DNA from: Verrucomicrobia bacterium Tous-C9LFEB
GTDB lineage: Bacteria > Acidobacteriota > Terriglobia > Terriglobales > Acidobacteriaceae
NCBI GenBank assembly: GCA_903970445.1
Contig: CAJCIP010000120.1
Location: 1-50,064 of the forward strand
Length of the DNA: 50,064 bases
Direction of reading: 5' to 3'
The notes beneath the pieces were generated by a model, which was not told the DNA's origin, ran no database searches, and saw only the letters and a list, made by a program, of their open reading frames with translations. Both the position numbers and the translations under genes were made by a program. Below are positions 1 through 50,064 of this stretch, one piece after another (within the stretch, counting starts at the first letter, position 1; each line of letters opens with the position of its first letter).

Positions 1-139
1 GCTGTTTGTGATTGCCAGAACTGCGGGTTGGGCCGCGCATGTCATCGAGCAGAGGCAGGACGGCAAAATCATCCGGCCATCGGCCAACTACACCGGACCT
101 GAAGAAGTCGCGTTCGTTGCCCTGGCGCAGCGTCCTTAG
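1..139 (+). CDS. prpC: C-terminal end of citrate synthase / 2-methylcitrate synthase (partial)
   Basis: The window opens inside a reading frame (codons start at base 2) that gives 45 residues and stops with TAG at 137-139. The peptide begins [19 protein letters not shown] and continues with [10 protein letters not shown], which is the typical C-terminal end of the citrate synthase family (Gly-Trp-x-x-His-x-x-Glu-Gln followed by an Arg-Pro segment). The enzyme condenses oxaloacetate with acetyl-CoA or propionyl-CoA. Because prpD follows on the same strand after 116 bases, the 2-methylcitrate synthase role (prpC, propionate degradation) is inferred over the TCA-cycle enzyme; the tail alone cannot separate them. 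The 5' part lies outside the window. Confidence 0.85.
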
Positions 140-255
140 CACTCTTTCAGCGGCTGAAGCTCTTATCGTACTAACCGATAGCGGCCGTCTGGAGATGGCC
201 TTTGAAGACAGCCAATGTATCAAATGTTTCCTAAACAGGCATTTGGAGTTATGAC

Positions 256-1707
256 GTGTCCCACAGTTTCAACGCTGAACGTCCCGCGCCCGACAAAGTT
301 CTCATAGACATTGCGGACTACGTTTTCAACTACGAGATTACAAGCGAGCTTGCCTACGAAACAGCGCGCCTTTGCCTGATCGATACGCTTGGCTGTGGCT
401 TGGAGGCGCTGGAGTACCCGGCCTGCACAAAGCTGCTGGGCCCGATTGTTCCTGGTGTTACGGTCTCGCCGGCTGCGCGTGTTCCCGGTACGAACTACGA
501 GCTTGATCCGGTGCAGGCGGCGTTCAACATCGGCACGCTCATCCGTTGGCTTGACTACAACGACACCTGGCTTGCTGCGGAGTGGGGTCATCCATCCGAT
601 AATCTTGGTGGCATTCTCGCGGTGGCCGATTGGCTTTCACGCGGCGGCATGGATGCCTTTGCCCAGTCACTGACAATGAAGTCGGTGCTGACCGCGATGA
701 TCAAGGCGCATGAAATCCAGGGCTGCCTTGCGCTCGAAAACTCCTTCAACAAAGTCGGGTTAGACCATGTGGTGCTGGTGAAAGTCGCATCGACGGCAGT
801 TGTCAGCCAGCTGCTCGGCCTTACCTACGACCAGACAATCGCGGCACTTTCATTGGCCTGGGTTGATGGCCAGAGCCTTCGCACGTATCGTCATGCGCCA
901 AACACGGGCTCGCGGAAAAGCTGGGCGGCAGGTGATGCGACCAGCCGCGCTGTGCGTCTGGCACTGATTGCGAAGACAGGCGAAATGGGCTATCCGTCTG
1001 TTCTTACTGCCGAGAAGTGGGGTTTCTACGATGTGTCGTTTGGCGGGCGCGAGTTCGCGTTCCAGCGGCCGTATGGTTCTTACGTGATGGAGAACGTACT
1101 TTTCAAGATCAGTTTTCCGGCGGAGTTCCACGCGCAGACCGCTGTTGAAGCTGCAATGACGCTTCATCAGCGGCTGGAGCAGCAGGGCAAGAACTCCGCA
1201 GACATTGAGGGCATCACGATTCGTACGCATGAAGCGTGTCTTCGCATCATCGACAAGCGTGGGGCCCTCGACAATCCTGCGGACCGCGATCATTGCATTC
1301 AGTACATGGTTGCCGTCCCCCTCATCCATGGTCGACTGACGGCGTCCGATTACGAGAACGACATCGCATCCGATCCGCGTATCGATGCCCTGCGCAGCAA
1401 GATCACGTGCACGGAGAACACTACGTTTACTGCCGACTATCACGATCCCGAAAAGCGCTCGATTGCGAATTCACTGCTTGTCACGCTCAAGGATGGAAGC
1501 ACTCTCGAAGAAACGGTTGAGTACCCTATCGGGCACAGGCGTAGACGCCAGGACGGAATTCCTAAGTTGCAAGCAAAGTTTGAGACAAACCTCGTGCGCA
1601 AATTTTCTGACCGGCAGCAAACGCGGATTCTTGACGCTTCAGCGAGTCTCGAGAGCTTGGAGAAGATGCCGGTGCGGCAATATGTCGACCTGTTCATCCC
1701 GGAGTGA
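256..1707 (+). CDS. prpD: MmgE/PrpD family 2-methylcitrate dehydratase
   Basis: A 483-residue protein of the usual PrpD length. It carries the family core around residues 95-125, with WLDYNDTWLAAEWGHPSDNLGG (given here by its key residues Asp-Tyr-Asn-Asp-Thr, Trp-Gly-His-Pro and Asp-Asn), and a long MmgE/PrpD C-terminal domain. PrpD dehydrates 2-methylcitrate to 2-methyl-cis-aconitate in the methylcitrate cycle for propionyl-CoA; the protein is cytoplasmic. The start chosen is GTG at 256, preceded by GGAG at 245-248 with a 7-base spacing; the ATG at 251 is out of frame. It follows a citrate-synthase-type gene end, which supports a prp operon. The C-terminal third is slightly richer in Arg/Lys than usual but shows no break. 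Confidence 0.9.
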   Translation: MSHSFNAERPAPDKVLIDIADYVFNYEITSELAYETARLCLIDTLGCGLEALEYPACTKLLGPIVPGVTVSPAARVPGTNYELDPVQAAFNIGTLIRWLDYNDTWLAAEWGHPSDNLGGILAVADWLSRGGMDAFAQSLTMKSVLTAMIKAHEIQGCLALENSFNKVGLDHVVLVKVASTAVVSQLLGLTYDQTIAALSLAWVDGQSLRTYRHAPNTGSRKSWAAGDATSRAVRLALIAKTGEMGYPSVLTAEKWGFYDVSFGGREFAFQRPYGSYVMENVLFKISFPAEFHAQTAVEAAMTLHQRLEQQGKNSADIEGITIRTHEACLRIIDKRGALDNPADRDHCIQYMVAVPLIHGRLTASDYENDIASDPRIDALRSKITCTENTTFTADYHDPEKRSIANSLLVTLKDGSTLEETVEYPIGHRRRRQDGIPKLQAKFETNLVRKFSDRQQTRILDASASLESLEKMPVRQYVDLFIPE

Positions 1708-1764
1708 GCTGCCGAGTCTTGCTGCAACTTCGTGCAAGCTGCGGGGCGGAGCTAAGCTAGCCAT

Positions 1765-2715
1765 ATGGATGTTCGGCGATGCACGGGAGTCTGCGTTGTT
1801 TTCGGAGCCTGGGTTTTGTTCGGCGTCCAGCTTCTGCTTCACGCGCAAGTGGCGTGTCCGCGCGACGCGGCGCAGACTCTCGATTGTGGCAAGCAGTTCT
1901 TCGCCGCGCAGCAGTTGAAGCCGGCTGAGGCCTCCACGCGGCAGTACCTTGTTCTGCATCCTGATTCTGCGGATGGCATGTATTTGCTGGGCCGCATTCT
2001 GCAGGAGAAGAATGAGGCGGCGGAATCGCTGAGCTGGTTCACGAAGGCTGCCGCGATTCGACAGCCTTCGGGTGACGATCTACGTGTCGTTGCGATGGAT
2101 TATGTGCTGCTTAATTCGTATTCTGACGCCGCTCGATGGCTTTCCAGAAGCGTCCAGATGGACCCGGCAAATGCGGAGGCGTGGTACGCACTTGGCCGCT
2201 CCAAGATGATGCTGGGGGACATGCACGGCGCGCGCGCGCCGCTGGAGCGATCCCTAGCGTTGCGACCGAAAGAGTCAAAGGTCGCGAATAATCTGGGCGT
2301 TGTTGCGGAAGCTGAAAATCATCCAGAGGAAGCCGTGGCCTTTTACAAGGATGCCATCGAGTGGCAACTGACGCTGCCGCATCCGAGTGAGCAGCCGTAC
2401 CTCAATCTGGGAACGCTGCTGACCACCCAGCAACAGGCCGCGGAAGCGCTGCCGCTGTTGGCAGAAGCCGTCAAGCTCGCACCAGATGATCCGAAGTGCA
2501 ATGAGGAGTTGGCGAGAGCGGAGGAGCAGCAGGGCGACTTCTCTCACGCCATCGACCATCTCTCGCATGCTGTAGCGCTGCAGCCGAAGAGCGCTCATCT
2601 GCATTTTGAACTCGGTCAGCTCTACCGCCACGCAGGCCAGCCGGAAAAAGCGAAACAGGAACTTACTCTGAGCAGCCAACTGTATGGTTCGCATTCCTCG
2701 GATGCAGAGCCGTAG
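1765..2715 (+). CDS. Secreted TPR-repeat protein
   Basis: A 316-residue protein with an N-terminal hydrophobic signal segment (about residues 9-27, ending near HAQVA) and then tandem tetratricopeptide repeats covering most of the chain; the Gly-Leu-Tyr/Ala spacing of TPR helices is seen in YLLGRILQEKNEAAES, WYALGRSKMMLGD and HFELGQLYRHAGQPEKA. TPR arrays mediate protein-protein contact, and the signal segment places it in the periplasm or outside the cell. It is followed 27 bases later on the same strand by a VCBS/ASPIC protein, a pairing common in Acidobacteria, so the two probably act together. No enzyme motif is visible and the exact role is unknown. Confidence 0.75.
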   Translation: MDVRRCTGVCVVFGAWVLFGVQLLLHAQVACPRDAAQTLDCGKQFFAAQQLKPAEASTRQYLVLHPDSADGMYLLGRILQEKNEAAESLSWFTKAAAIRQPSGDDLRVVAMDYVLLNSYSDAARWLSRSVQMDPANAEAWYALGRSKMMLGDMHGARAPLERSLALRPKESKVANNLGVVAEAENHPEEAVAFYKDAIEWQLTLPHPSEQPYLNLGTLLTTQQQAAEALPLLAEAVKLAPDDPKCNEELARAEEQQGDFSHAIDHLSHAVALQPKSAHLHFELGQLYRHAGQPEKAKQELTLSSQLYGSHSSDAEP

Positions 2716-2742
2716 GGCAAGCGGTATTAGTCTAGGCAGGTC

Positions 2743-4560
2743 ATGAAGTGTTGCTGCCTAACCTCTTGCTTCGTTGCATTTACGCTTGCGGTGCGCTGCG
2801 GCATAGCTTCGGCACAGTCAGGCATGCAGCCGCAGACGAACAGTGGAGTGAATACGGGAGCGCCGCACGCGGCAGTTCTGGACTCGCACAACCGTCCCAT
2901 CACGGCGGGCGGGACGGTGAAGACCGGGCCGATTGTTTTCCAGGATGTCGCGAAGGAGAGTGGCCTTGCTACGTGGACTCACCGCATGGGTGGCGCGCAG
3001 AAGAACTTCATCCTTGAAACGGTAGGTTCCGGCGTTGGCCTTATTGACTATGACAACGACGGTTGGATGGACATCTACCTCGTCAACGGATCCACATACG
3101 AAGCGGAAGCGGGGAAAGCAACCCCGCCGCACGCCGCACTTTTTCACAACAACCGTGACGGAACGTTCACAAATGTGACAGCTAAAGCCGGAGTAGCCAA
3201 TGATCGATGGGGTTTTGGAGTCGCGGTCGCAGACTATGACAACGACGGCTGGCCTGATCTGTATGTCACCAACTTCGGCAAGAATCGGCTATACCACAAC
3301 AACCACGACGGCACCTTCACGGACGTTGCGGAGAAGGCTGGGATAGCGCTAGGGAATTGGTCGACGGGAGCCACGTGGGGCGATTACGATGGCGATGGTC
3401 TGCTCGACCTCTTTGTGCCTGGTTACGTGCATTACGATATGGCGTTTCCGCCAGGCAAAGGGCGCGATGGAACAGTCACCTCCTGCAGGTTCCGTGGCGC
3501 TCCGGTGATGTGCGGACCGCGTGGATTGCCCGGCGAGCCGGATCATCTCTTCCACAATAATGGGGACGGCACCTTTACCGACGTGAGCGCGAGCGCTGGT
3601 GTGGAGGATAAGGCGAAGTACTATGGCTTGGCTTCGTTGTTTATCGATGTGAATGACGATGGCAAAGTAGATTTGCTGGTCGCGAACGATTCCACGCCGA
3701 ACTACCTCTACCTGAACAAGGGCAAAGGTGTTTTTGAGGATGCGAGCTTCGCATCGGGATATGCCTTGAATGAGAGTGGGCGTGAGACCGCATCGATGGG
3801 CATCGCGGCTGGTGATATCACGCATGACGGCAAGGTTGACCTCTTCAACACGACGTTCTCTGACGACTACAAGCCCCTGTACCACAACGATGGCGATGGG
3901 AGCTTTACCGACGTCAGCTATCGCATGGGCATCGCGGAGCCGACGATTCCGTTCCTCGGATGGGGTGACGCGTTCTTCGACTATGACAACGATGGTTGGC
4001 TCGACCTGATGGAGGCGAACGGGCATGTCTACCCGGCCGTCGACGATCAATCCTGGGGAACGAGCTACAAGCAGCATCCCTTACTGTTTCACAACAACGC
4101 GGGCAAACTTCAACTTGTCCCGGCGGTAGAAGGTTCTGGACTGGCCGTTCTCGGCGTCGAACGCGGTCTAGCATTCGGTGACTTATTCAACGACGGCAAG
4201 ATCGATGTGGTGATCAGCAACATGGACGGAACGCCGACGATCCTGCGCAATGTTGTGATGAACAAAAACCACTGGATTGAATTGAAGCTGGTTGGTGGAG
4301 CGAAGACACCGCGAGATGCCGTGGGGGCCACTGTCTATGTCACCGCAAACGGCTTCCGCCAGCGCACCGACGTAACCAGCGGAGGCAGCTACGCATCCTC
4401 CTCGGATCCGCGCGTGCATTTCGGCATTGGCGCGGCGACTTCAGTAGATAAAGTTGAGGTTCACTGGCCCGGCGGCGTCGTTGAGACGATCAAGCTTCCA
4501 GGCGTGGACAACATCTACACCGTAGAGCAGCATAGTGGCGTGGGCAAGCTCGTGAAGTAG
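2743..4560 (+). CDS. Secreted FG-GAP/VCBS repeat protein with C-terminal ASPIC/UnbV domain (CRTAC-like)
   Basis: A 605-residue protein. Residues 1-25 form a signal peptide ending at about IASAQS. The body has at least seven calcium-binding-type loops of the form Asp-x-(Asn/Asp)-x-Asp-Gly-x-x-Asp, for example DYDNDGWMD, DYDNDGWPD, DYDGDGLLD, DVNDDGKVD, DYDNDGWLD and DLFNDGKID, as expected for a beta-propeller of FG-GAP/VCBS repeats. The last about 70 residues (VGATVYV... WPGGVVETI) match the ASPIC/UnbV domain found at the end of CRTAC1-like proteins. It is secreted and its biological role is not established. It sits 27 bases after the TPR gene, most likely in the same transcript. Confidence 0.85.
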   Translation: MKCCCLTSCFVAFTLAVRCGIASAQSGMQPQTNSGVNTGAPHAAVLDSHNRPITAGGTVKTGPIVFQDVAKESGLATWTHRMGGAQKNFILETVGSGVGLIDYDNDGWMDIYLVNGSTYEAEAGKATPPHAALFHNNRDGTFTNVTAKAGVANDRWGFGVAVADYDNDGWPDLYVTNFGKNRLYHNNHDGTFTDVAEKAGIALGNWSTGATWGDYDGDGLLDLFVPGYVHYDMAFPPGKGRDGTVTSCRFRGAPVMCGPRGLPGEPDHLFHNNGDGTFTDVSASAGVEDKAKYYGLASLFIDVNDDGKVDLLVANDSTPNYLYLNKGKGVFEDASFASGYALNESGRETASMGIAAGDITHDGKVDLFNTTFSDDYKPLYHNDGDGSFTDVSYRMGIAEPTIPFLGWGDAFFDYDNDGWLDLMEANGHVYPAVDDQSWGTSYKQHPLLFHNNAGKLQLVPAVEGSGLAVLGVERGLAFGDLFNDGKIDVVISNMDGTPTILRNVVMNKNHWIELKLVGGAKTPRDAVGATVYVTANGFRQRTDVTSGGSYASSSDPRVHFGIGAATSVDKVEVHWPGGVVETIKLPGVDNIYTVEQHSGVGKLVK

Positions 4561-4613
4561 ACGCATTTCAGAGCGCCTTTGCGGTCGCTGGTCTTTGCGG
4601 GGCCGACGAGTGC

Positions 4614-4660
4614 CCTCAAGCACTAGCCGGCGTCTGAGGAATGCTTGCTAGTGCTTGAGG
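4614..4660. repeat. 14-bp perfect inverted repeat between convergent genes
   Basis: CCTCAAGCACTAGC at 4614-4627 is repeated exactly as its reverse complement at 4647-4660, with a 19-base loop. It lies between the end of the plus-strand ASPIC gene (4560) and the end of the minus-strand Ig-repeat gene (4685). The position suits a two-way transcription terminator, but neither side has a clear T run, so a small palindromic repeat is an equal reading. Confidence 0.6.
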
Positions 4661-4684
4661 ACTGTGGGGCAGACGGGTACTTCT

Positions 4685-7636
4685 TTATTGAACAACGATA
4701 GAGATCGTAGTGGAGTGTGAAGCGGTACCACTGACAGCTGTAATGGTCGCGTTGTACGTACCTGCGGCGGTGCTCGGCGCGATGCCGGTTCCACATCCAC
4801 TCATCCCGACTAAGCCGAATCCCAAGAGGACGATGGCAATCTGAACCAGCCTGCGTCTGCGCAAGAGAAGTCCGAGCGGCGCCAAGAGGGCGAAGAACAG
4901 AGCACGCCCGTGGGAATTCGGTGAATCTCCGTTGGAGGCCTGGGTGAATGCCTTGGCTGTGGTGATGGTGATCTCGGCGTCAGCTTGAGTGGAAGTGGAG
5001 CTGAGTTGGACGTTGCCTGCAGTGCACGTAGCCATCGTCATGGCTGCCGGCAGGCTGCAGGTCACGTTGACCGTTCCGGCAAATCCCTGCTGGCCTGAGA
5101 GCAGCACATTTGTTGAAGCAGGTGTTCCATCCTGCACTGTGATCGATTGCGGGATGGATATCTGGAAGTCCTGAACGGTGAACGAAGTGCTGGCCGTAGC
5201 TGCGGAATAATTTCCCGACGCCGCTTGTGTGGCAGACACCGTGACGACGCCACCCCCCTGGAGAGTAATCAGGTTGCCGCTAAGTGTTGCAGGTCCGCTC
5301 ACTGTCCAGCTGATCGGACCTTGTGAAGGTGATGCAGCGGAGGGTGCAAACGGTGCGACTCCGAAGATCTTGGTTCCGATGGTGCTGATCGTGAGGGCCG
5401 GCGCCACCGGCAACACTTGGAAGTTGGTTGTGATCGTCGTTGCGGAGTAGTTTCCGGCTGCTGCCTGGCTGGCCTGGACTAATACCGTCCCCACGCCTGA
5501 GGTAGTCACCACGTTTGCTGAGACAGTAGCGGGTCCGCTCAGGATCGTGTATGTGATCGCGCCAGCTGAAAGCGAAGTGGCTGAAACAGTGAAAGACGGC
5601 GCGCCGTACGTTTGATCCGGAATGGGAGCAAACTGCAGTGCGGCTGCGGTGCTCTTTACCTGGAACGAAGCGTTCGCTGTGGCCGCTGTGTAGTTTGTCG
5701 TCGGAGCCTGGCTGGCTTGCAGACTCACAGTGCCTGTACCGGTTACAGTGACAACGTTCGCTGCAACCGTCGCCGGGCCGCTGACAACTGCATACGCAAC
5801 GGCGCCGGTAGACGCAGACGACGCGGTCACCGCAAAAGGAGCGGCACCGTACGTCTGGTCAGCGATCGCGTTGAAGGTGAGCGTAGGGGTTGCAGGCGTG
5901 ACTTGAAAGCTGATGGTTGCCGATGCCGAGGGATACGACCCAGCGGCTGCTTGGACGGCCTGCACTGTCACGGTTCCAACACCGTTCACGGAGACGACGT
6001 TCCCTGCGATCGTCGCGGGACCACTCACGATCGAATATGTCACGACGCCGCTCGACTGAGAGGACGCGGAGACGGGGAAAGGAGCGGCGCCAAACGTCTG
6101 ATTGGAGATTGGGGCGAACTGCAACGTTGATGTGGCACTTACCACGTTGAAGGAGACGGTGGCAGTGGCAGCGGCATAGCTGCCGGCAGCGGCCTGGCTG
6201 GCCTGGAGCGTGACGGTTCCTATTCCAATCAAGGTCACTAAGTTCCCTGAGATCGTCGCTGGTCCACCGACAACGGAGTACGTTATTGCGCCCGTAGATG
6301 CTGAGCTCGCCCAAACAGTAAAGGGCATGGCGCCGATGGTTTTGTCGGGTATGGGCACGAAGCTCAGGCCTGCGGAGGCAGTGGCTTGCACAGTTACTGT
6401 CGTCGTCGCTGTTGATGTTCCGTATGCATTGCGACTTGTCAGGGTATACGTTGTGGTCTGCGTCGGAGAGACGCTGACAATGCCTCGCGTGAAACCGACC
6501 TGGTCGATATACGAGTAAGACCCGTCAGAAACCGAAGTCAGATTGACGCTTTGGCCTGGAGTAATGGTGGAAGACGACGCGGTGAAACTCGAGATAACGG
6601 GCGGAGCACCTGTGGGCGCGGTCGCTGAGTCATACACGCTTTCCATGTTCACGACTTCAAAAGCTGACGAAGGAACACTTTTCAGGTGGCTTAGATCGTC
6701 ATCATCCCAGCGTGCATCCGGTGTTCCCTGAAAGAACATGTCCGAACCATTGTCGGCGAGGATCATCCCGTACTGTTTCATGGCCTTCAGGATGATCTGG
6801 TTTGTTGGAGAAAATCCTGAGATGTCGAAATTTGCTTTGAGCCGGATGCGCATGCCCATGATGTTGTCCGTCCCCCACAGAGTTCCGGCCGCGTGGGTCG
6901 CGGGAGCTACAAAGTAGCCGTCGTTCGCATCGTTCTTTGTATGGTTTGCAGTAAAGCGAATTGCGTGATTGATCTGGCCGGCCGCAACTTCGTCATAGCG
7001 AACCAGTCCTTCAAAGACTGACAGACCGGCAGCGTCGGTGGAGGTGGCACCATACGGGCGCTTTTCCACGGACAACATATCCCACATCGCAGCATTGGAA
7101 GCACTCCACGCGGGTGTGGATATCTTGCAACTTCCTGCCTGGTAGAGCTCGTAGATGACGCAGCTGTTTCGGTCAATGATGATGGCATGCCGGTCACTTC
7201 CATCTGTAGGGCAGTCCCCAGGGTTTCCTTCAATGGGAAGATCAGCTGGAATCGGGTAGTTAGCGACATCGCTTTCGTCCGGATAGTTGAAGTTCACAAA
7301 AGGGGTGAACCCTATCACGGAAGAATCGACAACCGTATACGGGATGCCGTAAGCGCCGCCAGCGACAGAGCTGAAATCGGGATGCAGGTACCGGTTGGCC
7401 AGATCTCCGCTTGTGGTGATGATCTTGGTGGAATTCGGGTCAAGCGGAGCAGCACTAATGTCCTGGTGCCACGCGTCATTTGAGGAGGGGACGAATCCAT
7501 TCAATGCGCCGAGAGGACCGAGCGAGATCGCGGAGCAGCTGTTGACCTGAGTACTGGTTTGCGCGGAAAGCGGCGTTAGACCGGCGCAACTTATGACCAA
7601 TCCTACAAGACTCTTTAATAAAAGCGACGACCGCAT
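4685..7636 (-). CDS. Large secreted Ig-repeat surface protein with N-terminal domain shared with the 12374-13402 protein
   Basis: The start is taken at ATG 7636, which has GGAG seven bases upstream and opens a signal peptide (MRSSLLLKSLVGLVISCAG, cleaved near LSAQT); the product is 983 residues. Order of parts: an N-terminal domain of about 330 residues with blocks YGIPYTVVDSS, DESDVANYPIPADLPIEG, DAAGLSVFEGLVRYDEV, MILADNGSDMFFQG and ARWDDDDL; one Ig-like stretch; five tandem repeats of about 80 residues (each with a F-x-x-I-x-[DN]-x-T-[FY]-G core, a SGPAT segment and a Q-A-x-x-x-Y-x-A segment); another beta-rich stretch; a hydrophobic helix followed by RRRR and a second helix ending in MSGCG, which resembles a lipobox; and a short Thr/Ser-rich end. 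It is probably attached to or exposed at the cell surface. The N-terminal domain has no function known to me. Confidence 0.75.
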   Translation of the reverse strand: MRSSLLLKSLVGLVISCAGLTPLSAQTSTQVNSCSAISLGPLGALNGFVPSSNDAWHQDISAAPLDPNSTKIITTSGDLANRYLHPDFSSVAGGAYGIPYTVVDSSVIGFTPFVNFNYPDESDVANYPIPADLPIEGNPGDCPTDGSDRHAIIIDRNSCVIYELYQAGSCKISTPAWSASNAAMWDMLSVEKRPYGATSTDAAGLSVFEGLVRYDEVAAGQINHAIRFTANHTKNDANDGYFVAPATHAAGTLWGTDNIMGMRIRLKANFDISGFSPTNQIILKAMKQYGMILADNGSDMFFQGTPDARWDDDDLSHLKSVPSSAFEVVNMESVYDSATAPTGAPPVISSFTASSSTITPGQSVNLTSVSDGSYSYIDQVGFTRGIVSVSPTQTTTYTLTSRNAYGTSTATTTVTVQATASAGLSFVPIPDKTIGAMPFTVWASSASTGAITYSVVGGPATISGNLVTLIGIGTVTLQASQAAAGSYAAATATVSFNVVSATSTLQFAPISNQTFGAAPFPVSASSQSSGVVTYSIVSGPATIAGNVVSVNGVGTVTVQAVQAAAGSYPSASATISFQVTPATPTLTFNAIADQTYGAAPFAVTASSASTGAVAYAVVSGPATVAANVVTVTGTGTVSLQASQAPTTNYTAATANASFQVKSTAAALQFAPIPDQTYGAPSFTVSATSLSAGAITYTILSGPATVSANVVTTSGVGTVLVQASQAAAGNYSATTITTNFQVLPVAPALTISTIGTKIFGVAPFAPSAASPSQGPISWTVSGPATLSGNLITLQGGGVVTVSATQAASGNYSAATASTSFTVQDFQISIPQSITVQDGTPASTNVLLSGQQGFAGTVNVTCSLPAAMTMATCTAGNVQLSSTSTQADAEITITTAKAFTQASNGDSPNSHGRALFFALLAPLGLLLRRRRLVQIAIVLLGFGLVGMSGCGTGIAPSTAAGTYNATITAVSGTASHSTTISIVVQ

Positions 7637-7998
7637 GCGTTGACTCCAGTAAGTGCTCACCTGCAAGCGGACGAGTCCTAATGCTCGCAGGCACGGCATG
7701 CGTGCAGAGTACGAAGAGTGTTTACCAGCATCAATGACGAAAGAGATTGGTGACCTACATCAAATTATTCAGTTCTGCCGCTTTCGCGGCAGGACTAAAG
7801 CACGTGAAACGAAGACTTTGGTGCGCCGCACAGGGAGGGCTTACGACTCGCATCCGGTAGTTGTAAGGGAAGCCGACAGGTACTCTTCTAAAGACGAAAC
7901 AGTTTATAACGCAGATTACAGCGAAGCCTGCTGGGTATGGGTGATTTGCAAATCAATCGTTCAACTCAGATGGATCTGCCGCAATGTGAGAAACAAGT
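7637..7998. other. Gene-free stretch upstream of the Ig-repeat protein gene
   Basis: 362 bases without a supported gene. It should hold the promoter of the minus-strand surface protein gene. The only clear structure is a perfect hairpin, CTGCCGC-TTTC-GCGGCAG, at 7776-7793 (a GAAA tetraloop when read on the minus strand), with no T run beside it. I compared it by eye with the c-di-GMP-I riboswitch pattern and saw no match. Confidence 0.5.
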
Positions 7999-9408
7999 TC
8001 AATGAATAATGTTCCGCGCCCGCATGATTACATAGAGAACCAAAATGGCCGCGGCCGTTGTTGCTGCCGAAATCTTAAAAAGCAAAGGCAAGTTTTCCGC
8101 CGGGGTTTCCGTGGAAAACTGCGTCATCCTCTGGGCCGCATAGACCATGCCGAAGTACATGAAGAGGAACATGGAGAATGTTCTTGAGAGAAACCAGCCC
8201 GCAGTAAGCATGCCGACCAAAGCTATTGGCATGATCCGCAGAATGTCTTTGCCTTCTCGCACCTGAAGCTGGGATACACATTCGATGGAACTAACGTCTA
8301 CATTCCTGGTAGTCGGAACGTCTATAAGAGTTACCGGTTCCCAAGAACTTATTCCTTCCTCATCGAGATGAGAGAACTTAGCGTCTGTTGCTATGCCAAC
8401 TACACCCATATTCAAGTCGCCGTCAACTTGCTTCAACGGCGTTGCCGAGAATCGCATTGCCGCACGCATGCTCGACACAATAAGCAGTATCCAGAAAAAA
8501 AGCCCAACAACACCCAATTCAGCTGCACAAATCACAACAGAGTTGTGTGCAGTGATCCCGTATTTATCCACAAAGTTGCCTAATCCCATCCCGAAGATAG
8601 GGTGCGCCTTTAGCGACTCAATTCCGTCGTACCAAAGATCGAGCCTGTCAGCGCCAGAGTCCATAGATATATCTCTGCCACCCGACCACCCTAGAGCGAA
8701 CATGGCGGCGACGAGTAATGCTGCAAGAAGTGAGGCCGGGAGAAGCCCAACTTTTCTTCTGGCGGAAAACAGTACAACAGCCGCCATCGCAACCATGGCA
8801 CCCCTGGAGTGCGTTAGATATATTCCAACCAGCAGCACTGCGATCGGTATGCCTAGCAGCAGAAGGTTTAGCGCAAGGAACTTTTTTTTCCAAAGGAAGA
8901 TGCACGGCACGAGCGACACCATTACCTGAGACAGATCGTTCGGATCATGAACGAAACCCAGTCCCCTCAGACGGCGAAGCGTTCCGTTACCCCAGAGGTA
9001 GTCGCTCGGGATGACGTTAGCCTGGAGATCATGCAAACCCATGTACATAAAGAAGACACTGCCAAGGAAGAACATGACGATGATGCACGTAAAATGCCAC
9101 TTTCGTTTACAGTTCACTGCAACCAGAAGGAACGCGAACGCTGGTTGTAGAAAACCATAGAGTGGACCAATCGTACCGCCCAGCCATCCGCTTTGCGCGA
9201 TAGAAATAAATATCGCTATGGCCAGACCCGCAAGTGCAATGGTCTGTGGAGCGCGGGACAAACCTGAGCTAGAAAAGTTGGGTATAGATGAAACGATGGC
9301 CAAGATAACGACTGCTACTTCAACATGGTAGTCAGTAAGCGAACCAAAAAGAACTGGCGGTGTCAGGTACGCGGTGACGAGATAGAGTAGCGTAAAAAAA
9401 TAACTCAT
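7999..9408 (-). CDS. O-antigen ligase/polymerase family membrane protein (Wzy-type)
   Basis: A 469-residue integral membrane protein with about ten to twelve hydrophobic segments. It holds the Wzy_C/WaaL signature: the Ser-Arg-Gly-Ala block in YLTHSRGAMVAMAAVV, a following HPIFGMGLGNF segment and AHNSVVICAAELG in the large periplasmic loop. Proteins of this family polymerise or ligate repeat units carried on undecaprenyl-PP at the periplasmic face. A hydrophilic insertion of about 60 residues near residues 330-390 separates the last membrane segments. In this locus it is the likely exopolysaccharide polymerase; an O-glycosylation ligase associated with exosortase systems is the alternative. 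Start at ATG 9408. Confidence 0.8.
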   Translation of the reverse strand: MSYFFTLLYLVTAYLTPPVLFGSLTDYHVEVAVVILAIVSSIPNFSSSGLSRAPQTIALAGLAIAIFISIAQSGWLGGTIGPLYGFLQPAFAFLLVAVNCKRKWHFTCIIVMFFLGSVFFMYMGLHDLQANVIPSDYLWGNGTLRRLRGLGFVHDPNDLSQVMVSLVPCIFLWKKKFLALNLLLLGIPIAVLLVGIYLTHSRGAMVAMAAVVLFSARRKVGLLPASLLAALLVAAMFALGWSGGRDISMDSGADRLDLWYDGIESLKAHPIFGMGLGNFVDKYGITAHNSVVICAAELGVVGLFFWILLIVSSMRAAMRFSATPLKQVDGDLNMGVVGIATDAKFSHLDEEGISSWEPVTLIDVPTTRNVDVSSIECVSQLQVREGKDILRIMPIALVGMLTAGWFLSRTFSMFLFMYFGMVYAAQRMTQFSTETPAENLPLLFKISAATTAAAILVLYVIMRARNIIH

Positions 9409-9656
9409 ATCTATTTCATGAACCTAGCTTCAGCGCTGCGTTTGTCATCGGAACCTGCGCAGCGACAAACCCGAAAGGACTCTATGAGAAGAATGGGAGC
9501 GCTAGCCCGGCCTCTAACACGTCCCGGACGAGGACAATCCATAAATTGTGGCGCAATTGCAATTAGATAAATACCTTCAGCGAGAGTTAGCGATAGGGAT
9601 GCATGTGCGCGAGTTGATCGCGCGGCAGTGAAATGTTTGTGTCAAATCGTTAGGTG

Positions 9657-11177
9657 CTACCGGGACCTTAATCTGTAAATCATGAGGTTTCCATAATACT
9701 TGTCATAGACGCTCGTCAGGAAGTCGCTGCGATTCTGGATCTCAGCCATTTCGGTTCCTAACTTGGTGTTGAAATCCTTATCGCCGAACATCTCAGGATT
9801 CGTCATCATCCTGTCTCCCGTAATGAAGTAGCGAGCTCCGTACAGTTCAGCGGCCATTTGTGGCGTGGTGCGTTCATATGAGATGTAGTTTCGATTGTGC
9901 AAGGCCAACCAGAAGGTGATCGTCCCGTAAGCGGTCGCCCCCGATGGGATCGCTGTCTGCAACTGCGCAGTAACACGGCTGTAGTTGGCGCTGCGAGCTG
10001 CGCGGAGCAGAAAAACGTTCGCGCCCACTTGTGCGAGGGCGGCCAGACAAGCGGCTGCTGTCAGTATACGGCGCAATCTTGGATGGTCTGTTGTAGCCGC
10101 GACTGCTGCTCCGATGGCCAGAGCAGAGAGCGGTGCCAGTAGGACAAGGTACCGCGACGATTTATTGACGGTATAAATGAGCCATAGAACGGAGGGCGCG
10201 AGCAGGAGCATCTCGAGCCAGAACCATTTGCGACGATACTTCCATACGACGAAACTGGCCAGTAGAAAGAGTAGGGGGATCGGAAGCCTAACAGGAATTG
10301 ATTCCAGGCCATACCCGTGGAGCATGTTTAGACCGATGAGATCAGAATAGCGCCGCTGTTCTTGAACGAGTCGAAGAAGCAGCGGAGTTTGCACCGCGCG
10401 GGATAGGAATTCCGCTCTGAAACCCTCGCGACCACGAGGTGCAATAAGAATCCAACTGGCGAACGGAATAAGCCCCGCGGTGTAGCCAATTATGTAAAGT
10501 AGTGCTGGGTTCCACCATGAAGTCTTACGCGTGGTCCCAATCGTGATGAGGAGTATGAAAAGAGAAAAAATGTAGCCAAGCAGTGTGATGTGGAACATGG
10601 TGCCCATTGCCATTGTCAGACCGGTAAGGAATGCCCAAGTAAGGGCAAACGTGTCCTTGTAGCGTTTGACGAAGAGCAGTGAGAGAAAGACCATCGCCAC
10701 GGTCAGTGCTTCGGGTCTTGCTGTGCGCGCCGTAAGGATTAGGAGATTGTCAGTTGCAATGAGAAGTGTTGCAATAAACGCTCCTGTTGGGCCCAAGAAA
10801 GAACGTGACAGCCAGAATACAAGCGCAACAACCAGTGCCCCGGCCAGAACCGATCCGAGACGTGCCGTAATCTGACTGACTCCGAACAACTTGAAAAAGG
10901 TGGCGATCACCAGAGCCGTCCCCGGGGGCCTCGCATCCAGATGATTCTCGATGTCATTGGGGCCCATTGCGGGGTCTCTGAGACCGTGGCCAGAAGCTAT
11001 CGAGTAGCCCGGGCCGGCGTACCAACTCTCGTCTGTGACCCAGCGATAAGAAAGGAAAGGCAGTGCTTGTACAAGATAGAGCGCGAGAAAGAAAGACAAA
11101 ACGATCCAAGGGCGATTCAAGTGAGTGATCCAGCGCGGGAGCGATCCTCGAGTAGCTTTATCTGAAAAGGTAGACAT
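9657..11177 (-). CDS. Glycosyltransferase family 39-like membrane protein (ArnT/PMT type)
   Basis: A protein of 506 residues from ATG 11177 (a TTG at 11192 would add five residues; no strong ribosome site decides it). Multiple membrane segments run through the first 390 residues. The first periplasmic loop holds RWVTDESWYAGPGYSIASG and LDARPPGTALVIA, matching the acidic Asp-Glu loop and Pro-Pro-Gly motif of GT39/PMT_2 enzymes. These use undecaprenyl-phosphate sugars to glycosylate lipids, polysaccharides or proteins at the periplasmic side. The C-terminal soluble domain (about residues 400-506) is typical. It is likely to decorate the polysaccharide or secreted proteins of this locus; the substrate cannot be read from sequence. 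Confidence 0.8.
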   Translation of the reverse strand: MSTFSDKATRGSLPRWITHLNRPWIVLSFFLALYLVQALPFLSYRWVTDESWYAGPGYSIASGHGLRDPAMGPNDIENHLDARPPGTALVIATFFKLFGVSQITARLGSVLAGALVVALVFWLSRSFLGPTGAFIATLLIATDNLLILTARTARPEALTVAMVFLSLLFVKRYKDTFALTWAFLTGLTMAMGTMFHITLLGYIFSLFILLITIGTTRKTSWWNPALLYIIGYTAGLIPFASWILIAPRGREGFRAEFLSRAVQTPLLLRLVQEQRRYSDLIGLNMLHGYGLESIPVRLPIPLLFLLASFVVWKYRRKWFWLEMLLLAPSVLWLIYTVNKSSRYLVLLAPLSALAIGAAVAATTDHPRLRRILTAAACLAALAQVGANVFLLRAARSANYSRVTAQLQTAIPSGATAYGTITFWLALHNRNYISYERTTPQMAAELYGARYFITGDRMMTNPEMFGDKDFNTKLGTEMAEIQNRSDFLTSVYDKYYGNLMIYRLRSR

Positions 11178-11408
11178 CACAAAGGGATTCAAGAAGTTTA
11201 AAGGTTCAGTACAAGCCTACCTGATCGCGTTCAGAACGTGATCTCTTGCGATGACACAATCGTAGTAGCACTCACCGCCTTAGCACCATTGCTGCTGTGA
11301 CGCGGCGGAGCTTCCTGCAAAGCAGGCAGTCTATGTGTCGCCGAGCACTTTGCGGGGGACGCTGGTATACAAAGACAGTGAAGATTTACTAGCAGGCATT
11401 TGTTCAAG

Positions 11409-12323
11409 ATGACTATTGTTCCAGAGTTTGGCACAGATCGCGACTACCGTGTTGCCGTGGTGATACCGGTCTATAACGGCGCGGAATTTCTCGCCGAAAC
11501 GATAGAGAGCGTATTAGCACAAACAATGCAGCCCGCTGAGATTATCGTGGTGGACGATGGATCGTCTGATGATTCCTTGTCCATCGCTCGGAGTTTCTCG
11601 GGGGTTCGGGTCATCGCGCAAGCGAATGCCGGTGTCTCTGTGAGCAGGAATAGAGCTGTTGCGGAAGCGTCAGCTCCCTGGATTGCCTTCCTTGACGCGG
11701 ACGACGTGTGGGATCCGAGGAAGCTCGAAGTGCAAATGGCTGCGATCAGGAACTCGCCGAAAACAGACCTTTGTTTCACCGCAACACGCGAGCTTACAAA
11801 GAAGAGCAATGATGAAAGTTGGGAGATAGGCCCTGCTTCACGACCTCCCGCTTCCGGTGCAGTAGGCAGGTTGCTTTATGGCAAGCTGCGCATTGTTCCG
11901 AGCTGCGTCATCCTACGCAGAAGCAAGTTCCTTTCTGTGGGTGGATTCGCCAAAGAAGCGAGTCCATGTGAGGACTGGGATTTGTGGCTTCGTTTGGAGC
12001 AAGCGGGCGCGACGTTTACCGCGCTTCACGAACCTCTGCTCCTGTACCGGCAGCACTCCAATAACACGAGCAACAATAGCAGGCGCATGTACGACGCGGA
12101 ACGCAGAGCGTTTGAGAAAAACATCGCTCCGAGGTACGGAAAGCTGAATCGATGGTGGCGTCGCCTTCAGGCGATAAGCCGCTTCGAGGCAGGGGTGGCT
12201 TTGGTGGACCGGGAGCAGCGTCGTCCACACCTCTTCACGATGCTCGCATCCCTGCTCATCTTCCCTTTCGGGGACTGGCGCCGCTACAAAATTGCGCTCC
12301 ATATGCTTTTGCATGGGCGGTAG
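11409..12323 (+). CDS. Glycosyltransferase family 2
   Basis: A 304-residue soluble GT-A fold enzyme. Residues about 12-45 show the nucleotide-sugar binding start VAVVIPVYNGAEF, then IIVVDDGSSDDS, and the metal-binding DxD region is AFLDADDVW. The C-terminal half has the CEDWDLWLRLEQAG acidic block characteristic of GT2 acceptor binding. It transfers a sugar from a nucleotide donor to the growing lipid-linked oligosaccharide in the cytoplasm. The ATG at 11409 is taken as start; an upstream TTG at 11400 would add three residues. It diverges from the GT39-like gene and reads towards the 12374 gene on the same strand. Confidence 0.85.
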   Translation: MTIVPEFGTDRDYRVAVVIPVYNGAEFLAETIESVLAQTMQPAEIIVVDDGSSDDSLSIARSFSGVRVIAQANAGVSVSRNRAVAEASAPWIAFLDADDVWDPRKLEVQMAAIRNSPKTDLCFTATRELTKKSNDESWEIGPASRPPASGAVGRLLYGKLRIVPSCVILRRSKFLSVGGFAKEASPCEDWDLWLRLEQAGATFTALHEPLLLYRQHSNNTSNNSRRMYDAERRAFEKNIAPRYGKLNRWWRRLQAISRFEAGVALVDREQRRPHLFTMLASLLIFPFGDWRRYKIALHMLLHGR

Positions 12324-12373
12324 GACCCTCGGGGAAGAGCGAATGGCTGAGCGCGTCGGCTATCCTATTCGTT

Positions 12374-13402
12374 ATGAAGACATACAGCGTTAGACGTGCG
12401 TTCGTTGCAGGTGCAGTTCTGATCGCGCTTATGGTCGGGTTCAAGCTTGTGAGACGACTGCCTCCGTACGAGCTTGGCCTGCACGATGCCACTGTTCACG
12501 CTGATGTTTCTCAGGAAAAGCGTGGCACGCCGCATGCCGGCAGCTGTCCGGTTTTTCCGGCAGATAATATTTGGAACACGCCGGTCGACAGGCTTAAGGT
12601 TGATCGGAAGTCCGCAACCTACGTTGCGACGATCGGACCCTCAAAGGCGCTGCATCCAGATTTTGCGTCGAGGATGGACTATGGCATTCCTTACACGGAA
12701 GTACCTAGTGGAACCCGGCCTGTCGTCATTGATTTCGAGTACAAAGATGAAAGCGATCCGGGTCTTTATCCTGTCCCCAAAGATGCTCCGATCGAAGGCA
12801 AGGGGCAGGGAGATTCCCATGTCATCTTGATCGATTTGCAGCGGTGCATTCTTTATGAGCTGTTCGCTGCGCATCCGGACGGTGATGGGTGGAAAGCCGG
12901 CTCGGGCATCATTATGGACCTGACGGACAATGCTTTACGCGCCGCGGGAAAGACCTCAGCCGACGCGGCAGGGCTGCCCATTTTCCCGGGCCTGGTGCGC
13001 TATGAGGAAGTTGCGTCCGGGCATATTGATCATGCATTGCGGTTCACATTGCCACGTACACAGAAAGCGTACGTATGGCCGGCGCGGCACCAGGCGGGGG
13101 TCGTTGGTGAGAGCCTCGTTCCCATGGGCGAGCGATTCCGGCTGCGAGCTGACTTCGATATCTCAAAGTTTTCGAAGTCGAATCAGGTGATCATGACCGC
13201 ACTGAAAAAGTACGGCATGTTTATGGCCGACAATGGAAGCGCCATGTTCATCAGTGGCGTTCCCGACAAGCGTTGGGATGACAGCGATCTGCACAAGCTG
13301 AACGCACTAACGGCTGGAGATTTCGAGGCTGTCGATGAGTCGGATTTGCAATTGCTGCCGGACTCCGGGCGAGTCGACCCGGTAGCACTGAAGCGCTACT
13401 GA
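12374..13402 (+). CDS. Membrane-anchored/secreted protein of unknown function, paralogue of the N-terminal domain of the 4685-7636 protein
   Basis: A 342-residue protein from ATG 12374, which places a hydrophobic segment (about residues 9-22) at the N-terminus as a signal or anchor. The frame stays open further upstream, but that part overlaps the preceding glycosyltransferase gene and looks non-coding. Residues about 60-330 align along their length with the N-terminal domain of the Ig-repeat protein: YGIPYTEVPSG, DESDPGLYPVPKDAPIEG, CILYELF, DAAGLPIFPGLVRYEEVASG, LRADFDISKFSKSNQVI, MFMADNGSAMFISG, KRWDDSDLHKL. No family function is known to me. Several conserved Asp, Glu and His residues would allow an enzyme. 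It lies inside the polysaccharide locus, which suggests a cell-envelope role. Confidence 0.7.
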   Translation: MKTYSVRRAFVAGAVLIALMVGFKLVRRLPPYELGLHDATVHADVSQEKRGTPHAGSCPVFPADNIWNTPVDRLKVDRKSATYVATIGPSKALHPDFASRMDYGIPYTEVPSGTRPVVIDFEYKDESDPGLYPVPKDAPIEGKGQGDSHVILIDLQRCILYELFAAHPDGDGWKAGSGIIMDLTDNALRAAGKTSADAAGLPIFPGLVRYEEVASGHIDHALRFTLPRTQKAYVWPARHQAGVVGESLVPMGERFRLRADFDISKFSKSNQVIMTALKKYGMFMADNGSAMFISGVPDKRWDDSDLHKLNALTAGDFEAVDESDLQLLPDSGRVDPVALKRY

Positions 13403-13406
13403 TCGG

Positions 13407-14957
13407 TTACAAAGCGTCGATTTCAGCGGCTGCTGGTACTGCAAAGGCGATGAACGCAGCGAAGCCTCTACGCATCGATCTCGGCAGGCGATTGCCAATT
13501 AGCAGGAAGCGGTGTTTATCCGTCCCCTCAAGCGCGTGGAAAAGACGTACGAGAAAGACGTAACTTGCGACGGCGGCCACAATGGCCAACACCAATCCGG
13601 GCAAGCCAGACACGTCTCGCACAATCAAATAGGCGAGAGCAGACATCGGTGCGGCAGCGGCCAGAACCTTGAAAGCGGCGAACCACGGGAAGTGAAAGCG
13701 GTAGATTTTCCACGCGGCGAACCAGATAACGACGACGCCAAAGGCTTGAGCAAGCCCGTTGGCAAATGCGGCCCCAATGGCTCCGTGGCGCGGAATGAAC
13801 GCGGCATCCAGTGCGATGTTCAAGATGCCGGTCGCTGTCAGCAAGTAGATGATCTGCTTCTGCTTATCAGCAGCACGCAGCAGCACGCCCGGCAATTCCT
13901 CGGATGCTCGTGGCATTGACAGGGCCGCCGCTATCATCATTACCGGTATGGCGCCAATGTACTTGACGCCGTATGCGAGCGCAATCGCCCGTCCGGTGAC
14001 GGCAAGCGCGCCGAGATGCAAGGGGATCACCATAAACAGCGTGTAGCGCAAAGTGTTTCTCACAATGCTGTTCGCTCTCGCGCGATCACGGCTCGACTCC
14101 ACCATAAGGGTCATGCCGGCGGCTCCAGCGAATGTGCGCGGGATTGAGAGAAGATTGTTCGCGAGACTGAAGCTGATGGAATAAAAAGCGATTTGCTGGA
14201 GACTCGAGTACATCTTCAGGAAGATCATCTCGGACCGGTCCCAAACGATGGTGGTGAGCAACTGAATCCCAATCGATTGCAGGCAGTAGTCGCGGATACG
14301 TTTGGAAGTAGGGCGATCCAGTGCACCGAGAGGCAGAGCACGCAAACGGCTATGCAAAGACCGGGTACGAAGCACTACTTCCACCGTGCGGCCAACAAAC
14401 ATAGCGGACGCGACGCCAATCAGGTCCCAGCGAAAAATGATTGTCAGAGTGATGACAACGGCGTACGACGCGAGGTAACCGAAAGCACTTAGCGTGTTTT
14501 TTGACGCATCTTCAAATGCAATATTCGCTTGTGCCGGGACCCATGACATGATCCCAGGAATGATGGATATCACCAGGATCGATGCCATTAGCTTATAAGA
14601 AGGCGTGCCAAAGAAAACCACACCCAGTAGTCCCATACCAGTTATCGCGATGGAGCCGACCAGTTGATATCGGTAAGCAAAGTCGTACACGGCTCTGGCT
14701 TGCCCGATGTCGCCGGTGCCCAAAAACTCGGACATAAATTTGCGAGTCGCGCTCGCCAAACCATCTCCGCTGGTCCGGGTCACAACGGACACGAAGAAGT
14801 TGATATAGCTGTAATAGCCCAGCTTCTGTGGACCCAGGTAGCGCGCTACCGCGACCGATGCTGTGAGAAAGACAACGGCTTCGATGACAGTTTCCAAACC
14901 GTACCAAAGCGAATTGTGGAGGATTCTCGATGAAGCGGATCTTCGCTCTGACGCCAT
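13407..14957 (-). CDS. Polysaccharide flippase (Wzx/MATE-like oligosaccharide transporter)
   Basis: A 516-residue protein with about 12-14 membrane segments spread along the chain and the start SLWYGLETVIEAVVFLTASVAVARYLGPQKLGYYS (key residues: Arg-Tyr-Leu-Gly-Pro-x-x-x-Gly), typical of polysaccharide biosynthesis/MVF flippases. It would move undecaprenyl-linked repeat units across the inner membrane. It follows the GT4 gene at 15038-16198 on the same strand after 80 bases and converges with the 12374 gene (stops 4 bases apart). With the polymerase at 7999 and the chain-length protein at 25702 it completes a Wzx/Wzy/Wzz set. Confidence 0.85.
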   Translation of the reverse strand: MASERRSASSRILHNSLWYGLETVIEAVVFLTASVAVARYLGPQKLGYYSYINFFVSVVTRTSGDGLASATRKFMSEFLGTGDIGQARAVYDFAYRYQLVGSIAITGMGLLGVVFFGTPSYKLMASILVISIIPGIMSWVPAQANIAFEDASKNTLSAFGYLASYAVVITLTIIFRWDLIGVASAMFVGRTVEVVLRTRSLHSRLRALPLGALDRPTSKRIRDYCLQSIGIQLLTTIVWDRSEMIFLKMYSSLQQIAFYSISFSLANNLLSIPRTFAGAAGMTLMVESSRDRARANSIVRNTLRYTLFMVIPLHLGALAVTGRAIALAYGVKYIGAIPVMMIAAALSMPRASEELPGVLLRAADKQKQIIYLLTATGILNIALDAAFIPRHGAIGAAFANGLAQAFGVVVIWFAAWKIYRFHFPWFAAFKVLAAAAPMSALAYLIVRDVSGLPGLVLAIVAAVASYVFLVRLFHALEGTDKHRFLLIGNRLPRSMRRGFAAFIAFAVPAAAEIDAL

Positions 14958-15037
14958 ACATGTGCAAGGATACGTTGCTCTGTTGATGCAGGACGGGAGG
15001 CACGTAACTCGAAAGAGTCACGAAATAGCGGATGAGG

Positions 15038-16198
15038 TCAGCTGCTCGTCGCTCCTTGTGCGGCCTTTATGAGCACGGCGAGAACATCGTCGGCGACGTC
15101 GGACCAACTCCGCTTGTGCTTGGCGGCGATGCTTTGCGCATCCCAAGGCTGCATGAGGACAGACGAGAGTGCCTCCTCTAAAGCGGGCGCGCTTTTTGGC
15201 GGTATAAGCCGTCCGCTGCTATCGTCCATCAGCTCGGGAATTCCACCAACGCTGCTTGCCACCACAGGACGCCCTGAGCACAATGCCTCGATGACGACAT
15301 TTGGGCAGCCCTCCGCGTAACTGGGTAGGACAACAAGGTCCGCCGCTCCCATCCACTGCGCGACCCCGGACGTGGAGCAGGAAGGGAGAAGATGAATGGA
15401 ATCGGCGGCGCGGCTGTGAGCGATCTTCTCCTCCAGCAGAGGCTTGTCAGGCCCGTCCCCCACCAGAAACAACTCAGCGTGTCCCAGCTTTTGGTGCGTT
15501 TGGCTGAAGGCGTCCACGAGTTCTACCAGTCCCTTCCGCACATCGGTGCGACCGATGTAAACCACGATTTGGCTGGTCGGGTTGAGTTGCAGGTCTCGTC
15601 GCGCGGCGAGCCTGTCTCGCGGATGGAAAATTTCTGTGTCACACCCGTTCAGGATGGCATGCGTGCGCTGCTGCGCAGAACCCATCTTGACTGCTGTCTT
15701 CTTCAAGTCGCCGCTGACAGTAATCACGCGGTCGGCCCCGCGAAGGGCTTTCCGGGTGAACACACCACAGAGAGGGTCGCTGATCCGGTTCAGATCGGAG
15801 CCAATCGCGGTGAGCACAACGGGCACTTGTAGATCGCGGCCTAACAGGACCGCGGCCCAGCCGTCGGGATACACCACGTAGTTCAGGATGATGTCGGGCT
15901 GGAATTTCAAGAGCGGCCCGCCCAGCTTTCGAGCCATCATCGCGCCGTTGAGCGGACGAGAGACCGCGGGGAGTACCAGATACGGAATGTATTCGACTAG
16001 GACGTCCGCAGGCTGCCACGTTCGATCGAGTGGCCCCAACCAGGATTTGGGTGCCAGGAAAGACGGATAGACGGCTTCTGGATAGAAAACCTTCAAGTCG
16101 CATTTCTGCGAAAGCACACGAAGAGTTTGGTAGGCGGAATGCCCAGCCCATGGCTGCCGGGAGGTAGGAAAGTACTGGGTGACGACGGCAACTCTCAT
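15038..16198 (-). CDS. Glycosyltransferase family 4
   Basis: A 386-residue GT-B fold enzyme. The start is ATG 16198, giving MRVAVVTQYFP; it overlaps the stop of the upstream gene by 4 bases (ATGA), a sign of translational coupling. N-terminal half: LKFQPDIILNYVVYPDGW acceptor-side helix. C-terminal half: VVYIGRTDVRKGLVELVDAF followed by LFLVGDGPDKPLLEEKI and the donor-binding block LPSYAEGCPNVVIEALCSGRPVVAS (given by key residues Glu-Gly-x-Pro-x-x-x-x-Glu-Ala), as in GT4. It adds a hexose from a nucleotide sugar to the repeat unit in the cytoplasm. Confidence 0.88.
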   Translation of the reverse strand: MRVAVVTQYFPTSRQPWAGHSAYQTLRVLSQKCDLKVFYPEAVYPSFLAPKSWLGPLDRTWQPADVLVEYIPYLVLPAVSRPLNGAMMARKLGGPLLKFQPDIILNYVVYPDGWAAVLLGRDLQVPVVLTAIGSDLNRISDPLCGVFTRKALRGADRVITVSGDLKKTAVKMGSAQQRTHAILNGCDTEIFHPRDRLAARRDLQLNPTSQIVVYIGRTDVRKGLVELVDAFSQTHQKLGHAELFLVGDGPDKPLLEEKIAHSRAADSIHLLPSCSTSGVAQWMGAADLVVLPSYAEGCPNVVIEALCSGRPVVASSVGGIPELMDDSSGRLIPPKSAPALEEALSSVLMQPWDAQSIAAKHKRSWSDVADDVLAVLIKAAQGATSS

Positions 16199-17547
16199 GA
16201 TGTGGCTTTTCCAGCCGAGGTCTTTAGAAGGGCAGCGTATCGCTCGGCAAGACATGATCTGTGGAACCTGGCGATCTTTCCTACATCCGGGACGAAGTCG
16301 TTGTCGAGATGTTTGGCGCGGCCGACTGCATTCTCCAAAAGCTCCTTGATCGCTGAAGGACTTGCGATGTCAGCGGCCCAACCGGAATGAGTTTCCTGAA
16401 TGATTCTGTATACGTCGCCGTCCTTATTCACTGCAGCGAGGATTGGCAATCCTGCGCCAAGATAGTCATACAGCTTGGCCGAGACATTGATGGGATCATG
16501 GGTAATCAGAAGAAGGTATGTCGTGCTGCCCATGTATCGGAGCGCCTCGGCGTGCGGAACGAAGCCTATCAATTCGACCTGCGCTCCCAGCTCAAGCAGA
16601 TGTTGACGGTACCGTTCATCCTCAATATGGCCTACGAAACGCAACAGAAGACGACTCCTGACAGCAGGTTCTAGACTCTTTACCGCTTCAATCACCGGAC
16701 CTGGATCTGTCGACCCATAGACGGATCCCAAGTACGTCAGAACGATCTGATCGTTCGTCTGCGTAATTACTTCTTTGATTTTGGTTCGGACCTCTGCTTC
16801 GGTGGGAACCGGCGTGTCAAAGCCGTTGGGAATGCAGTGGAACTTCTCCCGTGGTTGTTCTGGGTAGCGCGCCGATATTTCTCGCACAGCAGCTTCCGTC
16901 GCACAGACGACCGAAGTCGCAGCGGCGACAGCATCTTTTTCTGTGCTTCGGGCAATGCGCAGCGCGCGTGCATTGTTGTTGAAGCTGACCAGGTTGATCG
17001 TCGATGTAAGCCATTCATCTCTGAAGTCCAGCACTGTCGGAAGTCCTGGATTTTTACGGCGCAGCTTTGTCACCAGGCGTGCTGCGGAGAAGGGCGGCAC
17101 CGTCACCAAAACCAGGTCAATCGAGTTTGACCTGATAAGTCTGTTTGCCGCCCTCAGTGCGAAGGGAAGCCAACCCACCTGCGGATCCGGCAAGAGCAGA
17201 TTTGCAACGAGTCTCTTGAGGACGTTGTCCCTGCGCAGAGGTGCTGGCGCGCTGCGGGAGGGCGCGGAGCTCAATGCGCCAGTAGCACCAGAACGCTTCG
17301 ACATCAGTCTCTTCAGGGCTTTTCGTACTCCGAAGGGAAGGTCGGCGGTCCAGGTGCGATGGATAGAAACCGATGGAGGCAGCGTGGCTAGCGGACGCGA
17401 ATCCTGCCCCACCGCAGCCGCATTCTTCGCCGTCAGTACGTGGACATCCAGGCCGGATGCGGGGAGATATTTGGCGAGACTCAGAGCCCGGTGAACGCCT
17501 ACGCCAGCCGCCGGAGGAAACGAATACGTGATCAGCAGAATTTTCAT
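16195..17547 (-). CDS. Glycosyltransferase family 4
   Basis: A 450-residue GT-B enzyme. It opens with MKILLITYSFPPAAGVGVHR, the typical GT4 N-terminal strand and glycine-rich loop. The middle has DFRDEWLT and the C-terminal half has LTYLGSVYGSTDPGPVIEAV, ELIGFVPHAEALRYM and KLYDYLGAGLPILAAV, the latter being the nucleotide-sugar side. It overlaps the start of the downstream GT4 and the end of the upstream gene (17544-18620) by 4 bases each, so the three form one tightly coupled unit. Acceptor and donor sugars cannot be read from sequence. Confidence 0.88.
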   Translation of the reverse strand: MKILLITYSFPPAAGVGVHRALSLAKYLPASGLDVHVLTAKNAAAVGQDSRPLATLPPSVSIHRTWTADLPFGVRKALKRLMSKRSGATGALSSAPSRSAPAPLRRDNVLKRLVANLLLPDPQVGWLPFALRAANRLIRSNSIDLVLVTVPPFSAARLVTKLRRKNPGLPTVLDFRDEWLTSTINLVSFNNNARALRIARSTEKDAVAAATSVVCATEAAVREISARYPEQPREKFHCIPNGFDTPVPTEAEVRTKIKEVITQTNDQIVLTYLGSVYGSTDPGPVIEAVKSLEPAVRSRLLLRFVGHIEDERYRQHLLELGAQVELIGFVPHAEALRYMGSTTYLLLITHDPINVSAKLYDYLGAGLPILAAVNKDGDVYRIIQETHSGWAADIASPSAIKELLENAVGRAKHLDNDFVPDVGKIARFHRSCLAERYAALLKTSAGKATS

Positions 17548-18620
17548 TTCGTTGCTTTGATGGATTCGGGATCACCGCCTCGTGCAGGCGGACTGACAAG
17601 TTCATCAATGCGACGGAACATTCTGAATGCGCTCGCCCAATGCAGCTCCAGGGACCGCGCTCGCGCCTCCTCAGCAATCCACTGAAACATTCCTTGGAGT
17701 GCGCCCGGTGATGTGCTTTCTCCCAGCAATTTTGCGGCATTGTCTTCGCGCGCGCTGTGTCCGTACAGTTTGAGAAAGATGTCGTCACCGATCCTTGGTG
17801 CAAGGTCTAACCAGCGCTTTGCACGGTAGCGCGTAGGAGGGTCGTAAGAAGCAATTTCTCCTGTCTCCAGTCGAGGTACGAGCCTATCTTTAAATCGAAA
17901 TCCCGTCGGCCCGGTAATCATCAGCAGGTCTCCGCGAACGCCTCCGCCTGGCGTCGCGTCCATGCCTTGATCAAATCCTCGCGGACGTTCTGGATTGCCC
18001 GTAGTCCAGTAAATCTGATTGACGATTCTGGATTGAGTTGGGGAAGGCAGAGACGGCATAGTGAAGTCTGCGTAACATCCGCTGTCGCGAAGAACCTGAA
18101 GCTCTCCGCGGACGCCGCAACCGAAGCCTGTCGGATGTGAGTTATCCAGTGCCCAGTTGCCGTGGATAAAGCCGAAAACAAGTTCACCGCGATGCAGGTG
18201 CAGAAGACCGTGTTCTTCATGCAGCTGTTTCTTGAATAGAGCCAGCTTTTGCCTAAGACCATCCGCGGTGTCGTTGAAGTGATGAAGGTGTATTTCAACA
18301 TCGCATACGCCACTTCGTGACAGCGTTGCGAGTCTTTCAACGACAGGCCGCTCATATTCCTCCTGGGGATAGAAGCAGGTGAAACAGGGCGGCCGGCCTT
18401 CTTCATCTTTCGGTGCCGCTGCCGCGATTGCAGGCCAGAGTTCTTCCCATTTCGCAACGCGCCGAAGACCCGTCTCCAGCGAAACGCCGCCGCCCATCGG
18501 CTCGAAGTGATCCGTCAACGCAACCCAAAGCCGCTTCGGAGAGGTGTGCTGTCGTGTTCTGCGAGCACGGTCCTTCAGATAGCTTGGGAGCCAGAGGTTT
18601 AGTTGCTTGGGTAGGTTCAC
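17544..18620 (-). CDS. Exopolysaccharide-locus protein, polysaccharide-deacetylase-like, function unproven
   Basis: A 358-residue protein starting with GTG at 18620, first gene of a coupled unit with two GT4 genes (4-base overlap). It lacks the standard NodB TFDDGP motif, but shows metal-site-like blocks: LTDHFEP near residue 36, EIHLHHFND near residue 107, FGFIHGNWALDNSH near residue 150 and a later GCYADFTMPS segment. This arrangement (Asp-His, His-x-His-His, His-Gly-Asn-Trp) resembles divergent carbohydrate deacetylases seen in exopolysaccharide clusters. I infer a polysaccharide-modifying enzyme; an unknown hydrolase is possible. Confidence 0.6.
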   Translation of the reverse strand: MNLPKQLNLWLPSYLKDRARRTRQHTSPKRLWVALTDHFEPMGGGVSLETGLRRVAKWEELWPAIAAAAPKDEEGRPPCFTCFYPQEEYERPVVERLATLSRSGVCDVEIHLHHFNDTADGLRQKLALFKKQLHEEHGLLHLHRGELVFGFIHGNWALDNSHPTGFGCGVRGELQVLRDSGCYADFTMPSLPSPTQSRIVNQIYWTTGNPERPRGFDQGMDATPGGGVRGDLLMITGPTGFRFKDRLVPRLETGEIASYDPPTRYRAKRWLDLAPRIGDDIFLKLYGHSAREDNAAKLLGESTSPGALQGMFQWIAEEARARSLELHWASAFRMFRRIDELVSPPARGGDPESIKATK

Positions 18621-18907
18621 GGAAGCATCTTCGATGTGGACGCGGCTCTTGGTTGTTCCGGTAGCCGCTTAACATCCCCTTCGCATGTTGATCGAGCAAT
18701 GACGGGCAGGCCATCATTACCGCAGCCTATGTCAGCATATCCCACGCAACAAATGAGTTGCTCTACGTATCCTCGACAAGAGGGTCTCAAGCGGCTTACG
18801 CATCAGAGGCGCAGCCATCGTAGACTTCGTCTAGTCACTCGTGAAGCCGGTGTGCACCATCGCGCGCAGAGTGAAAATGACTCGCGAAAAAGTCGAAGTG
18901 GAGTGCT

Positions 18908-19984
18908 ATGCGGATCGTGCACGCGGTATATGGGATGGACATGGGCGGCATGGAGGTCCTGGTTGCGCAATTGTGTCGAGATCAGCGTGCCCGCGGCCAC
19001 CAGGTTAGCGTCTTTGCATATTCCTCGTTAGGAGTTTTGGGTAAGCAGCTGGTTGACGAGGGATTCGAGGTCTATGTTCCGGAGCAAGCGCACCCACTGC
19101 GAACCATCTTTCGCTACCTCTCTCGCTTCCGCAGCAGAAAGCCGGACGTTGTTCATTGCCATGGCGTCGCGCCGACGATTCAAGCAGCGATCGCAGCGAA
19201 AATCGCTCGGGTTCCTGTCATCCTATCCACGAGGCACCGGGTAGAGTTCTTTCCGTATGACCGGGCCTCGGAGCGGCAATACAACCTTGTATGTTGGCTC
19301 TGTAGCTGGATCACGGGCATTTGTCAGACGACTTGTAATCAACTGAGGGCCGGGCCCTGGGCTCGCAAAGACAGAATCGTCACCGTGTACAACGGCATGC
19401 AAGCCGTTCCGCGAAGCGACTACTCAGCTCTAGGCAAGAGTGGATTCACGGTTCTCTTCGTTGGGAGACTCATGCCGGAGAAGGGCTTGGACACCCTGAT
19501 CCGGGCGGTGGCTCTTGCAAGTGTGAAGCTCCCAGCAATCAAGCTCTGGATCGTCGGCGATGGGCGCATGCGCCGTGAGCTCGAAGAGCTTGTTCAACAG
19601 CTTGGCGCCGACACTCATGTGATCTTCTGGGGCCAGCACGTCGATACCGCGCCATTCTTTTCAGGCGCCGATGTCTTTACGATGTCTTCAATCAACGAAG
19701 GTCTTCCGCTTTCGCTTCTCCAGGCCATGAGTCTCGGTACGCCGGCAGTGACCACGGATGTGGATGGGATGGGCGAAGTGTTGCGGCTCACCGGAGGAGG
19801 ACTTCTAGTACCCCCAAAGGACCCGGAAGCTTTCGCAGAAGCCTTACTGACCCTCGCCTTAGACAAGAATATGCATGCGGCATGTTCGGCGAAAGCGCGA
19901 AAGGGTTTTGAAGATCACTTCACCTTTGAGCGAATGGCTGCAAACTACATGACGTTGTACGAGGGCGGTACCGTCGGCAGCTGA
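18908..19984 (+). CDS. Glycosyltransferase family 4, exosortase-system type
   Basis: A 358-residue GT-B enzyme opening with MRIVHAVYGMDMGGMEVLV, the start typical of the glycosyltransferases associated with PEP-CTERM/exosortase polysaccharide loci. Further motifs: DVVHCHGVAPTIQA, VLFVGRLMPEKGLDTLI, LWIVGDGRMRRELEEL and SSINEGLPLSLLQAMSLGTP, the last holding the Glu-Gly-x-x-x-x-x-x-x-Ala donor site. ATG 18908 is preceded by GGAG at about 18900. It is a single plus-strand gene between two minus-strand units, and converges with the 20108 gene. Confidence 0.88.
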   Translation: MRIVHAVYGMDMGGMEVLVAQLCRDQRARGHQVSVFAYSSLGVLGKQLVDEGFEVYVPEQAHPLRTIFRYLSRFRSRKPDVVHCHGVAPTIQAAIAAKIARVPVILSTRHRVEFFPYDRASERQYNLVCWLCSWITGICQTTCNQLRAGPWARKDRIVTVYNGMQAVPRSDYSALGKSGFTVLFVGRLMPEKGLDTLIRAVALASVKLPAIKLWIVGDGRMRRELEELVQQLGADTHVIFWGQHVDTAPFFSGADVFTMSSINEGLPLSLLQAMSLGTPAVTTDVDGMGEVLRLTGGGLLVPPKDPEAFAEALLTLALDKNMHAACSAKARKGFEDHFTFERMAANYMTLYEGGTVGS

Positions 19985-20107
19985 CGAAGCGTTCTGCGAT
20001 TGTCCAAAATAAGTGCAGTGGTCGTGGCCAGGACGAGGTACGCTTTCGTCATTGGCTATCCTCCGCATTCGCGCTCTTTACGATGCGTTTAGGGCGTTCC
20101 CTCATTT

Positions 20108-21274
20108 TCAGGCACCCACTTTCGTCTCGGTCGGCGACCAGATTTTCCAGAGTGGGCCACGCGTAAACAGAAACTTCCCAAAGCCCACGACAGCAGCAGC
20201 ATTCAGGGAGAGCAAGGCGCCTGCCGGTGTTCCGATCCGGTACAAGAAGGGGACCCGCACTCGCATGGAGAGAGCCGCAAGCAGCCAGAAAGCTATTTGC
20301 GCGATTGCGACAGCAAGATACAGGTTGGAGTGCCGGCCGATCAACAAAGAGGTGACTAGCGTTATGAGAAGTAAGTAGGGCACAAACAATCTGAGCACTT
20401 TGTGGGAAACAAATTGCAACAGGACTCGGTTGCGCGGGGACAGGGTCCAAGGCGCGATAGCAATCAATTGAAAGTTGCCCGCCAGCGTTCGGACTTTGCG
20501 TGAGAACTCACCGGAGATCTTGCTTGGCCACGTGTCATAAACGACCGCTGTTCGATCAATGACGCTGCGATATCCCTGGCGAATGATAGCGAGGGGTTGG
20601 TACATGTCGTCCAGGATGGTCCCCGCGGGAATCTCTGTAGCTACGCTCCTTCGTACCGCATAGAAGCCGCCGTATACCCCGACAGGCGAATCGAATCGAG
20701 CTTCACAGTTCCTGATCCACTGTTCATATCGCCAGTAAGCTCCGCTGATGACTGCAGCCGTTGCATCGTGATCGCCGGTCCGCAAAATGAGTTCGCCTGC
20801 TACGCAACCAACCGCAGGGTCCGAGAAGTTAGCGAGCAGGGCCGGAATCGCGCCCTCTGCAACGGTAGGTCGAATGTCGATGAACAAGAGGACTTCACCG
20901 GTTGCCGCGGCAACTCCTCTGTTCAATGCCGCAGCTTTCCCTACTTGCCCATGCAAGATAATCGCGCGACAACGCTGATCGTCAACTGCATTCAAAATGG
21001 TGTTCGTCGCATCCTTGGAACCGTCGGAAACAACGATGACTTCGTGAACCAACTCTGGATGAATGGAGAGCAGGTGCTCGAGCTTCCAGGGCAAGAGGCG
21101 TTCGCCGTTATGTACGGCCATGACGATGGAGACCGGTTTCTGCTGCGAAGAAAGCGGCCAGGTCTCCCTGCGCCAACTGCGTGGGAACGTACGCGCAAGC
21201 AACGCTATACAGAGTGGATATCCAGCGTACGTATAGAGGACGAGCGCCGCGGCAATCCAGAAAGCGAGTGTCAT
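20108..21274 (-). CDS. Membrane glycosyltransferase family 2 (processive-type)
   Basis: The start is ATG 21274, with GAGGAG seven bases upstream; upstream in-frame codons are rejected. The 388-residue product begins with a membrane segment ending YTYAGYPLCIALLART, then a GT2 catalytic domain (SIVMAVHNGE, IVVSDGSKDAT, LLFIDIRPTVAEGA replacing the usual DxD, and EARFDSPVGVYGGFYAVRR), and ends with three or four membrane segments. This layout is that of membrane GT2 enzymes that polymerise or extend cell-surface glycans. The second Asp motif is DIR rather than DAD, a small deviation. Confidence 0.82.
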   Translation of the reverse strand: MTLAFWIAAALVLYTYAGYPLCIALLARTFPRSWRRETWPLSSQQKPVSIVMAVHNGERLLPWKLEHLLSIHPELVHEVIVVSDGSKDATNTILNAVDDQRCRAIILHGQVGKAAALNRGVAAATGEVLLFIDIRPTVAEGAIPALLANFSDPAVGCVAGELILRTGDHDATAAVISGAYWRYEQWIRNCEARFDSPVGVYGGFYAVRRSVATEIPAGTILDDMYQPLAIIRQGYRSVIDRTAVVYDTWPSKISGEFSRKVRTLAGNFQLIAIAPWTLSPRNRVLLQFVSHKVLRLFVPYLLLITLVTSLLIGRHSNLYLAVAIAQIAFWLLAALSMRVRVPFLYRIGTPAGALLSLNAAAVVGFGKFLFTRGPLWKIWSPTETKVGA

Positions 21275-21498
21275 CGTGCGCTCCTCACTGCGCAGCAGAG
21301 GCATGACCGAGGCACGGCATGGAAACACTTCATAAAGTAGCGCCAAGCTCACAGGAGAAGAAGAGTAGAGACGAGGTCTTTGTTAAGATAGTCTTTTCGG
21401 CCCGAGGAGTGTGTGGCGGAAGTTGCATTGAGTACATCCCTTAGCAGTGCAAAACTACGGGAGATTCTAAGCGAACGTCGTTTCGCACGGGGAAGTAG

Positions 21499-22488
21499 AT
21501 GGCACGGTATCTCATTACAGGTATTGCCGGCTTTATTGGTTCCACGCTCGCGCGGTCACTCGTGACGCAGGGCCATCAAGTCAGTGGAATCGATAACCTT
21601 TCGACCGGCAGCATGGACAATCTCGCTGACATACAGTCGTCTATTTTCTTCAAGAAGGCTGACATTCGAGACGTTGATGCGATTCGTCCGATGTTTGAGG
21701 GCGTTGATTTCGTGTCACACCAAGCAGCGATGGCTTCGGTGCCAAGGTCAGTTGAGGATCCAATCACTTCTCACGAATCGAACATCAACGGAACTCTCAA
21801 CGTCCTGCTCGCAGCGCGAGATGCCGGCGTGCGACGGCTTGTGTACGCAGCCTCTTCGTCAGCTTACGGAGATCAACCGACACAACCGAAACACGAACAG
21901 ATGATTCCGCAGCCGTTATCGCCCTATGCAGTTCAGAAGCTCACAGGTGAGTACTACATTCAGGCCTTCTGCCGCGTGTATGGTATGGAGGCTGTGTGCC
22001 TGCGGTACTTCAATATCTTTGGGCCGCGCCAGGCCGCCGATTCGCCATACTCTGGAGTCATCGCTCAATTTGTGTACAAGATGCTCGCGGGCGTCACGCC
22101 CACAATCCATGGCGACGGCATGAACAGCCGTGATTTTACGTTTGTGGAGAATGCGGTCCAAGCGAACCTTTTGGCCTGTGGTGCAGCAAGTGAGTTCGCT
22201 GACGGCCGCGTATATAACGTCGGAACAGGGGAAAGCCACACGATCCTGGAACTCTACTCCGCGCTTGCGGAACTGCTCGGCTTTAACGCTGAAGCAAAGT
22301 TCGGCATAGCGCGCGCGGGTGACGTACAACACTCGCTCGCCTCCATCGATCGCGCTCGCACCGAGCTTGGCTATGCCCCCACCACAGGCTTTTTCCAAGG
22401 CCTGAAGCAGACGGTGGATTGGTATGTCGAGAACGCATCTACGCCTGAGCTGGCACTCAACGCGAATAAGGAATACTCCTCTTACTGA
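21499..22488 (+). CDS. NAD-dependent nucleotide-sugar epimerase (UDP-hexose / UDP-HexNAc 4-epimerase type)
   Basis: A 329-residue extended short-chain dehydrogenase. The NAD site is ITGIAGFIGSTLARSL (Gly8, Gly11, Gly14), followed by DNLSTG; the catalytic pair Tyr143 and Lys147 lies in SPYAVQKLTGEYY, with Ser-rich AASSSAYGD before it, and the substrate side has NIFGPRQAADSPYSGVI. The pattern is closest to UDP-GlcNAc/UDP-glucose 4-epimerases of the WbpP/GalE branch, which supply sugar donors for surface polysaccharide. The ATG at 21499 is preceded by GGGGAAG. Its stop overlaps the stop of the convergent sugar transferase gene by 7 bases. Confidence 0.85.
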   Translation: MARYLITGIAGFIGSTLARSLVTQGHQVSGIDNLSTGSMDNLADIQSSIFFKKADIRDVDAIRPMFEGVDFVSHQAAMASVPRSVEDPITSHESNINGTLNVLLAARDAGVRRLVYAASSSAYGDQPTQPKHEQMIPQPLSPYAVQKLTGEYYIQAFCRVYGMEAVCLRYFNIFGPRQAADSPYSGVIAQFVYKMLAGVTPTIHGDGMNSRDFTFVENAVQANLLACGAASEFADGRVYNVGTGESHTILELYSALAELLGFNAEAKFGIARAGDVQHSLASIDRARTELGYAPTTGFFQGLKQTVDWYVENASTPELALNANKEYSSY

Positions 22489-23864
22489 GCTCCGCGCCTG
22501 CGGACTATCGTCTTGACGGTTTCAAACATGATCAAGAGATCCAGCCCCAACGACATGTGCTTGATGTAGTAGAGATCGTACTGGAGCTTTTCTTTCATTT
22601 CTTCCAGTGTGGCGCCGTATCCGTAGCGAATCTGCGCCCACCCTGTCAGACCCGGCCGAATCAGATGTCTCAGGTCGTAGAAGGGAAGCTGTTCCGCGAG
22701 CATCGAGGTAAACTCCGGGCGCTCAGGCCGGGGTCCTACAAAGCCCATATCACCTTTGAGAACATTCCAAAGTTGAGGGATTTCGTCGATGCGCGTCTTG
22801 CGCATGAACATACCTACCTTTGTGACGCGAGGGTCGTTCTTCGTCGCCCAGCGGGCACCTGCTGACTCGGCATCAATGAACATGGAACGGAATTTGTACA
22901 CCTCGAAGTTCTTGCCGCCCATGCCGACTCGTGTTTGGCTGAAGAAGATCGGGCCCTTCGACGAGATCCTCACCAAGAACACAACGAAAGGAAAGAGCGG
23001 CAGGAACAGCAGAAGTCCGACACCGGCAACGAACGTCGAGACGACCTGTCGTGCCAGCTGGTAATGTTTCTTCAAGCGAAAGCCTTCGCTGTAAAGAAGG
23101 TTTGTCGGTCGAAGCCCGTCAAGATGGATCTTTCCAGAAAGCCGCTCCATCAACGTGCCAGCTTCCTCCACTTTGATTCCGCGGAAGCGAAGATAAAGCA
23201 GATCTTCAGCGGGCAGCTCGCCACGTTGCGCGTCCATGGCGACGATCACTCGTGATACGCGATTGGAAGCTTTACCGAGTGCCCGCAGTTTGGCAACCCA
23301 GATCTCTCTGCGTTCCTGCGGACTTCCGCCTAAGGGCCGCCAGTCGACCACTTCCATGCCGACGTCTCTACGGGAACGAATCGTGTCCACGATCGACTTC
23401 GCGTACTCTCCGCCTCCCAGCACATAGACCCGTTCTCGGAAGAGTGGCTGCGACACAATCCACTCGTAGGCGCGGCGCCAGAAAATCAGGGCAGGCGCAA
23501 GAAATGCGTAGCCGATCGCGTAGACATGACCATCGGTGATCAGGAAGGGAGGGAAGTAGAAAATGACTGCGGAAACGATGAAGCATCCGAATCCCAAAAC
23601 AAGAAGGATTCTGGTGTAAATCTCCTGGCGGGTTTGAACAATTTGCGGTTCGTAGAGATCGAAATAGTACGAAAACATCACGCTCAAAGCTGTTACCGCA
23701 GCGATCTTCAGCCAACCGTATTCGTAGCCCAAGGCAATGCCAGCATTCAAAGAGCCCAAGCTGATAAAGGTAGCCGCGACGAAACAACTCCCAACCAGGA
23801 TCGCTTCGCACAGCAGCAGCAGTACAGTGCGAGTCGGATAGTAGACATTGAGGAAACGTATCAT
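22482..23864 (-). CDS. Exopolysaccharide priming sugar transferase (polyprenyl glycosylphosphotransferase), exosortase-associated
   Basis: A 460-residue protein with four or five N-terminal membrane segments, a central nucleotide-binding-like domain (VYVLGGGEYAKSIVDTI) and a C-terminal bacterial sugar transferase domain: GPIFFSQTRVGMGGKNFEVYKFRSM, TRIDEIPQLWNVLKGDMGFVGPRPERPEF and LIRPGLTGWAQI are its diagnostic blocks (key residues Lys-Phe-Arg-Ser-Met, Asp-Glu-x-Pro-Gln, Gly-Pro-Arg-Pro). It transfers a sugar phosphate from UDP-sugar to undecaprenyl phosphate, the first step of repeat-unit assembly. It is the last gene of the minus-strand export operon, 12 bases after the tyrosine kinase gene. 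Confidence 0.92.
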   Translation of the reverse strand: MIRFLNVYYPTRTVLLLLCEAILVGSCFVAATFISLGSLNAGIALGYEYGWLKIAAVTALSVMFSYYFDLYEPQIVQTRQEIYTRILLVLGFGCFIVSAVIFYFPPFLITDGHVYAIGYAFLAPALIFWRRAYEWIVSQPLFRERVYVLGGGEYAKSIVDTIRSRRDVGMEVVDWRPLGGSPQERREIWVAKLRALGKASNRVSRVIVAMDAQRGELPAEDLLYLRFRGIKVEEAGTLMERLSGKIHLDGLRPTNLLYSEGFRLKKHYQLARQVVSTFVAGVGLLLFLPLFPFVVFLVRISSKGPIFFSQTRVGMGGKNFEVYKFRSMFIDAESAGARWATKNDPRVTKVGMFMRKTRIDEIPQLWNVLKGDMGFVGPRPERPEFTSMLAEQLPFYDLRHLIRPGLTGWAQIRYGYGATLEEMKEKLQYDLYYIKHMSLGLDLLIMFETVKTIVRRRGAQ

Positions 23865-23876
23865 CGTGGGTCGTGG

Positions 23877-24836
23877 CTACTCATCCAGACTTTCGTAGCC
23901 CTGGTACCCGTAGTGGCCTTCGTTAGGCGCAAACTCGCTGACGGCATTCAGGACGACGCCCAGCAGCTTTGCCGACTTTAGTTCCCGCAGCGCGCGCTGC
24001 GCCGTCTCGAACTTCGTCTCACCACCGCGAACTACCAGCAGCGCACTGTCGCAAGCTCGAGCGAGGTTGACGCCGTCGGAAACGATGTTCACTGGCGAGG
24101 AGTCCACGATAATCCAGTCGAAATCGTCTGAGATGGCGCGAATGAGTTCTGGAAAGCGCGGACTTCCCGAGAGTTCGGCGGCTCGATCTCCCGCGTGGCC
24201 GCAAGAGCAGAAGGTCAGGTTGGAAAGGCCTGGAGGCAGGGGCTCCCCGCCCTCGAGTACTTGCCCACGTTGGAAGATGCTACCGGCGTCAGCCTTTCCG
24301 TTCAGGTATTCGGCGAGTCCGACTTCATTCGGGCAACCGAGCACCTTGTGTAGTGTGCCACGACGCATATCTCCGTCAATCAGTAACACCCGCGCGGTCT
24401 TATGCCGTGCAAGCGTTACCGCGAGGTTGGAAGCTACAAAGCTCTTGCCTTCGCCTGCATGCCCGCTCCCGACGTAGATCGAGGTCAACGGCTGAGCGTG
24501 TCGCAGGCCCGTCAACTTCGAGCGGAGACTTCGGAACTGCTCGATCTTGCCGCCGCGCGATTGCATTGCCGGCAGCCTGTCTAAGTCGGGCTTCCAGGTC
24601 TGCAGATTGGCTGTGTGCAGTGCTCGAGAAAAATTCAGCCTGACGTCGGATGCCTCGTTCTCGGGCGAGTCTAACGCCACGGGTGGAGGATCGACCACAT
24701 CCACCGCTACCGAGTGTTCCTGGCTCTGCCGCATAGGCGCGACGGCGGCACTTTCCTGCTTGCCGGTCTGGCTGCGCTCGTCTTGAGCAGCCTTCTCTTG
24801 TTCAGCCCGAAGTAGTGCCTCATAAATCTTGCTCAT
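23877..24836 (-). CDS. Exopolysaccharide tyrosine autokinase (BY-kinase, CpsD/CapB type)
   Basis: A 319-residue cytoplasmic ATPase with SKIYEALLRA at its N-terminus, typical for exosortase-associated kinases. Walker A is GSGHAGEGKS (residues 123-132), Walker A' is LLIDGDMRR (151-159) and Walker B lies in DWIIVDSSPV. The last residues hold a small tyrosine cluster (Tyr309, Tyr311, Tyr314), the usual autophosphorylation site. BY-kinases pair with a Wzz-type chain-length protein and control polymer length and export; that partner is encoded two genes upstream (25702). Start overlaps the preceding ATPase gene stop by 4 bases. Confidence 0.9.
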   Translation of the reverse strand: MSKIYEALLRAEQEKAAQDERSQTGKQESAAVAPMRQSQEHSVAVDVVDPPPVALDSPENEASDVRLNFSRALHTANLQTWKPDLDRLPAMQSRGGKIEQFRSLRSKLTGLRHAQPLTSIYVGSGHAGEGKSFVASNLAVTLARHKTARVLLIDGDMRRGTLHKVLGCPNEVGLAEYLNGKADAGSIFQRGQVLEGGEPLPPGLSNLTFCSCGHAGDRAAELSGSPRFPELIRAISDDFDWIIVDSSPVNIVSDGVNLARACDSALLVVRGGETKFETAQRALRELKSAKLLGVVLNAVSEFAPNEGHYGYQGYESLDE

Positions 24837-25699
24837 GGCTCTTTATCCGAGTGCGAATACGCTTTGGGTGCTGAGGAGAAGAGGACGGACGGCGTGCCCA
24901 GGTCGAGATCCTGGATGACGTCTCCAAGCATTGCCGCAGGTATCTGACGTGAGTCTGCGACATAGGCGGAGATCAAGGCATGTTCGCAAATGACATTGAT
25001 CACACGCGGTATACCCCGGCTGGCCCTGTAAATCTCCGTCACTGCCTCGGGCAGAAAGATAAGCTCGCTCGTGCCGGCCAGGCGGAGACGCTCAGCGATG
25101 TACTCACCCGTTTGTGGTTCGGTAAGTGCTTCGGTTCTTGCCCAGACTGCGACTCGCTGGCGGAGCTGTCGCAGATTCGGCTGCCGAAGCATCTCCTCTA
25201 ATTCGGGTTGCCCTGACAGAATAATCTGGACCAGCTTCTCGGATGATGTTTCCAAGTTCGTAAGCAGACGGATCTCTTCGAGCAACTCAGCGGTAAGGTT
25301 CTGCGCTTCGTCGATGATGATGACGCATGTTTCGTTTCGCCGAAACTTGTCAATAAGCCAGCGGTTCAGCTGGATGAGCATTGTCGACTTCGTGCGACTC
25401 TCCGGTGTAATCCCGAAGTCGGCCAGAATGAACTCGAGAAGTTCGAGCACCTCAAGACGCGGGTTGAAGATGAACGCACTGTGGACCGTACGCTGGTCCA
25501 GCGACATCAGTGCACGCCGCAAGATGGTCGTCTTGCCAGTGCCCACCTCTCCGGAGAGAACCATGAACCCGACGCGGTACGAAATGCCATACTGCACCTT
25601 CGCCAACGCTTCCCTCGTATGCGGAAGCATGTAGAGGAATCGGGGGTCCGGGCTGGTCGTGAACGGATTGCTTTGCAGCTTGAAAAAGTTTTTATACAT
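24833..25699 (-). CDS. AAA ATPase of the exosortase/PEP-CTERM system (ExeA/GspA-like)
   Basis: A 288-residue AAA protein. It opens with YKNFFKLQSNPFTTSPDPRFLY, the typical start of this ExeA/GspA-like group (key residues Phe-x-x-x-x-x-Pro-Phe and Pro-Asp-Pro). Walker A is SGEVGTGKTT (about residues 49-58) and Walker B is CVIIIDEAQNL. The ATG at 25699 follows the stop of the chain-length gene by 2 bases; a TTG two codons upstream is less likely. Proteins of this type occur in nearly all exosortase-linked polysaccharide operons and are thought to power secretion or assembly; a direct role is not proven. Confidence 0.9.
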   Translation of the reverse strand: MYKNFFKLQSNPFTTSPDPRFLYMLPHTREALAKVQYGISYRVGFMVLSGEVGTGKTTILRRALMSLDQRTVHSAFIFNPRLEVLELLEFILADFGITPESRTKSTMLIQLNRWLIDKFRRNETCVIIIDEAQNLTAELLEEIRLLTNLETSSEKLVQIILSGQPELEEMLRQPNLRQLRQRVAVWARTEALTEPQTGEYIAERLRLAGTSELIFLPEAVTEIYRASRGIPRVINVICEHALISAYVADSRQIPAAMLGDVIQDLDLGTPSVLFSSAPKAYSHSDKEP

Positions 25700-25701
25700 G
25701 G

Positions 25702-27249
25702 TCAAGCCTGCGCGTCCGCAAGAGAACGGTCGTTGCGCTTCTTTTTCTCTCGTTTCTCATTCCTTGCGTCCACGGCGTCACCAACGGGATCTTTCAGAGT
25801 AATGATCCCCAGAGTCGGCAACTTCGTGAACGTCCAGATATCCTGTTCGGTCCGCAGTGCGGTGTTGCGGTATTCCAGAAACGCGGTAATCAGCAGGCCG
25901 ACCGCAAGCCCAGCCGCGAAGCCTCCGCCCGCAAATACGCTTCGCTTTGGGAAGGTTGGATCCTCCGGCAGGTTCGCCTTGTCCATCACGCGGAATTGCT
26001 CTCCCTCTTGCCTTAGTTCGAGATCCGCTGCCATCTTGGAATCGTTCCGCTTGGTAAGCAGTGCGTCGTAGAACGTCTTCGCCGTGTCGTAGTCGCGGGT
26101 GAGTTGTTTGAATTCCGCTTCTACCTGCGGGCTGGACTGGATGCGGTCCTGATACGTTCGCACTGACTCCTGGAGTTCGGCCTGTTCATGGGTTTTCGCG
26201 GCAATGGCGAGATCCGCAGCCTTGAGCTGCGCTCTCAGTTGCTGAACGGCGAGAGGGTTGATGGACGCTCCTCCCGCAGATGTACTGCCTGCGGGAACTG
26301 TCGCCGGCATCGACGCGACCTGTTGTCGCAATGCGGCGATTCTTTTGCGCAGCGCGATCAGATCGGGGTAATCGGCTGTGTAGTGTGCCGCCACATCCGT
26401 TTCTTCATTCTGCAAGGTTTGCAGCTCGGTTTCCTTGGCAGCGCGTTGGGCGTTCGGCACTGACGAGATCGTAGCTGTAGATCCGGACCCGGTGCTGAGA
26501 CTGCCGGATGAAATCTGCGAAAGCATGGTCTGCATGTAAGTGCGATCTTGTTCCATGCGCGCGAGCGCCTGATTGGCAGCTTCTAACTGTGTGTTCAAGC
26601 TGGTCAGCATATTCATGTTCGCTGACTCGTCTCCGGGCAGTTTCCCGAAGTGCTCGCGCTGGAACGCTGCTAGTTTTGCGTCCTGATCGTCCAGGGAACG
26701 TTTCGCATCGTCCAACTGTCCTTTGATGAAGTCCGAAGTGCCCTCGGCCGAAGCTTCCCGCGCACGCGCATTTTCATTCAAGAACAGCGATGTGACCTCG
26801 CCGCACACCAACTGTGCCGTGTGGGGATCGCTTGATGTAAACAGGATGAAGAAGCCAGGCAAGCCGCCCGCACCCGTAATCGAAGGAATGGACTTGATCT
26901 CGATGGACTTCCGGGTCGCTTCGATCCGGTCATCCATCGACATGTGCTGATTGGCGTAGAGATTGAACTTCTCGATGATCGGCTGCAGGCGCGAACGGCT
27001 GAGCATCTGCTCTTTCATCGAAGCGACGCGACTGTCCAGATCAGAGCTCACAATCGCCTTGACGTACTCATCCGGAACCTTCTGCCGATCGATGAGTACC
27101 AGCGTTTGCGATGTGTAGCGAGGAGGGAGGAAGGTGGACCAGACAACTGCCGCTATCGGAAAGATCACGAGCGGAATGAGGATTAACCACTTCCTTCTCT
27201 TCAGAATCTGAAGATAATCGGCGACCTCGAGCTTTCTATGTCCCAGCAT
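25702..27249 (-). CDS. Polysaccharide chain-length determinant (Wzz/GNVR family), exosortase-associated
   Basis: A 515-residue inner-membrane protein. One membrane segment lies near residues 20-40 after the start LGHRKLEVADYLQILKRRKW, a second near residues 440-460 (FAGGGFAAGLAVGLLITAFL). Between them is a long periplasmic, coiled-coil-rich domain with RYTSQTLVLIDRQKVPDEYV near the beginning and EAEFKQLTRDYDTAKTFYDAL near the end; the second block is the GNVR-type motif region. The cytoplasmic tail is Lys/Arg-rich. It sets polymer length together with the BY-kinase. It lies 11 bases after the outer-membrane protein gene. Confidence 0.9.
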   Translation of the reverse strand: MLGHRKLEVADYLQILKRRKWLILIPLVIFPIAAVVWSTFLPPRYTSQTLVLIDRQKVPDEYVKAIVSSDLDSRVASMKEQMLSRSRLQPIIEKFNLYANQHMSMDDRIEATRKSIEIKSIPSITGAGGLPGFFILFTSSDPHTAQLVCGEVTSLFLNENARAREASAEGTSDFIKGQLDDAKRSLDDQDAKLAAFQREHFGKLPGDESANMNMLTSLNTQLEAANQALARMEQDRTYMQTMLSQISSGSLSTGSGSTATISSVPNAQRAAKETELQTLQNEETDVAAHYTADYPDLIALRKRIAALRQQVASMPATVPAGSTSAGGASINPLAVQQLRAQLKAADLAIAAKTHEQAELQESVRTYQDRIQSSPQVEAEFKQLTRDYDTAKTFYDALLTKRNDSKMAADLELRQEGEQFRVMDKANLPEDPTFPKRSVFAGGGFAAGLAVGLLITAFLEYRNTALRTEQDIWTFTKLPTLGIITLKDPVGDAVDARNEKREKKKRNDRSLADAQA

Positions 27250-27260
27250 CAGATTCCTCT

Positions 27261-28544
27261 CTAGTGACCCAGTACGATCGGCCGCATGGGAGAGTACGTA
27301 AGGCCAAATCCTAGGGTTTGCGTGGTTCCGTGAAATGCATTCACAGCAAGCGTGCTGTTGGCATTGGTCTGCCGTTGCAAGTTGTAGCTTGCATATGCCG
27401 AAATCTTCCTGGTGATCGATCTCGAAAGCTGTGCTCCGGTGCCGAGCGAGTTCGTTGAGGTTTCCGGGCCAGCCGCAAGCGGCAATGAAGAGAACTGATT
27501 GTAAGAAGCATTGGCGGAAAACCCGGTGTACCGACCCAGCGATCGACTGTAGCTGGCACTGAGTGAGTTTGACGTGCCGGTCGTTGTAACGCCTTGCCCG
27601 CTGTTTACGCCGCGTGAAAACGAGACGCCCAGGCCGCCCTTCCCAAGCTGGTAATTCAAACTGGCCGACGCCGCAACGCTCAACGTTGAACCTGAGTTCG
27701 CCGTGCTCGATAACTGAGGACCAACGGAAGCGTTGGAAGTAAGCCGTGCCGTGAACTGCCTCGTGACCGACACAAAGAAACTCTGCGTGTCATAGGCAAG
27801 CGTGTACTCAGGATATGTGCTTCGAGAAAAGGAATAGTTCGCAGCATAGGAAGACCTCGCACTCAAGTTGTGTGAAAGGCCGACGCTTCCCGACACCTGG
27901 TTCGTCTCCACTCCACCCGCATCGCTGCCAGGAAACCGAATGATGGACGAAGACCCACTGCCGAAGATAGATGTTCGATTCGTAAGGCTGCGGCTCAATG
28001 TACCTGTGACGGTATTTGTGACGCGGGGACCGTAGTTCGAGTACAGGCCGCCTTCGTCTCCCTGAAGCACCTGAACTGGGCTCACACCCTGGTCGCCGAG
28101 ACCCGGAATCCCTGACAGTCCGCTGACCGGTGAATTCGGCAGGTAGCTGACCGAGTCCGAAGCCACACCACTCCATCTGCCAAGAACAAAGACCTGGGAT
28201 GCTGCGAGATTATGAAAGAAGCTGCCCGGCTGGTTCGATGTGGCGAAGAGGTAACCCCCCGAATAGACGAGACTGAACGGCGAACTGCGGCTCGACGAAA
28301 GATAAGCTAGGTCGCCTGAAACGTTGGTCGATTCGTATGTCTGGTTGCTGCCGTTGTAGCCCAGAGCAACGCTTTCTGAAGCACTTGCCGCGTAGGTGAG
28401 AGTTCCTCCTACACTGGGCAGCCGAAAGCCGGGCGACTCAGGCGCAGGTGTGTACGCGGGGATGTCTTGCGCGCCGCTTGTTGGCACCATGGTGAGAGCT
28501 CCCATCAACGTGAGCAGGAATCGTATTGAGTGGCTGCGGATCAT
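27261..28544 (-). CDS. Outer-membrane beta-barrel protein of the exopolysaccharide export operon
   Basis: A 427-residue protein with a signal peptide (residues 1-25, ending near SGAQDI) and a Ser/Thr/Asn/Gly-rich body built of alternating polar and aromatic strands, such as SLVYSGGYLFAT, SYAANYSFSRSTY and GFSANASYNQFS. The pattern is that of an outer-membrane beta-barrel. Its place between the Wza-like export protein (4-base overlap) and the chain-length protein matches the PEP-CTERM-associated outer-membrane protein of other exosortase loci. It would form or support the export channel; no direct functional motif is visible. Confidence 0.75.
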   Translation of the reverse strand: MIRSHSIRFLLTLMGALTMVPTSGAQDIPAYTPAPESPGFRLPSVGGTLTYAASASESVALGYNGSNQTYESTNVSGDLAYLSSSRSSPFSLVYSGGYLFATSNQPGSFFHNLAASQVFVLGRWSGVASDSVSYLPNSPVSGLSGIPGLGDQGVSPVQVLQGDEGGLYSNYGPRVTNTVTGTLSRSLTNRTSIFGSGSSSIIRFPGSDAGGVETNQVSGSVGLSHNLSARSSYAANYSFSRSTYPEYTLAYDTQSFFVSVTRQFTARLTSNASVGPQLSSTANSGSTLSVAASASLNYQLGKGGLGVSFSRGVNSGQGVTTTGTSNSLSASYSRSLGRYTGFSANASYNQFSSLPLAAGPETSTNSLGTGAQLSRSITRKISAYASYNLQRQTNANSTLAVNAFHGTTQTLGFGLTYSPMRPIVLGH

Positions 28545-29212
28545 GGAACAACAATCGTGTCACCCGGCTGAAGCGTGATTCCTTGCATATCGCCGTTCTT
28601 CACGGCTGTTTTGTAGTTGAAGGGAATCCTTTGCTGCTTTCCGCCGACATTCCTCAGCAGGTAGATGTGTTTCAAGTTCGCAAACGGAGCGGGACCTCCC
28701 GCTGTGGCGATTGCTTCGAGTGGGGTCATGTTCGGAGTGAGCGGCAACGGCCCCACTCGGCCGATCTGCCCCACCATATAAACGCGCTTGCTGTTGACGC
28801 CCTGTACGCTCACCGTCACGAGTGGCGTGGTGATGTACTTCTTGAGCCGAACTGCAATGTCGTCTGAAAGCTTCAGCGGCGTCATACCTGACGAAGGTAT
28901 ATCGCCGACAAGGGGTAGCGATATCACACCATCGGGTCGTACGGTGAATGTTCCGGAAAAGCTAGGTTCCTTCCAAACGGTGACGAGCAGCACATCTTCG
29001 GGGCCAATGATGTAGGTCGGCGAGGAAGCAAGACTGTTGCTTGCAGCGTTTGGAGCATGCGTATCCACCGGTGTTGCTGCTGTCGTCAGGGCTGGTGCGG
29101 TCTGCGTCGCCGGGGCCGGGGACAAAACAGGCTTGCTGACGCCGGTTTGTGCCGTGAGAGACGGAACAGCATACAGAAGTGCGGCCGACAGAAAAAGGGC
29201 CATTTTCTTCAT
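28541..29212 (-). CDS. Polysaccharide export protein (Wza-like, outer membrane)
   Basis: The start is ATG 29212, opening the signal peptide MKKMALFLSAALLYAVPSLTAQ; the product is 223 residues. A poly_export domain is seen from YIIGPEDVLLVTVWKEPSFSG, followed by VRPDGVISLPLVGDIPSSG and VTVSVQGVNSKRVYMVGQIGRVGPLPL, with a final SLBB-like part ending LQPGDTIVVP (key residues Gly-Pro-x-Asp, Arg-Pro-Asp-Gly, Leu-x-Gly-x-Ile). It forms the outer-membrane exit of the polysaccharide. It is the first gene of the minus-strand operon and diverges from the exosortase gene, with 171 bases between the starts. No Cys for lipid attachment is seen after the signal. Confidence 0.9.
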   Translation of the reverse strand: MKKMALFLSAALLYAVPSLTAQTGVSKPVLSPAPATQTAPALTTAATPVDTHAPNAASNSLASSPTYIIGPEDVLLVTVWKEPSFSGTFTVRPDGVISLPLVGDIPSSGMTPLKLSDDIAVRLKKYITTPLVTVSVQGVNSKRVYMVGQIGRVGPLPLTPNMTPLEAIATAGGPAPFANLKHIYLLRNVGGKQQRIPFNYKTAVKNGDMQGITLQPGDTIVVP

Positions 29213-29316
29213 TTCATCGAGCCTAAGCGAACGTTGGAGGGATTTGCGGCCAGCTCTCTCGCTGGATAGAGTGAAGCTATACCCACACAAAGACGCTGCA
29301 CTTCAGTCTAAAACAA

Positions 29317-29344
29317 ATTGTGTACGGTCGGTTAGATTGTGTAC
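29317..29344. promoter_or_regulatory. Direct repeat pair in the divergent promoter of the export and exosortase operons
   Basis: ATTGTGTAC occurs exactly at 29317-29325 and again at 29336-29344, a period of 19 bases (about two helix turns), in the 171-base gap between the export gene and the exosortase gene. Such phased repeats often bind a regulator. The assignment as operator is inference; no regulator is encoded nearby. Confidence 0.35.
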
Positions 29345-29383
29345 CTTAGCTAATCGGAATACCCACAGAACGAATTGTCCATA

Positions 29384-30322
29384 ATGCTGAATTCAACGCC
29401 CATCGCATCACTCGCTGATGCGAACTCAACATCCGATCAGCCCCAAGCGATACCTCAATCCCGCCGCGCTGTGATCCAGGCTGTCGCCTGGCAGACCTGG
29501 CTGGGCGTCGCTGCGACTCTCCTTTTGTTGGTCGGCATCTACTGGCGCGTAGGCATCAAGCTCTTCCACGACTGGATGGATTATCCCGAGTACTCACACG
29601 GGCTGCTCATCCCATTCTTCATCGCGTATCTCCTCTGGGATCGGCGCCGCCAGTTGCGAGACACGCCTGTTCAATCCGTCTGGGCAGGCATTCCGCTCGT
29701 TGCGTTCGGACTCTTTGTTCTGCTCCTTGGCATTTTCGGAGCAGAGCTTTTTCTGTCACGTGTCTCTTTTGTTCTGATCGTTGCAGGTCTCACCTGGACG
29801 CTGTTCGGCTGGTCCATGCTGCAGCGAGTCACGTTCTTCCTCTTCGTTCTGTTTCTTGCGATTCCGCTGCCTGTTCTTCTGCTGAATCACATCACATTCC
29901 CGCTGCAGCTTTTCGCTTCCAAAGTTGCCAGCGGACTTCTTCCATTAGCGGGTGTTCCCGTATTGCGTGAGGGCAATGTCATTACGCTGCCCGCGATGCC
30001 GCTTGAAGTGGCGGAAGCCTGCAGCGGCATTCGTTCCCTGATGAGCCTGTTCACCGTAGCCGTGATCTACGGCGCTTTGATGGAGCGCCGCATTTCGCTT
30101 CGCGTTTTCCTTGCTCTCGCCAGTGTCCCGATTGCGATTGTCGCGAACGTGGCACGCATTGTCGGCACAGGTTTGTGCGTGCAGTACTGGGATCCCGACA
30201 AGGCGCTCGGATTCTTCCATGAGTTTTCCGGCTGGCTGATGTTCCTGGTGTCACTCGCCTGCCTCTACCTTGTCCATCAGGCACTCACATACTTCGCCCG
30301 CCGAGTAGAGTCAGCACGATGA
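29384..30322 (+). CDS. Exosortase (EpsH/XrtA-like transpeptidase)
   Basis: A 312-residue membrane protein with about eight hydrophobic segments from residue 30 on. The catalytic residues of the exosortase/archaeosortase family are present: Cys213 in EVAEACSGIRSLMSLF, Arg258 in NVARIVGTG and His279 in FHEFSGWLMF. Exosortases recognise the PEP-CTERM tail of exported proteins and cleave it, coupling proteins to the exopolysaccharide or envelope. The ATG at 29384 is taken as start; a TTG at 29375 would add three residues. The EpsI domain is a separate gene here, overlapping by 4 bases. Confidence 0.93.
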   Translation: MLNSTPIASLADANSTSDQPQAIPQSRRAVIQAVAWQTWLGVAATLLLLVGIYWRVGIKLFHDWMDYPEYSHGLLIPFFIAYLLWDRRRQLRDTPVQSVWAGIPLVAFGLFVLLLGIFGAELFLSRVSFVLIVAGLTWTLFGWSMLQRVTFFLFVLFLAIPLPVLLLNHITFPLQLFASKVASGLLPLAGVPVLREGNVITLPAMPLEVAEACSGIRSLMSLFTVAVIYGALMERRISLRVFLALASVPIAIVANVARIVGTGLCVQYWDPDKALGFFHEFSGWLMFLVSLACLYLVHQALTYFARRVESAR

Positions 30323-30981
30323 AGCCCCTTCCAATCTGGTTTGTCACTCTTTTGCTGGCGCTGACAGCGTATTTCCTGCATCACCGCGGAACAACGGACC
30401 ACGTGCCACCCAGCAGGCCATTGTCGGAAATGCCTGTGCAATTTGGACCGTGGCGAGGGGAAGATCAGCCCATCGCGCAGGAAGCATTGGACGTTCTTGG
30501 CAAGGGCATCTTCCTCAATCGCATTTACCTGCCGGAGACGGCTGGATCAGACAATCCACAATTACAGGCACCGGTGTCCTTGTTCATCGGCTACTTTCCG
30601 ACACAAAGAACCGGTTCCACCATCCATTCGCCGCAGAATTGTCTGCCTGGAGCCGGATGGACCTTTGATTCGTCCGGCGTGACTACTGTACCCTCACCCT
30701 CCGGCAAAGATCTTGAGGTGGGGGACTACGTTGTGTCCAACGGGCCGGCAAAAATGGAAATTCTCTACTGGTATCAAACGCAGGGGAAGGCCATCGCCAG
30801 TGATTACCGCGCCAAACTGCAGCTGATGGCTGACTCGATACGTTCCAGCCGCTCCGATGCCGCACTGGTTCGTGTCATCACCCCTATTCGAAAGGGTGAA
30901 AGCCGCGATGTTGCGAGAAACCGCGCAAAGGCCTTCACACAAAACTTTCTTCCGATACTGCCGCTGTATGTTCCAAATTGA
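30319..30981 (+). CDS. epsI: EpsI family exosortase-associated protein
   Basis: A 220-residue protein with an N-terminal hydrophobic segment (residues 5-20) and the EpsI core: FGPWRGEDQPI, FIGYFPTQRTGSTIHSPQNCLPGAGW (key residues His-Ser-Pro-x-Asn-Cys-Leu-Pro-Gly-x-Gly-Trp) and ILYWYQTQGKAIASDYRAK. EpsI domains occur fused to, or next to, exosortases; the conserved Cys suggests a catalytic or structural part. Start overlaps the exosortase stop by 4 bases (ATGA), so the two are translated together. Confidence 0.92.
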   Translation: MKPLPIWFVTLLLALTAYFLHHRGTTDHVPPSRPLSEMPVQFGPWRGEDQPIAQEALDVLGKGIFLNRIYLPETAGSDNPQLQAPVSLFIGYFPTQRTGSTIHSPQNCLPGAGWTFDSSGVTTVPSPSGKDLEVGDYVVSNGPAKMEILYWYQTQGKAIASDYRAKLQLMADSIRSSRSDAALVRVITPIRKGESRDVARNRAKAFTQNFLPILPLYVPN

Positions 30982-31044
30982 GCTGGTCTTGCCATCGGCA
31001 GAAAATTAAAGTTTTTCAAGTAAGTATTACTGTCTGGAGTTCGT

Positions 31045-33333
31045 ATGTACATTCGCCGCCCCAACTTCGTTCCGTTCATCGCCGTCTCACTGTTTCCTCT
31101 GCTCGCGCTCAGCGGTTGCCATCGCGACCCCAACGTGCGTAAGCAGAAATACCTGGAAAGCGGTGAGCGTTATGAGAAGAACGGCAAGCAGCGCGAAGCC
31201 GTCATCCAGTTTTCAAACGCAATCAAGATCGACCGTAACTTCGCCGAGGCTCACTACCAACTCGGCAAGCTGTATCTCGACATGGGAGCGCCACAGGCCG
31301 CATACCCTGAACTGCTGGCCGCAGTCGATCTCAAGCCCACGGATCTTGCTGCGCGGCTGACACTCGGGCAGCTGCAAATGGGCGGCGGCCTGCCGGACAA
31401 GGCAAAGGAGCAGGCGGAGGCGATTCTTGCAGCCCAGCCTAACAATGCCGATGGGCACGCTCTGCTGGCGCAGATCGCCGTGCGGCAGGGCCAGACGGAT
31501 GAGGCGCGTAAACAGATTCAGCAGGCGCTCGCCATTGACCCAAATCGGTCGGAATTCCATGTAACCCTTGCTGCGATTGAGGGTGGCGCGCAGAAAGACA
31601 TGCCCGCCGCGCAGGCGGAGTTGCAAAAGGCGATTTCGCTCGATTCCAAGAACGGCCAGGCGCACATGATGATGGCGGCTCTCCTTGAGCAGGACGGCAA
31701 GCCACAGGACGCAGTGCAGCAGGTCCAGGCCGCTGCGGACGCTCAGCCGAAGAGCCTCGTCTTCCGGGAAAACCTGGTGAACGCCTACATGCACGCGGGC
31801 AACAAGCAGGGCGCGGAGTTGGAGTTGCGCAAGATCGCCAACGACTTTCCCGACGACAAGACCGGCGCCACGCTCCTCAGTGCCTACTACCTGCAAACAG
31901 GGCAGATTGGGGCGGCTGACAGCGCTTATGAATCTCTGACAAGCGCACATCCAAAGAGCGTGCCGATCAAGGCCGCCTATGCCCGTATCCTTCTGCTGGA
32001 AGGACAGAAGGACAAGGCAACGAAGGTGGTCGCCGAACTTGTGAAGAGCAACCCGAACGATCCTGAAGTGGCCATCCTGAACGGGAGCCTTCTTGCCGTC
32101 AATGGCAAAGTGAACGAGGCAGCAGACGTCATCCACAAGGCTGTCAAGGATGCTCCTGACAATGCCGAGCTGCAAATGGCGCTCGGAAAAGTGAGCATGC
32201 AGCAGGGCGATTTCAATGCCGCGCAGACCGCCTATGGAGAAGCGTTGCGGCTCGCACCTCGCAATCTGGAAGCAGCAACCGGCGTAGCTACCATTGCCGA
32301 CCGCAAGCACGATTACGGCACCCTCTTGCAGGTTGCGGAGAAAACCATCGCGATCGCGCCCGGATTCCCGTCAGGGTACGTATGGCGCGCCACTGCGGAA
32401 GCAAATCAGAATGAGACAGCAAAGGCGGAACAGGACTTCCAGACGGCCCTGCAAAAAGATCCCAACAATCAGCCGGCGCTTGTCGAACTGGCACAGATTC
32501 GCTTAGCACAGAAACATGTGCCGGAGGCAACGAGCCTGCTGACGAAGGCTCTCCAGGCGAATCCGAACTCGGTCGAAGCTCTGCACGCTCTGGTAGCTAT
32601 CGATCTCAACGCCAAGCAGCCCACGGTGGCCGTCGACAGGATCAACCAGCAGATTGCGCGTTCGCCGAAAAACCCGATTCTTTACAGCATGCTTGCCGGG
32701 CTGAAGCTCAACCTCAAGGATTTTCCTGGAGCCAGGGACGCCGCCGGCAAAGCCCTGCAGCTCAACCCGGGCGACGAGAACGCGGTGCAGCAGCAGGCGG
32801 ACGCCGCCGTCGGCATGGGAGACGCCGGCGCGGCAGTGAACATCTGGCAGACCTGGGTCAACGCGCATCCGGCAGACGGGCAGGGGATCACGATGCTCGG
32901 GATGGTTCAGGAGTCGAAGGGCGATAAGAGCGCCGCGATGGAGTCGTACAAGAAGGCCCTGCAGCTGAAGCCCGATAATGCGATTGCCAACAACAATCTG
33001 GCGTTCTTGATGGTTGACAGCGGCCAGAGTGCCGACGACGCGCTCACGTATGCACAGGACGCTCGGCGCGCTCTTCCCAAGTCTCCGCAGACAGCGGACA
33101 CGTTGGCGTGGGTGTACTTCCACCTGGGCCGCTATGCCTCCGCCCGCGACCTGCTGGAGGATGCAGTCAAGGTCAATCCGAACGATGCCTCGGTTCAGTA
33201 CCATCTCGGCATGACCTACAGCCAGCTTGGGGACAAGGCGAATGCCTCGGCTCACCTCAAGAAGGCTGTTGCTATCGGGAACGGGTCGCCTGCGGCAAAG
33301 CAGGCTGGGGATGCACTCGCGAAGCTCATGTGA
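31045..33333 (+). CDS. PEP-CTERM-system TPR-repeat lipoprotein (PrsT-like)
   Basis: A 762-residue protein. Residues 1-25 are a lipoprotein signal with lipobox LALSGC (Cys25). The rest is an unbroken series of TPR units, about 18-20 by eye, for example HYQLGKLYLDMGAPQAAYPEL, ALLAQIAVRQGQTDEARKQI and VYFHLGRYASARDLLEDAV. Long TPR lipoproteins of this kind are a regular part of exosortase loci and are thought to take part in polysaccharide/protein assembly at the outer membrane. It lies 63 bases after epsI on the same strand and is likely co-transcribed with it. Confidence 0.88.
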   Translation: MYIRRPNFVPFIAVSLFPLLALSGCHRDPNVRKQKYLESGERYEKNGKQREAVIQFSNAIKIDRNFAEAHYQLGKLYLDMGAPQAAYPELLAAVDLKPTDLAARLTLGQLQMGGGLPDKAKEQAEAILAAQPNNADGHALLAQIAVRQGQTDEARKQIQQALAIDPNRSEFHVTLAAIEGGAQKDMPAAQAELQKAISLDSKNGQAHMMMAALLEQDGKPQDAVQQVQAAADAQPKSLVFRENLVNAYMHAGNKQGAELELRKIANDFPDDKTGATLLSAYYLQTGQIGAADSAYESLTSAHPKSVPIKAAYARILLLEGQKDKATKVVAELVKSNPNDPEVAILNGSLLAVNGKVNEAADVIHKAVKDAPDNAELQMALGKVSMQQGDFNAAQTAYGEALRLAPRNLEAATGVATIADRKHDYGTLLQVAEKTIAIAPGFPSGYVWRATAEANQNETAKAEQDFQTALQKDPNNQPALVELAQIRLAQKHVPEATSLLTKALQANPNSVEALHALVAIDLNAKQPTVAVDRINQQIARSPKNPILYSMLAGLKLNLKDFPGARDAAGKALQLNPGDENAVQQQADAAVGMGDAGAAVNIWQTWVNAHPADGQGITMLGMVQESKGDKSAAMESYKKALQLKPDNAIANNNLAFLMVDSGQSADDALTYAQDARRALPKSPQTADTLAWVYFHLGRYASARDLLEDAVKVNPNDASVQYHLGMTYSQLGDKANASAHLKKAVAIGNGSPAAKQAGDALAKLM

Positions 33334-33725
33334 GCGCAGGCTGGTTCTTGCGGGCCGGCGCGGCGGCACGGGCCGTTGCTGTGGTGGGCTTCTGCAAGGC
33401 GCTCGATGCACTTTTCTGATGAATCTGGGCTGGGAATCCCCCAGGGGTCTTTCGCCGTGCTACGGGTTCAGCGAGGCTTCGAAAAGCCCAGCTTTGCTCC
33501 GCATTCTGTCGTGATATGCCGTGCTTCTCCGGTGAGCTGTTTTGCTCACTGCCGTGTCACCTTCAGTAACTGCAGATCGTTACCACTTTGTCATATTAAA
33601 TCGAAAAACATCTTGTACTCTAAGGATGCACTCCAGATAACACCTTCGAGTCATTGCTGACGCGAAATGTGCACGGCCCCGACTGAGCGGACATCAACAG
33701 TGTCTGACTCTCCCCGGAATTGCTG
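33334..33725. other. Gene-free stretch before the PEP-CTERM gene promoter
   Basis: About 390 bases without a supported gene. It holds a weak hairpin (GTGAGC 33532-33537 pairing with GCTCAC 33544-33549) without a T run. Nothing else is recognised. Confidence 0.4.
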
Positions 33726-33741
33726 TGGTCTGAGAATTGCA
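33726..33741 (+). promoter_or_regulatory. Possible sigma-54 (-24/-12) promoter of the PEP-CTERM gene
   Basis: TGGTCTGAGAATTGCA at 33726-33741 matches the spacing of the sigma-54 consensus (TGGCACG, four bases, TTGCA): the TGG, the seventh-position G and the TTGCA are kept, three inner bases differ. It lies about 95 bases before the ATG of the PEP-CTERM gene. Sigma-54 control through PrsK/PrsR is known for other PEP-CTERM genes; those regulators are not in this window, so this is tentative. Confidence 0.35.
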
Positions 33742-33835
33742 AGATCGTGATTCAACTCACGGTCTCGTTATTTCGCAAGACCCGGGCCGAGTCGGAGTAT
33801 CGTCTGTTCGGATTTGTAATCTAAGGAGCCTTCTA

Positions 33836-34534
33836 ATGACGCGTTTCATGAAACTCTCAATCCTCGGTGCGGCACTCGCCCTACCTGCAACGTCGGCTTT
33901 CGCAACGTCGATTTCGATCGGCTTAGCAACAACTTCAACGGGTCCAGTTACTACAGTTGCGACCGATGGTGGAAGTGGAGTTGTGAACTTTTCCCAGAAT
34001 TCGTCTAGTTCAACTTACGCGACTTTCAACGGTTACAGCCTTTCCCTGAACGCGACCGGTTACCCGTTTACAATGCAGCAGGGAAACCTAATGACCAACG
34101 CGATTAGCGTGTCGTCATCGTCGGCAACTACGGGATCTATTTATGTCTATATCACCGAGACAGGTCTGACATCACCGACTGGGCAGACACCCTTTCTGAG
34201 TAGCTTCACAGAAAACAGCTTCGGGGGTGCAGGAGGCTCAGTTATGGAGACAACCCTCTACAGCGCAATGAATAACGCGTACTCAGGCTCGCAGCTTGGT
34301 ACTGCAACATTTACTGCCATTGGTACATCCACCTCCACTGCCACTGCGAACCTGGGAAATGGTACGTACTCTGTTACCGAGAAGTACGCGATTACACTCA
34401 ATCCGAATGCGAGCGCGAATAGCACAATCAATCTCTCACCCGCAGCAACACCTGAACCATCCAGCCTTGCTCTGCTTGGCACTGGTCTTCTGGGTGTAGC
34501 TGGAGTTGTTCGCCGGAAACTCGTCAAAGCATAA
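33836..34534 (+). CDS. PEP-CTERM sorting-signal protein (exosortase substrate)
   Basis: A 232-residue exported protein. ATG 33836 has AAGGAG eight bases upstream and opens a signal peptide (residues 1-24, ending SAFATS). The body is very rich in Ser, Thr, Asn and Gly and has no Cys, as is usual for the heavily modified PEP-CTERM proteins. The C-terminus shows the complete sorting signal: Pro-Glu-Pro at 206-208, a hydrophobic helix SLALLGTGLLGVAGVV, and the basic end RRKLVKA. The exosortase at 29384 is the expected processing enzyme. The gene has its own likely promoter and a strong terminator. Function of the mature protein is unknown. Confidence 0.93.
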   Translation: MTRFMKLSILGAALALPATSAFATSISIGLATTSTGPVTTVATDGGSGVVNFSQNSSSSTYATFNGYSLSLNATGYPFTMQQGNLMTNAISVSSSSATTGSIYVYITETGLTSPTGQTPFLSSFTENSFGGAGGSVMETTLYSAMNNAYSGSQLGTATFTAIGTSTSTATANLGNGTYSVTEKYAITLNPNASANSTINLSPAATPEPSSLALLGTGLLGVAGVVRRKLVKA

Positions 34535-34549
34535 CTACTTCATTTGGCA

Positions 34550-34580
34550 GAAGCCCCGGCATTCGCCGGGGCTTCTTTTG
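34550..34580 (+). terminator. Rho-independent terminator after the PEP-CTERM gene
   Basis: A perfect 11-bp stem GAAGCCCCGGC (34550-34560), loop ATTC, GCCGGGGCTTC (34565-34575), followed directly by TTTTG. It lies 16 bases after the stop codon. Confidence 0.92.
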
Positions 34581-35334
34581 CGAGAGCCTAATTGTCTGAT
34601 CCTCATCTAGAGATCTGCTGCAGATGCCGAAATACGCTCGCGCTCGGCGATCCACGTTGCAGAGCAGTGCGTTTGCAGAGCGATTCTTGCTCTAGACGCC
34701 AGGAAAAACGCCCAACTCGGCCCCTCGTTACGCAGATCCCTCCGCCTTACTAGCGACAAAAACAGAAGCGGTCACAAGGGCCTCAAAGTGCTTGTCACAG
34801 CACAGCTTATCCTGTCTAGTGCTTGGAGTATGACGCTGCCCAGAGCATTCTTCACAAAACGCGATCTCAGGTGCGAGAGCGAAGATGCTGAAAGAACGTA
34901 TCTTCGACCAAGCGCAACATGCTAAGGTGCAACTGTGTCAAACCGACCATGGTGGCGCGTCGTCATGGTGCAACTTGGTCTACTGTGCGGCATCGCGCAA
35001 GTGTTTGGGTTATATCAAACGACTGGGATTTCTCGCCATTCCAAAAGGAATGATGTCGCTTGGTGTCCATGTTCAAAACTGGAAACCACTGCGCAGCGAC
35101 GCATCGGGTTCATAGCACTTCAGGGAGCATTCGGCAATCAGATCGAGCAAAGCCTGATTTCGCCATGTGAACCGCTACTAAGGCAGGAGCACAGGAGAGA
35201 ATTCGGTACCGAAGCCTCTTATCGCTGGTCGGAATCGAAGGTCAGCAATCGGCTCGTAATATTCCGACAACATTCGTCAGAGACCGATCGCCATTAGAGA
35301 CGAAGCAAGCGTGATTTTCAACCGCTCAGCTGGA
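34581..35334. other. Gene-free stretch between the exosortase locus and the RiPP cluster
   Basis: About 750 bases of lower G+C than the neighbouring genes. Open frames here (for example at 34885-35115 and 34935-35297) have no ribosome site, no recognisable motif and atypical composition. I also looked on the minus strand for further copies of the short precursor genes and found none. It may be the border of an acquired region. Confidence 0.4.
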
Positions 35335-35484
35335 TTAGGAGCAGTTATTGTGGGTATCGTTGAAATTGCTATTGCCGCCGGTTTGGTGTTCGGTAACGGC
35401 TGCGCAGGATGAAATGTTAATCCCAGGCCTCTGCCACATCTCTCTGGTTATTTCTCGTACCTGATCGTTCGGCAAAGTCTTCAC
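35335..35484 (-). CDS. Putative RiPP (lasso-type) precursor peptide A2, 49 residues
   Basis: A short gene found by reading the gap. GTG 35484 has GGAGG four bases upstream (35489-35493); the stop is TAA at 35335-35337. The product has 49 residues: a leader with EMWQRPGINISSCAAVTEHQ and a last 14-residue stretch GGNSNFNDTHNNCS. It aligns with the peptide at 37881-38039 at 14 positions from the Trp on (Trp-Gln-x-Pro, Ser-Ser-Cys-Ala-x-Val-Thr, Gly, Ser, Asp, Cys-Ser). Leader motif W-x-x-P resembles the Y-x-x-P recognition motif of lasso leaders. If the core starts at Gly36, Asp43 is core position 8, right for a Gly1-Asp8 ring; starting at Gly37 would place Thr at -2 and make a 7-ring. The gene stands alone on its strand, divergent from the sulfotransferase at 35819. 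Confidence 0.72.
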   Translation of the reverse strand: MKTLPNDQVREITREMWQRPGINISSCAAVTEHQTGGNSNFNDTHNNCS

Positions 35485-35818
35485 AAATCCTCCAACATGA
35501 GCTTTTCTAAATCTACTTTGCTAAGTATAGCTCCAAATGTCGGGCGAGCAGCTGGTCTATCTGATTTCATTCTGTTCCACATCGTTAGCGGTGCAAAAAG
35601 GCATCGTAAAGAGATCACATAATCGCACTTTGGAAGAAAAACGTCACGATTGGCGCGACGGCTGGCAACGCATCCCGATGCCGTCGCGTTGTGGACACAA
35701 TGATGAAAGATCCCAAATACTTCCCCGATCTTCCAACGGTCCACACCCAGCTTGATCGGCCGCCTGCCAGCTGGAGATGCTCGCGTTTCACCCGGCAGTG
35801 GAGCCGACATCTATCGAA
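35485..35818. other. Divergent intergenic stretch between precursor A2 and sulfotransferase
   Basis: About 330 bases that should hold promoters for the minus-strand precursor and the plus-strand sulfotransferase-pqqD pair. A minus-strand open frame ending at 35481 runs into the precursor start, but it shows no family features. I see no clear promoter or operator. Confidence 0.35.
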
Positions 35819-36469
35819 ATGACCCCCAGACATTTTCTTCATGTCAGCAAATCGGGCGGTTCCGCTCTGAAGCATGCCTTGGGGCCGTATGCAAGAAGTT
35901 TGAATTTATTACTGCACCCGCACAAGGTGCGGCTGCGGGACATACCCGACGGACAACAAGCCTTCTTCTTCGTGCGTTCCCCCTTGGAACGCTTCGTAAG
36001 CGGGTTTCTGAGTCGGCAACGCCAGGGCAGGCCGCGATACTACTACCCTTGGACCGCAGAGGAACATGCCGCCTTTACGCGCTTTCCTAGTGTGAACGAT
36101 CTGGCGGAAGCACTTTCAGCAACCGGTCCTCAAGGCGCCCATGCCAGACAAGCTATGGAGCAAATTAGGCATTTAGCGCGCCCGCTCACTTTGTGGCTTG
36201 AAGATGAGCAATATCTCCATCTCAGGCGTAGCGATATCCTTTTTGTCGGCTTCCAAGAACGATTAGAAAATGACTTCTTCAGACTGCGAGAGCTTCTCGG
36301 CCTTCCCGAGGCAGCAGTATTACCGACAGATGACGTCGTCGCTCACCGCGCGCCTTCAAATTCGAATCGGCTCCTCTCGAAGCACGCCGAGGCCAATGTA
36401 CATAGGTGGTATGAGGCAGATTTCCATCTCTACGATTACTGTAGAGAGATGTTTCCAGACTCTGAATAG
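35819..36469 (+). CDS. Sulfotransferase (Sulfotransfer_2-like) of the RiPP cluster
   Basis: A protein of 216 residues from ATG 35819 (an in-frame ATG at 35777 would add 14 residues; neither has a well-placed ribosome site, the later start begins right at the family's first strand). The 5'-phosphosulfate loop is FLHVSKSGGSAL and the 3'-phosphate site is AFFFVRSPLERFVSGFLSR, both as in membrane-type carbohydrate/peptide sulfotransferases that use PAPS. It precedes the PqqD gene by 21 bases on the same strand. In this cluster it could sulfate the lasso peptide or a sugar on it; the acceptor is not known. Confidence 0.75.
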   Translation: MTPRHFLHVSKSGGSALKHALGPYARSLNLLLHPHKVRLRDIPDGQQAFFFVRSPLERFVSGFLSRQRQGRPRYYYPWTAEEHAAFTRFPSVNDLAEALSATGPQGAHARQAMEQIRHLARPLTLWLEDEQYLHLRRSDILFVGFQERLENDFFRLRELLGLPEAAVLPTDDVVAHRAPSNSNRLLSKHAEANVHRWYEADFHLYDYCREMFPDSE

Positions 36470-36490
36470 CGTGTTCGAAGGATTGTTAGC

Positions 36491-36775
36491 TTGAAAGCTG
36501 AATTGGATTCTAAGATCGTTCTGCGACGATCACCTGACGTGCTTGAAACAACCGTGAATGACGAGCCCGTGCTTCTGCATTCCACTCGCTGGCAGTACCT
36601 GCATTTCACCGGCAGCGGGGCAGCCATCTGGCAAGCTCTCGCAGAGCCGATGAGTTTTGAAGCGCTGATCGCTGCGTTGCGCATGCGCTTCGATATCGAC
36701 GAAGACACGTGCCGTCGAGAAACGGAGCAGTTCCTTCAGAAGCTGCTCGACGAAGAATTTGTGATTGCAACCTAG
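36491..36775 (+). CDS. PqqD-like RiPP recognition element (lasso B1)
   Basis: A 94-residue protein of the PqqD family, the usual stand-alone size. It starts with TTG 36491 (AGGA eight bases upstream). The wHTH-type fold pattern is seen: beta strands VLLHSTRWQYLHFT, then GSGAAIWQAL, a helix SFEALIAALRMRFDI and the C-terminal helix EQFLQKLLDEEFVI. PqqD-like proteins bind leader peptides and deliver them to the modifying enzymes. In lasso clusters this is the B1 part, acting with a B2 protease (42662) and a cyclase (39938). It overlaps by 4 bases the 3' end of the convergent GT17 gene. Confidence 0.85.
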   Translation: MKAELDSKIVLRRSPDVLETTVNDEPVLLHSTRWQYLHFTGSGAAIWQALAEPMSFEALIAALRMRFDIDEDTCRRETEQFLQKLLDEEFVIAT

Positions 36776-37854
36776 TGTGCTGTTGGCTGGCCCATGCTTT
36801 TGCGCCTCTGCAGCCAGGCGCATGCGGCGCGGACGCAGTCAACAAGCAGAAGAGGAAGCAGCAGCGGCGTAAGTCGCTCGAAGTGGCGATCCACGAAAGG
36901 GACACAGACCTGCGGCATTCGCGGTGAGTGCCTCAGCCACGCCCACGTCCTTACCACGCGCCGTTTGCGCGAGCTTGTGACAGACGCGCCCTCACCACCC
37001 GATGTCCCCGCGCGTAACCTCTGCAAATCTTCCGGGAGCTGCCCAACCGGACGCTCCGCGTACCACCAGCCGCGGGCATGAACTCCGGCGTCGCGTGTTC
37101 GTTGTAGATGAATGGAAGCGAGCGACCGCTCGTCTGCGAATTCCGCGTGCGAGAAGTGGCTGAGTTTGGTCTGAAGGTCTTTCGAGCTTGCAATCGAGCT
37201 CAGGTGCCGGCCCGCATCTGGAAGGCGCGGCGCGTATTGGTTCTCGCGGCGGAGCGCGTGCGGTGTTCGCGGCGGTAAGGCACACTCCTGATCACCTCGG
37301 ATGTCCTTGAACCGCACCGCTACGCCCGGCATGCACCACCAGGTCGGCGAGAGATGATCCCAGGATTCTGGATGTAGATGAGGCACAGCGAAGGGGAAAG
37401 GATCGTCCGTGTTCGCGCAGCAGGCGGAGCGGGGCGCAAGCGTGTCGAAGCGTCCATAGTGCCGGGTCATCAGCAATCGATGCGGCCGGGAGAGTCCGTC
37501 GGCGCGAAGCCGCTGTAGCACGCCCCGGCTGGGAACCTCATCCGCGTCCAGGATGAGTACTACGTCCTCTGGTTCTGCGTCGTGAAGCCCGAGCTGAATA
37601 GCATTGCGCTGAAATGCCTCCCGCGCCCAGGTGCTTTCGCCCGGCAATCTCGGTAGAGCGACGTGGCGTAGCTTCGGCATTGCCCAGGCAAACCGCTCAC
37701 GATGCTGATGAAAGAGAAGAGGCTTGGGCTGGCCTTGGAACGTCTGCGCGGCTTCCACGAGCACCAGCACATCTACAAGTTCGTAGATTTCAGCTAAGCG
37801 GTGCTCCAACAAGTCGAATTCATTGTCGAAGATGAAGGTGTCATAGATGCGCAT
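36772..37854 (-). CDS. Glycosyltransferase family 17-like protein
   Basis: A 360-residue protein with the GT17 (MGAT3-like) start MRIYDTFIFDNEFDLLEHRL, then ELVDVLVLVEAAQTFQGQPKPL, and the metal-site block VILDADEVPSRGVL (Asp-x-Asp). These features match family 17 N-acetylglucosaminyltransferases, which occur in bacteria mostly as uncharacterised proteins. It follows the precursor A1 stop by 26 bases on the same strand, so it is most likely in the same transcript and may glycosylate the peptide. The C-terminal third is Arg-rich and less family-like, ending in a hydrophobic stretch LTPLLLPLLLVDCV. Confidence 0.75.
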   Translation of the reverse strand: MRIYDTFIFDNEFDLLEHRLAEIYELVDVLVLVEAAQTFQGQPKPLLFHQHRERFAWAMPKLRHVALPRLPGESTWAREAFQRNAIQLGLHDAEPEDVVLILDADEVPSRGVLQRLRADGLSRPHRLLMTRHYGRFDTLAPRSACCANTDDPFPFAVPHLHPESWDHLSPTWWCMPGVAVRFKDIRGDQECALPPRTPHALRRENQYAPRLPDAGRHLSSIASSKDLQTKLSHFSHAEFADERSLASIHLQRTRDAGVHARGWWYAERPVGQLPEDLQRLRAGTSGGEGASVTSSRKRRVVRTWAWLRHSPRMPQVCVPFVDRHFERLTPLLLPLLLVDCVRAACAWLQRRKSMGQPTAH

Positions 37855-37880
37855 AGGCGATCAATGACAGTATGGCTTAA

Positions 37881-38039
37881 CTAGGAACAGCTATACATGG
37901 CGTCGCTAGGTCCGCTAAAGGTACCGGAGATATTGTTCTGCGTGACTGTAGCGCACGAAGACACTACCGCATCAGGGGTTTGCCAAACTTCTGGACGTTG
38001 GACTGCTAACTGCTCGGCTGACAACGAAGATTCCTGCAT
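37881..38039 (-). CDS. Putative RiPP (lasso-type) precursor peptide A1, 52 residues
   Basis: A short gene found by reading the gap between the sulfotransferase and GT17 genes. ATG 38039 has GGAG seven bases upstream (part of GTGGAGAAAACTC); the stop is TAG at 37881-37883. The product has 52 residues: MQESSLSAEQ at the start, RPEVWQTPDAVVSSCATVTQ in the second half of the leader, and a 14-residue end GTFSGPSDAMYSCS. Gly39 as core position 1 puts Asp46 at position 8, which fits a Gly1-Asp8 macrolactam ring with a six-residue tail AMYSCS. The pattern W-Q-x-P ... S-S-C-A-x-V-T ... G-x6-D-x4-C-S is shared with the peptide at 35335-35484. Thr is not at -2 as in most lasso leaders (Ile-Ser precedes the Gly). 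The gene lies in the minus-strand operon with the cyclase and kinase. Confidence 0.78.
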   Translation of the reverse strand: MQESSLSAEQLAVQRPEVWQTPDAVVSSCATVTQNNISGTFSGPSDAMYSCS

Positions 38040-38193
38040 GAGTTTTCTCCACGTAACCTTGTGTGCGAACCAAGGTCTGTGGGCAATGTATCGTCAGGCG
38101 GGCCACTGATTGGCATAAGTGATATCAAACAGACATACAACTTAAGGGATGCTCCCTCCATCGCGGAATCCACTTTGGTGGGCACGGTGTATT

Positions 38194-38213
38194 GTCACGG
38201 CTGAAGCCGTGAC
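38194..38213. repeat. REP-like palindrome at the end of a sulfotransferase gene
   Basis: A perfect 8-bp inverted repeat, GTCACGGC-TGAA-GCCGTGAC. It covers the last codons and the stop codon (38195-38197) of the minus-strand sulfotransferase gene. Neither side has a T run. Form and size are those of a REP-type palindrome; a role as transcript-end hairpin is possible. Confidence 0.6.
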
Positions 38214-39109
38214 CTACCGTTCACTTGATCAGAGTGACGATTCAGAGCTCGTTCGGCAGACGTTCCGTCTTCCCCGTACCCTAGCATCTTCATCACAGCC
38301 TCGTTCTCGCGGACCAGTGTCGCGCGTAGCTCTTCGGTCAGCTTATCCTTCCACGTCATAGAGCCGCCCTGCCGGAAAAAGCTTAGGGAAGTAGTTGGCC
38401 GCTCGCGAAATCCTCCTCGCACTTCAGAGGCCTTGAGACGGTTGATATGAGCGGCTTCGACAGCTTGCTGAAGACGATCATCCGTCGGCAGACTGAGCGC
38501 TTCTGCAATCCTTCGAAAGGCACCTAGTTCATCACGTTGCATGTCCTCGTATCGCATGCAGAGCACACTGTACGGTATATCCGGATTCAACCAGCTTTCC
38601 GCATTCTGGCTCCAGCTCCCATCGGTTTCTTGCAAGGAAAGCGGAAGCATCGACTCCGCCCGGAACCAGTTTGGACGTTCGCCGGACATGATGCGGACCG
38701 TTTCCTCAATCGAAAATCCCAGATGATTGCTGAAGGAAGCGGCCACATCGAAGGGATGGCGCACGAGATAAATCACCTGGCGGACTGCTTGCGGCGGGAA
38801 CACCCATTCACCACGAGGCGTTCTACGTGCTCGATCATGAACCTTGATGAAGACGAGGTTTCTTGCGTCTGCCGCAACATCCTCATACACCGAAGGGAGT
38901 GTCAGCTCGATCTCTTCCGGAGTCATGTCCGCGGCAGAAGCTGCCGCGTAGTAATCGAAGACACGCCGGCGTGAGTGACCGTACAGGCCTATGTCGATGC
39001 GATTGATGTCGCCCGCATGTTCCGGTGTGAGCAGTCCCTGGATGACCGCACGTACCCACGTGTTTCCCGATTTCGGGTAGCTGGCAATCAGGACGAGAGG
39101 GGCTTCCAT
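38195..39109 (-). CDS. Sulfotransferase (Sulfotransfer_1-like) of the RiPP cluster
   Basis: A 304-residue cytoplasmic sulfotransferase. The PAPS 5'-phosphosulfate loop is IASYPKSGNTWVRAVI (residues 8-23) and the 3'-phosphate site is VIYLVRHPFDVAASF; VLCMRYEDM and the late GSMTWKDKLTEELRA block are further family landmarks (Lys in the Gly-x-x-x-x-Trp-Lys region). Its start overlaps the end of the HPr-kinase-like gene by 22 bases. Precursor A1 follows 155 bases downstream. The last residues (NGRSRLQP) are encoded by the REP-like palindrome and its flank. Acceptor unknown; Tyr or Ser/Thr of the peptide is a fair guess. Confidence 0.88.
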   Translation of the reverse strand: MEAPLVLIASYPKSGNTWVRAVIQGLLTPEHAGDINRIDIGLYGHSRRRVFDYYAAASAADMTPEEIELTLPSVYEDVAADARNLVFIKVHDRARRTPRGEWVFPPQAVRQVIYLVRHPFDVAASFSNHLGFSIEETVRIMSGERPNWFRAESMLPLSLQETDGSWSQNAESWLNPDIPYSVLCMRYEDMQRDELGAFRRIAEALSLPTDDRLQQAVEAAHINRLKASEVRGGFRERPTTSLSFFRQGGSMTWKDKLTEELRATLVRENEAVMKMLGYGEDGTSAERALNRHSDQVNGRSRLQP

Positions 39110-39936
39110 TGCGCCACCTCCTCCAAAGCATTACCTAATTCTTCGACGGTCGAGCGGCGACCGCCGCCCAGGATTCCGGCGGTGATCTGGCCCGCGATTG
39201 TGCCGACAAGCTGCAGATGCTGCTTCAGCATGCCCAGAGGCGCCACTTGCCGTTGCCGAAACGTGTGTCGTGTCAGCAGAGCCATGCGTTCAGGAATGCT
39301 CGGCAACTCCACCAACCCCGGCTCGGACAACGTCAGCTCGACCACCGTTCCGAGACGCAGAGGCTCGGTGTCTTGCGTGACTGGGTAGAAAAACTTCTGC
39401 AATCCGGTCCTGACGGTCTGTAGCTTTTCTGTTGGAAGCTCAAGGCGTTCGCATGCATCCTGCCACAGCTTGATGCCTCGATGGCTCGGCCAGGCGAACG
39501 GCTTTCCGTCCCGCAGGCTGACCCGCGTGCTGTCGTCGGCAAGCACCATCCACCCGCGACGATGCATTTCGGCGGCGAGGGTCGATTTACCTGCACCAGA
39601 AAATCCGCACACAGCGATACATGCCAAGCCGTCAGGCGGCAGCAAGCAGGAGGCATGCAGCGGCAGCTCGCCACGCTGATGCAGGATGGCTGCCCGAGCT
39701 GCGCCATGGAGATACATATCCACTGCGCCCGGGTCGGCGCCCACGACTGGCGCTACACGCACCGTTGTGCCATCTTCTGCAAGAAACGCGCCCACTTCAG
39801 GAACGCGCAGCAGCATTGCACCGGGGCGAATCTGCATGTACTGCCCAACCTGTTCGGCTCCCTCCAGTTGGTCTGGAAGGGTATCGACTTCCAGCACCTG
39901 CGCGTCGGGCACGCCAGCGAGCTCTCGTGCGATCAA
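39088..39936 (-). CDS. HPr kinase/phosphorylase-like kinase of the RiPP cluster
   Basis: A 282-residue protein with the HprK-type P-loop CGFSGAGKSTL (residues 110-120), the preceding LPLHASCLL segment with its conserved His, and the downstream LADDST motif (132-137) that binds metal and phosphate. It lacks the N-terminal HprK domain found in true HPr kinases. Stand-alone HprK-like kinases are found in lasso clusters, where those studied (paeninodin type) phosphorylate the side chain of a C-terminal Ser of the precursor. Both precursors here end in Ser. TTG 39936 directly follows the cyclase stop; the start is not secure. Confidence 0.82.
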   Translation of the reverse strand: MIARELAGVPDAQVLEVDTLPDQLEGAEQVGQYMQIRPGAMLLRVPEVGAFLAEDGTTVRVAPVVGADPGAVDMYLHGAARAAILHQRGELPLHASCLLPPDGLACIAVCGFSGAGKSTLAAEMHRRGWMVLADDSTRVSLRDGKPFAWPSHRGIKLWQDACERLELPTEKLQTVRTGLQKFFYPVTQDTEPLRLGTVVELTLSEPGLVELPSIPERMALLTRHTFRQRQVAPLGMLKQHLQLVGTIAGQITAGILGGGRRSTVEELGNALEEVAQWKPLSS

Positions 39937-39937
39937 A

Positions 39938-41797
39938 TCAGCAGCCCCATTCCCGTATCAGCGATCCGGCGTCGATCAGACGCTCGATCGAGTATGCTTC
40001 AGCCAGATTGCCATTCCCTGCTGCGAGCTTCTCTAAGGTTTGCGATGCGGCAGTCAGGTCGAAAGCCTCCGCGCACGCTGGTGAATCATTTAACGCGTCG
40101 AGCGCGCTCCGGTATCGGTCCGCGTGCTTCTGAATGATACCCGCAGACTCCGGTGACTGCGCTCCACGGTTTCTGCGCAGCCGGATAGCATCCGGTACCA
40201 ATCCCGCGCCCATCTCTCGAGCTAACCCACGGCTTCGCCCACCCGCCAAGAACGCTTCGACGGGAAACGAGAGAAGGAGCTCGATGAACCTTCTATCGCT
40301 GAATGGGTCACGTCCTTCCACGCCGCTGGTGTGCATCGTGTCTGCACCACAAAAGCGGCTGCTCATCGTCGCAAAGGCGATCAGATTCTGTTTGCCTCGC
40401 ATGTCGTCCACGGACTTATTCAGCAGATGAGCTTGTTCTTCCCGGAAAGCTGGGCTGAGGAGAATTGCCCCGGCCCGCTCTCTCCTGCGATGTGGATTCC
40501 GGCGCGTCTGATAGCGAGACCGCAACTCTAGTGCAAGCGCCTTCCAGGCGGGGACGCCTCCACCCAGCTTGCTGTCTCGCTGCGCAAACTTCATCGCTTC
40601 CAACCATCGCCCGGAAGCAAAGAGAATGGAAAACACGCTCCGTCCTTCGAAGCTAGCGGTGGCATTGCCTCGGCCGCCGGCGAGCAAAACGCGCTTTCCA
40701 TCTGCTGCCGTCAATTCCGCCATGCGCAAGCCCCAGAGTTGATTTGAGGTGTTTCTGACCGCAGTACAAGACGTCTCATGGATCTCCGGCATCACGTCGA
40801 GATAGCACCGTCCGCCCGGGCGAATGAGCACGAGGTCCATATTGGCGTTGCGCTCGACCAGGGCGCGGGCCAGGTGTGACTCATCGTGATCCCAGTTGCG
40901 CTTCTCTTCTCCCTTGAGGCCTTCTTCCGGAACAGAGGTGTAGGCCGTCAGGTGTTGCCCGCGTCCGTGAAGTTGCCGAGCTGCAACGGCTGCCATCAGC
41001 GTAGAGTCCAGTCCGCCACTCAAGGTAGTGTTCACGCCAGTTACGCACGTGAGCGTGCTGCCTACCGCGCGCTCAAAAACTTCTGACGCAAGCTGCACAT
41101 ACTCTTGCTCCTTGCTAAAGCGAAGCTCCGGGACTGCTCCAGGCGTCCACCAACGTGTGAGATAAGCTGCTCTGCCTGGTGCGTAGTGAAGAAGGTGGCC
41201 TCCTGGCAGCAGGTGAACGTCCTCCACAGGGCTGGCGCCGCTTATCATTTTCGGTGCGACAAGCAGCGGCAACGCGACGAGGTTAGGCTTCCGTTGAATC
41301 GCAGGATTCGCCAGCATCCCAATCACCTGACTCGAGACGATCAGCGCCCCGGCCCGCTCGGCGTAATACACAGTTTTCGCGCCGACATGATTGTCGGAGA
41401 TGAAGACTTCGCCTGACTGCCGATGAAGGGCGGCGAAGGCGTAATCGCCGTAGACCTTTCGTGGCAAGTCCTCGCCGAAGCGAACGTACGCATGAAACAA
41501 AAGCTCGGCATCGGACATGGCTGCGACCTGGTTTCCGCCAAAAGCGAGCGAGTCTCCGAGCTCGCCGCGGTCGTAAACATAGCCATCCGCGACGAAACAA
41601 AGCTGCTCATTAACGTACGGTTGTGTATCGAAGCTATCCTCTGCTTGTATGCCCCGCGCAAGTCCGGCGGCGGCCAAACCTTTTGCTTCGTCGTACCAGA
41701 TCCCGAGCTTCCCAGACGCGCCGAGGAGCGCTGACGCCATGGCTTGGATCGCGTGGCGGAGGTCGTCTCTCTGAGAACCAGCGATGATTACAAACAT
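39938..41797 (-). CDS. Asparagine-synthetase-like lasso peptide cyclase
   Basis: A 619-residue two-domain protein. The N-terminal part (about 1-215) has the class II glutamine amidotransferase fold (YGDYAFAALHRQSGEVFISDN) but residue 2 is Phe and there is no catalytic Cys, so it cannot use glutamine. The C-terminal domain has the ATP pyrophosphatase loop LSGGLDST (259-266) and DHDESHLARALVERN. This is the make-up of lasso C proteins, which activate an Asp or Glu side chain as AMP ester and close the ring with the core's N-terminus. The start overlaps the upstream sulfotransferase by 10 bases, and the kinase gene follows without gap. Ordinary AsnB is unlikely given the lost Cys and the neighbours. 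Confidence 0.87.
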   Translation of the reverse strand: MFVIIAGSQRDDLRHAIQAMASALLGASGKLGIWYDEAKGLAAAGLARGIQAEDSFDTQPYVNEQLCFVADGYVYDRGELGDSLAFGGNQVAAMSDAELLFHAYVRFGEDLPRKVYGDYAFAALHRQSGEVFISDNHVGAKTVYYAERAGALIVSSQVIGMLANPAIQRKPNLVALPLLVAPKMISGASPVEDVHLLPGGHLLHYAPGRAAYLTRWWTPGAVPELRFSKEQEYVQLASEVFERAVGSTLTCVTGVNTTLSGGLDSTLMAAVAARQLHGRGQHLTAYTSVPEEGLKGEEKRNWDHDESHLARALVERNANMDLVLIRPGGRCYLDVMPEIHETSCTAVRNTSNQLWGLRMAELTAADGKRVLLAGGRGNATASFEGRSVFSILFASGRWLEAMKFAQRDSKLGGGVPAWKALALELRSRYQTRRNPHRRRERAGAILLSPAFREEQAHLLNKSVDDMRGKQNLIAFATMSSRFCGADTMHTSGVEGRDPFSDRRFIELLLSFPVEAFLAGGRSRGLAREMGAGLVPDAIRLRRNRGAQSPESAGIIQKHADRYRSALDALNDSPACAEAFDLTAASQTLEKLAAGNGNLAEAYSIERLIDAGSLIREWGC

Positions 41798-42609
41798 GCG
41801 TCACCCTGAACCGCCTCAGCGGAGGAAACTTTACGCGGCCAGCTTATTCCTGTCAGCTCAAATAAGTCCTGATTCGGTGTCTCATACAGGGCGTCGAACC
41901 GAGCACGCATGAAATGCGGTAGAGGAGATTGCGTTCGAGCGTTGTGAGGAAGACCGCCAGGTAGCGTCATTCGTTCTAACTCAAGGAATGCGCAAACTTG
42001 GTCAAACACCTTCTGCGGCTCGGCGAACAGATCTTCACTGCGCAGGATCAGGAATCGATCGCGCGGAACATACTGCCACCACTGCCGCAGCTGGTCCGCG
42101 TAGAAGCCGCGCGCTGTATAGCTATACAGCATGTGACCCGTCGCCGCAGGATCAAGTTCAGGACAGGCTGATTCGAACGTGCTTCGCTTCCTTTCCTGAT
42201 CTACGGCGTCTCGAAACCCGAGGTGCTCGCAACCCAGCGTGAGCATGTGGTGGTAGTGTGACCACGCGCGGGCGCCAGATTCTCGCAGCAAGACGATGCA
42301 CTTTGGTGCGCCAAGCACATCGTGCAACCGCTTCGCCGCTTCAGGATGGAAGAGATAGTAAGGCGTGGAGTCCAGCACGATCGGACGCTTCCTGAATAAG
42401 GCCCGATACATCCACCTTGGCCAGCGCAACGGCATCTGGCTGCGGTAGTACTCCAGACCCTTGTTCCAGTGCAACGTGAAGAAGTGCAACTCTTTGTGTT
42501 TGGTTGCCGCGACTTCCGCATGCTGCTGCAACGCCGCATGTAGAAAGGTCGTTCCAGAACGCATTGCGCCAAGGATGACCACATCAGGAAGTGGGCGTAA
42601 CAGGTTCAT
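41788..42609 (-). CDS. Sulfotransferase (heparan-sulfate-sulfotransferase-like) of the RiPP cluster
   Basis: A 273-residue sulfotransferase, first gene of the minus-strand RiPP operon. The 5'-phosphosulfate loop is VVILGAMRSGTTFLHAAL and it is followed by KHKELHFFTLHW, a pair typical of N-deacetylase/N-sulfotransferase-like bacterial enzymes. The 3'-phosphate site is CIVLLRESGARAWSHYHHML: the usual Arg-Asn/Asp-Pro is Arg-Glu-Ser here, a deviation. It is not closely similar to the other two sulfotransferases of the cluster. It diverges from the B2 gene with 52 bases between starts. Confidence 0.88.
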   Translation of the reverse strand: MNLLRPLPDVVILGAMRSGTTFLHAALQQHAEVAATKHKELHFFTLHWNKGLEYYRSQMPLRWPRWMYRALFRKRPIVLDSTPYYLFHPEAAKRLHDVLGAPKCIVLLRESGARAWSHYHHMLTLGCEHLGFRDAVDQERKRSTFESACPELDPAATGHMLYSYTARGFYADQLRQWWQYVPRDRFLILRSEDLFAEPQKVFDQVCAFLELERMTLPGGLPHNARTQSPLPHFMRARFDALYETPNQDLFELTGISWPRKVSSAEAVQGDACL

Positions 42610-42661
42610 GACTGGCGTTGCGCGGTTACGATCAAGGGGAGCCGTCTATTAGGATCGTCAC

Positions 42662-43075
42662 TTGAGCAGCAAATTGCAAACCTGGCGCAGAATGCCCATC
42701 CGAGGCCGGCTTGCCGTGCTTGAATCTGCCTTCTTGCTCACAGCTTCTTGGTTAGCGGTGCGGTTCTTCTTTCCAAAGATAGGGTCCTGGGCCACTCGTC
42801 CGGCGCCAAGTCACAGCTTGATGCCCCCGCCACACATCCAGGATGAAGTGCGTCGCGGCATCAGCATTGCAGCACGAAATCTGCCTTGGAATTGCGTTTG
42901 CCTGCCGCGCGCCATTGCCGGCAAACTCCTGCTCGCGCGCCGCGGCTATCGTTCAACGATCCGGATTGGAGTGCGCTTGAGCGACGGCGCCTTATCGGCG
43001 CACGCATGGCTTGAGATTGGCCAAATTACCTTGCTCGGTGGACGAGGGTCTAAGGAAATGTCGGTCCTGGTCTGA
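42662..43075 (+). CDS. Lasso peptide B2-type leader protease (transglutaminase-like)
   Basis: A 137-residue protein from TTG 42662 (AGGA eight bases upstream; ATG 42692 would shorten it by ten residues). Residues 10-35 (RMPIRGRLAVLESAFLLTA) resemble the usual B2 N-terminal helix, then a transglutaminase-like core: the likely catalytic Cys80 in NCVCLPRAIAGKLLLARRGY and His114 in SAHAWLEIG. I see no Asp after the His in the remaining 23 residues, so the third residue of the triad is uncertain (Glu118 is a candidate). B2 cuts the leader from the precursor with the help of B1 (PqqD-like). Diverges from the minus-strand operon. Confidence 0.8.
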   Translation: MSSKLQTWRRMPIRGRLAVLESAFLLTASWLAVRFFFPKIGSWATRPAPSHSLMPPPHIQDEVRRGISIAARNLPWNCVCLPRAIAGKLLLARRGYRSTIRIGVRLSDGALSAHAWLEIGQITLLGGRGSKEMSVLV

Positions 43076-43098
43076 GCTGATCTGAGGTCTGGAAAAGA

Positions 43099-43173
43099 TG
43101 GTGGCCAGAGACGGGATCGAACCGCCGACGCCGGCCTTTTCAGGGCCGCGCTCTACCACTGAGCTATCTGGCC
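43099..43173 (-). tRNA. tRNA-Phe (GAA)
   Basis: Read on the minus strand, a full cloverleaf forms: acceptor GGCCAGA/TCTGGCC, D arm GCTC...GAGC, anticodon stem CGGCC/GGCCG with loop CTGAAAA (anticodon GAA), T arm GGCGG TTCGATC CCGTC, discriminator A and an encoded CCA (75 bases in all). Its 3' end faces the RiPP cluster, whose last gene stops 23 bases away. Confidence 0.96.
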
Positions 43174-43451
43174 TTGGCAATGAAAAGAAACACGCGGGCC
43201 GCCAAGATCGCCGTATGCTGCGTTTCGAAAAACCTGCCTGCGTGGGAGGATTGACCGGTCAGCGTCTTGCACAGCTGCACGCAGTCATCGAGAACGTCGA
43301 TGTCAGTATAGCAATCGTGCCGCCGTCGCGCCACCCGCTAAGGGCGAGTCCGTTATCCTGAAGCAGCTCTTCCAGGCTGCATGAATGTGATTTCCGGTTC
43401 TTTTGAGGTGATGCCATCCCTGACTTCCTCTTCCGCAATTGCAAAGCTGCT

Positions 43452-45065
43452 TTGCTTTCGGCCAGCCTAAGCGTAGGTGCGTTTGGCCCAGCGCAACTCG
43501 CGGGGCAATCGGCAATATACCCGCCCTCCGCGCCGCTTTCCTCCGTCGAGCTAAAAGCGAGCAAAGCGTTTGAAGCGGCGAAGAAGCAAGGCGCGCCGGA
43601 ACTCTATGCCTTCCTGAAGACAATGCCCAAAGGCGCCGACCTGCATATGCATCTGGATGGAGCGATCTACGCTGAGACGTTTATCGCGGATGCAGTGAAG
43701 CAGGGAATGTGCGTGGCGAATGTGGAGCCCGCAACACCAGCAGTCCCTGTCGCGCACGGCGCGCTGCATTTCGTGGCTCCCTTGCAAGGCAAAGACATTG
43801 TCTGCCCGGTCGGTGCGGTGCCGATTACAGATGCGCTCAAGAATCAGAGCCTGTACGACGATCTCATCGACAGCTTCTCCATGCGGGCCTATGTGCCGAC
43901 ACCAGGCATCAATGGGCACGACCAGTTCTTCTCAACCTTTGCGCGGTTCAGCGGATTGAAAGGGTCGAAGGGCGAGTGGCTGGATGAAGTAGCAACACGC
44001 GCTGCTGCGCAGAATGAGCAATATCTGGAGATCATGAGCACGCCAAGCTCGGCCCATGCAGTTGCGGCTGCGGAAAAGATCGGCCTGCCGGCTGGAATCA
44101 ACGATTCCAATTACAAAGCTGCTCTCGCGAAAGTACGTGACGAGCTATTGGCGAATGGTTTGCGTGAAGATGTCGCACTGGATTCTTCGGAGTTTGCGGA
44201 GATTGGAGCTTCGCGGAATCAGCTTGAACACTGCAGTCAGACTGCCCTGCCGGCATGTCACATTTCCGTTCACTGGCTGTACCAGGTGCTGCGTGGCTAT
44301 CCACCGCAGCATGTATTCGCGCAAACGCTGCTCGCGTTTGAGGTTGCCACCGCGAATCCGGACGTCGTTGGCCTGAACTTCGTCATGCCGGAAGACGGCC
44401 GTGTTTCCATGCAGGATTATCACCTGCAGATGCTGATGCTGGACTACCTGCACGGCGTGTATCCGAAAGTGCATACCTCGCTTCACGCGGGCGAGCTTGC
44501 GCCTGGCATGGTGCCTCCCGCCGGCCTGAGCTCCCACATTCGCGAAGCGATCGACCTTGGCCATGCAGAGCGCATTGGACATGGTGTGGATGTGCTCTAC
44601 GAAGATCGCCCCACGGATCTGCTCAAGGAAATGGCGCAGAAGCATGTCATGGTCGAGGTCAACCTCACGTCGAACGACGTGATTCTCGGCGTGAGAGGAA
44701 CTGACAGCCCGTTCGCAGCCTACCGCGCCGCGCATGTGCCGACCGCGCTCTCTACAGATGACGAAGGTGTCAGTCGCATCGATCTGACACACGAGTACGT
44801 GAAAGCTGCGTTGGAACAGAACGTCAACTACGCTGGCTTGAAAGCTATGGCTCGGACTTCACTCGAGCATGCCTTTCTGCACGGTGAAAGTCTGTGGAAC
44901 GCGCCGGACGATTTTTCTCATCGGAAGACGGCCTGCGTTGAAGCCATTCTGCCCGAAAGTAAGCCGTCAGAGCGTTGTTCTGAACTCCTAAAGTCCAATG
45001 AGCGCGCGCAGTTGCAGTGGGAGCTGGAGCGGCGCTTCGCGGCCTTTGAAGCAGATTCTCACTAA
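43452..45065 (+). CDS. Adenosine deaminase family protein, secreted type, 5' end probably frameshifted
   Basis: The open part is 537 residues from TTG 43452. Adenosine/AMP deaminase motifs are complete: KGADLHMHLDGAIYAE (metal His65 and His67), SLHAGEL, ERIGHGVDVLYED and ALSTDDEGVS (metal Asp). It hydrolyses adenosine or a related purine to inosine; the ADGF-like insert between residues 95 and 160 is larger than in cytosolic enzymes. The TTG start leaves a signal peptide without its basic front. An ATG at 43411 after GAGG opens MPSLTSSSAIAKLL in another frame; adding one base near 43444-43451 would join it to LLSASLSVGAF and give a normal signal peptide. A one-base loss (real or from sequencing) is likely. 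Confidence 0.85.
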   Translation: MLSASLSVGAFGPAQLAGQSAIYPPSAPLSSVELKASKAFEAAKKQGAPELYAFLKTMPKGADLHMHLDGAIYAETFIADAVKQGMCVANVEPATPAVPVAHGALHFVAPLQGKDIVCPVGAVPITDALKNQSLYDDLIDSFSMRAYVPTPGINGHDQFFSTFARFSGLKGSKGEWLDEVATRAAAQNEQYLEIMSTPSSAHAVAAAEKIGLPAGINDSNYKAALAKVRDELLANGLREDVALDSSEFAEIGASRNQLEHCSQTALPACHISVHWLYQVLRGYPPQHVFAQTLLAFEVATANPDVVGLNFVMPEDGRVSMQDYHLQMLMLDYLHGVYPKVHTSLHAGELAPGMVPPAGLSSHIREAIDLGHAERIGHGVDVLYEDRPTDLLKEMAQKHVMVEVNLTSNDVILGVRGTDSPFAAYRAAHVPTALSTDDEGVSRIDLTHEYVKAALEQNVNYAGLKAMARTSLEHAFLHGESLWNAPDDFSHRKTACVEAILPESKPSERCSELLKSNERAQLQWELERRFAAFEADSH

Positions 45066-45123
45066 GGCGCCCGGCTGCTAGACTGACTCGCACGGGCGAT
45101 GCTTGCCCCATCGGAGGAATGCA

Positions 45124-45429
45124 GTGTTCATGCGCATCGTCGCAATTGTGGTCCAGACGATCTTTTTCGTACTGGTGTTTGCCATCGGCTCGTTCCTGCC
45201 TGGCATTCTCACTTCGATTCCCATGTGGCGGGTTGTAGCCGGAGCCACGCATTACTTCGTCTTGGATGGCCCGATTCTTGCGTTTCTCGTGCTTCTACTC
45301 ATCCTTGGCGTCGAGGCAGCGACCAGGCGCTTTCGTTCTTCAGGCGCAATCACTGTGTTGTCGTTTGTGCTGGCGTTTCTGGTTGCTCTTGCGATGAAGC
45401 TGCCGTTCATGGACCGCACAACCGTCTAG
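45124..45429 (+). CDS. Small integral membrane protein, unknown function
   Basis: A 101-residue protein from GTG 45124, six bases after a GGAGG; ATG 45130 is the alternative. Three hydrophobic segments are seen (about residues 5-25, 40-60 and 70-90), joined by short basic loops such as ATRRFRSS. I recognise no family. It lies between the deaminase and the peroxiredoxin genes on the same strand. Confidence 0.6.
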   Translation: MFMRIVAIVVQTIFFVLVFAIGSFLPGILTSIPMWRVVAGATHYFVLDGPILAFLVLLLILGVEAATRRFRSSGAITVLSFVLAFLVALAMKLPFMDRTTV

Positions 45430-45504
45430 TTTGGTGTTCCTCCGCGTCCGTGGCCCTCTTCTTCCGCGCACGATATCCTGAACTTCCAAAGTAGGAGCTT
45501 TCGC

Positions 45505-45969
45505 ATGCAGCCAGCACCCGGTGATCTTATTGAAAATTTCGCGCTCCCCGATCAAGACGGGGACACCATCAACCTGACGGACTTTGCAGGCAAGCCGGTC
45601 GTGCTCTTCTTCTATCCGAAAGCGGACACACCGGGCTGCACCATCGAGGCCTGCGGATTTCGTAATCAGTTCACAAAGCTGCAGAAGGCCGGAGCTGTCG
45701 TGCTGGGCATATCACGCGACACGGTAAAGGCACAGAAGAAATTTCAGTTGAAGTACGATCTGCCGTACCCGCTGTTAGCGGATGCCGACCAGGCGATCTG
45801 CAAGCGTTTCGATGTGATCCGCGACAAGACAATGTATGGCAAGCCGGTGACGGGCATTGAGCGCACCACGTTCGTCATCGGACCGGACCAGAAACTGATC
45901 CACGTCTTCTCCAAGGTGAAGCCGGAAGGCCATGCCGAAGAAGTTGTCGCGCTGCTCAATGAGAAGTAG
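45505..45969 (+). CDS. bcp: Thiol peroxidase of the Bcp/PrxQ type
   Basis: A 154-residue atypical 2-Cys peroxiredoxin of the usual length. The active site ADTPGCTIEACGFRN holds the peroxidatic Cys45 and the resolving Cys50, the same spacing as E. coli Bcp; the preceding VVLFFYPK and the later GISRDTVKAQKKF are standard. It reduces hydroperoxides with thioredoxin as electron donor in the cytoplasm. ATG 45505 is preceded by GTAGGAG at about 45490-45496. Single gene, convergent with the 45977 gene. Confidence 0.94.
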   Translation: MQPAPGDLIENFALPDQDGDTINLTDFAGKPVVLFFYPKADTPGCTIEACGFRNQFTKLQKAGAVVLGISRDTVKAQKKFQLKYDLPYPLLADADQAICKRFDVIRDKTMYGKPVTGIERTTFVIGPDQKLIHVFSKVKPEGHAEEVVALLNEK

Positions 45970-45976
45970 AAGAGCC

Positions 45977-46807
45977 TTAGTGAGGCTGAGTGGTTGAAGT
46001 CGGCGTTGCATTTGCTGGAGCAGCCTGTTGGTTCGCAGCAGGGATGGCTTGACCGTTGTTCTGCGCAGGCGGCATCGTTCCGCCGCCAGGATTGCTGCCC
46101 GGCGCTCCTGATACTGTGGGCTGGCCGAAGTTCGCCGGCTTGGAACCTGAAGCGAGGCCAGTGACGGAACCCGGCGTCAGCTTGCTTGGCTGCGGAGTGG
46201 GCTCAGAAAATGCCGGCTGCGGTTCTACCACGAACGTCAGTGAAGCACCCGCCGCCAATCCGGCGTTCGTACCGACCATTGGCGCGCTATCTGCCACGTC
46301 GCGCTTGCCGGGCTTACCGCGAAACGTAAGCGTGTTCGTGTGCACGCTTTGGGCCCCGACCTTCACCAACTCTAGCGACATCTCTCCGACGGCATTCAGC
46401 TTTCCGGCTGGGACAGTGGCAATCACCGAGATCGACACAGGTGTTCCAGGCTTCACGAGTGCCTTTCCGCCTTGTTTCGCAGGAGCATTGCTCGCAACCG
46501 TCGCGGACGTTACCTTTCCGTGAACGACTTGGCCGTTCTTCAAGCTTCCAGAGTCGACAGCCTCGTTCAACTCAATCACCAGCGTTGTGTGGGCGGCGAC
46601 GCCAGTTCCGCCGCGAGTTGCCGCGTCGATTGGGCTCGCCTGCGTGCTTGTGTCGGTGGCCGGAACGTTGAGTGTGGGGCCTAACGGACTTGCCTGCGCG
46701 CTAGAATCCGTCACCGGATGTGACTGGGTGACCTGAGCGAGGCTGAGGTGCGTGCCCATCAGAGCAAGTGCGAAGAGACAATACGTTGCGTCGTGCCGGA
46801 GACTCAC
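45977..46807 (-). CDS. Secreted protein of unknown function, Ala/Pro/Thr-rich C-terminus
   Basis: GTG 46807 with AGGA six bases upstream opens a signal peptide (MSLRHDATYCLFALALMG..., cleaved near LSLAQ); the product is 276 residues. Upstream in-frame codons are rejected because they lack a ribosome site and sit in the divergent promoter region. A central beta-rich domain of about 120 residues starts LVIELNEAVDSGSLKNGQVV and contains VKPGTPVSISVIATVPAG, a type seen in many acidobacterial exported proteins. The last 70 residues are low-complexity Ala/Pro/Gly/Thr. No enzyme motif. Probably periplasmic. Confidence 0.6.
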   Translation of the reverse strand: MSLRHDATYCLFALALMGTHLSLAQVTQSHPVTDSSAQASPLGPTLNVPATDTSTQASPIDAATRGGTGVAAHTTLVIELNEAVDSGSLKNGQVVHGKVTSATVASNAPAKQGGKALVKPGTPVSISVIATVPAGKLNAVGEMSLELVKVGAQSVHTNTLTFRGKPGKRDVADSAPMVGTNAGLAAGASLTFVVEPQPAFSEPTPQPSKLTPGSVTGLASGSKPANFGQPTVSGAPGSNPGGGTMPPAQNNGQAIPAANQQAAPANATPTSTTQPH

Positions 46808-46946
46808 AAGTGTTCCTATCGGACCGCTGATAGCGGTTCCAACATTCGATGGGTCAGATCTCGGCAGCCGTTGCACCCCGCTCTCTTTGGGTCGAGATGT
46901 TTGTACCGAATCAGCAACCACGCGCTACACTTCCAGTACTGTGGAC

Positions 46947-47672
46947 ATGCGTGGAGTGGTCGAGTTTGCTGCAGGCGCCGGAGTCACGCTCGGCGGTCTC
47001 GCCGTCTTCACGAAAGCAGCTCTCCATCCTGAATCTCAGATCTTCGGACGTACGCTCATCGCCGGGATAAATCCCGATGAGATGGCACTCACGTACGACG
47101 ACGGACCTAACGACGCCGCCACGATGGAACTCCTGGAACTCCTTGAGCGCTACGGGGCGAAGGCGACGTTCTTCATGATTGGGCGATTCGTGCGCATGCG
47201 TCCGGAGATCGTGCGAGCGGTGCACGCGGCAGGCCACGTTGTCGGCAACCACACCATGACCCATCCGTGGCTGACGAATAAGCCGGCGGATTTGATCCGG
47301 ACCGAGCTGAAGGCCTGCAATGAAGCCCTGGAAGATACGCTTGGCTGCGCTATCCGCTATTTTCGTCCACCGCACGGCGCGCGCCGCCCGGTGGTATTGC
47401 GCGCTGCGCGGGAACTCGGTCTGGTGCCGGTGCAATGGAATGTGATGGGCTTTGACTGGGAACCGATTGGCGCTGACAAAATTTACGAGCATATCGACGG
47501 TGGGCTCGCGCGAAGCCGCAAACGCGGCCAGGGAGCCAACATCCTTTTGCACGATGGCTTCGATAAGACGATGGGGACGGACCGTACCGACACCCTGATC
47601 GCCACCGAACGCCTTCTTGAGCGCTTTCAGCGTGACGGCGCGCGGGCGGTCACTGTCGAAGCCTGGGGCTGA
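46947..47672 (+). CDS. Polysaccharide deacetylase (NodB domain)
   Basis: A 241-residue protein from ATG 46947; more upstream in-frame codons overlap the divergent gene's signal region and are not supported. After a hydrophobic N-terminal part the NodB motifs follow in order: ALTYDDGPND (metal Asp), GNHTMTHP (metal His pair), RYFRPPHGARRP (catalytic Arg region) and ILLHDG (catalytic His). It removes acetyl groups from N-acetylated glycans such as peptidoglycan or chitin-like polymers, probably in the periplasm. Substrate not readable. Next to tRNA-Arg and not linked to the exopolysaccharide locus. Confidence 0.88.
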   Translation: MRGVVEFAAGAGVTLGGLAVFTKAALHPESQIFGRTLIAGINPDEMALTYDDGPNDAATMELLELLERYGAKATFFMIGRFVRMRPEIVRAVHAAGHVVGNHTMTHPWLTNKPADLIRTELKACNEALEDTLGCAIRYFRPPHGARRPVVLRAARELGLVPVQWNVMGFDWEPIGADKIYEHIDGGLARSRKRGQGANILLHDGFDKTMGTDRTDTLIATERLLERFQRDGARAVTVEAWG

Positions 47673-47691
47673 CACTTCCTGGTGGAAGGGA

Positions 47692-47768
47692 TGGTGCGCC
47701 CGAGAAGATTCGAACTTCTGACCTACAGCTTCGGAGGCTGCCGCTCTATCCAGCTGAGCTACGGGCGC
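47692..47768 (-). tRNA. tRNA-Arg (CCG)
   Basis: On the minus strand: acceptor GCGCCCG/CGGGCGC, D arm GCTC...GAGC, anticodon stem GCAGC/GCTGT with loop CTCCGAA (anticodon CCG), T arm AGAAG TTCGAAT CTTCT, discriminator A and encoded CCA; 77 bases. Confidence 0.96.
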
Positions 47769-47816
47769 GCAAATTCAGCCTAGCACAGGGCTGTCAGGCG
47801 TCGAAGTGGGCGTAAG

Positions 47817-48428
47817 ATGGTCGCCATGCGCGTTCTTTCCATTGCTCTTCTCGCCGTCGCGTTGCTGTCGACCGGCACTCTTTCCGTTCCTGCTCAGGAA
47901 CCCGGCTCGTTGCCGGAAACAAAGGCTCCGTGTGCCGCCGGCAAGGTCCCGATGAAGCAGCCGAACGGGCAGCTCAGCTCACCGGCTGCCATGTCTTTTG
48001 TCTTCTTCGGCAACAAAGTCGCCACGGTGTATTACAGCGCACCTTCGGTACGCTGCCGCAAAGTCTTCGGTGAGCTCGAACCCTTCGGCAAAGTATGGCG
48101 GCTCGGCGCAAACCCTTCCACGACGCTCGTGAGTGAAGTACCTCTGAAGATCGGTAGCGTCATGGTTCCTGCGGGCACGCACACGCTCTATGCCATACCT
48201 GAAGCGCCAAGCAAGAAGTGGACGCTGATCGTGAATAACCAGATTGGCCAGTGGGGAACCGACTACGACCAAACCAAAGATGTCGGCCGCACAGAAATGA
48301 TGAGCAGCATGGCTTCAGAACCGCAGGAGCAGATGACCATCTCCTTTACGAAGGTTCAGGGCAAAGCCACCGAACTGCATGTGAAGTGGGACAAAGCGGA
48401 CGAGTGGGTGAAGGTCGAAGCGCAGTAG
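47817..48428 (+). CDS. DUF2911 family secreted protein
   Basis: A 203-residue protein with a signal peptide (residues 1-25, ending VPAQE). The DUF2911 core is clear: VYYSAPSVRCRKVFGELEPFGKVWRLGANPSTTL (key residues Tyr-Ser-x-Pro, Arg-x-x-Phe-Gly, Trp-Arg-x-Gly-Ala-Asn), then VPAGTHTLYAIP and a C-terminal MTISFTKVQGK segment. The family is frequent in Acidobacteria and Bacteroidetes and has no proven function. ATG 47817 or 47826 may be the start; neither has a strong ribosome site. Confidence 0.82.
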   Translation: MVAMRVLSIALLAVALLSTGTLSVPAQEPGSLPETKAPCAAGKVPMKQPNGQLSSPAAMSFVFFGNKVATVYYSAPSVRCRKVFGELEPFGKVWRLGANPSTTLVSEVPLKIGSVMVPAGTHTLYAIPEAPSKKWTLIVNNQIGQWGTDYDQTKDVGRTEMMSSMASEPQEQMTISFTKVQGKATELHVKWDKADEWVKVEAQ

Positions 48429-48566
48429 GCGGAGGAAGCGTAGTGAGCAGACAAATCGGGAACGCGGAGGTCGCAAAGAACATCGCAAAGAAAAGCTCGC
48501 AAACTTACACCGCAAGGTTCCACTTCGCGCCCTTTGCGTACTACTCTGCGCTCTTCGCGTTCCGCT

Positions 48567-48955
48567 TCAAAGACCATTTACACGACGGTAGATTCCGTCC
48601 TGCAATCGAACCACATCGAAGTTGAGTAGGATCCCTAGCCGCTTTCCGGTGAGCTTCAGGTATGAAACAAGTTGCGCACAATGGACAGGAGCGATAGCGT
48701 CGAGAGCCTTGACCTCGATCACCAACTCACCTTCTACAAGCAGATCGATCCGATATCCTACGTCGCTCAGCTTCGTTCCGTCGTAGACGACAGCAACTGG
48801 AACTTCTGCCTGAACCTCGATACCTGACTTCCTTCGCTCGTAGGCGGGCAAGCTTTGTAGGTACTTTCCAGCAGCCCAGGTCCAAGCTCAGTATGCACAC
48901 GCAGGGCTGCCCCAAGAACCCGATGTGAGAGCTCATTTAGAGCCTCGCGGTTAAT
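48567..48955 (-). pseudogene. GxxExxY family protein gene with a one-base deletion
   Basis: The minus-strand frame from about 48955 reads INREALNELSHRV, then LGAALRVHTELGPGLLEST, the N-terminal half of a GxxExxY protein with its Gly-x-x-x-Glu-x-x-Tyr signature (GLLESTYKAC). At about 48846-48850 a single missing base throws it out of frame, and the rest continues in another frame as AYERRKSGIEVQAEVPVAVV, then LVIEVKALDAIAPVHCAQL and LLNFDVVRLQDGIYR. No ATG is visible for the first part. Function of the family is unknown (PDDEXK-like fold suggested by the Glu-Val-Lys). The flank at 48429-48566 holds the Arg/Glu/Lys-coding low-complexity sequence often seen beside these genes. Confidence 0.78.
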
Positions 48956-48958
48956 TAG

Positions 48959-50064
48959 CTACCACTCTTTAGCCGCAGTACTCGGCTCCAGGGGCGTGCT
49001 TGCCGCAGGAGCCTTCCAGCGCAGAATCGGTTTACGAGCGGCGGTCGTTTCATCCAGTCTCTGTAGTCGCGTCGTATGCGGAGCTGTCCTCACGAGCTCA
49101 GGGTTCTCCTCTGCTTCGCGAGCGATCTGCTGCAACGCGTCGACCAGCAGGTCAAGTTCCTCGCGCGACTCGCTCTCCGTGGGTTCGATCATCATCGCGC
49201 CGCTGACGACGAGCGGAAACGACACGGTATACGCATGGAAACCGTAGTCGATCAATCGCTTGCCCATGTCTCCGGTTTTGACACCGTTCTTGGCTTGCAG
49301 CTTGTCGCTGAAAACGACTTCGTGCAGTGACGGCGATTTGTACGGCAGCTCAAATGTTGGCTCCAGCTTCTTGCGCAGGTAGTTGGCGTTGAGCACGGCA
49401 TCTTCCGTGGTCTGACGCAAGCCGTCAGGTCCGTTTGCCAGGATGTATGCCAGCGCACGAACAAACATTCCGAAGTTGCCGTACCAGGCCTTCACACGGC
49501 CAACGGATTGTGGCCGGTCGTACTTGAACGTAAGTGAGCCATCAGCCTTCGTGGCGAGCACCGGCGTCGGGAGAAACGGCTCAAGAATCTTTTTGCACGC
49601 TACCGGCCCCGAGCCCGGACCGCCGCCGCCATGCGGTGTGGAAAACGTCTTATGCAGGTTCAGGTGCATCACGTCTGCACCGAAATCTCCGGGCCGCGTT
49701 TTGCCGACCAGCGCGTTCATATTCGCACCGTCCATGTACAAGAGCGCGCCCTTCGCGTGGAGGATGTCCGCAATCTTGTGAATGTCGCTTTCGAACACGC
49801 CGATTGTCGACGGGTTTGTCAACATCAGCGCGGCGACATCGTCCGTCACCAGCTTTTCCAGCTCGGCCAGGTCAACCATGCCCTTGGCATTCGACTTCAG
49901 GTTCGCCACCTGGTAGCCGCAGACCGCAGCCGTTGCGGGGTTCGTGCCGTGAGCTGAGTCGGGGATGAGAATCTTCGTGCGCGGATTGCCCTTGGACTCG
50001 TGATACGCGCGCGCCAGCAGAATGCCCGTGAATTCACCGTGTGCACCCGCCGCGGGCTGCAGGG
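48959..50064 (-). CDS. gcvPB: Glycine dehydrogenase (decarboxylating) subunit 2 (partial, 5' end outside window)
   Basis: The frame is open to the right edge, so the start lies outside. The visible 368 residues contain [30 protein letters not shown] and the PLP-lysine block [19 protein letters not shown], with the family's FLPTPV segment after it. This is the C-terminal half of the P-protein of the glycine cleavage system, which decarboxylates glycine and passes the aminomethyl group to the H-protein lipoamide. The end KEW and the missing N-terminal half point to the split two-subunit form. The last about 35 residues are a Thr/Ala/Pro-rich tail longer than usual. Confidence 0.93.

What the first reader, a model, noticed from the sequence alone, without database searches (positions are those of the whole stretch)
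35335..43075. Lasso-type RiPP cluster with kinase, three sulfotransferases and a GT17 glycosyltransferase
Seen: a PqqD-like protein, a transglutaminase-like B2 protease, an Asn-synthetase-like protein without the glutaminase Cys, an HprK-like kinase, three sulfotransferases, a GT17-like enzyme and two short precursor genes in 7.7 kb. Known: B1 + B2 + C define lasso clusters and HprK-like kinases modify some lasso peptides. Inference: the cluster makes a lasso peptide carrying several late modifications (phosphate, sulfate, perhaps sugar). I know of no characterised lasso peptide with this set. No ABC transporter or isopeptidase gene is visible in the window.
Basis: partly seen in the sequence, partly recalled or inferred. 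Interest (0 to 1): 0.93.

Follow-up and report, generated by a model that had tools for sequence, protein, structure and literature searches.

The report
Sulfated, sugar-bearing lasso peptide gene cluster
This DNA carries two small peptide-precursor genes beside genes whose enzymes are predicted to cut, knot, phosphorylate, add sugar to and sulfate the peptide; the same sugar-adding gene, and in some cases the sulfate-adding genes, lie with look-alike precursors in distantly related bacteria, so they likely work together to make an undescribed kind of lasso peptide.

Summary
Window 35335-43075 holds two related precursor ORFs (A1, A2), a PqqD-like B1, a B2 above its NCBIfam cut-off, a lasso-type cyclase C without the glutaminase Cys, an HprK-like kinase K, an intact GT17 glycosyltransferase and three sulfotransferases (STa, STb, STc). 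A Sphingomonadales MAG (L053) has counterparts of all but B2; Terriglobus saanensis and a relative have K, C, B2, B1, GT17 and a GT2 but no sulfotransferase hit; three Tistrella-type loci have GT17, K, STb and precursors (two also STc) with no C, B1 or B2 nearby. All 7 fetched loci with the long GT17 encode a W-x-x-P ORF ending Cys-(x)-Ser; 0 of 40 loci with C and K but no GT17 do. STa and STc resemble heparan-sulfate sulfotransferases, STb glycopeptide ones. Best reading: a lasso peptide with a phosphorylated C-terminal Ser and a sulfated sugar on its tail, a new variant of lasso clusters; my searches found no described GT17 or sulfotransferase acting on a lasso peptide. Product, threading, sugar site and sulfate positions are untested. 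The Tistrella loci show precursors and tailoring genes apart from a cyclase, which weakens the cis argument.

The parts
35335..35484 (-). precursor A1 (49 aa, GTG start, GGAGG upstream); predicted core GNSNFNDTHNNCS (Gly1-Asp7 ring, Thr at -2) or GGNSNFNDTHNNCS (ring of 8)
   Evidence: W..P leader motif, ends Cys-Ser; core start inferred
35777..36469 (+). STa, Sulfotransfer_2-type sulfotransferase
   Evidence: PF03567 7.9e-8; model pLDDT 94, best PDB fold heparan sulfate 2-O-sulfotransferase 4ndz, prob 1.00, 13% identity; 47% identical relative in L053
36491..36775 (+). B1, PqqD-like leader-binding protein
   Evidence: PF05402 8e-15; homologues in L034, L035, L053
36772..37854 (-). GT17-family glycosyltransferase, long type (360 aa)
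   Evidence: PF04724 8.2e-25 over part of the profile; D103, D105, E106 invariant in 48 rows; GT-A-like model pLDDT 90
37881..38039 (-). precursor A2 (52 aa); predicted core GTFSGPSDAMYSCS (Gly1-Asp8 ring, Ile at -2)
   Evidence: W..P leader motif, ends Cys-Ser; core start inferred
38195..39109 (-). STb, Sulfotransfer_1 sulfotransferase
   Evidence: PF00685 9.2e-23; nearest solved relatives Teg12, StaL, Teg14; relatives in L053, L157, L169, L170 and in GT17-free loci L066, L075, L155
39088..39936 (-). K, HprK-like kinase
   Evidence: His, Walker-A Lys and Asp-Asp conserved in five aligned kinases
39938..41797 (-). C, lasso-type macrolactam synthetase
   Evidence: no Cys2, SGGLDS present
41788..42609 (-). 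STc, Sulfotransfer_1/3 sulfotransferase
   Evidence: PF00685 9e-18; of 14 PDB matches the best is a chain named only 'Sulfotransferase' (3rnl), then 8 rows of heparan sulfate 3-O-sulfotransferases and 5 of N-sulfotransferases; relatives in L053, L157, L170
42662..43075 (+). B2, transglutaminase-like leader protease (TTG start)
   Evidence: NF033537 2.9e-21, above cut-off; PF13471 2.3e-20
43099..43173 (-). tRNA-Phe gene bordering the cluster (boundary mark, not part of the pathway)

Best explanation
The window encodes two precursor peptides with B1, B2 and C homologues that would cut and knot them into lasso peptides, together with a kinase, a GT17 glycosyltransferase and three sulfotransferases that are predicted to phosphorylate the C-terminal Ser and put a sulfated sugar on the tail. 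Proposed order, all inferred: B1 binds the W-x-x-P leader; K phosphorylates the C-terminal Ser of the linear precursor; the GT17 enzyme transfers a sugar to the tail, most likely to the conserved Cys or otherwise to the Ser (or its phosphate); STa and STc, which resemble heparan-sulfate sulfotransferases, sulfate that sugar; STb, which resembles glycopeptide-antibiotic sulfotransferases, sulfates the peptide or the sugar; B2 removes the leader; C joins Gly1 to Asp7 or Asp8 around the tail. Shown here: the genes, their conserved motifs, and the association of GT17 with the tail Cys and, in five of seven loci, with sulfotransferases, across two phyla.
For: Window: A1, A2, B1, B2, C, K, GT17, STa-c open and adjacent. 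L053, a Sphingomonadales MAG, has STa 47%, GT17 49%, B1 41%, C 38%, K 43%, STb 41%, STc 38% in one run, with two precursors between STb and STc. L034 and L035 have K-C-B2, B1, GT17 and a precursor, plus a GT2. Tistrella pTM1 (L157) and two close relatives (L169, L170) have GT17, K, STb and precursors, STc in two of the three. ORFs with W..P ending C(x)S: 7 of 7 long-GT17 loci against 0 of 40 GT17-free loci with C and K (Fisher 1.6e-8, or 8e-7 with the three Tistrella-type loci as one). STc in 0 of those 40, STa 0 of 40, STb 3 of 40. Long GT17 in 3 of 398 family genomes; the same three have the three best C matches. K keeps His-Lys-Asp-Asp (motif named in PMC9266682, passages). A full-length APS-kinase match (a PAPS source) is in the genome.
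Against: The three Tistrella-type loci have no C, B1 or B2 beside the precursors, so lasso formation there would need genes in trans. L053 has no B2 match on its contig. L034 and L035 have GT17 with no sulfotransferase hit. C scores below the NCBIfam lasso cut-off, and in the tree the AsnB branch itself lies among a minority of lasso rows, so lasso cyclases are not one group against AsnB. The spacing from leader Trp to Gly1 in the window is three residues longer than in L035 and in four of five Tistrella-type precursors; the core start is not fixed for L053. The second L053 precursor ends Cys-Thr-Asn. The motif was written after seeing four of the seven loci, and the other three are one lineage. 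No mass, structure or enzyme assay exists.
Confidence: 0.62

Rival explanations
1. The sugar is placed on the phosphorylated C-terminal Ser, as proposed for pseudomycoidin, and the conserved Cys has another role such as forming a disulfide or acting as a steric plug.
For: Pseudomycoidin: PsmN adds one or two hexoses to the phospho-Ser (PMC9266682, PMC8498205, passages). K and a C-terminal Ser are present in the window, and L034 carries an NTP_transf_5 protein.
Against: A C-terminal Ser also occurs without GT17: 27 of 40 GT17-free loci have a W..P ORF ending in Ser (ORFs not vetted one by one), while W..P ORFs ending C(x)S were seen only with GT17. No NTP_transf_5 match among the cluster proteins.
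Confidence: 0.28
2. GT17 and the sulfotransferases belong to the neighbouring exopolysaccharide/exosortase genes and sulfate a capsule; they lie by the lasso genes by chance.
For: A Wzz/Wzy/Bac_transf-type polysaccharide cluster and an exosortase lie at about 8-34 kb of the window.
Against: The same set sits with K, C, B1 and precursors in a Sphingomonadales MAG and with K and precursors on a Tistrella plasmid; no polysaccharide cluster was seen among the flanking L150 ORFs that I scanned or is annotated in L157. Long GT17s form a branch apart from six short ones, of which L152 lies among genes that read, by eye, as glycosyltransferase and nucleotide-sugar genes.
Confidence: 0.06
3. The peptides are tailored but not threaded: C makes an unthreaded macrolactam or another amide, so this is a lasso-like but different peptide class.
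For: C is below the NCBIfam cut-off; the Tistrella-type loci have no cyclase beside the precursors; the tail after the supposed ring Asp is only 5-7 residues in the 11 precursors.
Against: C nests among cyclases of loci with B1/B2; 4 of the 5 Tistrella-type precursors have Gly at Trp+17 and Asp at ring position 7 or 8, the spacing of the BsfA leader (Tyr(-17), Pro(-14) in PMC10368454, passages).
Confidence: 0.15
4. The cluster is silent or decaying in this strain.
For: Present in 1 of 28 genomes of the genus by GT17.
Against: Every gene is open, key residues are kept, and A1 and A2 keep Shine-Dalgarno-like sequences.
Confidence: 0.05

Closest known systems
Phosphorylated lasso peptides (paeninodin; ThcoK/SyanK systems; BsfK of Bradymonas)
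   Same: HprK-like K with His-Lys-Asp-Asp, separate B1 and B2, C, W/Y-x-x-P leader, C-terminal Ser (not in the BsfA system, which ends in Asp and is phosphorylated on Ser3)
   Different: no GT17, no tail Cys-Ser, no trio of sulfotransferases described; one putative sulfotransferase gene is noted in some Firmicute clusters (PMC8498205, passages) without a described product
Pseudomycoidin (phosphoglycosylated lasso)
   Same: phosphate plus sugar on the lasso tail
   Different: sugar attributed to the nucleotidyltransferase PsmN, no match to which was found in the window cluster; no sulfotransferase described
Ser-glycosylated lasso peptide (Sun et al. 2025; seen only as a reference in PMC13352647, paper not held)
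   Same: glycosylated lasso peptide
   Different: I could not read which glycosyltransferase family is used; no sulfation in the title
Glycopeptide sulfotransferases Teg12, StaL, Teg14
   Same: nearest solved relatives of STb; that they sulfate antibiotic peptides is recalled
   Different: substrates are nonribosomal (recalled)
Heparan sulfate 3-O- and 2-O-sulfotransferases
   Same: solved relatives of STc by sequence and nearest fold to STa
   Different: act on polysaccharide (recalled); 13% identity in the STa fold match
Glycocins (SunS, ThuS)
   Same: would share a sugar on a peptide Cys if the novel reading holds
   Different: SunS-type enzymes are not GT17 (recalled); SunS and ThuS appear only among many GT-A matches of the model

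Membership tests
lasso peptide gene cluster | precursor with Tyr/Trp-x-x-Pro leader and short core | tested here: met
   A1 and A2; same form in L034, L035, L157, L169, L170 and the first L053 precursor
lasso peptide gene cluster | B1 (PqqD-like) | tested here: met
   PF05402 8e-15
lasso peptide gene cluster | B2 transglutaminase-like protease | tested here: met
   NF033537 above cut-off
lasso peptide gene cluster | C: AsnB-like synthetase lacking Cys2, grouping with lasso cyclases | tested here: met
   MFVI start; tree. NCBIfam lasso model is its best hit but below cut-off
lasso peptide gene cluster | Gly/Ala/Ser/Cys1 and Asp/Glu at 7-9; Thr, Ile or Val at -2 | tested here: inconclusive
   A1 G1-D7 with Thr(-2), A2 G1-D8 with Ile(-2) fit if the core starts at Trp+20, but the cut site is inferred; L053 does not fix a start
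lasso peptide gene cluster | threaded product | not testable with these tools
   needs MS or NMR
phosphorylated lasso peptide | HprK-like kinase with His-Lys-Asp-Asp and a C-terminal Ser acceptor | tested here: met
   alignment; A1 and A2 end in Ser; motif from PMC9266682 (passages). HprK models are matched below cut-off; activity not tested
pseudomycoidin-type phosphoglycosylated lasso | PsmN-like nucleotidyltransferase in the cluster | tested here: not met
   no NTP_transf_5 match among the cluster proteins; that PsmN is of this family is recalled
GT17 glycosyltransferase | PF04724 match with an acidic DxD motif | tested here: met
   (part of the profile); D103, D105, E106 invariant
PAPS sulfotransferases | family match and conserved 5' and 3' phosphosulfate-binding motifs | tested here: met
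   motifs conserved in the alignments; motif names recalled
sulfated or S-glycosylated lasso peptide | modified product | not testable with these tools
   no product data

The most novel reading that the evidence does not exclude
The long GT17 enzymes are S-glycosyltransferases dedicated to lasso precursors: they put a sugar on the conserved tail Cys, and heparan-sulfate-like sulfotransferases then sulfate that sugar, giving S-linked sulfo-glyco-phospho lasso peptides. The tailoring genes and precursors form a mobile module that can work with cyclase and protease supplied from elsewhere in the genome, as in Tistrella.
Probability: 0.3. Interest if true: 0.87.

Novelty: new variant of a known kind. 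Interest (0 to 1): 0.72.

Why it matters
If true, it would add sulfation, and possibly Cys-linked sugar, to lasso peptides; it would give bacterial GT17 enzymes a peptide substrate (my one search on bacterial GT17, listed 7 papers, none of which by title deals with peptides); and it would make glycosaminoglycan-like sulfation chemistry available on a stable ribosomal scaffold. The Cys-to-GT17 correlation makes the acceptor site testable with single-residue variants.
Full report
What is there. Window 35335-43075 lies between a PEP-CTERM protein gene (33737-34534) and a tRNA-Phe (43099-43173). It holds A1, STa, B1, GT17, A2, STb, K, C, STc and B2. All these frames are open. C begins MFVI and so lacks the AsnB Cys2; the PP-loop SGGLDS is kept. 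B2 passes its NCBIfam cut-off. C does not pass the lasso-cyclase cut-off (154 of 525 bits), but that model is still its best NCBIfam match. K is only weakly HprK-like by profile (its one Pfam match above a cut-off is AAA_33) and keeps His, Walker-A Lys and Asp-Asp across five kinases; PMC9266682 (passages) names this His-Lys-Asp-Asp motif for lasso kinases. The GT17 profile match covers positions 74-205 of 348; the rest of the protein is conserved in relatives.

Precursors. A1 and A2 are alike (BLOSUM62 local score 71, reached by 0 of 2000 shuffles). Both have Trp-x-x-Pro, Thr 14 residues after the Trp, an Asp followed by six residues, and a Cys-Ser end. Read with the core at Trp+20, A1 is GNSNFNDTHNNCS (ring of 7, Thr at -2) and A2 GTFSGPSDAMYSCS (ring of 8, Ile at -2). 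Ile or Val at -2 is reported for Acidobacteriaceae and Sphingomonadales lasso precursors (PMC10368454; I read part 1 of 6 and found passages). The core start is inferred. In that paper the Bradymonas kinase acts on Ser3, not on the last residue, so the terminal Ser is a prediction here.

Relatives with the same set. C homologues were sought in 398 genomes of the family (75 with E at most 1e-20) and in GTDB contigs (80 loci kept of 84). Three neighbourhood types carry the long GT17. (i) L053, a Sphingomonadales MAG: STa, GT17, B1, C, K, STb, two precursors, STc; no B2 match on that contig, while the genome has three B2 matches on other contigs. (iii) Tistrella mobilis pTM1 (L157) and two unnamed close relatives (L169, L170; their best K and STb copies 88-92% identical to L157): GT17, K, STb, one or two precursors and a nucleotidyltransferase, with STc in L157 and L170, but no C, B1 or B2 nearby. 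pTM1 has no B2 match at all; a lone B2 lies on pTM2 near a repA gene, and another lasso C+K+B1 locus lies about 31 kb away on pTM1.

The key association. By one rule (ORF of 30-150 aa with W..P and 20-34 residues to its end; window part 33001-45000), 7 of 7 long-GT17 loci encode an ORF ending Cys-(x)-Ser, and 0 of 40 GT17-free loci with C and K hits do, although 27 of those 40 encode a W..P ORF ending in Ser (ORFs not vetted singly; of the 40, B1 is found in 18 and B2 in 21 at tblastn 1e-6, so not every one is a proven lasso cluster). Fisher p is 1.6e-8, or 8e-7 with the Tistrella-type loci counted once. Limits: I wrote the motif after seeing the window, L034, L035 and L053; those four share a C clade, so they are not independent; the Tistrella-type loci came later through GT17 alone, but are one lineage. 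In L053 the matching ORF is 137 aa as read from its first start; its true start is probably further in. The second L053 precursor ends Cys-Thr-Asn and was not counted as a match. In the same 40 loci STa and STc are absent and STb occurs in 3 (L066, L075, L155); among the 7, STb occurs in 5 (window, L053, L157, L169, L170), STc in 4 (window, L053, L157, L170), STa in 2 (window, L053). So the terminal Ser goes with the kinase, while the tail Cys and STc go with GT17. That is why I favour the Cys as the sugar site, with the phospho-Ser as the main rival.

How rare. Long GT17 by genome sample (samples overlap): 3 of 398 in the family, the three with the best C matches; 1 of 28 in the genus; 2 of 297 in the phylum; 1 of 396 in the order of the L053 genome, plus one short GT17; 2 of 230 in the class of the L075 genome (Alphaproteobacteria), plus four short; 0 of 185 in the class of the L054 genome (Gammaproteobacteria), plus one short. 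In the protein database 183 relatives reach E 1e-10, 120 of them listed; five of the eleven nearest C homologues (P0002-P0012) have a longest-contig length that also appears in the GT17 list (15041, 53561, 10548, 8104, 4769), which suggests shared contigs. Four of the 34 other STa relatives do so too. The long GT17s form a branch apart from the six short ones (support 100).

What the tailoring enzymes resemble. STb: Teg12, StaL and Teg14. STc: a chain named only 'Sulfotransferase' first, then heparan sulfate 3-O-sulfotransferases. STa: no PDB sequence relative; its model (pLDDT 94) best matches heparan sulfate 2-O-sulfotransferase at 13% identity. GT17: GT-A-like model with no informative nearest fold. 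The own genome holds a full-length APS-kinase match.

C phylogeny. In a tree of 73 rows, 8 AsnB-type proteins with Cys2 fall in one branch (support 100) with three rows that have no B gene hit, and window C falls in a 13-row branch (support 95) with L034, L035, L053, L054 and eight database homologues, on the side of the tree that holds 29 of the 36 lasso rows. The other 7 lasso rows lie on the side that also holds the AsnB branch, so lasso cyclases here are not one clade against AsnB (quick method, several long branches).

Literature. Searches: lasso peptide with sulfotransferase (15 papers), lasso with kinase/glycosyltransferase/tailoring, lasso with sulfation (33, 9 papers), lasso with Acidobacteria and others, RiPP with sulfotransferase and lasso, GT17 with bacteria, lasso with S-glycosyl, Terriglobus, Tistrella. 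From listings and the passages read, the only lasso-linked sulfotransferase statement I saw is in PMC8498205: a putative sulfotransferase gene at the start of some Firmicute clusters. The other papers of those listings were not opened except PMC9266682, PMC13352647, PMC12325987, PMC10368454 and PMC9064862. PMC13352647 (passages) lists Ser glycosylation; the terms for sulfation hit only a reference on a sulfatase. PMC9064862 (passages) shows other acidobacterial lasso clusters. Subscription papers and preprints were mostly not searchable, so absence here is weak.

Verdict. A real cluster, best read as a lasso pathway with an undescribed sugar-plus-sulfate tailoring set; mechanism inferred, product unseen.

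Noticed in passing
window 8000-34534: Exopolysaccharide-type genes (Wzy, Wzz, export protein, bacterial sugar transferase, glycosyltransferases) followed by an exosortase, DUF3485, TPR and PEP-CTERM protein genes.
   Followed up: partly
L160 8926-9450 (NC_017966.1, Tistrella pTM2): A lone lasso B2 gene near repA and partition genes with no other lasso gene annotated around it.
   Followed up: no
L157 16901-17491; L169; L170: A small nucleotidyltransferase-family gene is kept at 91-94% identity beside the Tistrella-type module.
   Followed up: no
L034 6798-7778 and L035 6910-7926: A GT2-type glycosyltransferase next to the precursor in both loci that lack sulfotransferase hits, as if sugar extension replaced sulfation.
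   Followed up: partly
L034 14015-15202: An NTP_transf_5 protein (1.5e-55) beside the Terriglobus cluster.
   Followed up: no
L053/L150 8668-15774: NRPS genes (A-T, then C-A-T-TE) and a P450 directly after STc in the Sphingomonadales MAG.
   Followed up: no
L066, L075, L155: GT17-free loci with C, kinase and an STb-like sulfotransferase (Sphingomonas, Paramagnetospirillum, the L053 genome): possible peptide-only sulfation.
   Followed up: partly
window 4685-7699 (-): A 1004-aa ORF with no Pfam match at 1e-4.
   Followed up: no
L170 8457-8925: Fragments matching STb and STc between the two precursors, perhaps remains of a duplicated unit.
   Followed up: no
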